In this document: piece by piece, positions 1 through 64,000 of the stretch
How positions within the stretch are numbered: position 1 is the first letter of the stretch
How the letters are laid out: the number at the start of each line of letters is the position of its first letter
From: Seonamhaeicola sp. ML3
Lineage (GTDB): Bacteria > Bacteroidota > Bacteroidia > Flavobacteriales > Flavobacteriaceae
Assembly (NCBI RefSeq): GCF_023273855.1
Contig: NZ_CP096884.1
Span: forward strand, 2,666,001-2,730,000
Reading direction: 5' to 3'
DNA length: 64,000 nt
Translations under genes and position numbers: made by a program
The notes under the pieces: generated by a model
What the model was told of the DNA's origin: nothing
The model's input: the letters and a program-made list of their open reading frames with translations, nothing else
The model's database searches: none

Positions 1-1193
1 ACGGTATCATGGTCGTTGATGAATTTACGCTTGGTGCCATCTTTCATGGAGATGGGTTTTTCGCCTTTCCAAGTGAGTTCAAGCATAGAACCGTAGCTAT
101 CTTCTGTTGGTCCCGAAATTGTACCGCTACCCATCATATCACCAGAATTCACCGGACACCCATTTACGGTATGGTGAGCCAATTGTTGTGACATATTCCA
201 GTACATGTATTTGAAATTAGATTTAGTGACCACAGTTTCTTTAGCACCTTTTGGTTGAATGGCTACCTCTAGATTAATATCAAAACTCTTCTTGCTTTTA
301 TATTGTAGGTATTCTAACTGTGGTTTTATGGGTTTTGGCCCCTCAACACGATAAGGCTCAAGAGCATCTAAAGTAACAATCCATGGAGAAATGGACGATG
401 CAAAATTTTTAGCTAGGAACGGTCCCAACGGCACATATTCCCATTTTTGAATATCTCGGGCACTCCAATCGTTAAACAATACCAATCCGAAAATGTATTC
501 TTCTGCTTCATTTACAGGAATAGGCTCTCCTAAATCATTGGCGTCTGTGGTAATAAAGGCCATTTCCAATTCAAAATCTACCAATCTACTCGGTCCAAAA
601 ACGGGTTCAGTAGCACCCTTAGGCAAGGTTTGGCCTTGTGGCCTGTGCACTGGTATTCCAGATGGAATAATAGATGAACTCCTGCCGTGATACCCCACAG
701 GAATGTGTAACCAATTTGGTAATAAGGCATTTTCAGGGTCTCTGAACATTGACCCCACATTAGTAGCGTGCTCTTTGCTTGAATAAAAATCGGTATAATC
801 ACCAATTTGAATAGGCAATTGCATTTCAATTTCATCTAATCTAAACAATACAATTTCCTTATGTTTTACATTGTTTTTCAAGCTGTTGTTTTCAGCATCA
901 AAAATTTCAGCTATGCGATTTCTTACGGCTCGCCATGTTTTTCTTCCGTCTGCAATAAAATCATTGAGCGTGTCTTGTAGAAAGATGTCATCTGTTAAGG
1001 CAATGCCTTCAAAATAACCCAGTTGGTGTAGTGCACCTAGATCTATTGCAGTGTCTCCAATACGTGTTCCAATGGTGATAATATCGTCTCGGGTTAAAAA
1101 CACGCCAAAAGGGATGTTTTGAATTGGAAAATCTGAATTTTTATCGACATGTAACCATGATTCTCTATCGGGATTGTTAGCTGATAATGGCAT
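1..1193 (-). CDS. fahA: Fumarylacetoacetase (3' end cut by window edge)
   Basis: Last step of tyrosine/homogentisate degradation: hydrolysis of fumarylacetoacetate to fumarate and acetoacetate in the cytoplasm. About 397 residues are visible from ATG at 1193. The reading frame is open to the window edge; family members are about 420-430 residues, so roughly the last 30 are missing. Recognised by YHGRSSSIIPSG, the RPQGQ stretch, the metal-site region FELEMAFI, NDWSARDIQKWEYVPLGPF and SGDMMGSGTISGP. A TACGTTTG box on the minus strand at 1227-1234 is a plausible -7 element. Divergent from glyA. Start chosen as the first ATG matching the family N-terminus. Confidence 0.95.
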   Translation of the reverse strand, partial: MPLSANNPDRESWLHVDKNSDFPIQNIPFGVFLTRDDIITIGTRIGDTAIDLGALHQLGYFEGIALTDDIFLQDTLNDFIADGRKTWRAVRNRIAEIFDAENNSLKNNVKHKEIVLFRLDEIEMQLPIQIGDYTDFYSSKEHATNVGSMFRDPENALLPNWLHIPVGYHGRSSSIIPSGIPVHRPQGQTLPKGATEPVFGPSRLVDFELEMAFITTDANDLGEPIPVNEAEEYIFGLVLFNDWSARDIQKWEYVPLGPFLAKNFASSISPWIVTLDALEPYRVEGPKPIKPQLEYLQYKSKKSFDINLEVAIQPKGAKETVVTKSNFKYMYWNMSQQLAHHTVNGCPVNSGDMMGSGTISGPTEDSYGSMLELTWKGEKPISMKDGTKRKFINDHDT

Positions 1194-1226
1194 AATTAAT
1201 AGATTATTTTGTTAGGGGTTTCCACT

Positions 1227-1234
1227 CAAACGTA
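1227..1234 (-). promoter_or_regulatory. Putative -7 box for fahA
   Basis: TACGTTTG on the minus strand fits the Bacteroidota TAnnTTTG consensus, 34 bp before the fahA ATG. No clear TTG -33 box was found at the usual spacing. Confidence 0.4.
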
Positions 1235-1368
1235 CGTATTTTTTTCCATATTCTCATTAAAAGTGTTTTAAATCTGTTAAAATTTAAAATTTAAAAAACC
1301 GTTAATAAAATCGTTTAAAACTTGAACTTAATTCTATGTTTTTTGGTGTTTAAAACTATTCTATTTGC

Positions 1369-1376
1369 TATTTTTG
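1369..1376 (+). promoter_or_regulatory. Putative -7 box for glyA
   Basis: TATTTTTG matches the Bacteroidota TAnnTTTG -7 consensus. A TTTTGG stretch lies about 22 bp upstream as a -33 candidate, and glyA starts 27 bp downstream. Confidence 0.55.
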
Positions 1377-1403
1377 CCGGATAATTAATCATAATTTAAT
1401 TTT

Positions 1404-2678
1404 ATGCAACGCGACGAACAAATTTTTGAACTTATTGAAGCTGAAAAAGAGCGTCAATTACACGGTATAGAACTTATCGCCTCAGAAAACTTTGTTAGCG
1501 ACCAAGTTATGGAAGCAGCAGGTTCTGTTTTAACTAATAAATATGCCGAAGGATACCCTGGAAAGCGTTATTATGGCGGTTGTGAAGTGGTTGATGAAAT
1601 TGAACAATTAGCTATAGATAGAGCAAAAGAATTGTTTGGTGCCGAATATGTTAATGTACAGCCACACTCTGGTAGTCAGGCTAACACCGCAGTTTTTGCA
1701 GCTTGTATCAAACCAGGAGATAAGATTTTAGGTTTCGACCTTTCTCATGGTGGGCATTTAACTCATGGGTCTCCTGTAAACTTTTCCGGTAAATTATACA
1801 ACCCTGTGTTTTATGGCGTAGAAGAGGAAACAGGTGTTTTAAATTACGATAAAATTCAAGAGATTGCTACTGCAGAGCAACCAAAATTAATTATTGCTGG
1901 GGCTTCTGCATATTCTCGAGACATAGATTTCAAGCGTTTTAGAGAAATAGCCGATAGTGTTGGTGCCATTTTAATGGCAGATATTTCGCATCCAGCAGGA
2001 ATGATTGCTAAAGGTATACTAAACGATCCTATACCGCATTGTCATATCGTAACAACTACTACGCACAAGACTTTGAGAGGGCCAAGAGGAGGTCTTATTT
2101 TAATGGGCAAAGATTTTGATAATCCATTTGGTTTAACCTTAAAAAGTGGAAAGCTACGAAAAATGTCGGCTTTATTGAATTCTGCTGTTTTTCCCGGAAA
2201 TCAAGGCGGACCTTTAGAGCATATTATCGCCGCTAAGGCTATTGCTTTTGGTGAAGCACTTACAGATGAGTTTTTACATTACCAATTACAGGTTAAGAAA
2301 AATGCAGCTGCATTAGCTCAAGCCATGGTGGGTAAGGGGTATAAAATCATCTCTGGAGGTACAGATAACCACTGTATGTTAATAGATTTAAGGAACAAAG
2401 ATGTGTCTGGTAAAGAAGCCGAAGAGGCATTAGTAAAAGCAGACATTACGGTTAATAAGAATATGGTGCCATTCGATGATAAATCACCATTTGTAACCTC
2501 TGGTATTCGTCTAGGAGTTGCTGCTGTAACTACTCGTGGATTAAAAGAAGATGATATGGCGGCCATTGCTGATTTAATTGATGAAGTTGTAACTAATCAT
2601 GAAGATGAAGCCTTATTAGAAGCAACTAAAGAAAAGGTAAATGCTATGATGGCAGACAGGCCTTTGTTCGTAGACTAA
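1404..2678 (+). CDS. glyA: Serine hydroxymethyltransferase
   Basis: PLP enzyme converting serine plus tetrahydrofolate to glycine plus 5,10-methylene-THF, the main one-carbon source in the cytoplasm. At 424 residues it is the usual length. Signatures: [11 protein letters not shown] near residue 22, [17 protein letters not shown] (45-61), QPHSGSQAN (87-94), and the PLP-lysine motif [14 protein letters not shown] with K222. Monocistronic, with a putative TAnnTTTG promoter upstream and a strong hairpin terminator downstream. Confidence 0.98.
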
Positions 2679-2725
2679 GTGTAAATATATTATTCGATAC
2701 TAAAATCTGCAATATCTCAGATTAA

Positions 2726-2763
2726 TAAAAATCCTGAAAATTAATTTTTTCAGGATTTTTTTT
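2726..2763 (+). terminator. Rho-independent terminator after glyA
   Basis: Inverted repeat AATCCTGAAAA / TTTTTCAGGATT with a TTAA-type loop, followed by a T run; 48 bp past the glyA stop. It could also serve the convergent gene at 2788. Confidence 0.85.
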
Positions 2764-2787
2764 ATGATGTAATATATAGTGTACTTT

Positions 2788-3411
2788 CTAGGTAGTTTTT
2801 TTAATTCTACGGAATAAAAGAATTAATCCTATGGTTGAAGCTATCATAAGAAACAAACCATGTTTTAAACTTAAACTGTCGATATCTAAACTAAGGAAAA
2901 TATAAAATATTAGGTACAGTGTAATAATTATAATTTGACCTATTAAAAAAGCGAATCGTGTTTTTACAATATCTAGAAGCATTAATATTACCAGCGTTCC
3001 AATTGATAAAGCACAAAGACTAATCAACCAATTATAAAGTTTAAAAAAACCTATACTAAGACTACCTTCCCAACCAGTAGTGGTTAAAGTTTGACCTCTT
3101 AAAGCCGATGATCCAGTAGTCGCTACAAATGAAAACCAACCAGAAAACGAACTAATTATAATTATAACACAAAGTATTGTGGCAAGAATTAAATAGTTTT
3201 TGTTGGGTTGTTCTTTAGTAGTTTCAATGTCTGTCCAGTTTAGTTCCAGAGCATCAAAAATCAAGCTAATAGTTTTATTTCGTGGATTACTTTCGTTGTT
3301 CTCGATACGCTGTATGGTTCTGAGATTCACATTGGCCAATTCTGCCAATTCTTCTTGTGAAAGTGCTTTTTTATTTCTTGTTTCTTTAATTAAGTTCCCG
3401 ATATTTCCCAT
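2788..3411 (-). CDS. XRE-family regulator with membrane C-terminus
   Basis: A 207-residue protein. Residues 5-60 form a Cro/C1-type helix-turn-helix (LSQEELAELANVNLRTIQRIENNES). Residues about 70-200 hold four or five hydrophobic segments, so this is a membrane-tethered DNA-binding protein. Small HTH-plus-TM proteins of this layout are common in Flavobacteriaceae; their targets are generally unknown. It stands alone between glyA and the sulfatase gene, convergent with glyA. No ligand domain is seen. The HTH call is firm; the role is not known. Confidence 0.8.
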   Translation of the reverse strand: MGNIGNLIKETRNKKALSQEELAELANVNLRTIQRIENNESNPRNKTISLIFDALELNWTDIETTKEQPNKNYLILATILCVIIIISSFSGWFSFVATTGSSALRGQTLTTTGWEGSLSIGFFKLYNWLISLCALSIGTLVILMLLDIVKTRFAFLIGQIIIITLYLIFYIFLSLDIDSLSLKHGLFLMIASTIGLILLFRRIKKTT

Positions 3412-3637
3412 GCTTGATTATTTGCATGTAAAAGTATTTAAATATTAGAAAACATTTAGCGGTTTTCTTACGACAATTTTACGGCAAAGCAGGACTTTAG
3501 AGAAGAAAACTTCAAAAGAAAAGTCGTCTGAAAATATTTTAAATGTATATTATTTTTTGAGTCTTGAAATTAATTTTGAGTTGTATAAAATATTTGTTTT
3601 TTTAATCAATACCAGAAAATAGATGATTAAGGAATAT

Positions 3638-5272
3638 TTAGTGAGTTGTTGTTTTCTCAAAAAGCTCAATATACTTCTGGTCAGATACATCAGAATCACC
3701 ATAAGTATTTCTTAATTTCTTGAGCTTTTGAGTTAATTCTTCGACAACATTTGCATATTCGGGGTCATTATAAACATTGTTCATTTCATTTGGGTCCTTG
3801 AGGCGGTCGTATAATTCCCATTCATCCACATCATAATAAAAGTGCGCCAATTTATGCGCTTTAGTAACAATTCCGTAATGGCGTTTTACCATGTGCACAG
3901 CAGGGTATTCATAATAGTGGTAATATACAGCATCTCTAGTCCATTGGTCTTTATTACTTTTTAATAAAGGAATTAAACTTTCACCCTGCATGTCTTTTGG
4001 TGCTTCAATTTGAGCTGCTTCTAAAATGGTTTGCGCAAAATCAAGGTTTTGAACCATTTCATTTTCTACAGAACCTGGTTTTATTTCATTGGGCCATCTA
4101 ACCATTAGTGGCGTTTTAAACGATTCGTCATAGATAAAACGTTTATCAAACCAACCATGCTCACCTAAATAGAAGCCTTGGTCTGAGGTATAAATAACTA
4201 TGGTATTTTCGGCTAAATTATTTTCATCTAAATAATTCAATAAACGCCCAATGTTGTCATTTACAGACGATATGCATGCCAGGTAATCTTGAATATAGCG
4301 CTGGTATTTCCATTTCATTTTTTCTTTATCGTTCATTGTTAACCAGTTGGTTTTAAACCAGTTGTTTATAGAATCTAAAGTTGGTTTGTATTGAGCTTTT
4401 TGTTTGGTGTTTGCTCTATTGTATGGTCTTGTAAATCCGTCTACACCACCCCAAATAAAAGGTTCAACATACGGTTTTACACCTCCCATAGCCTCTATGG
4501 TTCCTGGTCTTATTTTGGAATCGTGACCGTATTTCATATGCTTTAAGAGATTCATTTCGGCTGTTTTGGCTGCTGTTCCACGGTTAGCATAATCATCAAA
4601 TAAGGATTTAGGCTCAGGGAATTGTTTCTTAGAAAATTCCTTGAATTTATCTGCTCTTGGCCACCAAGGTCTATGAGGTGCTTTGTGCAAGTACATAAGC
4701 ATAAACGGTTCCTCGCTGTTTTTTTCTTTATCCAACCAATTTAGAGTAAGATCGGTAATAATATCTGTAACATAGCCTGTTATAGTGGTATCTCCCTGCT
4801 TTGTAATGAACTTTGGATTTATATAATTTCCTTGCCCAGGAAGAATCATAAAATCATCTACACCTTTGGGGTTATTTCCAAAATGTAATTTTCCAAACAT
4901 GGCTGTTCTATAACCATTTTGTTGCATAATTTGTGGAAAAGTAACCTGAGAGGTGTCGAAAGGAAATTTGTTATCTACCTTACCGTGGATATGTGCGTGC
5001 TTACCGGTTAAAATAGTTGCTCGTGAGGGCGCACAGATAGAATTAGTAACACAGGCATTGGTAAACAACATACCTTCCTTTGCTATTCTGTCTATATGTG
5101 GCGTTCTAATAAGTTTATCATCATACGCACTAATGGCTTGATAGGCATGATCATCAGATATGATGAAAATAATGTTTGGCCTCTTTTTTTTAACGGTTGT
5201 ACTTGTCTTTTCTGTTTTTGTATTGCAAGAAAGAAATAAACAGAATATCAAAAAAAGTATATTGCTTTTCAT
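3638..5272 (-). CDS. Lipoprotein sulfatase, S1 family
   Basis: Type I sulfatase of 544 residues that removes sulfate esters, probably from sulfated algal or host glycans. The N-terminus is a lipoprotein signal ending in LSC (C16), so it is likely anchored in the periplasm or outer membrane. Metal ligands ISDD are near 38-41. The formylglycine motif is C80-A-P-S-R with TG six residues after R84. A second metal-site region, TSDQGFYLGEHGWFDK, lies near residue 365. The C-terminal DYDVDEWELYDRLKDPNE segment is typical of N-sulfoglucosamine or GlcNAc-6-sulfatase-like members. Substrate is not determined, and no SusC/D pair or glycosidase is adjacent. Maturation needs an anaerobic sulfatase-maturating enzyme or FGE, not seen in this window. 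Confidence 0.92.
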   Translation of the reverse strand: MKSNILFLIFCLFLSCNTKTEKTSTTVKKKRPNIIFIISDDHAYQAISAYDDKLIRTPHIDRIAKEGMLFTNACVTNSICAPSRATILTGKHAHIHGKVDNKFPFDTSQVTFPQIMQQNGYRTAMFGKLHFGNNPKGVDDFMILPGQGNYINPKFITKQGDTTITGYVTDIITDLTLNWLDKEKNSEEPFMLMYLHKAPHRPWWPRADKFKEFSKKQFPEPKSLFDDYANRGTAAKTAEMNLLKHMKYGHDSKIRPGTIEAMGGVKPYVEPFIWGGVDGFTRPYNRANTKQKAQYKPTLDSINNWFKTNWLTMNDKEKMKWKYQRYIQDYLACISSVNDNIGRLLNYLDENNLAENTIVIYTSDQGFYLGEHGWFDKRFIYDESFKTPLMVRWPNEIKPGSVENEMVQNLDFAQTILEAAQIEAPKDMQGESLIPLLKSNKDQWTRDAVYYHYYEYPAVHMVKRHYGIVTKAHKLAHFYYDVDEWELYDRLKDPNEMNNVYNDPEYANVVEELTQKLKKLRNTYGDSDVSDQKYIELFEKTTTH

Positions 5273-5450
5273 TAATACTAGTATGTTTTGAGTTAAGACA
5301 AGTTAAAGGCAAATCAACGCTTATTATACGAACAAAAGCGTTGTTAAGTTACGTAAAATATCTAATGAAGATTTATTTCACTAAACTTAAAAACTTTTTT
5401 AGAGATAAAATATCTGTTAAATATGTTGGCAAGATGGTAATTTGATAGAC

Positions 5451-7016
5451 CTAGTCTTCCTCTGGAAAGATGATATGTTGGTAGGCTCCTAAATCGGGTG
5501 AAGCTGTTCGGTTTACTCCGAGGATATCATTAGGGACCTCTGTAGCAAAAGCCTGTAGACCTTTATTTATGGCAGCAGATTCTTCTCCAATAATAAGCAT
5601 ATTTAAATTGGGATCTTTAAAATTGGGGTCTTCATTAAAAATGATGCCCTCATAACGGTTTAAGTTGTTGAAGTCGTAATTCTCCCCAGAGAAGTTATTA
5701 TTTCTATCCTCAAATCTTATTAAGCAATTGGTGAATTTGAAGTTAAAGTTAACGTTTTCATCCTCCATTTCTTCGAAAAGAATTTCTGGGTTGTCGTTAC
5801 CATATATGATGCAATTGTTGAAGTTGGCCTCTGTAAGATTTGCTAAAACAGCATTGTTGTCCTCGTCTAGAATAAAATTATTCAGCAGTAATGCTGGAAA
5901 CTGTCTGAATCCATTCTGCCAGTAATTTGCAATTGTTGAATGAGTAAAGTTGTATTTTCCACCTAAAGTTCCTGCAAATGATGATAATCCTGAGTTATTA
6001 ATAACAACGTTACTGCCTTCAATAGAGGTATTTCTCCCTAAAATTCCAAAGTTACTGCTATTGTAAATTTGTGAATTAGAAATGGTAAGTTTATTGTTTG
6101 AGGCATTAGCATCACCATCACAGAGAATGCCGACAAGAGCGTTTTTTATTGTAGTGTGGTTTATGATGTTATCTGTACTACCATCTAAAAGCCAAATGGT
6201 TCCCCATTGTCCGGGTCTTTCAGAAAAACTTGGTTCAAGACGATCACCCTCTAAAACGACCTCGTTTTCCATAACCTCTAAATCATTACTTGCTTCACCG
6301 TTAATATGTAATGAAGCACCATTATTTACAATAATACCAGAGTTGTCATGAAAATGTAATCTTGCCCCAGCATTTATAGTAAGCGTTAGTCCAGAAGGAA
6401 CAGATACAAATCCATAAATAACATAGGGTTTATTATTTGTCATAACTAATTCTGAAGGCAATAGTTCACGACCGGGTAATTCTGTTTCAATCTGTTCACC
6501 TCCTACATCTAGTGTAAGTGTTTCAATGACTTTAGTGGCATTGTCCCTATCTGGGAAAATGAAAACTGCATCTTTAACTAAGGTAACTAGTTCTACCTTC
6601 TGCAAGTTTGCACCGGCGTCAAATTCTATTTGATCTGTATATAAGTATTCTCCATTGGGATTTGGAAAGTTATTAATATCTATAGTGCTTTCCACAAATA
6701 TAAAAAGGCTGTCTTTCGCCAGTAATTCAATATCCTCGAAAATTTTTCCGGAAATGCCGTCTACATTTAATCTGTAATCTGAACTTTCTCCTAAAGCAAG
6801 CCTCACGGAAGGGATAGAAATATCATTATCACTTCTGTTATATACTTTTAGATTGTATGTGCTTGAGCCTATATTACTAAAAATTGTGTCTAAATAAACT
6901 GTATCTCTAGAGAATTCAAGGTTTCCAGTACTTGGTGTGAATTCAAAGTCTTTGCGGCAAGAACTCCAAAGGGTTAAAAATACTATAGTTAAGACAAAAA
7001 ATAGATAGCGGCGCAT
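5451..7016 (-). CDS. Lipoprotein with right-handed beta-helix-like region
   Basis: Hypothetical protein of 521 residues. The N-terminus is a lipoprotein signal (SSC near residue 20). Residues about 30-110 resemble an immunoglobulin-like fold (LEFSRDTVYLDTIFSNIGSSTYNLKVYNRSD). From about 190 on there are many short beta-strand repeats with N/G turns (NNGASLHINGEAS, ITNSQIYN-type rungs) that suggest a parallel beta-helix. The C-terminus carries AINKG and LGVNRTASPDLGAYQ, the usual ending of beta-helix choice-of-anchor proteins. Surface or periplasmic location is inferred. No catalytic residues could be assigned. Confidence 0.75.
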   Translation of the reverse strand: MRRYLFFVLTIVFLTLWSSCRKDFEFTPSTGNLEFSRDTVYLDTIFSNIGSSTYNLKVYNRSDNDISIPSVRLALGESSDYRLNVDGISGKIFEDIELLAKDSLFIFVESTIDINNFPNPNGEYLYTDQIEFDAGANLQKVELVTLVKDAVFIFPDRDNATKVIETLTLDVGGEQIETELPGRELLPSELVMTNNKPYVIYGFVSVPSGLTLTINAGARLHFHDNSGIIVNNGASLHINGEASNDLEVMENEVVLEGDRLEPSFSERPGQWGTIWLLDGSTDNIINHTTIKNALVGILCDGDANASNNKLTISNSQIYNSSNFGILGRNTSIEGSNVVINNSGLSSFAGTLGGKYNFTHSTIANYWQNGFRQFPALLLNNFILDEDNNAVLANLTEANFNNCIIYGNDNPEILFEEMEDENVNFNFKFTNCLIRFEDRNNNFSGENYDFNNLNRYEGIIFNEDPNFKDPNLNMLIIGEESAAINKGLQAFATEVPNDILGVNRTASPDLGAYQHIIFPEED

Positions 7017-7125
7017 GCAATTTTAGTTTATGCTAAAATATAACTTTTGAAATAATGAATTAGTATGTACTGTAGTATTTTTTGATATTACCAGTATACG
7101 AGATCCTATAAAAATGATTCATAAA

Positions 7126-7158
7126 AAAAGCCCTTGCTAGTATGCAAAGGCCTTTTAT
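7126..7158 (-). terminator. Terminator of the gal operon
   Basis: On the minus strand GGCCTTTGC / GCAAGGGC with a 6-nt loop, followed by seven T. It lies 26 bp past the galT stop and ends the gntR-galM-galK-galT unit. Confidence 0.85.
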
Positions 7159-7183
7159 CGCTATTAACACTTAGAGATTAAAA

Positions 7184-8203
7184 TTATACTAAATCTCTTA
7201 TCATTTTAGCAGCTTTCTCTGCTGTAATATCACGTTGTGGCGACCCAAACATTTCGTAGCCTACCATAAATTTTTTGACGGTTGCACTACGCAACAAAGG
7301 CGGATAAAAACTCATATGCCAGTGCCAATGGTTATTATCTTCACCGTTGGTTGGTGCCTGGTGTATTCCACTAGAATAAGGGAACGATGTATTGAAAATT
7401 TTATCGTAAGCCTTGGTTAATTTAGAAATGGCCTCGGCATATAAAAAGGCTTCGGTATCGTTTAACTCTAAAATATTTATTTGATGGGTTTTTGGCACAA
7501 TCATAGCCTCAAAAGGCCAAACGGCCCAAAATGGAACTAAAACTACAAAGGCATCATTCTCAAAAATAATACGCTCTTTTTTGTCTAATTCTTGAGTGAG
7601 ATAATCTCCCAGTATGCTAGTACCGTTTTTTTTGTAATAGTTTAGTTGTTGCGTATTCTTTTTTACAACTTCGTTGGGCAGTGTAGATTGACTCCAAATT
7701 TGACCGTGTGGATGTGGATTACTACACCCCATTACAGCGCCCTTGTTTTCAAAGATTTGCACATAGTTTATGAGTTCATTGGCTCCCAGTTCCTTGTATT
7801 CTTTTTGCCAAGCATTAACTACTTTTTTAATGTCTATAGGTTCCATGTCTGCCAAGCTCTTAGAGTGGTCTGGGCTAAAACATATCACTTTACAAATTCC
7901 TTTTTCACTTTTGGCCATCAATAAGCCGTCGTTTACCTCAAAGTCTGGTGAATCGCTTTGCAAGGAGGCAAAGTCGTTAGTGAAAATATAAACGTCTTTA
8001 TAGTCTGGGTTTATTTCGCCATTAATTCGTGTATTACCAGGGCAGAGGTAACAGTTTTCATCATAACTTGGCCGTTTCTCATTGTTAACGGTTTCATTTT
8101 GTCCTTGCCATGGGCGTTTAGCTCTGTGTGGAGATACTAATATCCATTCGCCTGTTAAAATGTTAAAACGTTTATGTGAATAATTATCTAGTTCAGTATT
8201 CAT
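7184..8203 (-). CDS. galT: Galactose-1-phosphate uridylyltransferase
   Basis: Leloir pathway enzyme transferring UMP between UDP-glucose and galactose-1-phosphate. At 339 residues it is full length. The catalytic NPHPHGQIW motif (H164-P-H166, with H166 as the nucleophile) is intact. A C51xxC54 pair fits the zinc site, and HQAPTNGEDNNHWHWHMSFYPP near residue 283 matches the second metal-site region. Last gene of the operon, 19 bp after galK, followed by a hairpin terminator. Confidence 0.97.
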   Translation of the reverse strand: MNTELDNYSHKRFNILTGEWILVSPHRAKRPWQGQNETVNNEKRPSYDENCYLCPGNTRINGEINPDYKDVYIFTNDFASLQSDSPDFEVNDGLLMAKSEKGICKVICFSPDHSKSLADMEPIDIKKVVNAWQKEYKELGANELINYVQIFENKGAVMGCSNPHPHGQIWSQSTLPNEVVKKNTQQLNYYKKNGTSILGDYLTQELDKKERIIFENDAFVVLVPFWAVWPFEAMIVPKTHQINILELNDTEAFLYAEAISKLTKAYDKIFNTSFPYSSGIHQAPTNGEDNNHWHWHMSFYPPLLRSATVKKFMVGYEMFGSPQRDITAEKAAKMIRDLV

Positions 8204-8222
8204 TTCTTAATTACGTTAAAAT

Positions 8223-9374
8223 TTATTGTTTTACTACGTGTGTCCCGTCTGATAAAGCTACCGAATAGAAAGAACATGCTTTGCCAAATCTATCTTTGTA
8301 GGGTTCAGAAACGAGTGCTTTAAAATCTTCGGCTTTACCTTTTTCAATTAAATTAATGGTACAGCCCCCAAAGCCGCCTCCCATCATTCTGGCTCCTATA
8401 ACATAGCCACTGGCTTTGGCCTTGCCAACAAGAAAATCTAATTCTTCGCAGCTTACCTTGTATTGTTTGGAAAGTCCCTCGTGCGACCCATAAATTAAAT
8501 TGCCTAGTGTAGCTAAGTCGACCTCTTCCATAGCTTTAGAAGCCTGTCTAGCTCTGTTGTTTTCTTGGATAACATATAAGGCTTTTTGGTAGTTCTCGGG
8601 AGTTACTTCGTCTTTTATAGTTGCCAAATCATCTTCGGTAGCATCTCTTAAAGCAGTAACTTTAAGCAATTTTGCAATGTTTTCGCAAGCCGAACGGCGG
8701 TCGTTATAAGCACTATCAGATAAGCTATGCTTTACATTGGTGTTTATTAAGAGCAGTTCATGGTCTTTAAAATCGATTTTAAAGGGTTTAGCTTTAATGG
8801 TTCTACAGTCCAATAAAAGCGCATGGTCTTTTATTCCAAACATACTGGCATACTGGTCCATAATTCCGCAATTCACACCTACATAATTATGTTCTGCCTT
8901 TTGAGAAATAAAAATCATTTCTTCTTTGGTAAGTCCTAGGTCGAAAAGTTCATTTATGCCATAAACAACACTGTTCTCTAAGGCCGCAGAAGAAGACATC
9001 CCTGCCCCTCCAGGAATATCGCCCTTAAATACAATATTGAAGTTTCCAATAACTTTGTTTCTATTTTGAATTTCTGCTATAACACCAAAAACATAATTTT
9101 CCCAGCTTCCCTGTTTTAATGGCTTTAGCTTATCGAGTTCAAACTCTATTTTGCTATCCATATCTAAAGCATAAGCTGTACATATGTTAGAGTCACTTTT
9201 TTGAATGGCAGCAGCAATACCTTTATCTACTGCAGCTGGAAACACAAAACCATCATTGTAGTCTGTGTGTTCTCCAATAATATTTATTCTTCCAGGGGAA
9301 AAAATTAATATTGGGGTTTGTTCAAATGTTTCGACATAAACATCCTTTACATCTTTTATTAATTGAGTGTTCAT
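8223..9374 (-). CDS. galK: Galactokinase
   Basis: GHMP kinase phosphorylating galactose at C1 with ATP. 383 residues, the usual length. Galactokinase signature GRINIIGEHTDYNDG (28-42), ATP loop PGGAGMSSSAA (121-131), catalytic Asp in GIMDQ (D173) and the C-terminal GARMMGGGFGGC motif are all present. It lies 7 bp after the galM-like gene and 19 bp before galT, so the three are co-transcribed. Confidence 0.98.
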   Translation of the reverse strand: MNTQLIKDVKDVYVETFEQTPILIFSPGRINIIGEHTDYNDGFVFPAAVDKGIAAAIQKSDSNICTAYALDMDSKIEFELDKLKPLKQGSWENYVFGVIAEIQNRNKVIGNFNIVFKGDIPGGAGMSSSAALENSVVYGINELFDLGLTKEEMIFISQKAEHNYVGVNCGIMDQYASMFGIKDHALLLDCRTIKAKPFKIDFKDHELLLINTNVKHSLSDSAYNDRRSACENIAKLLKVTALRDATEDDLATIKDEVTPENYQKALYVIQENNRARQASKAMEEVDLATLGNLIYGSHEGLSKQYKVSCEELDFLVGKAKASGYVIGARMMGGGFGGCTINLIEKGKAEDFKALVSEPYKDRFGKACSFYSVALSDGTHVVKQ

Positions 9375-9381
9375 TTTATCT

Positions 9382-10278
9382 TTATGTTTGGTTGCTTTCT
9401 ATGTTTAGGCTCCAGGTAATTTCGTAGCTATTTCCGGCTTCTAAAATAGCTAACCCTATTTCGTTGTTAAAACTGTCTGATACCCCAGTAGTTGGTTCTA
9501 TAGCTATGGTGTTTTCCTTAGGAGGTGTATAAACCTGTAAAAAGTTATTATTGCCCGTGGCGTTAAATTTTAGGTTGTATTTAGGAGTTTTAAACAGGAC
9601 TTCATCGTTGTTCAAAATCCAACAATCATCAAATTGTTGCTTACCAATTTTAATAGGGGCTTTGGTTTCGGTTTCCAAAGTATTAACGGTTATGTTGCGA
9701 TCATCGAGTTCTAGTTTTTTAGTACTGCTGAATTCCAAGGAACTTTCATATAAATTATGGCTTAAAAAATAAGGATGCCAACCCAATGTAAATGGAAAAG
9801 GTTTTGCATCGTTGTTCTTCACGGACATTTTAAGATCTAGTTTGTCTTTGGTGAAACGGTATTCTAGTTGAACCCTATATTTGTAAGGAAAACCCTTTGA
9901 TAACTCTGTTTCGTTATATTCCAACACTATTAGGGCCGTTTCGGGTTCTGTTTCAATACTCAATACATCAAAGGTTTTGTCATAAACCAAACCATGTAGG
10001 GCATTGTTCTCTTCTTTTTGGTTTATTTCAAATTCAAATTCTTCTCCTTGAAATTTATAGTGCCCATCTTTTATTCTATTGGCAAAAGGAAAAAGTATAC
10101 TAGAGGCATAGGTTGTGGTATAGGGAAGAGGCGATAGCGGTTTGATTATTTCATGACCAGCAAGTGTAAGTTCTTGTAAACTAGCACCAGCATCAATATG
10201 GATTTTGGCAAAGAATTTAAAATCTGCACACTCTATTTCTAAGGTTTTGGCCTTCTTGTTATGATTTATATTGAACAT
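9382..10278 (-). CDS. galM: Aldose 1-epimerase family protein
   Basis: Galactose-mutarotase-like protein of 298 residues that interconverts anomers of hexoses, feeding alpha-galactose to GalK. Conserved features: NRIKDGHYKF, NALHGLVYDK with the first catalytic-site His, LGWHPYFLS with the second, and the Glu in NTIAIEPTTGVSDSFN. No signal peptide, so cytoplasmic. It starts 7 bp after gntR and ends 7 bp before galK. The sequence is of the shorter YeaD/GalM-like type, so exact substrate rests on context. Confidence 0.85.
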   Translation of the reverse strand: MFNINHNKKAKTLEIECADFKFFAKIHIDAGASLQELTLAGHEIIKPLSPLPYTTTYASSILFPFANRIKDGHYKFQGEEFEFEINQKEENNALHGLVYDKTFDVLSIETEPETALIVLEYNETELSKGFPYKYRVQLEYRFTKDKLDLKMSVKNNDAKPFPFTLGWHPYFLSHNLYESSLEFSSTKKLELDDRNITVNTLETETKAPIKIGKQQFDDCWILNNDEVLFKTPKYNLKFNATGNNNFLQVYTPPKENTIAIEPTTGVSDSFNNEIGLAILEAGNSYEITWSLNIESNQT

Positions 10279-10285
10279 TTTAAGG

Positions 10286-11278
10286 TTATAATGAGTTTCT
10301 TATTATTAGTTTATTTGGATTTTCTATTTGTTTGTGTTCCTTGTTTAATATCATCTCTGCCAGACGTTTTCCCATAGTGTTAAAATCTGTTGAAATGGTT
10401 GTGATTCCGCCTTCAACAAGTTCTTTGAGCAGCGTATCATTATAGGAGATAATACCAATGTCTTTAGATAATACCAATTTAACTTCTTTCATTTTTTTAA
10501 TGATTCTGAGTAGGTTTTTATCATCGGGAATAATATATAAATCGCCAGATTTTGGTAATTTATCTTTTAGATTTTCAACAATTGAACCCTCTAAATCATT
10601 GTCTTTACAAAACTTGGTAAAACCAGAAAGCATACCTTTTGGTTGCTTGTTTTCATTGTTAACTAAATAAAGTCTTTGGTAATTTTCAATGCGATGCTTT
10701 ACAAGTTTTAAATTGTTATATAGCGCTTTTTCGAAATTTTGATAGACCGCAGGAAATGCACTTAGGTCATGGTGCATTTGATCTAAAACAAAAACCTTTT
10801 CAGAGGGGAGATTATCAATAATCTCTTTTGTATTTTTTAAGTTGGCTGGCATAATTACGTAGTAGCTGTAATTTCCAACATTATCTAAAATAAGTTTCTT
10901 GAAAATATCTTTATTGAAATGGTGAAAATATATTTCTAGTTCTATAGCTTCCCCCAAACTATCCTTTAGAGCATTATATAAGTCTTCTTTAAATGCGTTT
11001 AGCTCATCAAAGAGTAGGAAAATTTTTTGTCTAACGTTAACATTTTCACTGGAAATATAATAGCCTTTACCTACTATAGATTGAATAACACCCCTGTTTT
11101 TCAATTCATTAAAAGCCATTAATACGGTGTCTCTCGATAGTTTGTGTTTGTTTTTTATTTCGTTTATAGATGGTATTCTATCGCCTTTTTTTAATGCGCC
11201 AGAGACTATAGATTCTTCAATGGAATTGATAATCTGTTTGTATTTAGGGATTCCTATGTTGCTTTTAATGGTAATCAT
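10286..11278 (-). CDS. GntR-family regulator with sugar-binding-like domain
   Basis: 330 residues. Residues 8-75 form a GntR winged helix (KKGDRIPSINEIKNKHKLSRDTVLMAFNELKNRGVI). Residues about 88-330 resemble a periplasmic-binding-protein/LacI-type ligand domain (GIISYNDTLLKELVEGGITTISTD). It is the first gene of the gal operon and divergent from the symporter, so galactose or a derivative is the likely inducer (inference). Its own -7 box at 11287-11294 and the paired CCTACTAG repeats at 11314-11331 suggest autoregulation and control of the symporter. Confidence 0.88.
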   Translation of the reverse strand: MITIKSNIGIPKYKQIINSIEESIVSGALKKGDRIPSINEIKNKHKLSRDTVLMAFNELKNRGVIQSIVGKGYYISSENVNVRQKIFLLFDELNAFKEDLYNALKDSLGEAIELEIYFHHFNKDIFKKLILDNVGNYSYYVIMPANLKNTKEIIDNLPSEKVFVLDQMHHDLSAFPAVYQNFEKALYNNLKLVKHRIENYQRLYLVNNENKQPKGMLSGFTKFCKDNDLEGSIVENLKDKLPKSGDLYIIPDDKNLLRIIKKMKEVKLVLSKDIGIISYNDTLLKELVEGGITTISTDFNTMGKRLAEMILNKEHKQIENPNKLIIRNSL

Positions 11279-11286
11279 TATGGAGG

Positions 11287-11294
11287 CAAAAATA
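11287..11294 (-). promoter_or_regulatory. Putative -7 box for gntR-galMKT
   Basis: TATTTTTG on the minus strand, 8 bp before the gntR ATG and close enough for a very short leader. The operator-like repeats sit about 20 bp upstream, over the expected -33 region. Confidence 0.55.
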
Positions 11295-11313
11295 TATAAA
11301 AGTTTTAAAAAAA

Positions 11314-11331
11314 CCTACTAGACCCTACTAG
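11314..11331. promoter_or_regulatory. Probable GntR operator
   Basis: Two perfect CCTACTAG direct repeats spaced exactly 10 bp start to start (11314 and 11324), one helical turn apart, between divergent gntR and the symporter. The second copy, read with the flank, also gives an ACTAG/CTAGT inverted pair. Position over the gntR -33 region fits repression. Confidence 0.55.
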
Positions 11332-11377
11332 TATGATTTTTTGCTAAGAATCACTGTTTTTTTAAAATTTAAATTTC

Positions 11378-11385
11378 TATATTTG
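11378..11385 (+). promoter_or_regulatory. Putative -7 box for the symporter gene
   Basis: TATATTTG matches TAnnTTTG and lies 39 bp before the symporter ATG. Confidence 0.6.
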
Positions 11386-11424
11386 AAACCATTAATTACT
11401 AACTAAACCAAAGTTTATACTATC

Positions 11425-13071
11425 ATGACAGCAGGATTTCACATGTGGGACTACGTAGTCTTTATTGCGTATGCCATTTTAATTTTAGGAGTAGGGTTAT
11501 GGGTTTCACGAGATAAAAAAGGACATCAAAAAAATGCCGAAGATTATTTTCTTGCGAGTAAGTCGTTACCGTGGTGGGCTATCGGAGCTTCATTAATTGC
11601 GGCTAATATATCTGCAGAACAGTTTATAGGAATGTCTGGAGCTGGTTTTGCTTCAGGTCTAGCAATAGCATCATACGAGTGGATGGCAGCGTTAACCTTA
11701 ATTATTGTTGGTAAGTACTTTTTACCAATATTTATTGAAAAGGGGCTTTATACTATTCCTGAGTTTGTTGAAAAGCGTTTTTCAACAAATCTTAAAACGA
11801 TACTGGCTGTTTTTTGGATTGCGCTCTATGTTTTTGTGAATTTAGCCTCTGTACTTTATTTAGGGTCTTTGGCTCTGCAAACAATTATGGGAGTTCCATT
11901 AATTTATGGGATTATTGGTTTGGCCCTGTTTGCTGCCGCCTATTCGCTTTATGGTGGGTTGTCTGCGGTTGCTTGGACCGATGTTATACAGGTTGTATTT
12001 CTAATATTAGGAGGTTTAGTTACAACCTATTTAGCTTTGAATACAGTATCTGGGGGAGAAGGTTTTATGGCAGGGTTATCGACTATTTATGATAAAGTTC
12101 CTGAACGTTTTGAAATGATTTTGGATGAAACAAATCCAGAATACATAAATTTACCCGGTATAGCGGTTTTAGTAGGAGGTATGTGGGTTGCTAATTTGTA
12201 CTATTGGGGTTTTAATCAGTACATCATCCAAAGAACCTTGGCTGCCAAGTCTTTAAAAGAATCTCAAAAGGGGATTTTATTCGCTGCTTTCTTAAAATTA
12301 TTGATTCCATTGATCGTAGTTATTCCTGGTATAGCAGCATATGTTATAATTAATGATCCGGAAATGATGACAGGCTTGGGAGATATAGCACTTCAAAATT
12401 CACCACTAGATAAAAAGGACAATGCCTATCCGTGGTTGCTACAGTTTTTACCAACAGGACTTAAGGGTGTAGCTTTTGCTGCTCTTGCTGCTGCAATTGT
12501 ATCCTCACTGGCTTCTATGCTTAATTCTACATCTACCATTTTTACAATGGATATATATAAACAGTATATCAACAAACATGCAGATGATAGAAAAACGGTT
12601 AATGTAGGAAGAATTTCTGCTGCAGTAGCCTTAATAATAGCATGTATAATGGCGCCTTTGTTAGGAGGTATTGATCAGGCTTTTCAGTTCATTCAGGAGT
12701 ATACGGGAGTAGTGAGTCCTGGTATATTAGCGGTGTTCTTATTGGGTCTATTCTGGAAAAAGACCACCAATAAAGCTGCAATTGTTGGCGCATTGGTTTC
12801 AATTCCTATAGCTATATACTTTAAGGTAGCGCCTAAAGGATGGTCAACGTCTGCCTTTTTTGTTGACCTTCCATTTATGCATCAAATGGGATATACATTA
12901 TTGTTGACCATGCTGGTAATAATTTTATATAGTTATTTTCAACACAAAGGTGCTGATGATAAAAAAGGAATACCAGTTACAAAGGAATTATTCAAAACAT
13001 CACCTTTGTTTAATATTGGTGCCTTTGCAGTTATGTTGATTTTAACTGCACTTTATGCAATTTTTTGGTAA
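11425..13071 (+). CDS. Sodium/sugar symporter, SSS family (SGLT type)
   Basis: Inner-membrane Na+-coupled sugar importer of 548 residues with about 13-14 hydrophobic segments. The N-terminal region has ISAEQFIGMSGAGFASG (Na+/sugar SGLT signature area). YSLYGGLSAVAWTDVIQ (near residue 175), WGFNQYIIQRTLAAKS (near 270) and AALAAAIVSSLASMLNSTSTIFTMDIYK (near 355) are all typical of vSGLT/SglT-like transporters. Divergent from gntR-galMKT, so galactose is the likely substrate by context. Followed by a strong terminator. Confidence 0.93.
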   Translation: MTAGFHMWDYVVFIAYAILILGVGLWVSRDKKGHQKNAEDYFLASKSLPWWAIGASLIAANISAEQFIGMSGAGFASGLAIASYEWMAALTLIIVGKYFLPIFIEKGLYTIPEFVEKRFSTNLKTILAVFWIALYVFVNLASVLYLGSLALQTIMGVPLIYGIIGLALFAAAYSLYGGLSAVAWTDVIQVVFLILGGLVTTYLALNTVSGGEGFMAGLSTIYDKVPERFEMILDETNPEYINLPGIAVLVGGMWVANLYYWGFNQYIIQRTLAAKSLKESQKGILFAAFLKLLIPLIVVIPGIAAYVIINDPEMMTGLGDIALQNSPLDKKDNAYPWLLQFLPTGLKGVAFAALAAAIVSSLASMLNSTSTIFTMDIYKQYINKHADDRKTVNVGRISAAVALIIACIMAPLLGGIDQAFQFIQEYTGVVSPGILAVFLLGLFWKKTTNKAAIVGALVSIPIAIYFKVAPKGWSTSAFFVDLPFMHQMGYTLLLTMLVIILYSYFQHKGADDKKGIPVTKELFKTSPLFNIGAFAVMLILTALYAIFW

Positions 13072-13089
13072 AAAATTTAAATCATAAAA

Positions 13090-13129
13090 CAAAGCCGCTA
13101 TAAGTTATTATAGCGGTTTTCTTTTTTTA
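13090..13129 (+). terminator. Terminator after the symporter gene
   Basis: GCCGCTATAA / TTATAGCGG hairpin with a short GTTA loop, then TTTTCTTTTTTT. Confidence 0.9.
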
Positions 13130-13211
13130 GCATAAATCATTGATTTTGAAACTAATTAAAAAATAGTCCAAAAATTCTATATTTAATTTTGGTTAGATTT
13201 AGCTTAAATTT

Positions 13212-13219
13212 TATATTTG
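13212..13219 (+). promoter_or_regulatory. Promoter of tRNA-Arg
   Basis: TATATTTG -7 box with TTG at 13189-13191 as -33 (20-bp spacer), 12 bp before the tRNA. A good match to the Bacteroidota consensus. Confidence 0.7.
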
Positions 13220-13231
13220 CACCGCTTTAAT

Positions 13232-13305
13232 GGTCGCGTAGCTCAGCTGGATAGAGCATCTGCCTTCTAAGCAGACGGTCACAGGTTCGAATCCTGTCGC
13301 GATCA
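13232..13305 (+). tRNA. tRNA-Arg (anticodon UCU)
   Basis: 74-nt cloverleaf. Acceptor GGTCGCG pairs CGCGATC (one G-U), D stem GCTC/GAGC, anticodon stem TCTGC/GCAGA with loop CTTCTAA (anticodon TCT), T stem ACAGG/CCTGT with loop TTCGAAT. No encoded CCA. It is the integration target of the element: its last 20 bp lie in attL. The intact tRNA is kept because the att copy restores the 3' end. Confidence 0.97.
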
Positions 13306-13346
13306 CTTCAATCCTCACTAGTAATAGTGGGGATTTGTTGTTTTTA
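13286..13346 (+). repeat. attL: tRNA-Arg 3' end plus terminator (61-bp direct repeat)
   Basis: 61 bp repeated at 32148-32208 with 3 mismatches. The first 21 bp, the tRNA T-loop to just past the discriminator, are identical and are the probable crossover core. The rest is a hairpin terminator (13310-13335 then TGTTGTTTTT). Similarity to the attR flank stops right before TTCGAAT. Confidence 0.93.
13310..13346 (+). terminator. tRNA-Arg terminator inside attL
   Basis: 11-bp stem (AATCC, one T-G wobble, CACTA against TAGTG, GGATT) with GTAA loop, then TGTTGTTTTT. An almost identical hairpin with a GCAA loop is in attR at 32172-32208. Confidence 0.8.
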
Positions 13347-13446
13347 GAGGGGTTATATATCTTTATAGCTCTTCTGGTAAAATTTCATAATCAATTTACT
13401 ACTAGGTATACGTATGCCTTTTTTAATCAAAATAGGCACACATTAA

Positions 13447-13478
13447 GGTACACCATTTTTCTTTTCGGGTACACCATT
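13447..13478 (+). promoter_or_regulatory. Paired GGTACACCATT repeats upstream of integrase
   Basis: Two perfect 11-bp direct repeats at 13447-13457 and 13468-13478, 21 bp apart (two helical turns), 19 bp before the integrase ATG. A near-palindrome AGGTATACGTATGCCT lies at 13404-13419. Either arm-type integrase sites or an operator; function is inferred from position. Confidence 0.5.
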
Positions 13479-13496
13479 ATTTTAAAACTTAAAAGC

Positions 13497-14705
13497 ATGG
13501 AAATTAGCAAACTAAATATATTGTTCTTGTTACAAAAGAACAGAATTAATAAAGAGGGGAAATGCCCAATAAGGTGTAGAATAACTCATCTGGGCAAGAG
13601 AAAAGTATTCTCTACAGGATTATTCATAAATCCAAAACATTGGAAGAGCAATCAGCAAAGTGCTCACCCACCAGATACCTACTATTACATTAATACACAA
13701 TTAAGCCTGATAAAACAAAAGTTGAATCAGGCTTTTTTGTTTTTACAGGTTAATTATTTAGAGTTTAATGTAATTGATATTTATAGTCACTATCAAGGAA
13801 AACAAACTACTGCGGAAGTTACATTATTGGAAACTTATGACCAGCATAACAATAAGATGAAAAAGTTGATAGGAATTGATTTTAATGAAACTTCTTGGAG
13901 TAGGTATATTGAGAATAAAAGAAAGGTAAAGGCTTATGTAAACAAGGCTTACAAAAAGTCTGATATAAAGTTAAGAGATTTGGATTTGAAGTTTATCAAA
14001 GGCTTAGAATATTATTTTAAAACTGACTTAGGTTTGAGTCAATCTACTATAAATAGGAGCTTGCAAAGAGTACGCAAAATAATAAACTATGCTATATCTG
14101 AAAACCTATTAAATTCAGACCCATTCATAATGTATAAACCAACTAAATACAAACTAAAGTTAACTTATTTAGATGCTCAAGAATTGGCTAGGCTAGAAGA
14201 ACATAAGTTTGCTCAAATTAGGCTAGAACAAGTTAGGGATATGTTTGTGTTTTGTTGTTATACTGGATTAGCTTATGCAGAGATGAATGCATTATCTAGG
14301 GAGCACTTAATAAAAGGATTTGACGGAAATACTTGGATACAGATGTATAGGAAAAAAACAAATAGTCAAGTGTCAGTGCCATTACTTCCAAAAGCTTTGG
14401 ATATTTTGGCTAGGTATAAAGAGGAGCGTGATAATAAAAAGTTACTTCCTTTAATATCTAATCAAAAGCTTAATTCCTATTTAAAAGAAATAGCAGAAGT
14501 TGTTGGTATTGAAAAGAGACTTACACATCACATAGCTAGGAAAACTTTTGCAACTACTATTTTGCTCTATAATGATGTACCAATGGAAATAGTTTCTGAG
14601 CTATTAGGACACTCTAAATTAGAAGTTACACAGAGGCATTATGCAAAGGTTGTTCAAAATAAGGTAAGTGAGGAAATTAACAGATTAAGATTGAAGTTAG
14701 ATTAG
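13497..14705 (+). CDS. Tyrosine recombinase (element integrase)
   Basis: 402-residue site-specific recombinase acting on tRNA-Arg. N-terminal arm-binding region with CPIRCRITHLGKRKVFSTGLFI (residues 23-44), SAM-like core-binding domain about 110-215, catalytic domain about 225-390 with H345-x-x-R348, H372 (LLGHSK) and nucleophile Y382 (RHYAKV). The place of the first catalytic Arg (TGL-x) is Ala259, as in Bacteroidota integrases of the IntDOT type, which also lack it. Start chosen at ATG 13497, where the family N-terminus MEISKLNILFLLQ begins; an upstream in-frame start would lie inside the tRNA terminator. Confidence 0.93.
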   Translation: MEISKLNILFLLQKNRINKEGKCPIRCRITHLGKRKVFSTGLFINPKHWKSNQQSAHPPDTYYYINTQLSLIKQKLNQAFLFLQVNYLEFNVIDIYSHYQGKQTTAEVTLLETYDQHNNKMKKLIGIDFNETSWSRYIENKRKVKAYVNKAYKKSDIKLRDLDLKFIKGLEYYFKTDLGLSQSTINRSLQRVRKIINYAISENLLNSDPFIMYKPTKYKLKLTYLDAQELARLEEHKFAQIRLEQVRDMFVFCCYTGLAYAEMNALSREHLIKGFDGNTWIQMYRKKTNSQVSVPLLPKALDILARYKEERDNKKLLPLISNQKLNSYLKEIAEVVGIEKRLTHHIARKTFATTILLYNDVPMEIVSELLGHSKLEVTQRHYAKVVQNKVSEEINRLRLKLD

Positions 14706-14976
14706 TTTTTTGTTTGTCTTTCTTCAATTTCACTCCTTTTATAGAAAACCTTTCTTCCAACATTGTAGCTAGGCAATATATCTTTTTTAGACCAATGCCA
14801 TAAAGTAGTCAAAGAATATTGAGAGATTCGCATACTTCTTTTCTTGATAGAAACTCTTCTTATTTGGGTGTTTTCAGAATTTGTTTAATGTTTAGTAGCA
14901 CTTCTTGGATTTTAGTTAGTTCTTGTAAAGCCAGTTCCATAGCTTTTGGCAAGTTCTCAAGTCGCAAGTTTTTCAT
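14702..14976 (-). pseudogene. Decayed excisionase/HTH gene
   Basis: From ATG 14976 the minus strand reads MKNLRLENLPKAMELALQ and on to KTPK, then a TAA stop. The same frame continues EEFLSRKEVCESLNI and hits TGA. One base later the third frame gives LTTLWHWSKKDILPSYNVGR, VFYKRSEIEERQTKN and a natural stop at 14702. Joined, this is a typical Bacteroidota MerR/AlpA-like excisionase helix-turn-helix protein of about 90 residues with one nonsense codon and one 1-nt deletion (near 14818). It converges on the integrase gene, overlapping its end. The product would normally direct excision; as read it cannot be made whole. Confidence 0.8.
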
Positions 14977-15019
14977 ATTAATTATATATTAGATGATTTA
15001 ATTTTAAAGTAAACAATGC

Positions 15020-15715
15020 ATGGCTAAATTTGGTTTTAATTTTAATGATTTTCATTCATTTAACTGGTGTGAATTATGGTGGTTTCAATATGAAACCTCA
15101 ATAGGTTTTTGGGCTTTGAGTGATTTGATAAATAATCAAGAAGAATCTTATGCAATTAAAAAGGAAAAATTTATCAATGAAAAGAAAGCAAGGTTAGCAA
15201 ATATCCCAGATGAGTATCAAGCCTCATATGACCAACAATTCTTTGAAGATGGAGATAGAACATTTGAGCAGTTAATTGATATTCAACGTAACTCTATCTG
15301 TCTATCATTGTTCTCTTATTTAGAAGGGAAACTCTTGAAGTTTCTTAAAATGATGATTAAGGAATTTGGTATAAATGTAGATATACCAAAGTCAAGTGTG
15401 TTTCTCAACATAAATAATATTATTGAAAAGGAATTTGGTGTAACAAAAGAAAGGTATGTTAAAGATTTTTCAAGGTTAGGAAATCAACTAAAAGTAAGAA
15501 ATGCAATTGCACATACTCAAAGCTACATAGAGGACGAAAGAAAGTTTTCTAAGGTGGAAGGGGTAAGTTTAGAGAGAGGAAAAGTTGTAATTACAGATGT
15601 GATTTATTTAAAGAGTTTAATCAAGCAAGCCGAGGGTTATTTTAAAGAGCTTCTTATATCTGTAGATGTTAGGTTAACTGAAATAAATACTAATAAAGGT
15701 TTTATTGGTAATTAA
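15020..15715 (+). CDS. HEPN-motif protein of unknown function
   Basis: 231 residues, cytoplasmic, no family recognised with certainty. Mostly helical by composition. R160-N-A-I-A-H165 is an exact R-x4-H HEPN ribonuclease-type motif preceded by a long predicted helix (residues 80-120, IQRNSICLSLFSYLEGKLLKFLKMM), which is the order seen in HEPN domains. The N-terminus is Trp/Phe rich (residues 15-31). It has its own short upstream region after the excisionase remnant and is followed by a strong bidirectional terminator. A role in defence or toxin activity is inference from the motif and the setting. Confidence 0.6.
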   Translation: MAKFGFNFNDFHSFNWCELWWFQYETSIGFWALSDLINNQEESYAIKKEKFINEKKARLANIPDEYQASYDQQFFEDGDRTFEQLIDIQRNSICLSLFSYLEGKLLKFLKMMIKEFGINVDIPKSSVFLNINNIIEKEFGVTKERYVKDFSRLGNQLKVRNAIAHTQSYIEDERKFSKVEGVSLERGKVVITDVIYLKSLIKQAEGYFKELLISVDVRLTEINTNKGFIGN

Positions 15716-15769
15716 ATAATCTAAATACACCTACTAATTATATTGTGATTTAGAATTAGATTAAAATTA

Positions 15770-15781
15770 CTACCATAATAG
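15770..15781 (+). repeat. Element repeat CTACCATAATAG, copy 1
   Basis: 12-bp repeat also at 19331-19342 (same strand) and 30285-30296 (reverse). Copies 1 and 2 share 15 bp. Each is followed within about 30 bp by a TATATA-rich stretch. No known function. Confidence 0.5.
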
Positions 15782-15848
15782 GGATAATGATAAGTGAAGA
15801 ATTTTAAATATATTATATATACATAACATGTATAACATATGTAATAAA

Positions 15849-15879
15849 GAATAAGGTTAGTGATTTACTAACCTTATTC
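15849..15879. terminator. Bidirectional terminator, 13-bp perfect stem
   Basis: GAATAAGGTTAGT / ACTAACCTTATTC with a 5-nt loop, between the convergent HEPN-motif gene and the PolA-like gene. Confidence 0.85.
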
Positions 15880-15898
15880 CAAATACTTTTTAAAGGTT

Positions 15899-17332
15899 TT
15901 ACCAAGTTTCCACTTTTAAACTAGGTGTGACCCCAATATGTTTTTTAAGTACTTTGCTTAGTACTGATTTTACAAATCTCACATTTCCAACTGTAGTTAC
16001 AATATTATCATGTAAGGTGTAAAGAGGTATGTCAGGTCTAACTTTTGATATAAACCCACAAGCTTTATGAAGCACTAAGTTAGCTTCTAATCTCTGTAAT
16101 GCAATAGACAAGGTATTATGCTTCCCCTTTTTTATCAGTTGAAATACTCTATAAACATTAGGGAAAGCTTTCTTAAATGCTTTCATTGACCCGTTAAACC
16201 ATATATGAGTATTAGGGCTATTTATGGTTTTTAGAGCAATCTCTTTAACTAATTTTCTATCCATTATCAGACCATCTAGTTCAACTAATTTTGATTCATT
16301 AAGCATTTGTTCAAACTTCTCATAAAATTCACCAGAAGCCACCATTTGCTTGAATTTTAATACATCAGGCTTGTTTTCAGTCTCACCAATTAGACAGGTT
16401 AGCTCTTTAAGGTAATTAGAATCATTTTCCTTTCTAGGATTGGTAATGAATTGCTCCATTTCCAAAGATTTGAATATCTTACTATCTAGTAATGCTATTG
16501 CCAAATAAGGTTGGGCATTACTTATATCAACACTTGATAACCTTTTTCCTTTGTACCTTAAGAAACATCTTAGCTCAGACTTTAATTGAGTTATATTCGT
16601 ATGCAGTCTCTCGCCACTTTTATCTACATAAAAATCATACTCTTTTCTATATAATTTTTGTAGTGGTAGAAGCTTACAGTTGAAACTTAATAATGGATTT
16701 TTGGATTCTGGGTTATCTACCTCATTTCTATATTCTTTTATTAGGTAGTCAACCCCTTTTTTGAAATCCACTTCAAGGTCTTCATTAAACCAACTTTTCA
16801 GATAATCTAATTGGGCTGTCTTCTTGACATTACAATTTTTATCTACTTTGAGAATAGATTTAATTAATGTTCTTTTTGTAATTTGAACAGGAACGTTTTT
16901 ACTTTCATATTCTTCAGTAAATTTATAGCATTGGGATTTCTCGCCAACTTTATAATGCGTTATTTCATATATAACCCTCCTTTCTTTTAAGTAGTCAATA
17001 TGTGCCCTATAATTCCTGACTCTTTTTTGAAGTATCTTCTTGTTTATTGGGATATAGCCATCATATTTTTCAACCAACCCTCTTTTTTTAGAGGCTATTG
17101 AAGTAATCAAACTTAGTATATACACAAAGTAATCTTTATGATATTTAAAGTCTGGAGGATGGCATTCCAAGATATTATCCATATTAATTCTTTCAGGAAT
17201 GTATAAGGTTAAATAATCCTTTTTTACGCAACCTAAAGCTTTATTGCCAAGTGCCACACTTTCACTTGGGTTGCTTTTCATTTTATAGTTGAAATCTTGT
17301 GTGGTTTCAACTTTAGTAGTTTGTAATACCAT
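15899..17332 (-). CDS. Orphan polymerase-like protein (PolA/T7 RNAP palm)
   Basis: 477 residues, annotated by motif only. Motif A: S-V-D269-I-S-N-A-Q-P (cf. DYSQIELR in Pol I). Motif B: R359-x3-K363 followed by a helix (cf. R-x3-K in the O-helix of Pol I and T7 RNA polymerase; the Tyr of that helix appears as Asn). Motif C: LYTLH441-D442-N (cf. VHDE, IHDS). These occur in the correct order and spacing for the A-family palm. Residues about 60-140 look like a DNA-binding winged helix (YIPINKKILQKRVRNYRAHIDYL). No 3'-5' exonuclease domain fits. It may replicate the element or prime its DNA (inference). Minus strand, 69 bp after the DUF5131 gene. Similar proteins are usually left hypothetical. 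Confidence 0.65.
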   Translation of the reverse strand: MVLQTTKVETTQDFNYKMKSNPSESVALGNKALGCVKKDYLTLYIPERINMDNILECHPPDFKYHKDYFVYILSLITSIASKKRGLVEKYDGYIPINKKILQKRVRNYRAHIDYLKERRVIYEITHYKVGEKSQCYKFTEEYESKNVPVQITKRTLIKSILKVDKNCNVKKTAQLDYLKSWFNEDLEVDFKKGVDYLIKEYRNEVDNPESKNPLLSFNCKLLPLQKLYRKEYDFYVDKSGERLHTNITQLKSELRCFLRYKGKRLSSVDISNAQPYLAIALLDSKIFKSLEMEQFITNPRKENDSNYLKELTCLIGETENKPDVLKFKQMVASGEFYEKFEQMLNESKLVELDGLIMDRKLVKEIALKTINSPNTHIWFNGSMKAFKKAFPNVYRVFQLIKKGKHNTLSIALQRLEANLVLHKACGFISKVRPDIPLYTLHDNIVTTVGNVRFVKSVLSKVLKKHIGVTPSLKVETW

Positions 17333-17365
17333 TACCCCTCAATTCGAGGAGCTTTCCTTTTAAGG

Positions 17366-17382
17366 TGCTTTACTGTAAAGCA
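17366..17382. promoter_or_regulatory. 17-bp perfect palindrome (8-1-8)
   Basis: TGCTTTAC-T-GTAAAGCA in the 69-bp space before the polymerase-like gene. Probably an operator or an RNA hairpin; not followed by a T run on the minus strand. Confidence 0.5.
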
Positions 17383-17401
17383 AGTGGTATTTACTATTGT
17401 C

Positions 17402-18178
17402 TCATAAAACTTGATTTAAGTCTGGTCTTTCTCTTATTTGTAAATCAGGTGGGATTTGACTTAATACCTCTCCTTTACCTGTCATTTTATATTTATGAGC
17501 TATGTAGGTTCCAGCTTGTTTAAACCAAACTAAGACACCTGCTGATTTACAGGTATCTCTTAGGTGCCTAAACCACTCTGGGTTTGCTTCTCTAAATTGT
17601 GGAATTCTGCCACTTTTATACCTACCTGATTCTCCACCAATTATTGCCCAATGAATACCTTTTAGGTCTTTTGGAGATAATTTTAAATCTTCAAGCAAGG
17701 GTTCAAAAGAGATAAACCTTATTTGACATTTTATCTCTTTTAAAATTCTAATTCTATCCAATACCTTTGGGTCATTATTTTCAATACTGGTACCTAGCCA
17801 AACATGACTATATTTTTGTTGGCACCAATCTTTTGGTAAAGCATCTTTAATTCTCTCTGGTCTTTTGGTTAGGATAAGGTAGGTGTGGTGTGACGTGTTT
17901 TTAATAATATTCCATGCTTCATTTCTCCATTCATCTGCGTCAGGATGGAAAAAGTCGCTCATTGAACATGTAAATATTATTGACCCCTTTGAGATATTTA
18001 GGGGTTTGTTCCATGTTGTGTTAGAGGTCCTTTTTACCCTCTTTGGATTTCTGCCTAAGTTTATTTCAATGCTATCTATATAGCAGAACTTACAGCCTGC
18101 TGAGACTTTTGTGCAACCAGTCCAGGGATTCCAAGAAAAGTCAGTCCAATTTATTTTAGTTTTTGAGTAATTACTCAT
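17402..18178 (-). CDS. DUF5131 (phage Gp37/Gp68-like) protein
   Basis: 258 residues from the ATG at 18178 (start MSNYSKTKINWTDFSWNPW, the family N-terminus). A longer in-frame start at 18235 adds a non-family leader. Family marks: WNPWTGCTKVSAGCKFCY with a C-x7-C-x2-C cluster near residue 20-31 like a radical-SAM iron-sulfur site, MSDFFH, LTKRPERI, WLGTSIEN, FEPLLEDL, IIGGESG, WFKQAG. DUF5131 proteins are found on phages and islands, often beside the three-Cys-motif partner; that partner is not here. Function is unproven. Confidence 0.88.
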   Translation of the reverse strand: MSNYSKTKINWTDFSWNPWTGCTKVSAGCKFCYIDSIEINLGRNPKRVKRTSNTTWNKPLNISKGSIIFTCSMSDFFHPDADEWRNEAWNIIKNTSHHTYLILTKRPERIKDALPKDWCQQKYSHVWLGTSIENNDPKVLDRIRILKEIKCQIRFISFEPLLEDLKLSPKDLKGIHWAIIGGESGRYKSGRIPQFREANPEWFRHLRDTCKSAGVLVWFKQAGTYIAHKYKMTGKGEVLSQIPPDLQIRERPDLNQVL

Positions 18179-18434
18179 AATAATCAATTTATAATTAATA
18201 ATAATTTGATTACACATGAGAACAACACTACACATGCAGAATAACCTAATTAGGTTTTAAAATCAACAGAAACAAAAAGTATTCTTTTAGAAAATAGGAG
18301 AGGAAACTACTCCACTTTATTCGAAGTAACCCAAACTTTGGGTTTTAACTCTGCAAAAATACAAAATTCCTGAGAGTTAAACTAAATATGAACAATTTTA
18401 AATTTTAATATGAATCATTTTAAACAAAATTATT
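18179..18434. promoter_or_regulatory. Divergent intergenic region with palindrome and repeats
   Basis: Between DUF5131 (minus) and the ATPase gene (plus). Holds a 17-bp perfect palindrome AACCCAAA-C-TTTGGGTT at 18328-18344 and a 16-bp imperfect direct repeat, AATATGAACAATTTTA at 18385 and AATATGAATCATTTTA at 18407, 22 bp apart and ending next to the ATPase start. A minus-strand TATTTTTG (18355-18362) could be a -7 box. Confidence 0.45.
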
Positions 18435-19298
18435 ATGCAATTAAGAAAATCAGAAAGAAAAAGAGCCAAGATAAAAATGGCATTACAAGGAAGCGCGGGG
18501 AGTGGTAAGACATATAGTTCTCTTCTTCTAGCAAAAGGACTCATCAATGGAGACTTAACTAAAGTAGCAATTATAGATACTGAGAATGGAAGTGCTGATT
18601 TATATGCTCATTTGGGTAACTATAATGTGCTGTCCTTAACCCCTCCATTCACTCCAGAGCGTTACATTGAAGCTATAGATATATGCCTTAAATCTAAAAT
18701 GGAAGTGATAATTTTAGATGGGGTCAGCCAATGTTGGGATGAACTATTGGATTTTCATTCTAAACTAGCTGGTAATTCCTTTACAAACTGGAATAAGGTT
18801 ACTCCAAGACAAAAAGCATTTATTGATAAGATTTTACAGGCAGATGCTCATATCATAGCTACTATGAGAACTAAACAGGACTATGTGCTTAACCAAAAGG
18901 ATGGAAAGCACGTGCCTGAAAAAGTAGGTTTAAAAGCTGTACAGCGTGATGGGGTAGATTACGAGTTTACTCTGGTATTTGATATAGACTCTAAACACTT
19001 TGCAACTGCCAGTAAGGACAGGACTAACTTGTTTTCTTCTAAACCTGAGTTTAAAATTAATGAAGCAACTGGAAAGAAGATTCTACAGTGGTGTAATCAA
19101 GGAGGAAACATTGATGGTATTAGAGCCCAGATAAATAAATGCAAAGATATAGAGCAACTAAGGCTGCTCTATAATCAATATTACAATATAAAAGAACTGG
19201 AAGAGGATTTCAGATTACAAAAAGAAACTATCCAAGCTAAGGCAGAATTGTTAAACCCTAAAAATTATAGTCAAAATGGAACTTCAGCTCACAAATAG
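18435..19298 (+). CDS. Sak4-like/AAA_24 phage-type ATPase
   Basis: 287 residues, RecA-fold NTPase. Walker A G19-SAGSGK-T26, Walker B VIILD95, a loop with MRTKQDYV (near 155) and FDIDSKHFATASKDR (near 195), layout as in phage nucleotide-binding proteins related to Sak4, which act with single-strand annealing or recombination systems. It starts the plus-strand pair with DUF3871 (overlap 23 bp). Probably cytoplasmic DNA recombination or repair for the element. Specific partner (SSB or annealase) not identified with certainty. Confidence 0.8.
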   Translation: MQLRKSERKRAKIKMALQGSAGSGKTYSSLLLAKGLINGDLTKVAIIDTENGSADLYAHLGNYNVLSLTPPFTPERYIEAIDICLKSKMEVIILDGVSQCWDELLDFHSKLAGNSFTNWNKVTPRQKAFIDKILQADAHIIATMRTKQDYVLNQKDGKHVPEKVGLKAVQRDGVDYEFTLVFDIDSKHFATASKDRTNLFSSKPEFKINEATGKKILQWCNQGGNIDGIRAQINKCKDIEQLRLLYNQYYNIKELEEDFRLQKETIQAKAELLNPKNYSQNGTSAHK

Positions 19299-20337
19299 CC
19301 CCAAATTAGAACTCAAGTCAGTAAAAAGTGCTACCATAATAGGGAACGATAAAAGTGAAAATAATTTAATATATAATAGTAATATTAATAGTAATAATAG
19401 TAGTAATAATATAGTTACTGATAATAGTTCTTTCATAGAGGCTAATACAAAAAGCATTTCACTAAACCATTTACAAAAAGATTGTATAATACCTGTGTTC
19501 AGTAAAGACAATGAAAAAACAATTGCACATCAAGAATTTATTGATGTAGTACATGATTGTACTACCAAGTTGTTTTCACATCATAGTATAGATGAGCCAG
19601 AGATTAGAATTTCACATCAAATCAAGGGTAGAACACCAAGTGCTATACATAAGTCAGCTAAAGACTTGCTAGAACATGAAAAGACTATTTATTATGAGAG
19701 AATGGCATTTATAATTCGTGTACCTAGCATAACTGAAACTATTAATGGAAATGAGTTAGCTTTAACAATAGGAGGGGTACGTGCTTATAACAAGGAGAAT
19801 CTCTATTCTAAAAAGTCAGTAGAGAAGTTTCAAGTGTTTATTGGGTATCAAAATCTCGTATGTTGTAACTTATGTATTAGCACAGATGGAATGGCTTCTG
19901 AAATGCGTGTAGGCAGTACACATGAATTGTCTAGTAAAATAATGGAGCTTATAGAAACGTATGATGCAGATAAACACCTATTACAGATGAGGCAATTAAC
20001 AGAATATAATCTTAGTGAAAAGCAATTTGCTCAGTTAGTGGGTAGGTGTAGGCTCTATGGGTTTTTACCTAAAGAACAGAAAAGAGAAATCCCATCATTG
20101 CTCCTTAATGATGGACAGGTTTCTACTATAGCAAAGGACTATTACCAAGATGAAAGGTTTAGCAAAAACCATGATGGTAAAATAAACTTGTGGAATGTTT
20201 ATAATCTCTTCACATCATCCAATAAGAGTAGTTATATAGACACTTTTAGTGATAGGAATGTAAATACATTTGAGTTTACAAATGGACTTAAAAACACCTT
20301 GGATGGTGATTCTAGCTATTCTTGGTTTTTGAGTTGA
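19276..20337 (+). CDS. DUF3871 family protein
   Basis: 353 residues, a family restricted largely to Bacteroidota mobile elements; function unknown. Conserved block CIIPVFSKDNEKTIAHQEF near residue 70-90, SHQIKGRTPSAIHK, LLEHEKTIYYERMAF, GGVRAYNKENLYSKK. The N-terminus (about residues 28-52) is an N/S-rich low-complexity stretch encoded by AAT/AGT triplet repeats and holds copy 2 of the element repeat at 19331-19342. Overlaps the ATPase gene by 23 bp, so they are co-translated. A role in element replication or recombination is guilt by association. Confidence 0.85.
   Translation: MELQLTNSPKLELKSVKSATIIGNDKSENNLIYNSNINSNNSSNNIVTDNSSFIEANTKSISLNHLQKDCIIPVFSKDNEKTIAHQEFIDVVHDCTTKLFSHHSIDEPEIRISHQIKGRTPSAIHKSAKDLLEHEKTIYYERMAFIIRVPSITETINGNELALTIGGVRAYNKENLYSKKSVEKFQVFIGYQNLVCCNLCISTDGMASEMRVGSTHELSSKIMELIETYDADKHLLQMRQLTEYNLSEKQFAQLVGRCRLYGFLPKEQKREIPSLLLNDGQVSTIAKDYYQDERFSKNHDGKINLWNVYNLFTSSNKSSYIDTFSDRNVNTFEFTNGLKNTLDGDSSYSWFLS
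19331..19342 (+). repeat. Element repeat CTACCATAATAG, copy 2
   Basis: Same 12-mer as 15770 and reverse of 30285; this one lies inside the DUF3871 reading frame, in its variable N-terminus. Confidence 0.5.
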
Positions 20338-20342
20338 AGAAT

Positions 20343-20425
20343 GCCCAGCCTCTTATATAGAGGGGTTGGGTTATTTTTTATTTTACCCAATAAAAAAACT
20401 CAGAGCAAGTCTGAGTTTTATTTTT
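20343..20425. terminator. Two tandem hairpins between convergent genes
   Basis: First hairpin CCCAGCCTC / GAGGGGTTGGG followed by TTATTTTTTATTTT (serves DUF3871). Second AAAACTCAGA / TCTGAGTTTT, T-rich on both sides, serves both DUF3871 and the Abi gene. Confidence 0.8.
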
Positions 20426-20493
20426 TATTCTTTTTAAGTGCAGAAACTAAAGCATAAATGAATAGCAGTGCACTAGTGCAAAGATACAAAAAG

Positions 20494-21393
20494 TTATTGA
20501 TACTTTATTTTCTCCTTAATTATTTTTTCAATAACAGCATTTTTAGAGTTTTCTTTAAATATAGTTTCTATATCATTAATAAAGTCTTTTTCTCTATTTT
20601 CAGAAATATGTTTTAAAAAATAAGCTATTACCTTCAAGCATGCATTAAGGGAGTTTCTATCACTATTTACAAAATCTATACCAGGAATAACAGATAGACC
20701 TCTAGGGGTATTAAAATCATATAGAACATCACCATGAGAACATATGTTACGTATTAGAACAACTGCACTCATTAGGTTTTCAAACTTGTCTATGTTTAAA
20801 ATCCCCATACTTTCAGTTACTCGCTTTTTAATGTCAGTATCTTTTATGTTTTTAAATAAATTCAATAGAACACCAAAAGTAAAAAACTCTAAGACTTTCC
20901 ATGCAGGTGCATAGGTGTCTTGAGGGTTGTTTTGATGATGTTTTTTTAAGGTTTTATTGTTGTTAATAAATTCAGGAGTATAAACCCTGTTAAGCATACT
21001 CGTTTTAAAAGGGGTGCTTTGTATGAAGCTATTATTTACTATAGCATCATCAGCAAACCAAGCAGGGAAGTCTTTGAATTTATTGGATACGTAATAAATC
21101 ACTTTAGTTCTAAAATGAATCTCTATTCTATTAAGGTATTTTAATAATATATTACGCAAATCAACATCTAAATAGTATAACCCAATAACATCAGAAAGCT
21201 TGCTGTCTGGAGCAAAATTATGGTCATCATCTATTTCAAAATGATGCCAATAAAATCCTAATCTATAGTAGCCTATATCTAATAAAAACTCCTTGACTTT
21301 GGCTTCTGGAAAATCAAGAGTAAGACCTCTGCCAGATAATATTTGTATTTGCTTGTTTGTGTTTGTTGCCTTATTTCCCATGCTATAATTCAA
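20494..21393 (-). CDS. Abi_2 (AbiD/AbiF-type) abortive infection protein
   Basis: 299 residues. The Abi_2 family is a HEPN-fold group known from lactococcal phage resistance. Family marks: LLDIGYYRLGFYWHHFE (38-54), YYLDVDLRNILLKYLNRIEIHFRTKV (73-98), YAPAWKVLEFFTFGVLLNLF (161-180), and the catalytic-type R215-N-I-C-S-H220. Last gene of the seven-gene defence operon. It overlaps the DUF262 gene by 11 bp, so it depends on translation of the operon. Expected action is RNA cleavage causing growth arrest on infection (inference from HEPN). Confidence 0.9.
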   Translation of the reverse strand: MNYSMGNKATNTNKQIQILSGRGLTLDFPEAKVKEFLLDIGYYRLGFYWHHFEIDDDHNFAPDSKLSDVIGLYYLDVDLRNILLKYLNRIEIHFRTKVIYYVSNKFKDFPAWFADDAIVNNSFIQSTPFKTSMLNRVYTPEFINNNKTLKKHHQNNPQDTYAPAWKVLEFFTFGVLLNLFKNIKDTDIKKRVTESMGILNIDKFENLMSAVVLIRNICSHGDVLYDFNTPRGLSVIPGIDFVNSDRNSLNACLKVIAYFLKHISENREKDFINDIETIFKENSKNAVIEKIIKEKIKYQ

Positions 21394-23170
21394 ATATTTC
21401 TAAAGCTTTAGAGACTAAAGTTTCTGTTCTATTCTGTATGTGTTCTTTTTTCCAAATTGGAGTGTTCTTTAGTATTTCATTTAATACTAAACCGTTGTTA
21501 AAACCAATATTATTGCCTTTTTTATCTTTTTTGTTCTGCTTGTCTAATAGAGGCATATCACTTAATTGAGAATTATATCCTGTTAAGGTAAGATTGCCTA
21601 GTTTGTGAACATAATTTTCCCTAATCTCGTTAGCTAATTCTTTATTTCCATTAGCAACCATTTGTACCCAATGAGGTTTCATGTTTTTACCTTGTGGTAA
21701 AGCGTGTTCTATAGTCCAAACAAATTTATTCTTACTTCTTTCATAAAAGTTTTTATAGCCTTCTCTTTCACTATTTTGAGCCAGTTCTAAACTTGATAAA
21801 ATATATCTAGTGGCACCTACGTTTTCTTCATACAGGTTACCATTTAATTTTTGTTTGAATACTTCATCAGAAGCAGGTTTTCCATACTGAATGAGTATAG
21901 CTTTTACCTCTTCATAGCTATAGTTTTCTAAACTATCAACATGCTCAATTATATCCATGAAGTAGTTGGTTAAGTCTCTAGTAGGAGGACTATCAGTAAC
22001 ATTTCTTCTTATAAAGTACCTACATAACAAATTGATTAAATCAATCTTTTGATTCTCTGATATTTCAAATTTGTGCTCTATGAATAGGAGTAGCATATAA
22101 GCATCTGCACCATTTACATTTTCAAGGTTTCTTAAAGCTCTAGTAATTTCAGTGGAACTATCATCATTTTCATATTGTATATTTTGAGAATAAATAATGG
22201 AAGCACTTTCTAGTCTGTCAAAAATCTTAGAAACATCTCTATTTATAAGCTCTTCAAAAATACCAATAAGATTAGACCTTAATGCTTTGGGTTTTTTATT
22301 GACCTTGATAGCTTCCTCTAACCTAAAAGCATTGTAGAACTGTCTAATAAATCTTTCCTGAATTTTGTAGTTATCTGTTAAGTTAGCCAGGATACCATTC
22401 CATCTATCAAAATTATCATCTATAGTTTCTATTCCTTTTTTTTCTAAAGCCCCTAATAACTTGTTTTTAATGAGGTCTATTGCAGATAATGGAACACCTC
22501 TATTGTTTAGTGTTTCAAAAAGGGTAAAGGCACCATCATGAGTAGTTACATCTATTTTAACCAAAATAGAACTATTTAATTTGTCTAGAAAGTTTTTTGC
22601 TGATTGATAGGTATAAGCTGGATATTCATTTTCATCTAATTGATATAGCCTATCTACAAAATAATTGAAAGCTCTACTTATTTGTCTATTCCCAATATAC
22701 TTTGGTGCTTTTAAGGTTCTTATTTCTTCAATGTTTTTTGAAAAAATATAATTATAATCCTCAAAGTTGTTATTGGTATATGAAGGTTCTAGTCTTGGCT
22801 TATTAGTACTCTCTAACAGTATTCTATTTTTTAAATTCCAAAGAGCAAACATTTCTTTTTGCTGATTTTCTGGTAAATGGTCTGATAAGAATTTATAAAC
22901 AGCTAAATATAAAAGGCTAATTGTTGTCATTCTTTGTTGTCCATCAACTAGTTCAAATTTAGCATCCTCCATAGCATCATTCTCTGTGTTAATGCAGATG
23001 ATAGAACCTAAAAAGTGATTGCCTTCACTCTCTTCAATATCATCAAATAGAGCTTCCCAATTGTCTTTTTTCCAGATATATTCTCTTTGGTATTTAGGTA
23101 TGTGGTATGTTATTTTATGTTCTCCACTGAATAGCTGAGATAATGACTTGTCTTTAGTTTCTTGAATCAT
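21383..23170 (-). CDS. DUF262/DUF1524 GmrSD-like nuclease
   Basis: 595 residues. N-terminal DUF262: IPKYQREYIWKKDNW (24-38), GSIIC, LVDGQQRMTT with D76-GQQ-R80 as in ParB/DndB-type NTP-binding folds. C-terminal DUF1524 HNH-like nuclease about 487-535: IEHALPQ (H489), HKLGNLTLTGYNSQLSD. Single-chain fusion of GmrS-like and GmrD-like halves; GmrSD enzymes restrict phages with modified (glucosylated) DNA. Its place just downstream of a type III system suggests complementary protection against phages whose bases escape normal cutting. Overlaps the upstream 130-residue gene by 17 bp. Confidence 0.9.
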   Translation of the reverse strand: MIQETKDKSLSQLFSGEHKITYHIPKYQREYIWKKDNWEALFDDIEESEGNHFLGSIICINTENDAMEDAKFELVDGQQRMTTISLLYLAVYKFLSDHLPENQQKEMFALWNLKNRILLESTNKPRLEPSYTNNNFEDYNYIFSKNIEEIRTLKAPKYIGNRQISRAFNYFVDRLYQLDENEYPAYTYQSAKNFLDKLNSSILVKIDVTTHDGAFTLFETLNNRGVPLSAIDLIKNKLLGALEKKGIETIDDNFDRWNGILANLTDNYKIQERFIRQFYNAFRLEEAIKVNKKPKALRSNLIGIFEELINRDVSKIFDRLESASIIYSQNIQYENDDSSTEITRALRNLENVNGADAYMLLLFIEHKFEISENQKIDLINLLCRYFIRRNVTDSPPTRDLTNYFMDIIEHVDSLENYSYEEVKAILIQYGKPASDEVFKQKLNGNLYEENVGATRYILSSLELAQNSEREGYKNFYERSKNKFVWTIEHALPQGKNMKPHWVQMVANGNKELANEIRENYVHKLGNLTLTGYNSQLSDMPLLDKQNKKDKKGNNIGFNNGLVLNEILKNTPIWKKEHIQNRTETLVSKALEIFEL

Positions 23171-23546
23171 TCTTAGTAATACTGTTTTTAAGTTCTTCTA
23201 CTTCCATTTCTAAAACATTTGCCCATTGGTAGTAATTAATATGTTCATCAATGATATTAACATACTCTTCCAATAGAGCAAGTGCAATAAATTTATATTC
23301 TGGATGCACAAAAAGAGGATATAAACTGAATACATTATTGTACTCTCTTTGCATTTTTATAAAGGCTTCTGCTATAGACATTGAGTGTTTAGACTTCTTG
23401 TTGATACCTTCAAGCTCTAAATCTTCATAAGCCATTTCACTAACTGAATGGTAGTACCAATCCTCATTTTTTTTATCAATATATTTGTATAAAGTTATAG
23501 AGCCACCTTCAGCACCTATTTCTATAATTCTGGTGTGGTTTTTCAT
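23154..23546 (-). CDS. Unknown protein in defence operon (130 aa)
   Basis: Not recognised. 130 residues, no signal or membrane segment. The N-terminus IIEIGAEGGSITLYKYIDKKNEDWYYHSVS looks like beta strands; the C-terminal half (about 58-128) is helical (SIAEAFIKMQREYNNVF, ALLEEYVNIIDEHINYY). Translationally coupled on both sides: start codon overlaps the stop of the 208-residue gene (ATGA, 4 bp) and its end overlaps the DUF262 gene by 17 bp. This tight coupling suggests that it works with one of them. Confidence 0.7.
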   Translation of the reverse strand: MKNHTRIIEIGAEGGSITLYKYIDKKNEDWYYHSVSEMAYEDLELEGINKKSKHSMSIAEAFIKMQREYNNVFSLYPLFVHPEYKFIALALLEEYVNIIDEHINYYQWANVLEMEVEELKNSITKNDSRN

Positions 23547-24169
23547 TCTTGTAAATCTTCAAAGTCATCAAAGACTATTTCTTTAATATTTCTATAATTA
23601 AGATTATTAAGCTTTAATCCTTCATAGTTAGAAATAAAAGTCAACCCCTTACTAATCATATCATTTTTTATATCACTATAAGATACTCCATCCCATACTT
23701 TGCATTCTAAATATTCAGATAACTTATCACAAGCATTATCAGCTAGATAAATAATTTCAGTACCACCAAAAACAGAAATTATATCATAAATGTTTTTCCT
23801 AAATTCTATAAGTGACTTTGGGTTAGACCTATTATAAAGATAGCTATACCTGTAAATGGTAGATATATCAAGGCAGTTTTCATATACACCAATTTGGAAA
23901 ACAAATGGACTATCAAAGTTTATTATTTCTTTGTTATCATGGTCTACTTCAAAAATATTTGTAATGTGATTATACTTTTTGGGTAATTGGTATTCCCAAT
24001 CACCATCAGACCTCACATATTTTTTAATTACACCATTGCTGTAATATGTAGGTATTAAAGTATGCTCTAGATTTAGAGATTGTAATTGCTCTAAGTAAAT
24101 ATCTTTTTTGGTTATTATTTCCACTTTAGGAATTAGTGTATTACTAATAGCATGTAGTGCTGTACCCAT
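23543..24169 (-). CDS. Unknown protein in defence operon (208 aa)
   Basis: Not recognised. 208 residues, mixed alpha/beta, no signal peptide. Visible marks: N-terminal helix with MGTALHAISNTLIP, a YQLPKKYNHITNIFEVDHD segment (63-81), an FGGTEIIYLADNACDKLSEYLE stretch near 133-154 and a WDGVSYSDIKNDM turn. Lies 4 bp after the res gene and overlaps the next gene by 4 bp. No catalytic motif can be named. It could be an immunity or adaptor partner of the following nuclease; this is only inference from gene order. Confidence 0.7.
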   Translation of the reverse strand: MGTALHAISNTLIPKVEIITKKDIYLEQLQSLNLEHTLIPTYYSNGVIKKYVRSDGDWEYQLPKKYNHITNIFEVDHDNKEIINFDSPFVFQIGVYENCLDISTIYRYSYLYNRSNPKSLIEFRKNIYDIISVFGGTEIIYLADNACDKLSEYLECKVWDGVSYSDIKNDMISKGLTFISNYEGLKLNNLNYRNIKEIVFDDFEDLQE

Positions 24170-24173
24170 ATAA

Positions 24174-26855
24174 CTATAACCCTCTTAAAACTTCAATTAC
24201 ACTTTTAGCTGTATAGGTGTTTTCTACTTGTTTAGTTTCAAAAACCATAAAATATTTATAATTATCTCCCGCTTTTTCAGCCCAAGTTTTACCTAGAATA
24301 TTTTTGTTTTTACTATCATCATTATCATATACATCTCCTTTTGTTTCTAGCAAGATGATGTTGCCTTTTTTGGTATAAAGTATGAAATCTGGATAGTGAT
24401 TAGAGCTAAAACCATTTAATGCAAATCCTTTTCCTCTTTCAAGGTTTCTATGCCAGAATACTACATTTTCAAGTGAAGCAACTTCTAGTATCATTTTTTG
24501 CTCATAATTATTCATACTAGCTTCTCTGTCATATAGAGACTTGCTAATGGTAGTACTAGGATTTAAAAATGATAAGGTTTCTGGAAAAGCAAAATTTTCT
24601 TTTACCACAATTTTATTACTATCAATACCTATTTTAAAACGTTCTTTTGCATATTCATTAGTTATTTCATTTATCTTGTCTTTAATCTTCTTAACATAGA
24701 TAAAATCATTGTCAACAATATCCCTAATCTGTTCAGCAGAAAGATTATCAAAAACCCTACTTACATATTTTTGTAGTTCTTGTTGAGATATTGGTGTCAT
24801 ATCTCCAAGCTTAGATACAATGATGCTACTAATTTGATTAACCTGTGATTCTTTTGGTTTAGATAAAATGGTGTCTACTAAAATGTCTTTAGCTCTTTTA
24901 CTTACCTTTTGTGCAGTAGCAGTCCTTTTTTGCTCATTAAAATCTACAGCATAAATCTCTTTAGAAATATCATCAAATGTAATTTGTGTACTGTAATTAG
25001 ATAGTTTAAAACCATCTAATAAACTTATCTTGTTTAAGTATTGGTCTTCTGAGTTTAATTCTTCAAATAAACTTACTTCCTCTAACTCACTTTCTTCTAC
25101 TTTTTTAAAGAACTGTGGTAATTTTATAGTACTAGCTATCTCTTTAAATTGACCATCTAGCTTATAAATTTTGGGTGCAGTTTTCATAATATCTGTAAAA
25201 ATTGAAGTAGTATCATCAATCTCTATTTCATTAACTTTCTGCTCAAAAGTTTGTCCTTCAACTTTTGCTTTTTCTGTTATTTGAGATACTAGTGGGTTTT
25301 GTTGGTTAATGGTTTCTATGGTTACTTCATCATTTGGATTAAATTCAATGGCATTTAAATCAAAATCTTCATCAGATTTTACATAGTTATCTGTTTGAGG
25401 TTCTTGAGCAAATAAATCTTGGGTAAGTATTTCATTTGGAGTTAATTCTTCTTCTGGAGCCTCTTCAGCATAATAATCATCTTTACTAAATCCAGATTCT
25501 TGTAAACCTTTAACAATACTATCTAGTGTTTCATTAAACTTTGATGAGGCTGTTAATACAAAAGACATATTAAGCAATGCCTCTTTATGTTTAACTACAT
25601 ATGGTTGTCTTAAAACCCTACCTAAAATTTGTTCTACTTCTACAGCAGAAGATTTATCTGCAAGTGAGGCTAATATGTAAGCATTAGGGCAATCCCAACC
25701 CTCTTTTAAAGCATTTACTGTTATAATGTATTTAACAGGGCAGTCTTTAGCCATAAGGTCTATACCTTTAAGCTCATCTATTCCACTAGTCTTTATTTTT
25801 ATTTGTTCTTCAGGAATTTGAAGTTTTACTAACTGCTCTTTTATTTTTTGAAATGTAGTATTGTTTTTACCCTTAATATTAGACTGTGCTTGGAATAATA
25901 TGATGGGTCTTATGTATTTTCCTGTAGCTTTTTCTTCCTCAATAGCTAAAAGTTCTAATTGCCTTTGTAAGTGTAAAGCACTTGTAATAACCTCTTCTTT
26001 TTTATGATGATTATACACTACTACAGGTAGTTTCACCATATTTTCTTTTTTAAGAGCTAGGGCATTTACAAAGGAAATAATATTACTGTTTTCTTTAGGT
26101 GTAGCTGTTAAATCTAATACTAAAGATGGATTTAAGTTATTTAGCATTTCAACACTTAAATCACTTTCTGCATTGTGGCTTTCATCTACAATTACAATAG
26201 GGTTTAGGCTTCTAATAACATTAATTAAAGCAGTTTCATCTGTGTCAGGTAATACTAAGTCTCTATCTACAATAGTGTTTCTAAAAGACTCTAAAGCACC
26301 ATTTTCTTGAAACACTTTCCTATCATCTTTCTTTCTAGAATTAATACGTAAACTACTAAAGTTAAATACAAAGATGTTCAATTGTTCTGTTACAGAGGTA
26401 GGGTTAAAATTAGCACCTTGTAATAATTGGTCCTTTTCATAAACTTCAACTCTGTTGCCAAACAAACTATTTAGTTTCTCTCTATATGGATGGTTAGGAT
26501 TTGATAAGTTTTTTACAGTTTGTTGTAACAGATTAGACCAAGGTACTAGCCAAACTACAGCTTTAGTGTTTCCTTGATTAAAATGCTTATTTATAGTGTG
26601 CAACGCATTACAAGCTATAAAGGTTTTACCACCCGCAGTAGGTACTTTTACTGCTATATGAACTGCATTAGGTATATTATCTTTGTAAGGTTTCATACCT
26701 TCAAAAGAACCATCTAACTGTGGTGTATAAGGCATACCCAATTTATCTTCCCAATATTGGTTAAATGCTTTTGCAGAAGTAGGCTCTTTTTGTACATAAG
26801 ACAAAAAATGTTCTAAATCTTTAATTACTCTATGTTGGTATGGTTTTAATTCCAT
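24174..26855 (-). CDS. Type III restriction enzyme, Res subunit
   Basis: 893 residues, ATP-dependent translocating endonuclease acting with Mod. SF2 helicase motifs: Walker A P72-TAGGK-T78, D224-E-S-H227 (motif II), DLTATP (248-253), GWDCPNAYILASLAD, EQILGRVLRQPY (motif VI). C-terminal PD-(D/E)xK nuclease YPD823FILY, then LLE837-T-K839. Complete. Eleven bp after mod. Cuts between two inversely oriented unmethylated sites in known type III systems. Length is on the short side for Res but all domains are present. Confidence 0.95.
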   Translation of the reverse strand: MELKPYQHRVIKDLEHFLSYVQKEPTSAKAFNQYWEDKLGMPYTPQLDGSFEGMKPYKDNIPNAVHIAVKVPTAGGKTFIACNALHTINKHFNQGNTKAVVWLVPWSNLLQQTVKNLSNPNHPYREKLNSLFGNRVEVYEKDQLLQGANFNPTSVTEQLNIFVFNFSSLRINSRKKDDRKVFQENGALESFRNTIVDRDLVLPDTDETALINVIRSLNPIVIVDESHNAESDLSVEMLNNLNPSLVLDLTATPKENSNIISFVNALALKKENMVKLPVVVYNHHKKEEVITSALHLQRQLELLAIEEEKATGKYIRPIILFQAQSNIKGKNNTTFQKIKEQLVKLQIPEEQIKIKTSGIDELKGIDLMAKDCPVKYIITVNALKEGWDCPNAYILASLADKSSAVEVEQILGRVLRQPYVVKHKEALLNMSFVLTASSKFNETLDSIVKGLQESGFSKDDYYAEEAPEEELTPNEILTQDLFAQEPQTDNYVKSDEDFDLNAIEFNPNDEVTIETINQQNPLVSQITEKAKVEGQTFEQKVNEIEIDDTTSIFTDIMKTAPKIYKLDGQFKEIASTIKLPQFFKKVEESELEEVSLFEELNSEDQYLNKISLLDGFKLSNYSTQITFDDISKEIYAVDFNEQKRTATAQKVSKRAKDILVDTILSKPKESQVNQISSIIVSKLGDMTPISQQELQKYVSRVFDNLSAEQIRDIVDNDFIYVKKIKDKINEITNEYAKERFKIGIDSNKIVVKENFAFPETLSFLNPSTTISKSLYDREASMNNYEQKMILEVASLENVVFWHRNLERGKGFALNGFSSNHYPDFILYTKKGNIILLETKGDVYDNDDSKNKNILGKTWAEKAGDNYKYFMVFETKQVENTYTAKSVIEVLRGL

Positions 26856-26866
26856 TTAGGTATATC

Positions 26867-28477
26867 TTAAAATCGTGTAATATCTCTTGGTATTTTTTTA
26901 AATACAATATTGTACTTATCCATAATAGCTTGGTCTAGTAAGCAATTATCTGCATAAATTATATATTGACTAGCTTTGGTTTTTATAGACCTTAAAAAGC
27001 TTTCATCTAGTGTAGTTAAGTTGTCTTTTTGATAATAGAAATAATAGGCTGAATCATTTTTAGCACCTAGTAAATAATTTTCTTCTGGATTGCTAAAAGG
27101 TTCTTTAGTTTCTGTGTACCACACATATTCTAATATTTTGGATAAACCAATGGCTTCATTTAAAAAACCATTTTCTAAAAATAAAGGCTTTCCAAGTACA
27201 TAATAGGTAAAATCTCCTCCTGTACCTTCAGTAGCTTTAGAACCTTCTCCATACCCCTTAATAACTCTCTTTACTCTTTCGGCAGTAATGGTATTGGCAT
27301 AATCTTCCATTTCCACTAAAATGAATTTTCTATTACCACCATCTTGTTTGTTAAGATTGAAAACTGCATGTGCAGTAGTTCCAGAACCTGCAAAGGAATC
27401 AAGAATATAACAATCCTTTGAATGTTCTGTAGAAGCCATTAACAAATATTGAATTAGAGTTGATGGCTTTGGGTAATTAAAAGCTTTTTCTCCAAAAATT
27501 TCTTGCATCTCTTTTGTGCCATCTTGAGACATACCAACTTCCTTTGGGAGATTGGTACTCATAGCTTGAAAACCAAATGATTTACCTGCCTTTTTCATGT
27601 CATCCTTTTTAAAGTATCTGAAGGCAGGTTTAGAAATATTTAAAAATTCATAATCATCTGGAAATACTATTCTATTGTTATCATAGTAACCTTTAAATGT
27701 ATCTTTAGAAATTGCCCACGTCCTATTTTTTTGAGCAGGATATTCTTTTCCTGTTTTTGGGTCTATTATTGTGAAGTAACTATTTGGTCTTTCTTCAGCA
27801 CTTGTTTGTTTTGTTAAATCATGGATTCTCCATGGCTCATTAGGCAAATCTGGTGTTTCATAGTATTTCCTTTCTTTGGCTTTGACATAAGCTTTAAAGT
27901 CACTTCCTTTAGAGTATAAGAGAATTGATTCATAATCTTGTGAAACTCCATTTGGGACATCAGATTTTGCTGTTCTTTTTCTCCATGGAATTAATCCTAC
28001 ATACTTATTTACCCCAAAAATCTCATCACAAAGTAGTTTCAGATTAGCTTGTTCATTATCATCAATACTAATAAAGATAGCTCCATCATCAGCCAACAGT
28101 TTATGTAATAACTTTAATCTAGGATACATCATACACAGCCATTTATCATGCCTTGATAAATCTTCACTTTCTTTACCAACTACTTGTCCTAACCATTTTT
28201 TAAGTTTTGGGTGGTTTACATTGTCATTATACACCCAACCCTCATTACCTGTATTATAAGGTGGGTCTATGTAAATGCATTTTATTTTACCTTCATATTC
28301 TGGCAGTAGGCTTTTTAGGGCTTCTAGGTTATCACCATGTATTATTTTATTTTCAGAAGGAGTGTTTTTATCTTCTTTACCATTACTAAAAGTGTATTGT
28401 GGCTCTAGAATTTTATAAGGTACATCTTGATGATGGTTAATTACTTTTTCTTTTCCTATCCAGTTGAGTGTTGGCAT
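26867..28477 (-). CDS. Type III DNA methyltransferase, Mod subunit
   Basis: 536 residues, adenine-N6 (beta class) methyltransferase giving both specificity and protection. Motif IV DPPYNTGNEGW (71-81) precedes motif I FAGSGTTAH (362-370), the beta-class order. The variable region about 170-310 is the target-recognition domain. Starts 4 bp after the XRE gene and ends 11 bp before res. No phase-variable tract is evident in the coding region. Recognition sequence cannot be read from the protein. Confidence 0.95.
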   Translation of the reverse strand: MPTLNWIGKEKVINHHQDVPYKILEPQYTFSNGKEDKNTPSENKIIHGDNLEALKSLLPEYEGKIKCIYIDPPYNTGNEGWVYNDNVNHPKLKKWLGQVVGKESEDLSRHDKWLCMMYPRLKLLHKLLADDGAIFISIDDNEQANLKLLCDEIFGVNKYVGLIPWRKRTAKSDVPNGVSQDYESILLYSKGSDFKAYVKAKERKYYETPDLPNEPWRIHDLTKQTSAEERPNSYFTIIDPKTGKEYPAQKNRTWAISKDTFKGYYDNNRIVFPDDYEFLNISKPAFRYFKKDDMKKAGKSFGFQAMSTNLPKEVGMSQDGTKEMQEIFGEKAFNYPKPSTLIQYLLMASTEHSKDCYILDSFAGSGTTAHAVFNLNKQDGGNRKFILVEMEDYANTITAERVKRVIKGYGEGSKATEGTGGDFTYYVLGKPLFLENGFLNEAIGLSKILEYVWYTETKEPFSNPEENYLLGAKNDSAYYFYYQKDNLTTLDESFLRSIKTKASQYIIYADNCLLDQAIMDKYNIVFKKIPRDITRF

Positions 28478-28481
28478 ACAG

Positions 28482-28775
28482 TTAGTTGTTTTCTTCTGTT
28501 TTTATTCTTTTTAAGGCTAGTTTAATGGCATCTATAGCAACATTTTCTCCTTGTACATCTTCATATACTTTTTCACTTAGCCATAGGGTTAATAGCTTGT
28601 TGTAATCTATGTCTAAAGCTAAAGCTAGTTTCTCTATTTGTTCTCTTGTAGGTTTTCTATCTCCTTTTTCAATTTTACTTATTAAAGCAGTATCAACATC
28701 TACTTTATAAGCAACCTCTCTAAGCAACATGCCTTTAGCTTCCCTCTTAAATTTTATTAATTCTGATAGTGTCAT
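28482..28775 (-). CDS. XRE-family controller protein of the R-M operon
   Basis: 97 residues. HTH in residues 4-58 (IKFKREAKGMLLREVAYKVDVDTALISKIEKGDRKPT). First gene of the operon, 4 bp before mod, the position of C (controller) proteins of restriction-modification systems that delay Res relative to Mod on entry. TTGTCA and TGACAA half-sites upstream (around 28796 and 28830) could be its operator, which is weakly supported. Confidence 0.85.
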   Translation of the reverse strand: MTLSELIKFKREAKGMLLREVAYKVDVDTALISKIEKGDRKPTREQIEKLALALDIDYNKLLTLWLSEKVYEDVQGENVAIDAIKLALKRIKTEENN

Positions 28776-29276
28776 TAGTAGTCAAATTTCAACTTGTCAA
28801 AAGATGTCTAAAACTAATCTAATTTTCTGACAAAAAAAATTTTTGAAAAGAAAAAAATTAACAACTATTCTGTGTGTACTGCATACCTTGAGAAATACCC
28901 CTAGCTAGTTTAGGTTTTACAAACTCCCCACCCCAATCTGACAGAGAATTTTCTTTTTGAAGCAGTTTATAAAAAGATTGATTTTAAGGACTTTTTTCTT
29001 TTTTACAATTTATATCATTAACAAATCATCCTACCAGTCTGTAGACTGAATTTGTAACTAAAAAAATTAAGATATTTATTGACTTTAGTAAGTAATCCAA
29101 CCCCTCACTCAGACCTGAATAAACAGTCCTCACTAAATACCCTCACCAATTTGTGCAAATGAATCCCATTTGTGCCTAAAAGTATTTTAATAGTATAACA
29201 TTCAAGGTGATAGTTGCAATGATATCTTATTGGGATAGTTAGTTAGGTTATTTCCCAACTCAAAAATCAATTTATT
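28776..29276. other. 500-bp non-coding region with short repeats
   Basis: No gene seen. Contains a 6-2-6 inverted repeat CAGTCTGTAGACTG (29035-29048), CCTCAC three times (29103, 29128, 29141), ATTTGTGC twice (29149, 29168), and A/T tracts. It is the longest gene-free stretch of the element. It must hold the divergent promoters and is a candidate origin or transfer site for the element; neither is demonstrated. Confidence 0.45.
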
Positions 29277-29672
29277 ATGGTTAGAATAATTGGCTACAAA
29301 TCAAGAGAAAAAGAGGATGGAAGTCCATTCTTTATTTTAGAACTACAAGGAGGTGTAGAAATGTCATTAAGTAAGACAGGGCAATACTACGCTACAGCTA
29401 AAAAGGCTTATGTTACAAGTACATTTGATGAGCCTACTTGTAAAGCACTAATAGGAACTGAAATACCAGGGGCTATTGTAAAGAAAGAAGTTGAACCTTA
29501 CACTTATGTTGTAAAGGAAACAGGAGAAGAACTTGTCTTAACTCATAGGTGGGTTTTTGTTCCAGAACCTCAAGAGGAAACTAAACAAGAAGAAGCTGTA
29601 AATCAACTTATGGCAGATACTTCTGTATTCTCTCAAAATGGAGTTTCTGATTTAGCTGAACAGGCTATTTAG
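29277..29672 (+). CDS. Conserved Bacteroidota mobile-element protein
   Basis: 131 residues, no named family recalled. N-terminal beta-rich segment (IIGYKSREKEDGSPFFILELQGGVEMS), then KTGQYYATAKKAYVTSTFDEPTCKALIGTEIPG, acidic tail EPQEETKQEE. Size and layout suggest an OB-fold or other small nucleic-acid-binding protein, but no motif proves it. Proteins with this pattern often precede RadC/JAB genes on Bacteroidota elements, as here. Followed by a long hairpin terminator. Confidence 0.65.
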   Translation: MVRIIGYKSREKEDGSPFFILELQGGVEMSLSKTGQYYATAKKAYVTSTFDEPTCKALIGTEIPGAIVKKEVEPYTYVVKETGEELVLTHRWVFVPEPQEETKQEEAVNQLMADTSVFSQNGVSDLAEQAI

Positions 29673-29681
29673 TAATTAATA

Positions 29682-29738
29682 AAAAATGTCCAGAACCCGT
29701 ATGTATATATTATATGTATGTCAAAACTGGACATTTTT
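29682..29738 (+). terminator. Long hairpin with 12-bp perfect arms
   Basis: AAAAATGTCCAG (29682-29693) and CTGGACATTTTT (29727-29738); the 33-nt loop holds a further TA palindrome. The T run after the second arm makes it a terminator of the preceding gene, with the RadC gene reading on behind it. Confidence 0.7.
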
Positions 29739-29809
29739 ACTTTTTCGTGATTTGGTATTTCTACTATAGGGGTGTTACACCAGATTACGAAAAACTTAAT
29801 GTTTTAATT

Positions 29810-30244
29810 ATGGAGATTTCAGAAATAAAAGTGTCTTATTTAAACAGTAGTACTAGTAAAGTAAAGATAGCCAATAGTAAAAATGTTTATGAAACAGTAT
29901 TATCTTGTTGGGATTTAGAAACTATAGAATACCAAGAAGTGGTTAAATTATTATTACTCAATAGAGCTAATGTAGTGCTAGGTATTAATGAGCTATCAAA
30001 AGGTGGTACATCAGCTTGTATGGTAGATATTAAAATGGTTTTAGCAATAGCTTTGAAATGCAATGCACACGGAATAATCCTTATACATAATCATCCAAGT
30101 GGTAATTTAGAACCTAGTGAGGCAGATAAGAGCTTAACATCAAAGATTAAAGAAGCTTGTAAAATAGTTGATATTAATATGCTGGACCATTTGATTATTT
30201 CAAAAGATGGATATTATAGTTTTAGTGATAACAGTACTTTATAA
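29810..30244 (+). CDS. RadC-like JAB-domain protein
   Basis: 144 residues from ATG 29810 (MEISEIKVSY). An upstream in-frame start at 29714 would lie in the terminator hairpin. JAMM/MPN-type metal motif H93-N-H95-P-S-x6-D106, with E-x-S-K-G near 61-65. RadC/YeeS-type proteins are frequent on plasmids and islands; their function in DNA processing is unsettled. The N-terminal HhH of chromosomal RadC is absent, as usual for element copies. Confidence 0.88.
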   Translation: MEISEIKVSYLNSSTSKVKIANSKNVYETVLSCWDLETIEYQEVVKLLLLNRANVVLGINELSKGGTSACMVDIKMVLAIALKCNAHGIILIHNHPSGNLEPSEADKSLTSKIKEACKIVDINMLDHLIISKDGYYSFSDNSTL

Positions 30245-30284
30245 CTACTAAATATATTTACTATTTTATATATTATATATATCT

Positions 30285-30296
30285 CTATTATGGTAG
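30285..30296 (-). repeat. Element repeat CTACCATAATAG, copy 3 (reverse)
   Basis: Reverse complement of the 12-mer at 15770 and 19331, preceded on the plus strand by a TATATATTATA tract, so the order repeat then TA tract is kept. In the 265-bp gap between RadC and the XRE gene, in which nothing else is recognised. Confidence 0.5.
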
Positions 30297-30509
30297 CAAT
30301 TTTTGTGATTATGTAAGTATGTGGTTATTAAAAATTAACCTAAATATCAATTTATTATTCAAATGCAAAAAAATCTTTACATATTAATATAGCCAAAATG
30401 AGTTCAAGTTATTGATTGGAATGTTGGAAAGAATAGGGAATAGAACAAATCTCTTTATTAGTCTAGGAAAATAGGGTTATTTGCTGCGAGAACTGCCTAA
30501 TAGCTAAAA

Positions 30510-30740
30510 CTAACTATTAATATTATCAAACTTTAAAAGTTGATACACCTCAACTTCTAAGTGTTGTGCAATTTTATAAAGAGTATAGCTAGATGGACAA
30601 GTATTACCCATTTCAATTCTACTCATATTTGACCTTTCAAATTCACATAGGTTGGCTAATTCAACCTGAGATATTTTCTTTTCCTCTCTAAGTTGCTTTA
30701 TTCTTTTGCCAATAAAAATTTGAAATTCCTTTTTGGTCAA
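30510..30740 (-). CDS. XRE-family repressor
   Basis: 76 residues, almost only a Cro/C1 HTH (IKQLREEKKISQVELANLCEFERSNMSRIEMGNTCPS, residues 13-49). Starts at a TTG (30740); there is an in-frame stop two codons upstream, so no ATG start is possible. Divergent from a three-gene membrane-protein cassette. The intergenic region holds two perfect palindromes, 30747-30758 and 30788-30805, probably its operators. Confidence 0.82.
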   Translation of the reverse strand: MTKKEFQIFIGKRIKQLREEKKISQVELANLCEFERSNMSRIEMGNTCPSSYTLYKIAQHLEVEVYQLLKFDNINS

Positions 30741-30746
30741 ACCTTA

Positions 30747-30805
30747 GTTATTAATAACCAAAAGTTGTAATAATCTTAAATTATGTTGCTATCAATTTTG
30801 ATAGC
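30747..30805. promoter_or_regulatory. Putative operator pair of the XRE repressor
   Basis: GTTATTAATAAC (30747-30758, 12-bp perfect palindrome) next to the XRE start, and GCTATCAATTTTGATAGC (30788-30805, 18-bp perfect palindrome) toward the divergent cassette. Confidence 0.6.
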
Positions 30806-30855
30806 GAACTATATTTTTTAATCTTTATTCAATAATTTTTAAAACCAGATAAACA

Positions 30856-31026
30856 ATGAACGTCTTAAAAAAAATAGGGTTAAGTTTTTTAGTTATAATC
30901 TTAGCAATACTAATACAGGGTTTGTTAAGCCAAACAGGAGGGACTAAATCAGCAGGGATAAGATTAATACCTGGAGGTTTAATGATACTGGGGTTAATAC
31001 TCGTATGGACTAGAAAAAAGAAATGA
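30856..31026 (+). CDS. Small two-helix membrane protein
   Basis: 56 residues. Sequence shows MNVLKKIGLSFLVIILAILIQ (first hydrophobic segment, residues 8-24) and GGLMILGLILVW (second, 40-51), ending RKKK. First gene of the cassette divergent from the XRE repressor, 1 bp before the next gene. Function unknown; such proteins may be pore-like effectors or anchors, which is only conjecture. Confidence 0.65.
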   Translation: MNVLKKIGLSFLVIILAILIQGLLSQTGGTKSAGIRLIPGGLMILGLILVWTRKKK

Positions 31027-31027
31027 T

Positions 31028-31432
31028 ATGGTATATATAGTTATGATAGTTATAGGTTTTGGAATAGCATACCTGTTTTCAAAACAAAAAGGTGAATCTG
31101 TTAAGCTAAATCAAGAAGCTTTTGGCGAAAAATTCAAAGTATTAGTAGATGAGTTGGGCAATAATCTATGGGGTGGAGAAAAATTTATTCTAATGAAGAA
31201 AAGTGATAGGCAATATTTTATCCAAAAGAACAAACTCCCGCAAAATGAAAGTCATGTGTCCGTTTTTTATAGACCAAATACTTTAGACCTTGATTTTTAT
31301 GAGAAGGTAGCTGGAGTTATTGTAAAACACTCTAAAACGTATAGAATTTCAGATTCTAGTTTAAATAATCAAACTAAAATAGCTAATGACTTTGCTAGTG
31401 AAGTAAGGTTGTTGGGGAAAATGGAATATTAA
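31028..31432 (+). CDS. Membrane-anchored unknown protein
   Basis: 134 residues. One N-terminal hydrophobic segment (residues 2-17, VYIVMIVIGFGIAYLF), then a soluble domain facing the cytoplasm or periplasm with GGEKFILMKKSDRQYFIQKN and a VSVFYRPNTLDLDFYEKVAGV segment. Not recognised. 1 bp after the 56-residue gene and overlapping the next by 1 bp (TAATG). Confidence 0.65.
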   Translation: MVYIVMIVIGFGIAYLFSKQKGESVKLNQEAFGEKFKVLVDELGNNLWGGEKFILMKKSDRQYFIQKNKLPQNESHVSVFYRPNTLDLDFYEKVAGVIVKHSKTYRISDSSLNNQTKIANDFASEVRLLGKMEY

Positions 31433-31860
31433 TGGGTTTCTTAAGCAGTATACCCTATGAACTAGGTTCTGCATTTGAAGAGAACAACATTGACCTTAAG
31501 CTAAGAAATGAGTTTGATAACAATGTGAATTTTTACAGTAGCTACAGGTACTCAGAAGTTTATTTGTTTGGGAAAGTATTTGAATCAGTGTGTTATCTCT
31601 GGTTTACCCATAATATGTTAAGTAGGATTGAATATAGGTTTGAAATAAAATACTATGAGTTATTTAAGGAATGTATAAACAAGGATTTGCCTGAAGAAAG
31701 TAAATTAGAGCCTGACCCATTTGTTAAAGGTAATCCTCTTGAGGGTTATTCTGGGAATTTAATTATTGGATTGGATAAATTGTCAAAGAACTTCTTCATA
31801 CTAAAGATTGAATTGCATCCAAGAAAAGAGCCTATGAAAAGTTTATATGGTATCATGTAA
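31432..31860 (+). CDS. Unknown protein, last gene of XRE-linked cassette
   Basis: 142 residues, not recognised, soluble by composition. Marks: FDNNVNFYSSYRYSEVYLFGKVFES (28-52), CYLWFTHN, YYELFKECINKDLPEES, GLDKLSKNFFILKIELHP. Coupled to the preceding gene by a 1-bp stop/start overlap. No stable hairpin terminator was seen after it. Confidence 0.6.
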   Translation: MGFLSSIPYELGSAFEENNIDLKLRNEFDNNVNFYSSYRYSEVYLFGKVFESVCYLWFTHNMLSRIEYRFEIKYYELFKECINKDLPEESKLEPDPFVKGNPLEGYSGNLIIGLDKLSKNFFILKIELHPRKEPMKSLYGIM

Positions 31861-32147
31861 TGAAGGTATATTGAGACTAAACTTTGCAAATAACTACATA
31901 TTTATATGTCTAGCACAATAACATAAATAAAGGATTAACTACAACTAGTATAGACTAGAATATTAATGATGTGGTGTTGAGTAGAGTATTGCTAAAGGAG
32001 ATAATTATTCCCAGAGTGTACTGTTTTTTATACTTGGTAGCACTAAAGTTAGAATATCAGATTGAGCTTAGATAGGCACACTTCTAGGCATACATGTTTT
32101 GTAATTAGTTTATGAAGTATTGGTATTCTTTATAAAAATAAGAAAGC
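31861..32147. other. Element right-end non-coding region
   Basis: 287 bp between the last cassette gene and attR; AT-rich, no gene, tRNA or strong repeat recognised. Confidence 0.5.
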
Positions 32148-32208
32148 TTCGAATCCTGTCGCGATCACCACAATCCTCACTAGCAATAGTGGGGATTTGT
32201 TGTTTTTA
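32148..32208 (+). repeat. attR: partial tRNA-Arg 3' end plus terminator
   Basis: Matches attL 58/61. The first 21 bp are identical; differences are TTC versus CAC just after the tRNA end and one base in the hairpin loop. Not a functional tRNA because only the 3' 20 bp are present. Confidence 0.93.
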
Positions 32209-32225
32209 AATGTTTCATATTTTTG
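32196..32225 (+). promoter_or_regulatory. Promoter of the SpoU gene, partly inside attR
   Basis: TTTG at 32196-32199 (-33, inside the att repeat), 18-bp spacer, TATTTTTG at 32218-32225 (-7). The SpoU ATG at 32230 follows 4 bp later, so the transcript may be leaderless. Confidence 0.55.
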
Positions 32226-32229
32226 CGCT

Positions 32230-32688
32230 ATGAATGATAATTTCGTAAACGAATTTTTTGGGATAGGTATTCAAAATGGAAAAACTCCCGAAAATCTGGG
32301 AGTTTTATGGCGCTCTGCTCAAAACTTAGGAGCCAGTTTTATTTTTACCATTGGGAATCGTTATGCCAAGCAAGCCTGCGACACACATAATGCAGTAAAA
32401 TCGATGCCCTACTTTCATTATGAAACGTTCGAGGAATTCTTTAATAACTTACCCAAAGGCGCACGCTTGGTTGGGGTAGAACTAACCGATGATGCTCAAC
32501 CATTGGAAACCTTTCAACACCCAAGACGCTGTGTGTATTTATTGGGAGCAGAGGACCATGGGTTATCTAAACAGGCTATAGCTAAATCTCATTTTCTGGT
32601 GAAATTTAAGTCTGAATTAAGCTTGAATGTTTCGGTAGCAGGAAGTATTGTCATGTACGACCGAGGCATAGATAAACCAAGGTCTTAA
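32230..32688 (+). CDS. SpoU/TrmH-family RNA methyltransferase
   Basis: 152 residues from ATG 32230. SPOUT knot enzyme methylating ribose 2'-O in tRNA or rRNA. Motif 1 GKTPENLGVLWRSAQNLGASF (12-32), motif 2 YLLGAEDHGLS, motif 3 LNVSVAGSIVMYDR. An in-frame upstream start at 32197 would lie within attR and so is unlikely. In the element-free chromosome this gene directly follows tRNA-Arg. Overlaps the convergent gene at 32685 by 4 bp. Confidence 0.92.
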   Translation: MNDNFVNEFFGIGIQNGKTPENLGVLWRSAQNLGASFIFTIGNRYAKQACDTHNAVKSMPYFHYETFEEFFNNLPKGARLVGVELTDDAQPLETFQHPRRCVYLLGAEDHGLSKQAIAKSHFLVKFKSELSLNVSVAGSIVMYDRGIDKPRS

Positions 32689-33041
32689 TCTAGGTTTTTA
32701 TCACCAAGAATCCTAAAACAGCGTTCTGTACCTAAATAGTCTAAATCGCCATGTTTTTCAGACCAAAAGCCTTCTAAAATATCTTCAGATAGGCATTTAT
32801 AAACTACTACGCCCTTAAAAACGTTGTCGTCGTCTCCTATGTAGTTAAAGTTTATAACTAGAATATTATCTTTAAAAAAGCCATAGCCTAGTTGTTCTTG
32901 CCAATGGTTTATATGCCATTTTGCTTTAACCCTGTTATGGGCATCGAGCGCTAAGGAAAGTGTGCCTTTGTATTTGTTGCCATCGGCATTCTGATTAGTT
33001 CCAATTACTGAATATTCTCCTTCTAGTTCCTTAACCGTCAT
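32685..33041 (-). CDS. Hypothetical protein (118 aa)
   Basis: Not recognised. Beta-rich soluble protein (lipocalin-like strand pattern: YSVIGTNQNADGNKYKGTLSLALDAHNRVKAKW). Lies 6 bp after the methylase gene at 33048 and is probably co-transcribed with it. Confidence 0.65.
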   Translation of the reverse strand: MTVKELEGEYSVIGTNQNADGNKYKGTLSLALDAHNRVKAKWHINHWQEQLGYGFFKDNILVINFNYIGDDDNVFKGVVVYKCLSEDILEGFWSEKHGDLDYLGTERCFRILGDKNLD

Positions 33042-33047
33042 TATATC

Positions 33048-34223
33048 TTATACTTTTTTGCAAATAACTACTATTTTTTTGTTACGTACATCTGTCGTGA
33101 AAAATAAATACGCAGCACCACCATCTTTAATGCTTAACTTTTTTCTGATTTGTTGTACTGTTTCAGGAAAGTTTCTGGTAGCCACATTGCCTTTGTTAAT
33201 GCCCAATTTTTTGAATTCCTTTTTGTTGTATGAAACGATTTTTTCAATTTCAAAGCATCGCCCAGGGAAGTCAATCAGTTTTTTAGATGTGTACAAGTGA
33301 GAATGTTGATGTAGCTTGAAAATATTCAATTGATTGGCGACTTCAATAAATCCTCCTGATTTTAAAATAGCTGAATTTGGTTCGTATAAATAAGTTAAGG
33401 GTAAGCTGAATTCTATTTTATGCTTGCTTTCATTTAAGGTAAAGTTGAACTTTTCTTGACGGTCTTTTTTTAAGTTTACAGTCTCAATTATGATATGTTC
33501 ATCAAACCCTTTTTCTAAAACCCATAGTAATTCTTTGACTTCATTATTAACGGCAACGATATGAATGGTTTTTACATGTTTCAGTTCATTAATACCTACC
33601 GAAAGGTCGAGAAGCGGTGAGGTTTTTATTAGAATGTTAGTGGAGTTTTGAAAAAGTAAATCGATATGCTCGGGAACATTAGGTAAACAATCCTTCAAGA
33701 AGAAAACCTTTCCTTTGCTATCGTGCCTTCTGGAAGGGTCTATATAAATCCAATCATACTGTTGATTATGGCTTTTTAAATATGAAATGCCATCTTCGGG
33801 TTTGGTTTTTATATTTGAAACTCCCAATTGTTTGTAGTTATGTTTAACTATAGTAGATAATTTGGGATTTATTTCACAATGAACAACGTCTTTGAATAGT
33901 TTTGAAAAGTAAAAACAGTCTACACCAAACCCTCCCGTTAAATCGATAATGGAATTTCCAGAAACTAATTGAGATTTATATCTCGCTGTAATTTCTGAAG
34001 ATGTTTGTTCAATATTCAGTTTATTGGGAAAATAGATGTTTTTATTATTAAACCAGGTTGGTAATTTGCTTTCACAACGCTTTTTGGCTTCTATTTGTTC
34101 AATGATATCTTTGGTTTCAACGGCTTTAAACGAAGTGCCTTTGAGTAGAAGCGACGTAATATCTGCATTCAAATGATCTGAAATAAAATCTTGAATTTCA
34201 GTATTTAAAATTGAAGTATTCAA
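33048..34223 (-). CDS. THUMP-like class I SAM methyltransferase
   Basis: 391 residues. SAM site IIDLTGGFGVDCFYFS (near 92), acidic loop HCEINPKLS, catalytic-type region WIYIDPSRRHDSKGKVF (near 152), C-terminal THUMP-like/PG_1098 ferredoxin-like part with GNVATRNFP and GGAAYLFFTTD. Bacteroidota family, likely an RNA methylase; target unknown. Six bp from the AI-2E permease gene upstream. Confidence 0.85.
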   Translation of the reverse strand: MNTSILNTEIQDFISDHLNADITSLLLKGTSFKAVETKDIIEQIEAKKRCESKLPTWFNNKNIYFPNKLNIEQTSSEITARYKSQLVSGNSIIDLTGGFGVDCFYFSKLFKDVVHCEINPKLSTIVKHNYKQLGVSNIKTKPEDGISYLKSHNQQYDWIYIDPSRRHDSKGKVFFLKDCLPNVPEHIDLLFQNSTNILIKTSPLLDLSVGINELKHVKTIHIVAVNNEVKELLWVLEKGFDEHIIIETVNLKKDRQEKFNFTLNESKHKIEFSLPLTYLYEPNSAILKSGGFIEVANQLNIFKLHQHSHLYTSKKLIDFPGRCFEIEKIVSYNKKEFKKLGINKGNVATRNFPETVQQIRKKLSIKDGGAAYLFFTTDVRNKKIVVICKKV

Positions 34224-34229
34224 AACAGG

Positions 34230-35318
34230 CTATAAATCCTTAGTGAGTTTTTTTACGATTTTGTTTTCAGATAAGAACTCCTTTAAAATCACTTTAATGG
34301 CCGTGTAGGCAGGAACCGCAATGATAAGCCCTAAAACCCCAAATAGAATTCCAGCAATTAAAATGACCAAGAATATCTCTAGCGGATGTGATTTTACGCT
34401 TTTTGAAAAAATAATGGGCTGACTGGCAAAATTATCAACTAATTGGCCAATGGCAATTACCAAGAGCACCCAAGTCGTTTTGGGGACAATGATTTCAGAA
34501 AAACTCTGTCCTAAATGACTGGTCATTGTTAAAGTAATCATCAAGAATGCGCCAATAAGCGGTCCCACATAGGGTATTAAGTTCAACAAGGCGCATAAAA
34601 AAGCGATTACCACAGCGTTTTCAACACCAATAATTAATAACCCTATCATGTAAATGATGAAGAGAATAAGAATTTGAAATATCAATCCAACGAAATATCT
34701 TGATAGTAAATCTTTAATTTTTTCGGATGACGCGTTCCAGCGATTTTCTTTGTTGTCTGGTATTAAGGTTAGGATACTGTTTTCGAACAATCTGCTGTCT
34801 TTCAAAAAGAAAAAAGATATAAAAAGTACCGAAAATAAGCCTATGCTAAAACTTCCTAGTCCGCTAACAATAGAATTGAGAAAGTTGGGTATGAATGAAA
34901 AATCAAGTTTAGAAAATAGGTTGGAATCTTTTAGAGACTGTTCCACATCTATTTGATGAAAATCGAAATACGTTACTATTTCGGCATAAAGATCCTCTAT
35001 ATTGTCTTGAAGCTCTGAGGTGTTTAGTAATGAAAGTTTCTGTCCTTGGTCTAAGATAAGCGGTATAAATAAACTGACTAAACCTGCTATTATGGCTAAA
35101 AACAAAATCATGGTAGCTACAACAGCAAATGTGTTTTTAAACTTTAATTTACGTCTTAAAAACAACACTATGGGTCTGCCAATAAGCGAAATAACAGCGG
35201 CTATAGCAACATAACCAATAACCGATTGTATTTGGTAAAGAAAGTAAAGCACGAGAACGATTCCACAGATTATTGCAATGGATCTAAGTATACCGTTTGA
35301 GATGATTTTGGAATTCAT
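34230..35318 (-). CDS. AI-2E family transporter (PerM-like)
   Basis: 362 residues, seven to eight hydrophobic segments (paired helices at 14-50 and 63-90, then 150-175, 210-235, 240-265, 280-295, 305-340). Conserved LLNLIPYVGPLIGA near 245 and ASQPIIFSKSVKSHPLEIFLVILIAG near 295. Family exports small molecules or acts as a Na+/H+ antiporter; the substrate is not clear. Possibly in an operon with the methylase. Confidence 0.9.
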   Translation of the reverse strand: MNSKIISNGILRSIAIICGIVLVLYFLYQIQSVIGYVAIAAVISLIGRPIVLFLRRKLKFKNTFAVVATMILFLAIIAGLVSLFIPLILDQGQKLSLLNTSELQDNIEDLYAEIVTYFDFHQIDVEQSLKDSNLFSKLDFSFIPNFLNSIVSGLGSFSIGLFSVLFISFFFLKDSRLFENSILTLIPDNKENRWNASSEKIKDLLSRYFVGLIFQILILFIIYMIGLLIIGVENAVVIAFLCALLNLIPYVGPLIGAFLMITLTMTSHLGQSFSEIIVPKTTWVLLVIAIGQLVDNFASQPIIFSKSVKSHPLEIFLVILIAGILFGVLGLIIAVPAYTAIKVILKEFLSENKIVKKLTKDL

Positions 35319-35342
35319 TTAGTAAATATAACAACTATTTCT

Positions 35343-35415
35343 TGTCATTGCGAACCATAGAGAAGCAATCTTTTTCAATTAAGAGATTATAACGAAGCAA
35401 GCTCCTCACAATGAC
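35343..35415. repeat. Dispersed flavobacterial repeat (REP-like), copy A
   Basis: Ends GTCATTGCGA and TCACAATGAC form an imperfect inverted pair around GAAGCAATC- and GAAGCAAGC-type inner repeats. A relative is at 38752-38785. Confidence 0.6.
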
Positions 35416-35416
35416 G

Positions 35417-35917
35417 TTACAGCAACTGTTTGGTGATTTCATAAAGAGCTATATTCGTGGCTTGAACCACATTCATACTGCTATTTTGACCATACATATT
35501 AATGTGGATAATAGTATCAGATTCATTTAAAATAGCTTCTGAAACTCCGAAATTTTCATCACCAGCAACAAGAGCAATTGGGGCTTCAGCAGAAAATTTA
35601 GCGGAATGAACAGGTACGCTATTTTCGGTTATTTCCAAAGATAGAATTTGATATCCCTCGGATTTTAGTTCTTTAGCTACAGCTAAAGCAGAATCTCTAA
35701 TTTCAAAATCAACCGATTTCTCGGTGGCTCTTGAGGTTTTCATCATTTTTCTTCCCAATGGTATGTCCTCCCCACAAAGTATGAGTTTCTCAACGCCAAA
35801 AGCATCACAGATTCTAAATAAACTGCCAATGTTTGGAGCGTTGGTAATATTGTTGCAAACTACTGTAATGGGAAACGTGCGCGTTGTAAAGTCGGTATTA
35901 TAATGAGTTAACTGCAT
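35417..35917 (-). CDS. TrmH-family RNA 2'-O-methyltransferase
   Basis: 166 residues, SPOUT methylase. Motif 1 NNITNAPNIGSLFRICDAFG (22-41), motif 2 ALVAGDENFGVSEAIL, motif 3 NSSMNVVQATNIALYE. A second SpoU protein in this window, different in sequence from the one at 32230. Followed by REP-like sequence. Confidence 0.92.
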   Translation of the reverse strand: MQLTHYNTDFTTRTFPITVVCNNITNAPNIGSLFRICDAFGVEKLILCGEDIPLGRKMMKTSRATEKSVDFEIRDSALAVAKELKSEGYQILSLEITENSVPVHSAKFSAEAPIALVAGDENFGVSEAILNESDTIIHINMYGQNSSMNVVQATNIALYEITKQLL

Positions 35918-35918
35918 T

Positions 35919-35952
35919 TTCAGTGTTCAGTATTCAGTGTTCAGTATTCAGT
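35919..35952 (+). repeat. 14-bp perfect tandem repeat, 2.4 copies
   Basis: Unit TTCAGTGTTCAGTA, two full copies and six bases of a third, just upstream of the trmH-like gene. Intergenic flavobacterial repeat. Another repeat-like stretch (CTTTGTGTCTTTGCGAG) follows at 35994-36010. Confidence 0.7.
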
Positions 35953-36017
35953 AGATAGTGTGAGTGTTGAATTTGTAATTATTTCCTTAGCGTCTTTGTG
36001 TCTTTGCGAGAAAAACA

Positions 36018-36698
36018 TCAGTTTTTAAATGCGTATTTCACAATGTTTGCCCCCATTTTAAGTGCTTTTTCTCTAACCTCAAATGGGTCGTTGTGAACCG
36101 ATTCATCCTCCCAACCATCACCTAAATCACTTTCATAAGTAAATAAAAGCACTAATCTGTCTTCATGAAAAATGCCAAAGGCCTGTGGTCTCTTGCCATC
36201 ATGTTCATGTATTTTAGGTAGTCCATTCGGGAATTTGAACGCAGCATTAAATATGGGATGGGTTACTGGCAGCTCCATGAGTTCTTTTCCTGGAAACACT
36301 TTTTTAAGTTCTTGAGTAATATAAGGTTCCATACCGTAGTTATCGTCTATATGTAAAAAACCTCCCGAGGTTAAATAGTTTCTTAAGTTTTCGGCATCTT
36401 CTTCACTAAAAAACACATTGCCATGCCCAGTCATATGCAATAAGGGATATTGAAAAATATCTGTACTACCAACTTCTACGCTTTGCGGATTACCTTCAAG
36501 TTTAGTGTTAATATTGTTATTGCAAAACGCGATAAGATTAGGTAATGCCGTAGGGTTACTATACCAATCTCCGCCACCTTGGTATTTTAGAACGGCGAGT
36601 TCTTGCGCCAGACAACTACTTACAGATAATATGAATACGATTAGTATTGTAAGATTTTTTAAAGAAAACGTACTAAATCTCATATCCCAAAAATACAT
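36018..36698 (-). CDS. DUF4159 family protein, exported
   Basis: 226 residues with an N-terminal signal segment (LTILIVFILSVSSCLAQ); the real start may be the Met at 36683. DUF4159 body: AVLKYQGGGDWYSNPTALP, MTGHGNVFFSEEDAENLRNYL, GGFLHIDDNYG, HPIFNAAFKFPNGLPKIHEHDG, LLFTYESDLGDGWED. Flavobacterial neighbour of gliding and ATPase genes elsewhere; function unknown. Divergent from the DUF1223 gene. Confidence 0.85.
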   Translation of the reverse strand: MYFWDMRFSTFSLKNLTILIVFILSVSSCLAQELAVLKYQGGGDWYSNPTALPNLIAFCNNNINTKLEGNPQSVEVGSTDIFQYPLLHMTGHGNVFFSEEDAENLRNYLTSGGFLHIDDNYGMEPYITQELKKVFPGKELMELPVTHPIFNAAFKFPNGLPKIHEHDGKRPQAFGIFHEDRLVLLFTYESDLGDGWEDESVHNDPFEVREKALKMGANIVKYAFKN

Positions 36699-36753
36699 GA
36701 ATTTTTTATTTGAAATTCAAAAAAGTAAGGGAAGCCTAAAAAGATTGAAATCT

Positions 36754-37479
36754 ATGAAAAACCTAATAGTTATAATAATAACGTTGTTCTTTTTTATGGG
36801 GCAACCTCCAACAGCTAAAGATAAGCCTTTGATAGTTTTAGAACTCTTCACTTCCCAAGGTTGCTCAAGTTGTATGCCAGCCGATGAATTACTAAAAGCC
36901 GTAAAGGATAACTATGGTGACGAAATAATTGTATTGTCATATCATGTGGACTATTGGAGTTACATAGGTTGGAAAGACCCTTTTAGTCAAAAAAACTTTA
37001 GCCAAAAACAACGCCTATATGGAAACAAGTTTAAAAGTCGAAGTATTTATACGCCGCAAGTAGTGATTAATGGGAGAGAACACTTTGTGGGTTCTAACCA
37101 GTCTATAATGAATCATAAACTTGCTCATTATGGAAAGGAAAAGGCAGAAGCCGAAATCAAATTGCATAATCTCAAACAAAATGGTGAAACTTGGAGTTTT
37201 CAATATAGCATTAATGGTAACATCGATAATAAAAGGTTACGAGTAGCTTTATTAATTAAACACAGAGAGACTGTTGTAAAAAGAGGTGAAAATAGTAATA
37301 GGATACTTCAAAACGCCAACATTGTGGTTAAAGAAACCTACATCGATTTAGCAGAGAGTTTTGGAAACTCGCACATAACTATTCCAAATATTGTTAAGCC
37401 AGAAGATGAACTTTATTTAATTGGTTTAATAGAAAATGAAAACTTTGATATTGTTGGTGGGACTCAAGTAAATTTATAA
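36754..37479 (+). CDS. DUF1223 thioredoxin-like protein, exported
   Basis: 241 residues from ATG 36754, with an N-terminal signal (LIVIIITLFFFMGQ). LELFTSQGCSSCMPAD near residues 26-42 gives a C-x2-C active-site pair of the thioredoxin fold, then YHVDYWSYIGWKDPFS, TPQVVINGREHFVGS. DUF1223 proteins are periplasmic and of uncertain redox function. A start further upstream would overlap the DUF4159 gene and lacks the signal. Overlaps rsmE at the end by 6 bp. Confidence 0.85.
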   Translation: MKNLIVIIITLFFFMGQPPTAKDKPLIVLELFTSQGCSSCMPADELLKAVKDNYGDEIIVLSYHVDYWSYIGWKDPFSQKNFSQKQRLYGNKFKSRSIYTPQVVINGREHFVGSNQSIMNHKLAHYGKEKAEAEIKLHNLKQNGETWSFQYSINGNIDNKRLRVALLIKHRETVVKRGENSNRILQNANIVVKETYIDLAESFGNSHITIPNIVKPEDELYLIGLIENENFDIVGGTQVNL

Positions 37480-38181
37480 TTCATTTACAAATGCTACAGA
37501 ATGACAAGCCACTATAGCAGCCGTTTCGGTTCTTAATCTAGACGCTCCTAAAGTCACTGGAGTGAATTTATTAGCTATGGCCATTTCAATTTCTTGAGGA
37601 CTGAAATCGCCCTCAGGACCTATTAGAATGGTGACATCATTTTTCGGACCAAGCGTTTGTTTTAAACTTTTCCTATCTGTTTCTTCACAATGTGCGATAA
37701 ACAAATCGCCTTTATGTTCTTGTTTCATAAAGTCCTTAAACGAAATAGCATCATTTAATTTAGGCATAAAACAACTTAACGATTGTTTCATGGCCGATTG
37801 CAGAATGCGCTCAAAACGTTCAGGTTTTATGACTTTACGTTCGCTATGGTCACAGATAATGGGAGTAATAGTATCAATACCAATCTCGGTTGCTTTTTCT
37901 AAAAACCATTCGTAACGGTCGTTCATTTTGGTAGGAGCAACTGCCAAATGCAAGTTGTATTGATGTTTTTCTTGCTTTTCTTTCGCTATTATGGAGACCA
38001 AACACTTGTTTATATTTGGTAAAGTTACTTCAGCCGTAAATAACCAGCCATTTCCATTAGTAATATGCAGGGTATCACCAGTGTTTTTTCGTAACACTTT
38101 TACTATGTGCTTACTTTCATCTTTAGGAAAAGTGAATTGCTCTGTGGTCTCGGATATATCGGGATTATAGAAGAGTTGCAT
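37474..38181 (-). CDS. rsmE: 16S rRNA m3U1498 methyltransferase
   Basis: 235 residues, SPOUT enzyme methylating U1498 N3 of 16S rRNA. N-terminal PUA-like SKHIVKVLRKNTGD, KATEIGIDTITPIICDHSERK (near 95-115), C-terminal knot IGPEGDFSPQEIEMA and LGASRLRTETAAI. Complete. Confidence 0.95.
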   Translation of the reverse strand: MQLFYNPDISETTEQFTFPKDESKHIVKVLRKNTGDTLHITNGNGWLFTAEVTLPNINKCLVSIIAKEKQEKHQYNLHLAVAPTKMNDRYEWFLEKATEIGIDTITPIICDHSERKVIKPERFERILQSAMKQSLSCFMPKLNDAISFKDFMKQEHKGDLFIAHCEETDRKSLKQTLGPKNDVTILIGPEGDFSPQEIEMAIANKFTPVTLGASRLRTETAAIVACHSVAFVNEL

Positions 38182-38199
38182 AAAGCGAAGATATAAAGT

Positions 38200-38658
38200 T
38201 TAGGAATTATTCTTCTTAAGTAAATATAGTATTGTGCTAAATATTGAATTAAAAATGAAAATAATTTTTAAGACACTAAAAACTAAAAAGGATAAACTGT
38301 ATAATATTATTTCGTATGACAAATCATCAAAAAGAGGAAAACTAGGGTTGGAAGGCTTGATTTTAAAATATATAAACCCCAGTATCAGTACTACAAATAT
38401 GACAGCTGTACCAACGAGATGGATTTTTGATAATGTTTTAAATAGGTAAATATTAAATTTAAAATGTAAATAATAGATAAACCCTGTAAATGCTAAAACA
38501 ATTGATAGTAGTAATATTAGATGGAAAAATGGGATAATATAATAAGTATCGTGTACATTTATATCTAGAGCAGCATCAGAGTTAAAATTAGTAATCGCGA
38601 AAATAAAGCTAGTTAAAGCAATCAACCAAAAATAGATATGTAGTTTAATTTCACTCAT
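38200..38658 (-). CDS. Membrane protein with COX1-like HDTYY motif
   Basis: 152 residues with four hydrophobic segments. The stretch DINVHDTYYIIPFFHLILL (33-51) resembles the heme-copper oxidase subunit I block HDTYYVVAHFHYV, but the second His of that block is missing (PFF in place of AHF) and the protein is far too short to be an oxidase. Function unknown; lies between rsmE and tsaD. Confidence 0.7.
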   Translation of the reverse strand: MSEIKLHIYFWLIALTSFIFAITNFNSDAALDINVHDTYYIIPFFHLILLLSIVLAFTGFIYYLHFKFNIYLFKTLSKIHLVGTAVIFVVLILGFIYFKIKPSNPSFPLFDDLSYEIILYSLSFLVFSVLKIIFIFNSIFSTILYLLKKNNS

Positions 38659-38751
38659 TTAAACTCTTAATAATATTTTTATCGCACAAAGGCGTAAAGT
38701 GCTGTTATCATTATTAACTTTTATAAAAAGTGTAGAAAACTTTTTAATTAC

Positions 38752-38832
38752 AGATTGTTACGCTCGTGCCTCGCTCACAATGACGCCGCTATTGCTTACT
38801 GCGACTGCCTACTGCCTGCTGAACACTGCCAA
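38752..38832. repeat. REP-like copy B and ACTGCC-type short repeats
   Basis: 38752-38785 (AGATTGTTACGCTCG, ending TCGCTCACAATGACG) belongs to the same family as 35343-35415. 38796-38832 has repeated ACTGCC-type units (CTTACTGCGACTGCC onward) next to the tsaD stop. Confidence 0.6.
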
Positions 38833-39858
38833 CTATATTTTAAGCCTAGCCGAGGCCATAACATTTTGTTCAGTAGAATACCCTTCCAAATACTTTAAAT
38901 ACCCCACAATAGCTATCATGGCTGCATTATCGGTGGTATATTCAAATTTAGGTATATAAGTTGTCCAGCCAAATTTTTGTTCTCCATCTTTTAAGGCTTG
39001 CCTGATACCAGAATTAGCCGAAACACCACCACCAATGGCAATATGTTTAATCCCTGTTTCTTTAGTGGCTTTTTTCAGCTTATCTATTAAAATGCCAATA
39101 ATGGTATATTGAATAGAGGCACAAATATCATTCAGGTTGTCTTCAACAAACTTTGGGTTTGCCTTCGTTTCGCGTTGTACAAAATAAAGAATGGCTGTTT
39201 TTAGTCCTGAAAAACTAAAATTAAGTCCGTCAACTTTCGGTTTAGAAAACTTAAACGCTTTTGGATTACCTAATTTAGCCCTTTTATCAATTTCAGGACC
39301 AGCAGGATAGCCAAGTCCTAGGATTTTTCCGCTTTTATCAAAAGCCTCGCCAACAGCATCGTCTATCGTTTCCCCAATAACTTTCATATCAAAGTAATGG
39401 TTCACCTTTACAATTTGTGTATGACCACCAGAAATAGTCATAGCCAAAAAAGGAAATGGTGGCTTTTTAAAACCTACTTCTTCTATAAAGTGTGCCAATA
39501 TATGCCCTTGCATGTGGTTAACATCAATTAAAGGAATATTAAGTCCGTAGGCCAAAGATTTCGCAAAGGACGTACCTACCAGTAAACTACCCATTAACCC
39601 GGGGCCTCGGGTAAAGGCTACCGCATTTAAATCTTCTTTATTTATTCCTGCTTTTTTAATAGCTTGATGCACCACAGGAACGATGTTTTGTTGATGCGCC
39701 CTAGAAGCTAATTCGGGGACCACACCGCCGTATTCCTCATGAATTTTTTGACTAGCAACAACATTGCTTAAAATTTCACCGTTACAAATTACAGAAGCCG
39801 CAGTGTCATCGCACGAAGATTCTATTCCAAGGATATATACGTTTTGTAAATTAGGCAT
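38833..39858 (-). CDS. tsaD: tRNA A37 threonylcarbamoyltransferase
   Basis: 341 residues, ASKHA enzyme transferring the threonylcarbamoyl group to A37 of ANN-decoding tRNAs with TsaB/E/C. Metal motif NHMQGHILAHF (near 108-118), GIESSCDDTAASV (11-23), GGHTQIVKV, GEAFDKSGK, GGGVSANSGIRQ. A TACATTTG -7 box (39917-39924, minus strand) fits its promoter. Confidence 0.97.
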   Translation of the reverse strand: MPNLQNVYILGIESSCDDTAASVICNGEILSNVVASQKIHEEYGGVVPELASRAHQQNIVPVVHQAIKKAGINKEDLNAVAFTRGPGLMGSLLVGTSFAKSLAYGLNIPLIDVNHMQGHILAHFIEEVGFKKPPFPFLAMTISGGHTQIVKVNHYFDMKVIGETIDDAVGEAFDKSGKILGLGYPAGPEIDKRAKLGNPKAFKFSKPKVDGLNFSFSGLKTAILYFVQRETKANPKFVEDNLNDICASIQYTIIGILIDKLKKATKETGIKHIAIGGGVSANSGIRQALKDGEQKFGWTTYIPKFEYTTDNAAMIAIVGYLKYLEGYSTEQNVMASARLKI

Positions 39859-39916
39859 AGTAGTTGTGAACTCAATTGTGAATAAACGTCTGAAAACATC
39901 TGTTTATTCGTAAGTA

Positions 39917-39924
39917 CAAATGTA
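39917..39924 (-). promoter_or_regulatory. Putative -7 box for tsaD
   Basis: TACATTTG on the minus strand, about 58 bp before the tsaD start, with ATTATTG motifs upstream as -33. It overlaps the stop codon that ends the frame leading into the divergent tamB gene. Confidence 0.5.
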
Positions 39925-40021
39925 GTTTATTCTCAATAATATCAATAATTTTAGGGCTATCAAAAAAGGAGTTAAAATAGTATCCAAAATAGCAGGAATT
40001 TTACTGCTTCTGTTCATCATT

Positions 40022-43000
40022 TTGGTGTTAGTGTTGTCTATTCCATCGGTTCAAACTGGTCTTGGAAATTATGCCACCAAAAAAATAAATAAGGAGTTTG
40101 GTACTAACATTAATATTGAAAAAGTTGGGCTTCAATTTAACGGCGATGTAGAGTTCAAGCAAATATTTATTGAAGACTATAAAAAAGATACGTTGATAAG
40201 TATTAACGAATTAAACACTTCTATCTTAAACTTCAGTAATTTCTACAACAACAGGTTAACGTTTGGTGATGTGGATATTATGGGGTTATTTTTTAACATT
40301 AAAACTTACAAAGGTTCTCGTGACACTAACCTAGATATATTTGTTGCTAAACTAGAAGGAGAAAACCCAAAAAAAGGCGATGGTAGCTTTTTGTTGTCTT
40401 CCAGTGATGTCTCAATTTACGATGGTGTTTTTAAACTCGTAGATGAGAATAGGGAGACAGCCAAACGTTTGGATTTTAGTAACTTGAATATCAATGCTAC
40501 CAATTTCCTCATTAAAGGGAGTGATGTAAGTGCACGAATCAATACACTTTCGTTTTTAGATAGTCGTGGTTTATCTGTTAAAAACATGACCACCAATTTT
40601 AAATATACGCTAACGGGAATGACGTTCGATGATTTGAAAATAAAAACACCAGAGTCTGAATTAAAGGGTGGGTTGAAGTTTTTTTACAAGCGAGAAGATT
40701 TGCAATTCTTTACAGATAAAGTAAGGGTAGAGGCCAATTTTAAAGATTCTAGTGTTTTACTTGATGAACTGAATATAATTTACAACGAATTTGGAGCGAA
40801 TCAGCGAGCACGTTTTGATGTGGATTTATCGGGAACTTTGAACAAACTACAAGCAAAGTCTCTTAATTTAAGAACGAGCCTAAACACCAAGATAAAAGGC
40901 GATTTTTTATTTGAAAACCTCTTCAATAAGGAAGAGAATAACTTTTACATGGATGGCGATTTTACCAATCTAACATCTACTTACACCGATTTAAAGTCCT
41001 TACTACCAAATGTTTTAGGCGATGCTATTCCATCGTCTTTTGAAAGATTAGGAAGATTTGCCATTACTGGTAATACTCAAATTACATCGGCAGATGTAAC
41101 TGCAGATATTAAAATAGATACCGAAATAGGTTTTGTGGATTCTAATCTGGAGATTACCAAAGTAAACGATATTGATAATGCTTCGTATAAAGGAAAAATT
41201 GTTTTTGAAAACTTTGATTTTGGTATTTTCTTGAATGATCCTAAAGTTGGTGTTGGTTCTTTAAATTTTGATGTGAATGGAAATGGTTTTGTTTCTGAAA
41301 ATTTAAATACCCAAGTAAAAGGGGATATTTTTGAAGTCGTCTACAACAATTATAATTATAGGGGTATAAAAGTTGCCGGAAATGTAAGAAATAAAATTTT
41401 TGATGGGAACCTAATAGTAAACGACCGTAATCTTCAGTTTAATTTTAATGGATTGGTAGATTTTTCGGAAGATATCAGGAAATACGATTTCGAGGCCAAA
41501 GTAGATTATGCCGATTTAAATATTTTGAATTTCATAAAAAAGGATAGTATTTCAATTTTTAGAAGTAGAGTTAAAATGAATATGAATAGCAGTAGTGCTG
41601 ATGATGCTGTGGGGCGTATTTCTTTTAGTAACACTACGTACAAAAATGAACACGACGACTATTATTTCAAGACTTTTGATATTACTTCAAGGTTTAAGGA
41701 TAATATAAGGTATATAGACTTTAAATCTCCAGATATTGTTGAGGGGAGCCTAAAAGGGAACTTTCTATTTAAAGATTTAAAGAAATTATTTGAAAACTCC
41801 TTGGGTTACATTTATACAAACTACATACCTCACGAAGTAACTACAAACCAGAGTATCGATTTCAATTTTAAAATTTACAATAAGATTGCCGAGGTTATAT
41901 TTCCAGAAATAGAATTAGGTAAAAACACATTTATTAGGGGGCGCGTAGAAAGTGATGAAGCGCAGTTTAAACTCACTTTTAAATCGCCGCAAATTAAGGT
42001 GTATGATTATTTTGCCAATAATATTGAGCTGCAGGTAGATAATAGCAATCCGCTTTTTAATACCTATGTGGAAATAGACAGTTTGAACACAAAGTTTTAT
42101 AATGTCTCTAAGTTCAATTTAATCAATGTTACGGTAAACGACACGTTATTTATGCGATCTGAGTTTACTGGAGGAAAACGAAACAACGATAGCTATAACC
42201 TTAGTTTTTATCATACTATTAATACAGCTAAGGAATCTGTAATTGGTTTCAAAAAATCAGATTTTACGATTAAGGATAGAACATGGTCTGTTAATGAAAA
42301 GAACGATAGGTTTAATAAATTATCTTTCGATAAAGCTTTAACGAAGTTCAACTTAGATGCCTTTAAGATAAACCACAAAAACGAAGAAGTCAGATTGTCC
42401 GGTTTCCTAAAGGACTCCACTCAAAAAGATATTAAATTAAATTTCAAGAATGTAAGCCTGGCAAAGATTATACCCGATATAGATAGTTTGTCCATGGCCG
42501 GACGCGTAAATGGGAAACTGGATATTCTTCAGAAAAATGGTAGCTATCTACCTAATTCAACTATTGTTATAAACGACTTTAAAATCAACAAGTTTCCACT
42601 AGGCGATTTAGATGCCGATATTAAAGGAAATGAAAACCTCACCTATTACGATGTAAATGCTACTATTAAAAATGATGTTTCAAAATCTTTTGCTGCCAAG
42701 GGAGGTATAAGTGTTGTTGATAAACAATCAGAAATTGATGTAGATCTTACTTTTAACGATTTTAATTTAGAACCTCTAAATCCGTTATTGTACGATGTAC
42801 TTTCTAATATTAGGGGAAATGTAGATGGTAATGCCAATATAATAGGTAGTCTTACAAGGCCAAGTATAGAAGGGAAACTCAATTTAAAGGAAGGAGGTTT
42901 TGGCATACCTTATTTAAACGTAGATTATGGTTTTTCTAATAATAGCACAGTAACATTACAAGAGCAGAGTTTTGTATTCAACAATATTCAGCTTACAGAT

Positions 43001-44401
43001 ACCAAGTACAATTCTACTGGATTGCTTAACGGTTCGCTGAGTCATGTAAACCTTTCAGATTGGAGTATGGATTTGGGAATTGATACCAACCGTCTCTTAA
43101 TCTTAGATACACAGGATGATGGGGAAACTCCTTATTACGGAACAGGTTTTATGGGAGGAGAAGCCAATATAAAAGGACCTACGGATCAACTAAGAATAGA
43201 TGTTACTGCAGAGACTAAACCTGGCACTATATTTAAAATACCTTTAAACGATACAGAGTCTTTTGGCGATAATACATTTATCCGCTTTTTAAGTAAAAAA
43301 GAAAAGGAAGCGAAAGAAAAGGGCGAAGAAATTGTTTTTCAGGATATTCAGGGCTTAGAATTAGATTTTGAAATCGATATTACTGAAGATGCCGATTTAG
43401 AAATCATTATAGATAAAAATACTGGGCATTCACTAAAAGGTAGTGGTAGAGGAGGTATATTGGTAGGAATAAACACCAACGGTAAGTTTGATATGTGGGG
43501 GGATTTCTCGGTGTTTAAAGGAATTTACAATTTTGCTTATGGAGGATTGGTTCAAAAGCAGTTTGTAGTGCAACCTGGAGGGACTATTAACTGGGAAGGT
43601 GACCCTCTAAAGGCTCAAATAGATATGTTGGCCATTTATAAAACACAGGCCAATCCATCTCCATTATTAGATAATCCCATTAACAGAAGTATTCCAGTAG
43701 AGTTAAATATAGCCCTTACAGGGGAACTACAACAGCCGGTTCCAGAGTTTAGTTTTGAATTCCCTAATGTAAATTCGGCTGTAAAATCAGAGCTTCAATA
43801 TAGATTGGATTCACCTGATGAAGTTGAAAATCAAGCACTATATCTAGTATCTACAGGGTCTTTTGCAGGTGGTTTAGATGAGTTGAATTTTTCAGGTACT
43901 ATTGCCGAACGGCTTAATGGTATTATTAATAACATATTTTCTAACGGCGATGGGAGGCTTAATTTTGGAGTGAATTACGACCCAGGACAAAACCGCCCAG
44001 ATTACCAAACCAATGATCGTGTTGGGGTAACTTTACAAACCCAGATAAGTGACAGGGTGTTAATTAATGGTAATCTAGCTGTTCCTATTGGAGGAGCAGA
44101 TGCGGCCAATACTGTTGTAGCTGGTGATGTTCAAATAGATTTTTTACTAAACGAGGAAGGAACATTAATTGCTAAGGTTTTCAACCGTGAAAATAGCATA
44201 AGAAATTTTGGTGAAGCTATTGGTTATACCCAAGGTATTGGTCTGTCTTATAATGTGGACTTCGATACCTTTAAAGAACTTCTACAAAACCTTTTTAAAA
44301 AGAAAGAAAAAGCTAAAGATATAGAAGAGGAAAAAGACCAAAATAGTACTGCGTCTTCGCTACCGGATTTTATATCACATAAATCCAATAAGCAACCTTA
44401 A
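40022..44401 (+). CDS. tamB: TamB-like translocation/assembly module protein
   Basis: At least 1459 residues from TTG 40022. The frame is open from 39926, and upstream codons read IKKGVKIVSKIAGILLLLFI, a basic patch plus membrane anchor that TamB needs. The in-frame upstream stretch has no ATG, GTG or TTG. The true start is therefore probably a rare codon or hidden by a sequence error; 40022 is the first usual start. C-terminal DUF490/TamB domain about 1030-1420 (GGILVGINTNGKFDMWGDFSVFKGIYNFAYGG, GVNYDPGQNRPDY). Long beta-strand repeats in between fit the periplasm-spanning groove. Acts in outer-membrane lipid or protein transport. Divergent from tsaD. Confidence 0.9.
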   Translation: MVLVLSIPSVQTGLGNYATKKINKEFGTNINIEKVGLQFNGDVEFKQIFIEDYKKDTLISINELNTSILNFSNFYNNRLTFGDVDIMGLFFNIKTYKGSRDTNLDIFVAKLEGENPKKGDGSFLLSSSDVSIYDGVFKLVDENRETAKRLDFSNLNINATNFLIKGSDVSARINTLSFLDSRGLSVKNMTTNFKYTLTGMTFDDLKIKTPESELKGGLKFFYKREDLQFFTDKVRVEANFKDSSVLLDELNIIYNEFGANQRARFDVDLSGTLNKLQAKSLNLRTSLNTKIKGDFLFENLFNKEENNFYMDGDFTNLTSTYTDLKSLLPNVLGDAIPSSFERLGRFAITGNTQITSADVTADIKIDTEIGFVDSNLEITKVNDIDNASYKGKIVFENFDFGIFLNDPKVGVGSLNFDVNGNGFVSENLNTQVKGDIFEVVYNNYNYRGIKVAGNVRNKIFDGNLIVNDRNLQFNFNGLVDFSEDIRKYDFEAKVDYADLNILNFIKKDSISIFRSRVKMNMNSSSADDAVGRISFSNTTYKNEHDDYYFKTFDITSRFKDNIRYIDFKSPDIVEGSLKGNFLFKDLKKLFENSLGYIYTNYIPHEVTTNQSIDFNFKIYNKIAEVIFPEIELGKNTFIRGRVESDEAQFKLTFKSPQIKVYDYFANNIELQVDNSNPLFNTYVEIDSLNTKFYNVSKFNLINVTVNDTLFMRSEFTGGKRNNDSYNLSFYHTINTAKESVIGFKKSDFTIKDRTWSVNEKNDRFNKLSFDKALTKFNLDAFKINHKNEEVRLSGFLKDSTQKDIKLNFKNVSLAKIIPDIDSLSMAGRVNGKLDILQKNGSYLPNSTIVINDFKINKFPLGDLDADIKGNENLTYYDVNATIKNDVSKSFAAKGGISVVDKQSEIDVDLTFNDFNLEPLNPLLYDVLSNIRGNVDGNANIIGSLTRPSIEGKLNLKEGGFGIPYLNVDYGFSNNSTVTLQEQSFVFNNIQLTDTKYNSTGLLNGSLSHVNLSDWSMDLGIDTNRLLILDTQDDGETPYYGTGFMGGEANIKGPTDQLRIDVTAETKPGTIFKIPLNDTESFGDNTFIRFLSKKEKEAKEKGEEIVFQDIQGLELDFEIDITEDADLEIIIDKNTGHSLKGSGRGGILVGINTNGKFDMWGDFSVFKGIYNFAYGGLVQKQFVVQPGGTINWEGDPLKAQIDMLAIYKTQANPSPLLDNPINRSIPVELNIALTGELQQPVPEFSFEFPNVNSAVKSELQYRLDSPDEVENQALYLVSTGSFAGGLDELNFSGTIAERLNGIINNIFSNGDGRLNFGVNYDPGQNRPDYQTNDRVGVTLQTQISDRVLINGNLAVPIGGADAANTVVAGDVQIDFLLNEEGTLIAKVFNRENSIRNFGEAIGYTQGIGLSYNVDFDTFKELLQNLFKKKEKAKDIEEEKDQNSTASSLPDFISHKSNKQP

Positions 44402-44557
44402 AAAAGGACTATTTTTTGATGCTTATTATTTTCATTTCTAGAGCGATAACAAAATATGTATTTACTAAAACGTTATAGTGCTGAGTATGCATTAAAATGG
44501 CATAAAAGCTATGATTATATTGTTTTTGTTTAGTAATTTTACCTTCAAATTAAAGAT

Positions 44558-45544
44558 ATGCAAAGCGGAATGAAAAAAATAGCAGTATTGACTTCAGGTG
44601 GCGATTCTCCGGGCATGAATGCGGCAGTACGATCTGTGGTAAGAACATGTGCGTATCATGGCGTTGAATGTATTGGGGTTTATCGAGGATATGAAGGTAT
44701 GATTGAAGGTGATTTTACCACTTTAAATGCTCGTAGCGTTAGGGGAATTATAAACAAAGGAGGAACAATGCTTAAGTCGGCACGTTCCAAAGAATTTAGA
44801 ACTGTAGAAGGTAGACAAAAGGCCTACGAAAATATAAAGAAGGAAGGTATAGATGGACTTGTAGTAATTGGAGGAGATGGTTCGTTTACAGGTGCATTGG
44901 TTTTTAATCAGGAATTTGGTTTTCCTGTAATGGGTATTCCGGGAACTATCGATAATGATATTGTTGGAACCTCACACACTCTAGGCTTTGATACTGCCTT
45001 AAATACAGTAGTAGATGCCATAGATAAAATACGCGATACAGCGAGTTCACATAACAGATTGTTTTTTATTGAAGTTATGGGACGCGATGTTGGTCATATT
45101 GCCTTAAATTGCGGAATTGCTGGTGGTGCTGAAGAAATCTTAATCCCAGAGGAAGATTTAGGGTTAGATAGGCTTGTAGAATCATTAAACAAGAGTAGAA
45201 CCTCAGGAAAAACATCCAGTATTGTTGTTGTTGCAGAAGGGGATAAGATAGGTAAGAATATCTTCCAATTAAAGGAGTATGTTGATGAGAATATGGAAGG
45301 TTACGACGTGCGTGTTTCTGTACTAGGACACATGCAACGTGGTGGCGCTCCATCTTGTTTCGATAGGGTTTTAGCAAGTAGAATGGGCGTTAAAGCTGTA
45401 GAGTCTTTATTAAACGGAGAGAGCAACTATATGGTTGGATTACTTAACGGGAAAATGGAATTAACACCATTAGAAAATGCCATTAAAGGAAAAACAAAAA
45501 TAAATTTAGAATTATTACGTGTCTCAGACATCATGAGCACATAA
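44558..45544 (+). CDS. pfkA: ATP-dependent 6-phosphofructokinase
   Basis: Glycolytic enzyme of 328 residues. ATP site TSGGDSPGMNAAVR (near 12-25), substrate/catalytic PGTIDNDIVGT, GGDGSFTGA, MGRDVGHIA, GHMQRGGAPSCFDR. The Met at residue 5 is an alternative start. Lies 18 bp before gapA, so both glycolytic genes are likely co-transcribed. Confidence 0.97.
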   Translation: MQSGMKKIAVLTSGGDSPGMNAAVRSVVRTCAYHGVECIGVYRGYEGMIEGDFTTLNARSVRGIINKGGTMLKSARSKEFRTVEGRQKAYENIKKEGIDGLVVIGGDGSFTGALVFNQEFGFPVMGIPGTIDNDIVGTSHTLGFDTALNTVVDAIDKIRDTASSHNRLFFIEVMGRDVGHIALNCGIAGGAEEILIPEEDLGLDRLVESLNKSRTSGKTSSIVVVAEGDKIGKNIFQLKEYVDENMEGYDVRVSVLGHMQRGGAPSCFDRVLASRMGVKAVESLLNGESNYMVGLLNGKMELTPLENAIKGKTKINLELLRVSDIMST

Positions 45545-45550
45545 CACTAA

Positions 45551-46570
<1,020 letters not shown>

Positions 46571-46588
46571 ATTAATAATAATTATAAT

Positions 46589-46637
46589 ACTCCACAGTGT
46601 ATTAAGTGTTTAACATTTAAGACTGTGGAGTTTTTTT
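46589..46637 (+). terminator. Terminator after gapA
   Basis: ACTCCACAGT / ACTGTGGAGT 10-bp perfect stem, then TTTTTTT. Divides pfkA-gapA from the kinase gene. Confidence 0.9.
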
Positions 46638-46649
46638 ATCTTTGAATTT

Positions 46650-47513
46650 ATGATTTTAATTGTTGATAGTGGTTCTACAAAGTCAGATTGGTTGGCAGTA
46701 GATAAAGACGGGAATAAACTTCTGGAAAAAATACGCACAAAGGGTTTAAATCCAGAAATTATTTCCGAAGAGAAAATGGTTAAAATAGTTAAAAAACACC
46801 CCGATTTAAAGGAACATAAAGAAAGTGTTACTCATGTGTTTTTTTATGGAGCAGGTTGTGGTACAGACCGTGGCAAGGAAATGGTGTTTGAAGCCTTGTC
46901 TCAAGTATTTAATACGGCAAAAATATCTGTAGAGGAAGATACCCTTGCAGCTGTTTATGGAGCGATTAATCATGATAAGGAGGCTGCTGTTGTATGTATT
47001 TTAGGAACTGGTTCTAACTGTAGTTATTATGATGGCACTAAGTTACACCAGGAAGTACAGTCTCTAGGCTACATTGTCATGGATGATGCCTCGGGGAATT
47101 ATTTTGGCAAACAATTACTTCGTGATTATTATTTTAATAACATGCCTGAAAATATTAAAATTGCTTTTGAAACTAAATATAACTTGGACGCCGATTATAT
47201 AAAGTATAATATTTATAAACAGCCTAACCCAAACGCTTATTTAGCAAATTTTGCAGAGTTTATGTTCTTACAAAAAGATTCTCAATATACCATAGATTTA
47301 ATAAAAAATGGTGTTAGGCTTTTTGCAAAGAATATGATTATGCAATTTAAGGAAGAATTAAAAACTGTTCCGGTTCATTTTGCTGGGTCTATCGCTTTTT
47401 TCTCCCAAAACGAGATTAAGGAAGTAGCAGAAGAAATGGGGTTTAAAGTAGGTAACTTTGTTAGAAGACCTATAGACGGTTTGGTACCTTTCCACATAAA
47501 AAACCTTGAGTAA
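46650..47513 (+). CDS. BadF/BadG-type N-acetylglucosamine kinase-like protein
   Basis: 287 residues, ASKHA fold. VDSGSTKSDWLAVDKDG (phosphate-1 loop, 5-21), YGAGCGT (68-74), ILGTGSNCSYYDG (phosphate-2, near 126-138), GYIVMDDASGNYFGK, FAGSIAFF (adenosine region). Likely phosphorylates GlcNAc or muramyl sugars; substrate not proven. The SpoU and PfkA neighbours give no hint. Confidence 0.88.
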   Translation: MILIVDSGSTKSDWLAVDKDGNKLLEKIRTKGLNPEIISEEKMVKIVKKHPDLKEHKESVTHVFFYGAGCGTDRGKEMVFEALSQVFNTAKISVEEDTLAAVYGAINHDKEAAVVCILGTGSNCSYYDGTKLHQEVQSLGYIVMDDASGNYFGKQLLRDYYFNNMPENIKIAFETKYNLDADYIKYNIYKQPNPNAYLANFAEFMFLQKDSQYTIDLIKNGVRLFAKNMIMQFKEELKTVPVHFAGSIAFFSQNEIKEVAEEMGFKVGNFVRRPIDGLVPFHIKNLE

Positions 47514-47516
47514 TTA

Positions 47517-48740
47517 TTGAGACCTCACACGGCACTTTACATTTCGAATAAGCACAATAAGCCCAAGTTAATAAAAAGTCTAGTTTCAGGGGAATTATTA
47601 CCTGAAATCGATTTGGGTGAATATATCCTCTTTTCAGATATAACCATAGATAAATTAATATCTGAAGAGCGCAGACATGGCAAAAGTGCTTTGTCGACCC
47701 TTTCCCAAAAGAAACTTCAACATGCATCGCAAGGCGAACGTAGAAAGGCTTTATTGAAGCATATTATTGCCCAAAAACCAAATTGTATTATTGTAGATAA
47801 TGTTTTTGATAGTTTAGATGTAAACACACAAAAAACTATTAAAACAGCTTTGCTGGAATTGAGTAATAGCACATTGATAATTCAAATATGTAATAGAAAA
47901 CGTGATGTTCTAGAATTCATTGGGAATAGATTGCAATTTGATGGTACAAAATGGACGAAGTTTAAAACAGATGTTAAAAACGATGCCACAGTAAAATCAT
48001 ATTTTACGCATAAATTACCACAAAGGCAAGCCAACGAAGGTTTTAGCTTTTCAGAGCTAATAAGGTTGCGCAACATTAACTTGAGTTATGAAGACCGCCC
48101 TATACTGCAAAACATAAATTGGGATATTAAACCAGGAGAATTTTGGCAACTTATGGGACCTAATGGTTCTGGTAAAAGCACTATTTTGAACTTAATATCT
48201 GGTGATAATCCAAAAGGGTTTATGCAAGATATGGTGCTTTTTGATATGAAAAAGGGTAGTGGAGAGAGCGTTTGGGATATCAAAAAACACATTGGTTTTT
48301 TTTCTTCAGATATGCTAATTGGATTTAAACGAAGAGATTCCATAGAAAATATGATTATTTCTGGGTTTTATGATTCTATCGGACTCTATAAGTTTCCAAC
48401 CGAAGTTCAAATTAAAATAGCACAGGAATGGTTAAAGGTACTGCAAATGAGCAGTATTAGGAATAATAGTTTTACTACACTTTCCGAAGGACATAAGCGT
48501 TTGGTGCTCATTGCTAGAGCTATGGTTAAACAACCTCCACTTTTAATTTTAGATGAACCTACAAACGGTTTAGATGATGTTGATGCAAAGCTGTTTTCTA
48601 CACTAGTGAATAAAATTGCCCAAGAAACTGATACTGCTATTTTATATGTTTCCCATCGTCATGAAGTTGGGCTAGCACCAGATTACATATATGAGCTTAT
48701 TCCTAATGAAAAAGGTTCTATTGGAAGGGTTGTAAAATAA
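47517..48740 (+). CDS. ModF-like double ABC ATPase with degenerate N-terminal half
   Basis: 407 residues from TTG 47517 (no ATG upstream after the previous stop). N-terminal half has a signature-like ASQGERRKALL and a Walker B-like CIIVDNVFDSLD but no Walker A. C-terminal half is a full ABC ATPase: GPNGSGKSTILNLISGD, LSEGHKRLVLIARAM, PPLLILDEPTNGLD, YVSHRHE. Soluble, no permease adjacent. Resembles ModF/PhrA proteins, whose function is unclear. Three bp after the kinase stop. Confidence 0.82.
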   Translation: MRPHTALYISNKHNKPKLIKSLVSGELLPEIDLGEYILFSDITIDKLISEERRHGKSALSTLSQKKLQHASQGERRKALLKHIIAQKPNCIIVDNVFDSLDVNTQKTIKTALLELSNSTLIIQICNRKRDVLEFIGNRLQFDGTKWTKFKTDVKNDATVKSYFTHKLPQRQANEGFSFSELIRLRNINLSYEDRPILQNINWDIKPGEFWQLMGPNGSGKSTILNLISGDNPKGFMQDMVLFDMKKGSGESVWDIKKHIGFFSSDMLIGFKRRDSIENMIISGFYDSIGLYKFPTEVQIKIAQEWLKVLQMSSIRNNSFTTLSEGHKRLVLIARAMVKQPPLLILDEPTNGLDDVDAKLFSTLVNKIAQETDTAILYVSHRHEVGLAPDYIYELIPNEKGSIGRVVK

Positions 48741-48768
48741 TCGTGTTAGATTCATTATATTTAAACTG

Positions 48769-50901
48769 ATGAATCCACATTTTAACCAGTCCATGCGCAA
48801 TGCTTTTCACCTGGCTCTTTTTTTGGCCTTCTTATCCATCTTTAATTGTCAACAAGATTCTGTTTCTCAACCTAAAGATTATAACACTTGGAGGTCATAT
48901 CAAGGTGGGCCAGACAGAAATCAGTATTCTACGTTATCAGAAATCACACTAGATAATGTTACCGATTTAAAAGTAGCTTGGACCTACGAGTCGTCAGATT
49001 TCGGACAAATGCAAATGAACCCCATTATTATTGATACTATTTTATATGGGGTTACTTCTAGGCTTAGAGCTATTGCTTTACACGCTGCAACGGGAAAGGA
49101 AATTTGGAGATTTGGTGATTCTTTAAAATTAAGAGCATCAACCAGTAGAGGGGTTGCCTATTGGGAGAAAGACGATGACAAACGCATATTATATACTTCA
49201 GGCCCTTACCTTTACGCACTTAACGCATTAACAGGAAAGTCTATTGAGAGCTTTGGGGATAACGGAAAAGTTAACCTAAGCAGTGGTTTAGGTGAAATTG
49301 CTAAGGGAAGTTTTCTTGTATCCAATACGCCGGGTACCGTATACAAAGATATTATTGTCATGCCCATTCGTGTTCCTGAAGACATTGGGGCACTTCCTGG
49401 AAACATTATGGCCTTTAATGTTATCACAGGTGATTTAGAATGGACTTTTAATACTATACCTTTGCCTTCGGAGGAAGGTGTTGAAACATGGGAAGACCAG
49501 AATTCTCATATAAATCCGTTGATTGGTGCAGGAAATAATTGGAGCGGAATGGCTTTAGATGAAGAACGTGGTATCATTTACATTCCTACAGGTTCGGCTG
49601 CTCCAGATTTCTATGGCGGTATTCGTAAAGGAGACAATCTATATACCGATTGCCTTTTGGCCTTGGATGTTAATACGGGAAAGCGGCTTTGGCATTTTCA
49701 AATGGTGCATCATGACTTATGGGATAGAGACCCACCAACACCACCAAATTTAATTACCATTACAAGAAATGGTAAAAAACTACCAGCGGTTTCGCAGTCC
49801 ACAAAACAGGGTTATGTATATGTGTTTAATCGTGTTACTGGAGAGCCTTTGTTTGATATTGAAGAGGTACCAGTACCAGCTTCCACGTTATATGGAGAGG
49901 AAGCTTCGAAAACACAACCCATTCCGGTAAAGCCAAAACCTTTTGCAAGACAATCAACTGAATTAACCGATGATGACATAAGTCCGTATGCCGAAAATAG
50001 GGAAGCTTTTTTAGAACTTTTAAAACAATCGGATAAAAGGTTATATGCACCACCAAGTCTAGACCCAATGATTCTCTTTCCTGGGTTGGATGGTGCTGCA
50101 GAGTGGGGCGGAACTGCTGCAGACCCCGAAGAGGGGATTGTTTATATAAACTCCCAAGAGGCACCTTGGGTTATTCAAATGAAGGAGAATGATACTACGG
50201 TAAAAAATTATCCTTTAGGCAAACAAACCTATATTCAGTATTGTGTGACCTGTCATCAAAAAGATAGAAGTGGTGCAGTTCAAAGTGGCTTTCCTTCCTT
50301 AATAGACTTAAAAAATAAAAAATCTAAAAATGAGGTAGCTCTATTAATAAAATCTGGAAAAGGTATGATGACTGGATTTCCTCAGATTACACCTAAAGAA
50401 AAGGAAGCTTTAATGCATTTTTTGTTTGATGAACCCGATACCATTATGCCTAAGAATCCTAAAAAAATTTATCCGTTAGCTTATAAATACGCTGGCTATA
50501 AACGCTTTTTAGATAGCAAGGGAAGACCTGCTATTTCACCGCCTTGGGGAACCATGCACGCAATTAATTTGAATACAGGCGATTTCGTTTGGTCAATTGT
50601 TTTAGGGGATACACCAGAATTAAAAGCACAAGGATATCCTCAAACGGGATGTGAGAATTATGGTGGCCCTGTAGTTACTGAAAATGGTTTGCTGTTTATT
50701 GGCGCAACAAAAGATGGTTACTTTAGAGCGTTTAACAAGTTTACAGGAGCCTTATTATGGGAATATAAATTGCCTGCGCCTGCTTTTGCTACTCCAGCTA
50801 TGTATCAGGTTGATGGCAAGCAATACATAGCTATAGCCTGCGGAGGTGAAAAGCTTGGGGCTCCTATTGGAAACAAGATTGTGGCATTCTCTTTAAATTA
50901 G
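48769..50901 (+). CDS. PQQ-dependent dehydrogenase with cytochrome c domain
   Basis: 710 residues. Lipoprotein-type N-terminus (FLAFLSIFNCQQD). WD-like PQQ propeller: WRSYQGGPDRNQYSTL (42-57), GDLEWTFNT, WSGMALDEERGIIYIPTGSAAPDFYGG, LLALDVNTGKRLWHFQMVHHDLWDRDPPTPPN, PPWGTMHAINLNTGDFVW. Heme-binding C492-V-T-C495-H496 in an inserted cytochrome c domain (about 475-560). Fits membrane or periplasmic glucose/alcohol-type quinoproteins that feed electrons to the respiratory chain. PQQ synthesis genes are not in this window. Confidence 0.92.
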   Translation: MNPHFNQSMRNAFHLALFLAFLSIFNCQQDSVSQPKDYNTWRSYQGGPDRNQYSTLSEITLDNVTDLKVAWTYESSDFGQMQMNPIIIDTILYGVTSRLRAIALHAATGKEIWRFGDSLKLRASTSRGVAYWEKDDDKRILYTSGPYLYALNALTGKSIESFGDNGKVNLSSGLGEIAKGSFLVSNTPGTVYKDIIVMPIRVPEDIGALPGNIMAFNVITGDLEWTFNTIPLPSEEGVETWEDQNSHINPLIGAGNNWSGMALDEERGIIYIPTGSAAPDFYGGIRKGDNLYTDCLLALDVNTGKRLWHFQMVHHDLWDRDPPTPPNLITITRNGKKLPAVSQSTKQGYVYVFNRVTGEPLFDIEEVPVPASTLYGEEASKTQPIPVKPKPFARQSTELTDDDISPYAENREAFLELLKQSDKRLYAPPSLDPMILFPGLDGAAEWGGTAADPEEGIVYINSQEAPWVIQMKENDTTVKNYPLGKQTYIQYCVTCHQKDRSGAVQSGFPSLIDLKNKKSKNEVALLIKSGKGMMTGFPQITPKEKEALMHFLFDEPDTIMPKNPKKIYPLAYKYAGYKRFLDSKGRPAISPPWGTMHAINLNTGDFVWSIVLGDTPELKAQGYPQTGCENYGGPVVTENGLLFIGATKDGYFRAFNKFTGALLWEYKLPAPAFATPAMYQVDGKQYIAIACGGEKLGAPIGNKIVAFSLN

Positions 50902-50948
50902 TTAGCCAACATAAAAAGCGGGAAGAATTTTTAAATAAACTATAAATA

Positions 50949-51839
50949 TTACTCTATGGGTCTAATATCTACGGATACTTTCATTTTATTTTTTCCAGTA
51001 CTATAAATAACACCTTTTAATGGAGGAACATCGTAATAATCTCTACCATGAGAAATTATTATGTGTTGATTTGATGGTATTTGGTTGTTTGTGGGGTCAA
51101 AATCTACCCACCCAAAATATGGTATAAATATTGAAAACCAAGCATGAGAAGCATCTGTTCCAATAAGTTTTTCTTTGCCTGGAGGTGGTATAGTTTCTAT
51201 ATACCCACTAACATAGCGGGCAGGTAAACCAATAGAACGCACACAGGCAATGGCTATTTGGGCAAAATCTTGACAAACTCCCTTTTTTATTATCATGACT
51301 TCATGAATGGGTGTGGCTACATTTGTAACTTCAGGATTAAATTCAAAATCTGTATAAATACGCTGCATTAATTCAAAAGCCGCTTCAAAAATTGATCTAT
51401 TTGGTTTGAATGAAACTTCGGCATAATCTTTAATATTAGATGTTATATTAGCCACTAAAACAGATTCTAAACAAAATTGTTTGATATGACGTACTTCAGA
51501 AGAATTACTTTTTAAATGCAATAATGCTTGTTGTAATGTGATTTTTTGGGCATCAGGATTGTTATAAATACTAGGAATATTATGAGCCTCTTTTAAAATT
51601 TTACTCTTAGCGGTAACTTTTAATTTTGAATGTTGTTTTTGAATTGAAAATCTTGTAATGATATTTCCGAAAAAATCAATTTTCTCCGAAATTTCTTCTG
51701 GAATGGGATTAATATCTAAATGATAATCTAGTAACTTTTGTCCCACAACATCTTTAGGCTTAAGAGTGGCTATATTATGGCAAAATGACACTCCATGCTC
51801 ATAATTGTATGTGGTAGTATGTAAAACTTGATAAATCAT
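50949..51839 (-). CDS. Transglutaminase-like protein
   Basis: 296 residues. N-terminal bacterial transglutaminase beta domain (YQVLHTTTYNYEHGV, 3-17), then the papain-like core with C189 (KKGVCQDFAQIA), H232 (ASHAWFSI) and D247 (VDFDPTNN). Directly follows the ATP-grasp/alpha-E gene (no gap). Belongs to the three-gene set with DUF2126 below, which is proposed to make or trim amide-linked peptides. Confidence 0.9.
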   Translation of the reverse strand: MIYQVLHTTTYNYEHGVSFCHNIATLKPKDVVGQKLLDYHLDINPIPEEISEKIDFFGNIITRFSIQKQHSKLKVTAKSKILKEAHNIPSIYNNPDAQKITLQQALLHLKSNSSEVRHIKQFCLESVLVANITSNIKDYAEVSFKPNRSIFEAAFELMQRIYTDFEFNPEVTNVATPIHEVMIIKKGVCQDFAQIAIACVRSIGLPARYVSGYIETIPPPGKEKLIGTDASHAWFSIFIPYFGWVDFDPTNNQIPSNQHIIISHGRDYYDVPPLKGVIYSTGKNKMKVSVDIRPIE

Positions 51840-54401
51840 TTAAGCCAATGGAAAGTTTTGATTAACCAATTGTTTTTGTTGGTAAGCATGATTAAAATAA
51901 GTATCAGATAGTGCAATGCTACTTTTGTGTAATAAATTACTAAGTTCTGATAAAACCTCATCAAGATTTTGACGCAAAGTTTCTGTTCCATTTAATTCTA
52001 GTAACTTGATAATATCTAGGTTTTCTATAATTTTAATAGCCTCAGAAATATACGTGCTATAGTAGTTGTTTACCGATGAATTAGCTTCAAGTTGTGGAAG
52101 CTTTTGTATGTCTTTTTGAATACGTTTAAATTGGTAGGTTAGAGATTTGGTATATTCGGCATCAAGCATAACTAAACGAATCACATTTTCCACACTTAAA
52201 TAAGAACGATAGCTGTACCTATAAATATTTAGACTTTCATGACTTGTTAAAAATGATTCTAGAATTTCATACTGTAACTGTTCAGAATAATTAAAAACCA
52301 AAAGTGCTCTTAATTTTGCAATATGCATCATGGCTTGTTCGGTTTGCAAACCTATAAAATATAATAAAAGTCCTTGGCTTACTAGTATACTTTCTTCAAT
52401 AAGCCCCATAAACGCTATGAGTCTAGTTATAACACGATCAAGTAGTTTTGTGAGGTCTGGAATAGAACGGGTTTCGTTCTCTTTAAATTTATCCCATAAT
52501 TTTTTTATGCTATCAAATACACGCCACATATCTCTGGACCATAAGTTTCGTAAAGAATAGTAAGCATGATTAAAACTTGAAAGGGTCTGAGCAAAACTAC
52601 CAATTCGGTTTTCATCTAAAAGTAAAGACAAAATCTCTTCTATTGGGTCTTGTAACGTTTTTTCTGAATTTTTACCAACAAATCCTGGAAACGTAGAGGT
52701 AATATTAGTTACGGATTTATACAGATAAACCAAACTTCTAGATTCGGCATTTTGGTTGTTATATTGTTCGTTATTCATTCGGTTTAAAACCATACGCAAA
52801 TAACGAGCAGTTGTGAGAGCTCTACCTAAATACCTTCCAGACCAATACAGGTTTTCGGCCGTATTACTTGGCAAATGATTAATGTCTGATACCGATATTC
52901 TGCTGTTATCATTCCAAGAATAACTTTGAATATTGTATTGAAACTCATCAGAGATAATCCAAAAATCTTTACTTATACCTCCTCGTTGATTAGATACAAA
53001 CAAGTTTTCCCTTTCTGCGGCTACTCTTACCAAACCACCTGGCATTACGCTGTAAGTACTGTTATTTGCGATGGCAAATGTTCTACACATCACTTTTCTG
53101 GGTTCTAAAGTACCATTCAAAAAATCTGGTGCCGTTGAAAACGAAATTTTTTCTTGGGCCACAAACTTATATGGATTTAGCAGTATTTCATCTTTTAATG
53201 TACTTAGCGATGCGTCATCTAAAAATTCACAAAAATGAAGATATTCTCTATTTGAGCGGTCGATATTTTTAATTACAAATTCTCTCATATTATTGAGAAC
53301 ATGATTGCGTTCCCTTTCTTGTCCGCACCACCAGGAAGCAATTTGTGGCAATATTAAGTCTTCGTTGAAGAAATAATTACAAATACCATTCATAAAAGGT
53401 ATTAAACCGGAGTTTTCAAGAACGCCAGCACCAATGGGATTGACAATAGCAACCTGATTGTTTCTTACTACTTCTAGTAAACCGGCAACTCCTAAATATG
53501 AATCTTCTCTTAACTCTAGAGGGTCCATGAAGGCATCGTCAACACGTTTTAGAATAACATCAACTTGCTTAAGAGCTTTCAGGGTTTTCATCCATACTTT
53601 TCCATTTCTAACTACAAGGTCATTTCCGGTAACTAGCGGATATCCTAGGAAAGATGCCATATAGGCATGGTCAAAATATGTTTCGTTTAAGGGCCCTGGT
53701 GTTAAAATAACAATATTAGGGTTTATGACGTTATTTGGCGCCGAATCAATTAACATTTGATTAAACTCCGAAAAGAACTGGGTAGGCTGTTTAATATTAA
53801 TATCCTTAAACAGATTGGGCATCATTTTACTCAAAGAGTATCTGTTTTCTAAGGCATATCCCATACCTGAAGGAGCCTGTGTTCTGTCGTTAACAACCCA
53901 CATACGGCCGTCAGGTCCACGTGCTAAATCTGCAGCATATATTAATAATTGTTTTGCAGTTTTGTACTGAATTTGGTCACACTGTCTTAAAAATCCTCTA
54001 TGTCCATAAATAACTTCTGGAGGAATAATGCCATTATTAATAAGCTCGTGCTTACCGTAGATATCATTTAAAATAAGGTTTAATAATTCGGCTCTTTGGG
54101 TAATACCACGTTCTATAGTTACCCATTCATTTTGATGAACTAAAAAGGGAACAATGTTTAATCGCCATGAGCGTTGCATTCCTTTCGGGTCATTATAAAC
54201 ATTGTATGTAACACCATTCTCTTCTAAAAGCCAATTAATTTCGTTTTGTTTATCAATTAATCCTTGGTTTCCGTATTGGGTTAAATTTTTAAGTAATTTT
54301 CCCCAATTAGGATTAATGGATAAATCGGATTTCAAAACTTCATCGTAGTCTTTGAAATCGGAGAAATAGTTTTGAAATAGTATGTTAGAATGCATGGGCA
54401 T
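51840..54401 (-). CDS. Circularly permuted ATP-grasp plus alpha-E fusion
   Basis: 853 residues joining two usually separate proteins. Residues about 1-480: CP-ATP-grasp type 2 (DUF404/DUF407: GITQRAELLNLILNDIYG, YAADLARGPDGRMWVVNDRTQAPSGMGYALENRYS, IGAGVLENSGLIPFMNGI, FVAQEKI). Residues about 510-853: alpha-E (DUF403: NTAENLYWSGRYLGRALTTARYLR). ATP-grasp members make amide bonds; alpha-E is of unknown role. Three bp after the DUF2126 gene. Confidence 0.9.
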   Translation of the reverse strand: MPMHSNILFQNYFSDFKDYDEVLKSDLSINPNWGKLLKNLTQYGNQGLIDKQNEINWLLEENGVTYNVYNDPKGMQRSWRLNIVPFLVHQNEWVTIERGITQRAELLNLILNDIYGKHELINNGIIPPEVIYGHRGFLRQCDQIQYKTAKQLLIYAADLARGPDGRMWVVNDRTQAPSGMGYALENRYSLSKMMPNLFKDINIKQPTQFFSEFNQMLIDSAPNNVINPNIVILTPGPLNETYFDHAYMASFLGYPLVTGNDLVVRNGKVWMKTLKALKQVDVILKRVDDAFMDPLELREDSYLGVAGLLEVVRNNQVAIVNPIGAGVLENSGLIPFMNGICNYFFNEDLILPQIASWWCGQERERNHVLNNMREFVIKNIDRSNREYLHFCEFLDDASLSTLKDEILLNPYKFVAQEKISFSTAPDFLNGTLEPRKVMCRTFAIANNSTYSVMPGGLVRVAAERENLFVSNQRGGISKDFWIISDEFQYNIQSYSWNDNSRISVSDINHLPSNTAENLYWSGRYLGRALTTARYLRMVLNRMNNEQYNNQNAESRSLVYLYKSVTNITSTFPGFVGKNSEKTLQDPIEEILSLLLDENRIGSFAQTLSSFNHAYYSLRNLWSRDMWRVFDSIKKLWDKFKENETRSIPDLTKLLDRVITRLIAFMGLIEESILVSQGLLLYFIGLQTEQAMMHIAKLRALLVFNYSEQLQYEILESFLTSHESLNIYRYSYRSYLSVENVIRLVMLDAEYTKSLTYQFKRIQKDIQKLPQLEANSSVNNYYSTYISEAIKIIENLDIIKLLELNGTETLRQNLDEVLSELSNLLHKSSIALSDTYFNHAYQQKQLVNQNFPLA

Positions 54402-54404
54402 TGT

Positions 54405-57400
54405 CTACTTCTTTCTTAAATCTAAAGTAACGGGAAATTCGTTGTTAATTTCCAATTCTTTGTATTTAAATTGCTTTGGATTAATTTGTTTTTTAATCTT
54501 TTTAAATTCCTCTTTACTAATTACATCATGTTTATCTGGAATAATATCACCTTGGGTGTGATTAAAATTCCAAAAACGATTTATTCTTCTAGATTCGGCT
54601 TCTAAACTATTAATAGGAAAGGACTCGTATGAACGTCCTCCGGGATGCGCAACAAAATAAGTACATCCCCCTATAGAACGTTTATTCCAGGTGTCAACAA
54701 CATCAAAAACTAATGGCGCATCTACACCAATAGTAGGATGTAGAGCAGAATAGGGGTTCCAAGCTTTGTAACGAATACCCGCAACAAATTCACCTTTAAC
54801 ATCAGTTGGTTTTAAAGGTACTTTTACACCGTTACAAGTAATTACATACCTTTCATTTGTAAAATTAGTAACTTTAATTTGAATACGTTCCAAAGACGAA
54901 TCTACATATCTGGCAGTACCACCACCACTCATTTCTTCGCCTAAAACATTCCAAGGTTCTATGGCAGCGCGCAACTCAATATGAATATCGTTTATCGTAA
55001 CCATACCATGCAGCGGAAATCTAAATTCAAAAAATGGATTAAACCAATCTTCTTTAAACGCGTATCCAGCTTTATTTAGTTTTTTAACAACATCATTTAT
55101 GTCCTTTCTAACAAAGTGTTCAATTAAAAACTTATCATGTAATTCTGTACCCCAACGAACTAAATCATGTTCATAAGGTTTTTTCCAAAACCAAGCAACT
55201 AGTGTACGTACTAATAAGTTTTGCATTAAACTCATTTGAGCATGCGGAGGCATGTCAAAAGCTCGTAATTCTAAAATACCTAAACGCCCTGAGGTTGAGT
55301 CTGGTGAATATAATTTGTCTATACAGAATTCTGCTCGGTGTGTGTTCCCTGTTAAATCGGTTAAAAGATGTCTAAATAACCTATCTGTTAGCCAAAAAGG
55401 GACGTCACCATTTTTAGGAATTTTACTAAAGGCAATTTCTAGTTCGTAAAGGTTTTCCATACGAGCCTCATCAATACGTGGTGCTTGACTTGTAGCTCCA
55501 ATAAACGCACCTGAAAACAAATATGATAACCCCGGATGATGTTGCCAAAAGGTTAATAAACTTCTTAATAAACTTGGTTTTCTAAGAAGCGGACTATCAG
55601 CAGGAGTTATACCGCCCAAGGTTACATGATTTCCACCACCTGTACCTGTATGCTTCCCATCTATCATAAACTTTTCGGTGCCTAAGCGCGATAACTTAGC
55701 ATGTTTATAGAGTGAGAGCGTATTATATGTTAATTCACTCCAGTTTTTCGACGGTTGTACGTTCACTTCAATAACACCAGGGTCTGGTGTTATTTTTAGT
55801 GATTGTAAGCGGTTATCAAATGGTGGGTTATAGCCTTCAAAAACAACTGGAATATCCAAGTCTTTTGAAGTAGCTTCAATAGCGGTTACTAAATCTAAAT
55901 AATACTCTATGGCATCTAAAGGAGGTAAAAAGATATGAAGTTTATCATCCCTAATTTCAATGCACAAAGCAGTACGTATAAAATAATCATTTTTTGAAGC
56001 TTTTTTTTGCTCTTTATAACGTTTTTCAACTGCATCAAAATAAGTTGGTAATTTGTCTTGTTTAGAAAATTGGTCCAGTTGGAAGATGGGAAATTCTTTC
56101 TGCTTAGGTTTTTGAATTAATGAATTTAAAGGTAATCTTAAACCAACAGGTGAGTTCCCTGGTAATAGAAACAAATGTTTTCTTCTAAATGTCCAATCAC
56201 AACTATACCATGTGCCTTTGGAATTGTTGAGTGGTAAAACGTACCCTACAGGTTTTGTAGTTCCTTCTTTTAAAATATTTTGAAGTTTTTCTTTTACCAA
56301 TAGGTTTCCATCTTCTTTTGTGGGATCAACATCAATAGGCATTTGACCTTCTTGCCACAAAAAGTAAAAACTATCTTCGTAGGTGGGTTTTATATACTTT
56401 TCTGAAACACCTAAATATTTGGTTAATGTTTTAAGAAACTTTTTATCGGCGTCCTTTGGTAATTTTTCGGATTCTGAAAAAAGGGATAGTAGCTTTTTGT
56501 TTTGCCATATAGGCTTACCGTCTTTTCGCCAACAAATCTCAATAGACCAACGGGGTAGCGGTTCACCGGGATACCATTTACCTTGTGCTTGATGCAAAAC
56601 ACCACCTTTACCAAATTCATCATACAATCTAGCTGATAGATTTTTAGCAAGTTCTCGTTTGTGAGGGCCATCGGCATCTGTATTCCACTGTGCAGACTCC
56701 ATATCATCAATAGAAACAAATGTAGGTTCACCTCCCATGGTTAATCTAACATCGTCTTTTTCCAATTCTTCATCAACTTTAAAACCAAGATTGTAAATTG
56801 CGTTCCACTGCTCGTCGGTATAAGGTTTTGTAACTCTAGGCGATTCAAAAATGCGTTTTACTGTATTTTCATAGAAGAATTCTGTTTCGCAAATATCAGT
56901 CATTCCAGTAACAGGTGCCGCACTCTCAAAGGAGGGTGTACAAGCCAAAGGAATATGACCTTCACCAGCTAGAAGTCCAGAGGTAGCGTCGAAACCTATC
57001 CAACCAGCTCCTGGAACGTAAACTTCTGCCCAAGCATGTAAATCGGTAAAATCTTCTTCAGGACCGGACGGACCATCTAATGATTTTTCATCAGATTTTA
57101 ATTGCACCAAATACCCAGAAACGAATCTAGCTCCAAAACCTAAATGCCTCATAACCTGAACAAACAACCAAGCATAATCCCTACAAGAACCAACTTTAGA
57201 ATGTAATGTTTCTTCGCAGGATTGAACGCCCGGGTCTAAGCGAATACTGTAATTCAAGAATTCGTTTATTTTCCGATTTATATCAATCAGAAAAAAAATA
57301 GTTTTTCTAGGAGAAAGATCAATAGTTTTTAGAAATTCATTGAGCAACGGACCATTATCGGTTATTTCTAAATAAGGCAATAGTTCTTTCTTTACAGTAT

Positions 57401-57722
57401 CTACATACTGAAACGGATAATCTTCTGCATACTTTTCAACAAAAAAATCAAATGGATTTATAGTTTTTAAATCGGCTATAATCTCTACATCAATACTAAG
57501 TTCTTTAGTTTTTTCAGGAAATGTTAATCGTGCCAAATAGTTACCAAAAGGGTCTTGCTGCCAATTGAAAAAATGTTTTTCTGGTTTTATTTTTATTGAG
57601 TATGCTTCAATAGGAGTTCTGCTATGGGGTGCAGGTCTTAATCTAAATATGTGAGGAGATAAAGAAACAAGTCTGTCGTACTTATATTTTGTTTTGTGAG
57701 AAATAACAATTTTTAATGCCAT
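54405..57722 (-). CDS. Transglutaminase/DUF2126 putative amidoligase
   Basis: 1105 residues. N-terminal transglutaminase (C180 in VGSCRDYAWLFVQV, H229 in LHAWAEVYV, D245 in IGFDATSG), then DUF2126 from about residue 290 to the end (LTMGGEPTFVSIDDMES, HLFLLPGNSPVGLRLPL, HTGTGGGNHVTLGG, GIRYKAWNPYSALHPTIGVDAPLVFDV). First gene of the three-gene unit. Family work links this set to peptide amide-bond synthesis, but no product is known. Confidence 0.92.
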   Translation of the reverse strand: MALKIVISHKTKYKYDRLVSLSPHIFRLRPAPHSRTPIEAYSIKIKPEKHFFNWQQDPFGNYLARLTFPEKTKELSIDVEIIADLKTINPFDFFVEKYAEDYPFQYVDTVKKELLPYLEITDNGPLLNEFLKTIDLSPRKTIFFLIDINRKINEFLNYSIRLDPGVQSCEETLHSKVGSCRDYAWLFVQVMRHLGFGARFVSGYLVQLKSDEKSLDGPSGPEEDFTDLHAWAEVYVPGAGWIGFDATSGLLAGEGHIPLACTPSFESAAPVTGMTDICETEFFYENTVKRIFESPRVTKPYTDEQWNAIYNLGFKVDEELEKDDVRLTMGGEPTFVSIDDMESAQWNTDADGPHKRELAKNLSARLYDEFGKGGVLHQAQGKWYPGEPLPRWSIEICWRKDGKPIWQNKKLLSLFSESEKLPKDADKKFLKTLTKYLGVSEKYIKPTYEDSFYFLWQEGQMPIDVDPTKEDGNLLVKEKLQNILKEGTTKPVGYVLPLNNSKGTWYSCDWTFRRKHLFLLPGNSPVGLRLPLNSLIQKPKQKEFPIFQLDQFSKQDKLPTYFDAVEKRYKEQKKASKNDYFIRTALCIEIRDDKLHIFLPPLDAIEYYLDLVTAIEATSKDLDIPVVFEGYNPPFDNRLQSLKITPDPGVIEVNVQPSKNWSELTYNTLSLYKHAKLSRLGTEKFMIDGKHTGTGGGNHVTLGGITPADSPLLRKPSLLRSLLTFWQHHPGLSYLFSGAFIGATSQAPRIDEARMENLYELEIAFSKIPKNGDVPFWLTDRLFRHLLTDLTGNTHRAEFCIDKLYSPDSTSGRLGILELRAFDMPPHAQMSLMQNLLVRTLVAWFWKKPYEHDLVRWGTELHDKFLIEHFVRKDINDVVKKLNKAGYAFKEDWFNPFFEFRFPLHGMVTINDIHIELRAAIEPWNVLGEEMSGGGTARYVDSSLERIQIKVTNFTNERYVITCNGVKVPLKPTDVKGEFVAGIRYKAWNPYSALHPTIGVDAPLVFDVVDTWNKRSIGGCTYFVAHPGGRSYESFPINSLEAESRRINRFWNFNHTQGDIIPDKHDVISKEEFKKIKKQINPKQFKYKELEINNEFPVTLDLRKK

Positions 57723-57926
57723 ATTGCAGGTTTCTTTTTAAGCTATTTTAAATAGAAAAGTACTAATAATAAACTGTTCAGACTATATTCATTAGGATTA
57801 TTGTCATCAAAATTTTAATAATTGTGATTTTGCAAAGAAACAGAAACCTTGAATAGGGAATTGTTAAATATTGGTTTTAATATTTAAAACTCACCAACAT
57901 TTTTCAATGGAAAACTTATATGCAAC

Positions 57927-58967
57927 TTATTGGTTGTAAACTTGATTTTCCTGTTCGGCTACTCTAATAAAAGTAGTACGTTTAGTTAATTCTTTTAATC
58001 GTTGGGCACCAACATAAGTACATGTACTTCGTAGTCCTCCCAAAATATCTTGTAACGTATTTTCAACTTCGCCACGGTATGGCACTTCGACAGTTTTACC
58101 TTCGCTAGCTCTATATTCGGCAACGCCTCCAACATGCTTGTTCATGGCTGTGGAGGAGCTCATACCGTAAAACTGCTTATAAGGTTTGCCATTTTTTTCT
58201 ATGGTTTCTCCACCACTTTCATCATGGCCGGCAAGCATACCGCCCAGCATAACAAAATCGGCACCTGCTCCAAATGCTTTGGCAATATCTCCAGGGATGG
58301 AGCATCCACCATCACTAATTATTTGTCCACCTAAACCATGTGCAGCATCGGCACATTCTATAATAGCAGATAGTTGGGGGTAACCAACTCCAGTCTTAAC
58401 TCGTGTGGTACAGACAGATCCTGGGCCAATACCAACTTTAACAATATCTGCCCCAGAGAGCAATAGTTCCTCAACCATTTCTCCAGTGACTACATTACCT
58501 GCTATGATTACTTTATCAGGATAAAGTGCTCTAGTTTGTTTAACAAAATCGGCAAAGTATTCAGAGTAGCCATTAGCTACATCAATACAAATAAATTTTA
58601 TGAGTGGATTATATTCTAAAACCTGGGCTAGTTTCTTCGAATCTTGTTCGCTTATTCCTGTACTCACAGCAATATAATCGAAGCTTGTTTCTGGTAAGGT
58701 TAGCGCGAAAGCTTTCCAGTCTGAAACAGAATAGTGTTTGTGAATTGCTGTAAATAATTTTTTTTGAGCTAAAGATTTAGCCATTTCAAAGGTTCCAACG
58801 GTATCCATGTTAGCTGCCATAATTGGTATGCCATTCCAAGAAAACGGACTGTGAAGAAATTTAAACTCCCTTTCTAAACTTACCTCAGATCTACTTTTAA
58901 GCGTAGATCGTTTTGGACGAATCATAACGTCTTTAAACCCTAATTTTATATCATATTCAATTCTCAT
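57927..58967 (-). CDS. guaC: GMP reductase
   Basis: 346 residues, NADPH-dependent conversion of GMP to IMP. IMPDH/GMPR fold: catalytic Cys in [23 protein letters not shown] (C186), [47 protein letters not shown]. The absence of CBS domains and the GMPR-type [20 protein letters not shown] start support GuaC rather than GuaB. Confidence 0.95.
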
Positions 58968-59098
58968 AGTCTACTAAAATTATCTAAAATAAAATTACGA
59001 TTTTTTAAGTAATATCCGTTTTTTTCAATCTTATTAATTCAGACTTTTGTTAAGATTATTGTTATATTTATGAGATGTTTATTAAACACCTAAATTAA

Positions 59099-60517
59099 AT
59101 GAATATCCTACTTAAGTTTTTAAGATCTAATACTAAAAAGATATTATCTGTTGTTGTTTTTGTTTCTGTTGCTTCCATACTCTTTTTGGTTTATGCTTTT
59201 TTGGAAAATTTATTTGAGGTAAAGGCAATAATCGTTTCCTTATTTTCTATTGCTATTTTTTTGATTCTCATACTGCAATATTTCCTAAAGAATCAGCTAA
59301 AAAATGATGTTACAAGATTGAATTTAAATAATAGGGTTGTAGATTTAAAATTTGCTTTGAAGAAGGCTGAAAAATTAGCTGAACAAAAATCTGTGTATTT
59401 AGCTAATATGAGTTATGAAGTGAGAACACCACTTAATACCGTAATTGGTATGTTAAATATGCTGAAGCAGACCGAATTAGATGAAGATCAAAGTGCGCAG
59501 GTTGAAATAGCCACTTACTCCTCTATGCATTTGTTACAGCTTGTAAATATGGTCACAGATAATTCTGAGGTTGATGCGGGAGATTTTAAACTCAATATGC
59601 AAACCATAGATTTAGAAACAGATTTAGGAAGGCTTTTTAAAGTTTTAGAATATCAAGCTTGGGAGAAAGGTTTGGAGTTTGAATTTAAATTTTTGGCAGA
59701 AGAGAAGGATAAGTTTTTAGTTATAGGGGATACAGCTAGAATTCAGCAAGTACTCATTAACCTTATTAATAACGCTATTAAGTTCACCAATTCTGGTAAA
59801 ATATCTATAATAGTAGATCAAAGTATTGGTATTGATAACGAACAAATCATCACATTTTATGTAAAGGATACCGGTGTAGGCATGAAACAAGCAGAGGTGC
59901 AGAGTATTTTTGCAGATACAGATAAGGGGCTTGAAAATTCTATAACCAGAGACTACAGAGGTGGTGGCATGGGACTTTCAATATCGCACAAATTAGTAGG
60001 TTTAATGGGAGGGGAGTTGAAATTAGAAACCAAAGAGAATGAAGGGTCTACATTTTATTTTAGCCTACAGTTAAAGAAAACCTTGAGCTTGAAAACAGCT
60101 GAGCAAGAATTTAACCCAATTTTAAAGGAAAAGTTTAATGTTTTGGTTGCCGAGGATAACAGAATGAACCAAAAGGTTATTAAGTTTCTACTGGAACGAG
60201 AAGGGGCAGACTGTACTTTTGTTAAAAATGGTTTAGAAGCACTAGAACTATACAAGATATTGGATTTTGATATGGTCTTTATGGACATCTACATGCCAGA
60301 TATGGATGGTTATGAGGCTACCAAATCCATAAAACGCACCCAAAAATATTTGTCTCATAAAATTCCAGTAATTGGAGTTTCTGCAAGTGCATTCGAGGAA
60401 GACTTAGAACATGCTAAGTCTAGTGGTATTGATGAGTTCTTATCTAAACCAATAGAAGTTGAAAAACTCAAGGATTTATTGGTTAAATATTCGAAAAATA
60501 AAACAATGGCCGAGTAG
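59099..60517 (+). CDS. Hybrid histidine kinase-like protein lacking the H-box His
   Basis: 472 residues. Two TM segments (15-35 and 43-62), dimerisation domain with LANMSYEVRTPLNTVIG in which the phosphoacceptor His is Tyr106 (TAT at 59414-59416). HATPase_c is intact: NNAIKF, DTGVGM (257-262) and GGGMGLS. C-terminal receiver with D396 (MDIYMPDMDG), S428 and K450. As written it cannot autophosphorylate on His. It may work as a phosphatase, a pseudokinase or a receiver for another kinase. No sensor domain beyond the membrane part. Confidence 0.9.
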   Translation: MNILLKFLRSNTKKILSVVVFVSVASILFLVYAFLENLFEVKAIIVSLFSIAIFLILILQYFLKNQLKNDVTRLNLNNRVVDLKFALKKAEKLAEQKSVYLANMSYEVRTPLNTVIGMLNMLKQTELDEDQSAQVEIATYSSMHLLQLVNMVTDNSEVDAGDFKLNMQTIDLETDLGRLFKVLEYQAWEKGLEFEFKFLAEEKDKFLVIGDTARIQQVLINLINNAIKFTNSGKISIIVDQSIGIDNEQIITFYVKDTGVGMKQAEVQSIFADTDKGLENSITRDYRGGGMGLSISHKLVGLMGGELKLETKENEGSTFYFSLQLKKTLSLKTAEQEFNPILKEKFNVLVAEDNRMNQKVIKFLLEREGADCTFVKNGLEALELYKILDFDMVFMDIYMPDMDGYEATKSIKRTQKYLSHKIPVIGVSASAFEEDLEHAKSSGIDEFLSKPIEVEKLKDLLVKYSKNKTMAE

Positions 60518-60522
60518 GGAAC

Positions 60523-60903
60523 CTATTTCGAAGCAATCATACTAATCTCTACATTAACATCTTTTGGCAATCTTGTTACTTCAACGGTTTCTCTAGCTGG
60601 AGCAGTAGTCTCGTCAAAATAACTACCGTAAACTTCGTTAATGGTTTTAAAGTTGTTCATGTCGCTAATAAAAATCGACGACTTTAAGACATGTTCAAAA
60701 GTCATTTCAGCAGCTTCTAAAATGGCTTTTAAGTTTTTCATCACACAATGAGTTTCTGAGGTTATATCCTCTAAAACAAGACTTCCTGTTTCAACATCTA
60801 TTGCGATCTGTCCAGAAATGTACAATGTATTTTCATTTAATATAGCTTGGTTGTATGGACCAAGTGGGGCAGGTGCTTTAGTTGTAGAAATAACTTTTTT
60901 CAT
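60523..60903 (-). CDS. ridA: RidA family enamine/imine deaminase
   Basis: 126 residues, trimeric enzyme that hydrolyses reactive 2-aminoacrylate-type enamines. YNQAILNENTLYISGQIAIDVETGSL (17-42), catalytic-site Arg in ARETVEVTRLPKDVNVEISMIA. Co-directional with lptD, 9 bp after it. Confidence 0.93.
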   Translation of the reverse strand: MKKVISTTKAPAPLGPYNQAILNENTLYISGQIAIDVETGSLVLEDITSETHCVMKNLKAILEAAEMTFEHVLKSSIFISDMNNFKTINEVYGSYFDETTAPARETVEVTRLPKDVNVEISMIASK

Positions 60904-60912
60904 GATAAAAAT

Positions 60913-63624
60913 TTATAATTGTCTATCGGGTTGTCTACGCTGTTCGTATTTTAAGTCTTTTAGAATATTGGACTTAATACCAATAAAGAAGTTCCAAGAT
61001 TTATTTTGACTGAAAGGAATCCAGCTAAAATTCATATCCCAACTCTGTAAATCTCTTGAAAAACGAAATTGCGTGTATGTAAAACCTTGATTTTTAATGT
61101 CGTAACCCGAAGAAGCTCCAATAGACCATTTACTGGTTAATTCAATATCACCTGAAAACATAAGGGAATGGGATGAAATTTCATTTTGCCTCCTGCTGTT
61201 GGCGTAATTAACGGTGTAGGCCAAACGAAGATTCCAGGGGATTTTATGGTTATAAAATTTTGTAGACTCTTCTTTGGTTTCGCTTTTCTTTTCTCTTTCC
61301 CTATTAATTTGCCGGTTAGAAAAATCTAAGTTTTCGGGTAATACAGCGTTGGGGTCATCGTTGTTTACAGTATCAGCGTTTCCTTTGTCTTTGTCTTTCT
61401 TTTCTCCACTATTAGATAATGACCAACTAGCGGTTAAGTTGGCACTTGTTAACCTTACAAGACTTCCTCCATTATCTACATTCAGCTTGTTAATTCTAGT
61501 GTTGTTATTATCAAGGGCATAAGGGTCGAAGGTTGCTCCAAAGTTTATGCTTAATTTATTTTGGAAAAGTTGTGTGCCACCATTCATACGAATTGGACTT
61601 AGTTTCAAAGAGTCTGCAGCAAAGTTATAAGATGTCGAAAAGTTTAAGTTATTTAACAGTTTGATTTTTTTGGCCTCGGTAGCTGTAGTGTCTTTATCTC
61701 TTACTTTAGCTTCAAAATTATTTGCAAGCGAAAAACTCATCGAACTCGAAAAATTCCTATTGGGCGAACCAAAAACAGAGCCATCAAAGCGGCTGTATTC
61801 TAAGTCTACGTCGTTAACGGTTTGTCCGTCAGCATTAATGACTTCGGCAGTTTCATAATACTTGTCAAAAGCCGGATTTATATTATAACTAACCGAGGGG
61901 CGCATAACGTGCCTTATAGCTTTTAACCAAGTGTCTTTACCATCCTTTTCAAAATTAAACATACCGTAAAGTGTAGTACCAATACTTGTACTAAAATTAT
62001 AGGTTCTGTAAGAGTCAAAACCATTTAGGTCTTCAGTAATGGTCTCTCTTGTTGCAAAATCGTAAGTTTCTTTAATGGTGTTGAAAGTCCAAACTTCGTT
62101 GTAATTGGTATTGGCGCTAACACTAAAATAATCGAATATCTTAAAGTTAGTCGTTAGTGGAATAGTATGTTGGAATCCGGCTCGAGCGTCATCAAACATT
62201 TCCTTTTTAAAGAAAAGTGAATCTGTGGTTTGTATCCTGTTTTCACCTCTAACATTATATTGTAAATTAATATTTTGAATAATCCCTTTTTTTGATCCTG
62301 TTTTAGAAGCTAAAGGATACATTCTACCAATACTACCCTGAAAGGTTGGTAAGGTCATGTTAATGGTCTCCGTATTTGTATTTTGGGAGTGAGACGCCGT
62401 TAAACTAAAATTAATTTGAGGTTCTGTATTGAATGTTTTTGAATACGAAACAGAGGATGCTAAAGTATTTGTCAAGAAATTGCTTCCTGCATTAATTTGG
62501 TTTAGCGAGTTCCTAAAATAGGTGCTACTACCAAGGTTAACAGAGGCCGTAAACCTGGAACTGGGGTTAGCTTTAGAATCTTGACTGTGCGACCATCTTA
62601 TGTTATAAATTGTATTTCGTGAGTAATCGGGAAAACCTCTTTCACTATTAATTAAGTTCTCGTATCTAAATGCTAAATTTCCTCTAAAGCGATAACGTTT
62701 CGCATAGGTGCTTTCTAGTCTTAAACCAAAACTTCCGTTTGTATAATAATCACCAAGAACAGCTAAATCCACATAATCGTTAATAGCAAAATAGTAGCCC
62801 CCATTTTGAAGAAAGTATCCACGATCGTTTTGCTCACCAAACGTTGGAATGATAATACCCGAAGTGTGTTTTTCACTTTGCGGGAAAAAACTAAAAGGCA
62901 TCCAAACTGGAGTAGGAACGTCATAAATAAACATTTGAGCCGGACCGGTAACTACCTTTTTGCCCGGAACAATTTTAGCGCGAGACAAAAGAATATAGTA
63001 ATCGGGGTCTTCTAGATCTTGAGCAGTAGTATATCGTGCTCCCTTAATAAAGTAAACCGAATCGTTTTCCTTTTTAGTAAGGCTGGCAATTACATTACCT
63101 TCACCTTGTTGGGTCACCGAATTATAAATTAAGGCCTTTTTGGTGTCTGTGTTAAATATAATGGAGTCTGGTTCAACAACATTGCTCCCTTGTGTGAAAA
63201 CAGGCTTTTGAGTGTAACCTTCAATAGAATCTTTTATTCCTTTGGCGTAAACTTTCTTTGTATTGTAATTAATAGTTATACTACCTGCTTTGATATTCAT
63301 ATCTCCGTATTCAATCGAAGCATTATTATAAAGGTATAATTTCTGTTTTTTATGATTAAACTTTGTGTAATCTGTAGCAGAATATTTAACAGTAAATTCT
63401 AAGAGTTCTTTGGGTTTTATACTGTCGTTAACCGTGGTATCCTGAATCTTCTCAGAATCTTCGACTTCACTTTTAAGGATTTTTTCGGTATCTGTTACCA
63501 AGGAGTCATTTTCAACTACACCGATAGGAGTTACATTTTTTTTAATGTCCTGACCATGGCACAACGTGTTAATAAACATTGTAAAACTTAGAGCAAAAAG
63601 TATTTTAAAGTTGTTTGTGTGCAA
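60913..63624 (-). CDS. lptD: LPS-assembly protein LptD-like
   Basis: 903 residues. Signal peptide (FKILFALSFTMFINTLCHGQ). OstA-like periplasmic part about 75-230 (KLYLYNNASIEYGDMNIKAGSITINYNTKKVYAKG). Then the outer-membrane barrel: KHTSGIIIPTFGEQNDRGYFLQNGGYYFAINDY (near 260) and many alternating strands to the end. Inserts LPS in the outer leaflet with LptE. Upstream is divergent amiC-like gene. Confidence 0.9.
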   Translation of the reverse strand: MHTNNFKILFALSFTMFINTLCHGQDIKKNVTPIGVVENDSLVTDTEKILKSEVEDSEKIQDTTVNDSIKPKELLEFTVKYSATDYTKFNHKKQKLYLYNNASIEYGDMNIKAGSITINYNTKKVYAKGIKDSIEGYTQKPVFTQGSNVVEPDSIIFNTDTKKALIYNSVTQQGEGNVIASLTKKENDSVYFIKGARYTTAQDLEDPDYYILLSRAKIVPGKKVVTGPAQMFIYDVPTPVWMPFSFFPQSEKHTSGIIIPTFGEQNDRGYFLQNGGYYFAINDYVDLAVLGDYYTNGSFGLRLESTYAKRYRFRGNLAFRYENLINSERGFPDYSRNTIYNIRWSHSQDSKANPSSRFTASVNLGSSTYFRNSLNQINAGSNFLTNTLASSVSYSKTFNTEPQINFSLTASHSQNTNTETINMTLPTFQGSIGRMYPLASKTGSKKGIIQNINLQYNVRGENRIQTTDSLFFKKEMFDDARAGFQHTIPLTTNFKIFDYFSVSANTNYNEVWTFNTIKETYDFATRETITEDLNGFDSYRTYNFSTSIGTTLYGMFNFEKDGKDTWLKAIRHVMRPSVSYNINPAFDKYYETAEVINADGQTVNDVDLEYSRFDGSVFGSPNRNFSSSMSFSLANNFEAKVRDKDTTATEAKKIKLLNNLNFSTSYNFAADSLKLSPIRMNGGTQLFQNKLSINFGATFDPYALDNNNTRINKLNVDNGGSLVRLTSANLTASWSLSNSGEKKDKDKGNADTVNNDDPNAVLPENLDFSNRQINREREKKSETKEESTKFYNHKIPWNLRLAYTVNYANSRRQNEISSHSLMFSGDIELTSKWSIGASSGYDIKNQGFTYTQFRFSRDLQSWDMNFSWIPFSQNKSWNFFIGIKSNILKDLKYEQRRQPDRQL

Positions 63625-63776
63625 CGCTTTTGGTGTATTTTTGTAAAAGTATGGCTCGGTTTTTGAAATGCCAAAATTACATATATTTTTTGTGTGAATG
63701 ATTTAAAACTTAAAAATAAATCTAAGCACAAAATAGTTGAGTAATAAACCGAGTTTTTTATCCGTTTATAATAGTT

Positions 63777-64000
63777 ATGCAAACGTATCTTCAGTCACTT
63801 TTCGTATCTTTTCTTATATCATTAACATTTTTTTTGGGTAATCCTATCTATGGACAATCGTCATCCAACGAATTTGTGATTATGATAGATCCAGGACATG
63901 GTGGAAAGGATTCTGGAACACCCGGTACGGGAAGATACAAGGCTACAGAAAAAGACATTGCTCTAGATGTATCTCTGGCACTTGGCAATATGATAAAGCA
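63777..64000 (+). CDS. N-acetylmuramoyl-L-alanine amidase (cut by window edge)
   Basis: First about 74 residues visible: signal segment (SLFVSFLISLTFFLGN) and FVIMIDPGHGGKDSGTPGTG with the zinc-site His-Gly-Gly, then EKDIALDVSLALGNMIK. Amidase_3 family: cleaves peptidoglycan stem peptides in the periplasm. ATG at 63777; the 3' end lies outside the window. Divergent from lptD. Confidence 0.92.
   Translation, partial: MQTYLQSLFVSFLISLTFFLGNPIYGQSSSNEFVIMIDPGHGGKDSGTPGTGRYKATEKDIALDVSLALGNMIK

What the first reader, a model, noticed from the sequence alone, without database searches (positions are those of the whole stretch)
20494..28775. Seven-gene defence operon: XRE, Mod, Res, two unknowns, GmrSD-like, Abi_2
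All genes on one strand with gaps of at most 11 bp or overlaps. Three mechanistic layers (type III restriction, modified-DNA restriction, abortive RNase) share one controller. The two unknown proteins (208 and 130 aa) are translationally coupled between Res and GmrSD-like nuclease, which suggests a joint function.
Basis: partly seen in the sequence, partly recalled or inferred. Interest (0 to 1): 0.85.

Follow-up and report, generated by a model that had tools for sequence, protein, structure and literature searches.

The report
Restriction operon ending in RNA-guarded toxin
A bacterium of the family Flavobacteriaceae carries, on a mobile DNA island, a restriction operon against phage to which further defence genes have been added, the last being a likely RNA-cutting suicide protein that seems to be kept in check by a small RNA made from its own promoter.

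Summary
Three things change the picture. (1) They are cargo of an 18.9-kb element in tRNA-Arg: integrase beside the tRNA, 21-bp repeat of the tRNA end at 32148-32168, empty site in 4 of 6 congeners. (2) They are not one fixed system: U208 follows Res in 3 of 12 Res loci, once without U130, GmrSD-like and Abi_2 genes, so U208 goes with Res and the U208/U130 pair is not obligatory. The hairpin stands beside this Abi_2 subfamily in 16 loci and in none of 24 distant Abi_2 loci; its inner helix covaries; no Rfam family claims it. Abi_2 is related to the solved AbiF toxin 8vz6, which is held by an RNA antitoxin. Best reading: type III restriction operon, plus GmrSD-like nuclease, plus an AbiF-like RNA-protein toxin-antitoxin captured at its tail. 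New variant of a known kind.

The parts
13232..13306 (+). tRNA-Arg(TCT); its last 21 bases (13286-13306) are the left attachment repeat
   Evidence: ARAGORN; exact 21-bp repeat
13335..14705 (+). tyrosine-type integrase beside the tRNA (Phage_integrase, SAM-like and arm-binding domains)
   Evidence: Pfam; relatives on L001, L020, L021
18435..20337 (+). island backbone: AAA_24 ATPase and DUF3871 gene
   Evidence: Pfam; relatives in L001, L021, L026
28482..28775 (-). XRE-type HTH regulator, 97 aa
   Evidence: HTH_3
26867..28477 (-). Mod, type III methyltransferase; middle (specificity) region exchanged between relatives
   Evidence: N part 92%, middle 28%, C part 85% identity to L001
24174..26855 (-). 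Res, type III helicase-nuclease with DESH and PD-x-ExK-like motifs
23543..24169 (-). U208, Res-linked protein of unknown fold; variable N half, conserved C half
23154..23546 (-). U130, small protein with GAEGGSI signature, inherited with the DUF262 gene
21383..23170 (-). DUF262/DUF1524 GmrSD-family protein (QR, DGQQR, FxxLN, HALP, LGNLTL motifs present)
20494..21381 (-). Abi_2 (AbiD/F) protein with HEPN R-x4-H motif; likely start ATG 21381
20479..20486 (-). promoter-like TATCTTTG (TAnnTTTG type) for the small RNA
20388..20478 (-). predicted small RNA (about 90 nt), candidate antitoxin RNA of Abi_2: hairpin 20475-20431, terminator 20419-20395
29277..30244 (+). island backbone: 131-aa gene of unknown function and RadC-family gene
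32148..32168 (+). right attachment repeat, identical 21-bp copy of the tRNA-Arg 3' end

Best explanation
A tRNA-Arg integrative island carries a type III restriction-modification operon (XRE-Mod-Res) that has gained modules behind Res: U208, then U130 with a GmrSD-family modification-dependent nuclease, then an AbiF-like toxin. Mod methylates host sites and Res with Mod cuts unmethylated DNA; the GmrSD-like enzyme would attack DNA whose modified bases defeat type III restriction; Abi_2 is the last layer. Shown by sequence: gene order, domains, motifs, module breakpoints, the island, and a conserved structured RNA with its own promoter-like element and terminator beside this Abi_2 subfamily. 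Inferred: this RNA is the antitoxin that binds Abi_2 and blocks its HEPN RNase, as in the AbiF-AbiFr pair. The toxin message comes from the restriction operon (its ATG is 1 bp after the DUF262 stop) while the RNA comes from its own promoter, so a phage that stops host transcription or degrades the RNA would free the toxin. U208 is most likely an accessory subunit or sensor working with Res; U130 a small partner of the GmrSD-like protein (both weakly supported).
For: Domains and motifs. Abi_2 matches 8vz6 over residues 5-261 at 1.3e-25; 8vz6 is the PbAbiF-ncRNA complex (PMC12737573, figure legend seen in passages). RNA: TAnnTTTG, hairpin and terminator after Abi_2 in 7 of 7 closest matches of the family search; the hairpin in 0 of the 18 distant ones; also in L069 and in 8 of 9 viral-contig loci, 4 downstream and 4 upstream of Abi_2. 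TAnnTTTG stands 4-12 nt before the hairpin in 12 of 13 loci, about 39 in L085. Covariation: 24 cells changed on both sides against 12.7 +/- 2.7, 0 of 500 shuffles as high; RNAalifold predicts the same two helices. Model R1: 16 distinct loci at E <= 7.1e-4 in 511,315 bases, all beside Abi_2, one place in the whole window; L086 was neither in training nor a near-copy. Module ends: similarity stops at the end of Res in L018 and L020 and at the end of U208 in L019. Island.
Against: No expression or binding data. The hairpins were cut out by eye from AGTG to CACT, so the invariant outer helix is partly by choice; only the inner helix is an independent sign. The inner part folds better than 95% of shuffles in 5 of 13 sequences, all from viral contigs; in the 8 others, the window included (42%), it does not. 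One covariation measure is weaker (8 pairs against 6.3 +/- 0.9, 40 of 500). 44 of the 61 sources searched with R1 were Abi_2 loci, so 'all beside Abi_2' is partly the sampling. No TTG stands 18-23 bases before the TAnnTTTG in the window. No Rfam RF03085 match. 8vz6 is nearer the distant Abi_2 group (147.7 bits for L065 against 93.5 for the window and 87.6 for L043), so the antitoxin role is by analogy. In 4 of 6 other genomes no restriction gene was seen by the pair, so its place in the operon may be chance capture. No operon promoter was identified.
Confidence: 0.68

Rival explanations
1. An ordinary cargo region: independent defence genes sit head to tail by chance capture, with no functional coupling; the RNA and Abi_2 are a selfish addiction pair that stabilises the island.
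For: Modules come and go independently; in 4 of 6 other genomes no restriction gene was seen by the Abi_2-RNA pair; backbone genes of the island lie by other cargo in L020, L021 and L026.
Against: The full order with overlaps recurs in L001 with Res 92% and DUF262 94% identical, while backbone genes are 57-68% identical, as if the block is kept together or moves as a block. In 2 of 6 other genomes the pair is near restriction genes (L097 type III Mod-Res; L092 a type IIG-like gene about 4 kb away).
Confidence: 0.35
2. One reading: U208 and U130 form one functional unit with the GmrSD-like nuclease (for example a two- or three-protein modification sensor, as TgvA is for TgvB).
For: U208 and U130 overlap by 4 bp and U130 and DUF262 by 17 bp; both loci with close U130 have U208 and DUF262; in TgvAB both genes are needed (PMC11411939, passages).
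Against: L019 has Res-U208 without U130 or DUF262; L034 has U208 without a restriction gene among the neighbours read; neither protein matches DUF262 as TgvA does.
Confidence: 0.2
3. The conserved RNA is only the 3' end and terminator of the Abi_2 message, not a separate antitoxin RNA.
For: It lies on the same strand right after the stop codon in the Flavobacteriaceae loci, ending in a terminator.
Against: The same hairpin lies upstream of Abi_2 in L082, L083, L085 and L086, behind the same promoter-like element, and the element stands 4-12 nt before the hairpin in 12 of 13 loci.
Confidence: 0.12

Closest known systems
AbiF-AbiFr RNA-protein toxin-antitoxin (PbAbiF, PDB 8vz6; AbiF-RCd22 of Clostridioides difficile, PMC12373285)
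   Same: Abi_2/AbiD/F protein with R-x4-H motif; a small structured RNA with its own terminator next to the gene
   Different: The RNA does not match RF03085, follows the toxin gene here, and the toxin gene is the tail of a restriction operon; by sequence 8vz6 is nearer the distant Abi_2 group
TgvAB inside a type I restriction operon of VPI-2 (PMC11411939); GmrSD-like HEC-05/HEC-06 embedded in other defence clusters (named there)
   Same: GmrSD-family nuclease embedded in a restriction operon
   Different: Type III host operon; single-protein GmrSD-like enzyme; U130 and U208 do not match DUF262; Abi_2-RNA appended
EcoP15I-type (type III) restriction-modification
   Same: Mod and Res pair with matching domains; Mod matches the solved EcoP15I Mod
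   Different: Added accessory genes; Res has no sequence-level PDB match at E 0.001
PrrC with type Ic restriction (described in PMC3710099)
   Same: HEPN RNase as a second layer tied to a restriction system
   Different: PrrC is held by the restriction complex itself; here an RNA is the likely inhibitor

Membership tests
Type III restriction-modification | adjacent Mod (N6/N4 methylase) and Res (helicase plus PD-ExK nuclease) | tested here: met
Type III restriction-modification | methylation and ATP-dependent cleavage at paired sites | not testable with these tools
   needs methylome data and enzyme assay
GmrSD-family type IV enzyme | DUF262 with QR, DGQQR, FxxxN and DUF1524 with catalytic H and N residues | tested here: met
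   motif list from PMC11411939 passages
GmrSD-family type IV enzyme | cuts DNA with modified bases only | not testable with these tools
   -
AbiF/AbiFr (type III toxin-antitoxin) | Abi_2 protein with R-x4-H, related to 8vz6 | tested here: met
AbiF/AbiFr (type III toxin-antitoxin) | structured RNA gene next to the toxin gene | tested here: met
   (sequence evidence only, no transcript)
AbiF/AbiFr (type III toxin-antitoxin) | RNA belongs to Rfam RF03085 (abiF RNA) | tested here: not met
   no RF03085 match: window (E up to 1; E up to 10); L001; L042-L048 (E up to 10); L069, L078, L079, L081, L082, L083, L085 (gathering score only); L086 (E up to 2)
AbiF/AbiFr (type III toxin-antitoxin) | RNA binds and neutralises the toxin | not testable with these tools
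   -
tRNA-integrating genomic island | integrase beside tRNA, direct repeats, empty site in relatives | tested here: met

The most novel reading that the evidence does not exclude
The hairpin RNA is a new family of antitoxin RNA for a Bacteroidota Abi_2 subfamily, and the capture of this pair at the tail of a type III restriction operon makes a tripwire: the operon supplies the toxin, the separate promoter supplies the RNA, and U208/U130 tie toxin release to the state of Res or the GmrSD-like enzyme, so that a phage which defeats both DNA-cutting layers kills the cell.
Probability: 0.2. Interest if true: 0.78.

Novelty: new variant of a known kind. Interest (0 to 1): 0.52.

Why it matters
It gives a concrete, small and testable case of how restriction operons grow by adding modules, and it names a conserved RNA, not in Rfam, beside a class of RNase toxins from which Cas13 nucleases are thought to descend (PMC12165695, PMC12737573, passages). 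The RNA can be tested directly: does it neutralise Abi_2? It also corrects the idea that all layers share one regulator.

Tried and rejected
Rejected: U208/U130 as a fixed pair (L019). Rejected: U208 N-half tracking the Mod specificity region; L001 and L019 share the U208 N-half (92%) but not the Mod middle (47%). Rejected as chance: the U208 profile hit in G522 (E 4.3e-5, 77 positions inside a 432-aa ORF of what looks like a cas locus, L036, by eye), and the four weak U130 hits (E 7.3e-4 to 8.2e-3; not examined further). Sigma-70 consensus sites: 43 found, 47.3 expected. TAnnTTTG: 9 on the minus strand of 9 kb, 6.7 expected, and none with a TTG 18-23 bases before it, so the element alone proves nothing. 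No U208 or U130 relative in viral contigs or plasmids; phages searched with U130 only. Distant Abi_2 genes carry a different upstream CACGC...GCGT motif (11 of 18 in the family set, 6 of 6 of L071-L076, 0 of the RNA-bearing loci tested, a loose pattern without chance control); not pursued. No structure of U208 or U130 could be predicted.
Full report
Observation. The seven ORFs are present on the minus strand from 28775 to 20494, with gaps of 4, 11 and 4 bp and overlaps of 4 and 17 bp. Abi_2 has a listed TTG start at 21393, but relatives L043, L044 and L046 begin at the residue that matches the ATG at 21381, one base after the DUF262 stop. Mod matches solved type III Mod proteins (6k0w, EcoP15I 4zcf), the DUF262 protein matches DUF262 entries and SspE, Abi_2 matches 8vz6. 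Motifs DPPY and FAGSGTT (Mod), DESH and PD-x-ExK (Res), QREYIW, DGQQR, FETLN, HALP and LGNLTL (DUF262 protein) and RNICSH (Abi_2) are present; that these are the catalytic motifs is recalled for Mod, Res and HEPN, and taken from PMC11411939 passages for DUF262.

Surroundings. tRNA-Arg lies at 13232-13306 with a phage-type integrase at 13335-14705 (Phage_integrase 1.3e-14). Its last 21 bases recur exactly at 32148-32168. In 4 of 6 congeneric genomes the sequence to the right of the second copy follows the tRNA directly (L098, L100 and L101 by about 40 bases beyond the repeat, L104 by 1.5 kb); in the other two (L099, L103) only the 21 bases match. The island is 30.5% G+C against about 35% on both sides. 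Backbone genes (DUF3871, AAA_24, the 131-aa gene, RadC) recur all four in L001 and, in part and by other cargo, in L020, L021 and L026.

Modularity. A search with Res in 249 family genomes gave 12 places in 11 genomes at E 1e-100 or better; I read the neighbours of all 12. U208 is next to Res in 3 of 12 (window, L001 of Algibacter pacificus, L019), U130 in 2, Abi_2 in 2, a DUF262 gene in 3 (one of them, L026, only 27% identical). Genes lie between Mod and Res in some: a 277-aa protein with RNKIAH in L001 (HEPN-like by recall; no Pfam or PADLOC hit), RhuM in L019, YhcG/DUF1016 in L022. DNA similarity to the window stops at the end of Res in L018 and L020 and at the end of U208 in L019. Against L001, Res is 92%, DUF262 94%, U130 83%, XRE 78%, U208 56% and Abi_2 48% identical, backbone genes 57-68%. 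So additions sit between Mod and Res and behind Res, and U208 goes with Res rather than with U130. The survey used protein similarity of ORFs of 60 aa or more and can miss diverged copies.

The unknown proteins. U208: 1 relative among 57 candidate stretches of the genome collection (L001); only the window's own genome of 148 relatives; 4 of 345 genomes of the phylum sample: the window's genome, a full-length relative near Fic and AAA_21-RloB genes (L034), a partial one near a TIR gene (L035), and one hit that I reject (L036). U130: 2 of 148, the second a remnant with stops after a type I HsdR gene in L005; 2 of 345, the second as the end of a 277-aa protein with a P-loop-like start (L037; only a weak RsgA match). 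They do occur near defence genes, but too rarely to fix a function.

The eighth part. After the Abi_2 stop codon the window reads TATCTTTG, then a hairpin with AGTGCA/TGCACT arms, then a terminator. L001 has the same. Of 25 Abi_2 matches in 249 family genomes, the 7 closest (38-100% identity) all have TAnnTTTG 6-43 nt after the stop, then the hairpin and a terminator; the 18 distant ones do not have the hairpin (two of them have a lone TAnnTTTG). For one of the 7 (L047) the table lists a TAA inside the match, though a 292-aa ORF is open there. A phylum search added L069, with the RNA, and L071-L076, without. Of 9 viral-contig loci, 4 carry the RNA downstream and 4 upstream of Abi_2 (L079 and L080 share one sequence, as do L082 and L083); L084, where the gene runs off the contig, shows none. 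The 13 hairpins were cut by eye from AGTG to CACT, so the invariant outer helix is partly a matter of choice. Aligned without structure information, they give in RNAalifold a 4-bp outer and a 6-bp inner helix. Counting 13 pairs that I named after looking at single folds: 81.4% of cells pair against 69.7 +/- 2.4 in shuffles, 24 cells changed on both sides against 12.7 +/- 2.7 (0 of 500 for both), pairs with such a change 8 against 6.3 +/- 0.9 (40 of 500); sliding the strands lowers every measure. The sequences are related, so these counts are not probabilities. Folded alone, the inner part beats 95% of shuffles in 5 of 13 sequences, all viral-contig ones, and not in the 8 others, the window's among them. 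A covariance model found 16 distinct loci at E 7.1e-4 or better in 511,315 bases, all beside Abi_2; the next hit is E 0.66. 17 of the 61 sources (the whole window among them) were not fetched for Abi_2. L086 was outside the training set and is no near-copy of a trained row. Three plasmid Abi_2 loci (26-31% identity; 3 of 4 hits fetched) had none. Rfam shows no RF03085 match (window E up to 10; L042-L048 E up to 10; 20 further loci at gathering score; L086 E up to 2).

Mechanism. AbiF in Clostridioides difficile is toxic and is neutralised by a small RNA (PMC12373285, abstract and passages). 8vz6 is the Prevotellaceae AbiF with its RNA, which blocks its RNase (PMC12737573, passages). The window's Abi_2 is a relative (93.5 bits), although a distant Abi_2 of the same genome is nearer (147.7 bits over 228 aa). 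With a conserved RNA at its side, an RNA-protein toxin-antitoxin is the best reading; binding is inferred. I read larger neighbourhoods of 6 other genomes: in L093-L096 no restriction gene was seen (family searches on 5 neighbours: YidC, MFS, thioesterase, transposase, no match); L097 has another type III pair beside it and L092 a type IIG-like gene about 4 kb away. The window thus shows a mostly free-standing pair captured at the end of a restriction operon, where the toxin start sits 1 bp behind the DUF262 stop. HEPN proteins embedded in restriction operons are a known theme, with PrrC as model (PMC3710099, passages), and a GmrSD-family pair embedded in a type I operon has been shown to act against phage (TgvAB, PMC11411939, passages). 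The closest plasmid relative of the DUF262 protein (39.7%) lies in a stretch with PglX and PglZ genes, so this enzyme type travels between defence systems.

Novelty. In searches of open papers (listings, with passages seen in PMC11411939, PMC3710099, PMC12373285, PMC12165695 and PMC12737573) I saw no report of this combination or of this RNA. The library lacks most subscription papers; the AbiF-to-Cas13 study itself was seen only as a citation, so the RNA may be described there.

Verdict. A real and well-formed defence operon, best described as modular. The new point is the RNA. Function of U208 and U130 stays open; I commit, weakly, to a Res accessory and a GmrSD-like partner.

Noticed in passing
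L071-L076 and 11 of L049-L066, upstream of Abi_2: Distant Abi_2 genes carry another motif (CACGC...GCGT, in several followed by ACCAGGG and a terminator-like stretch) upstream; no Rfam match in the loci searched.
   Followed up: partly
window 13307-32168: tRNA-Arg island whose backbone genes (DUF3871, AAA_24, 131-aa gene, RadC) lie by different cargo in relatives: a likely cargo hotspot.
   Followed up: partly
window 17402-18235: Radical-SAM-like gene on the island (rSAM_mob_pairA 2.5e-19, below cut-off; PADLOC candidate PDC-M41B 1.4e-56).
   Followed up: no
L001:4472-5305: 277-aa protein with RNKIAH between Mod and Res, HEPN-like by eye, without Pfam or PADLOC match.
   Followed up: partly
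L093 and L095: Abi_2-RNA pairs of two genera lie near the same genes (a thioesterase-like gene, 4HBT in L095, and a carB-like gene, name recalled): possible shared insertion spot.
   Followed up: no
G000:C1:3121628-3122473 (L065/L077): The same genome has a second, distant Abi_2 gene with the other upstream motif; it is nearer to 8vz6 than the window's Abi_2.
   Followed up: partly
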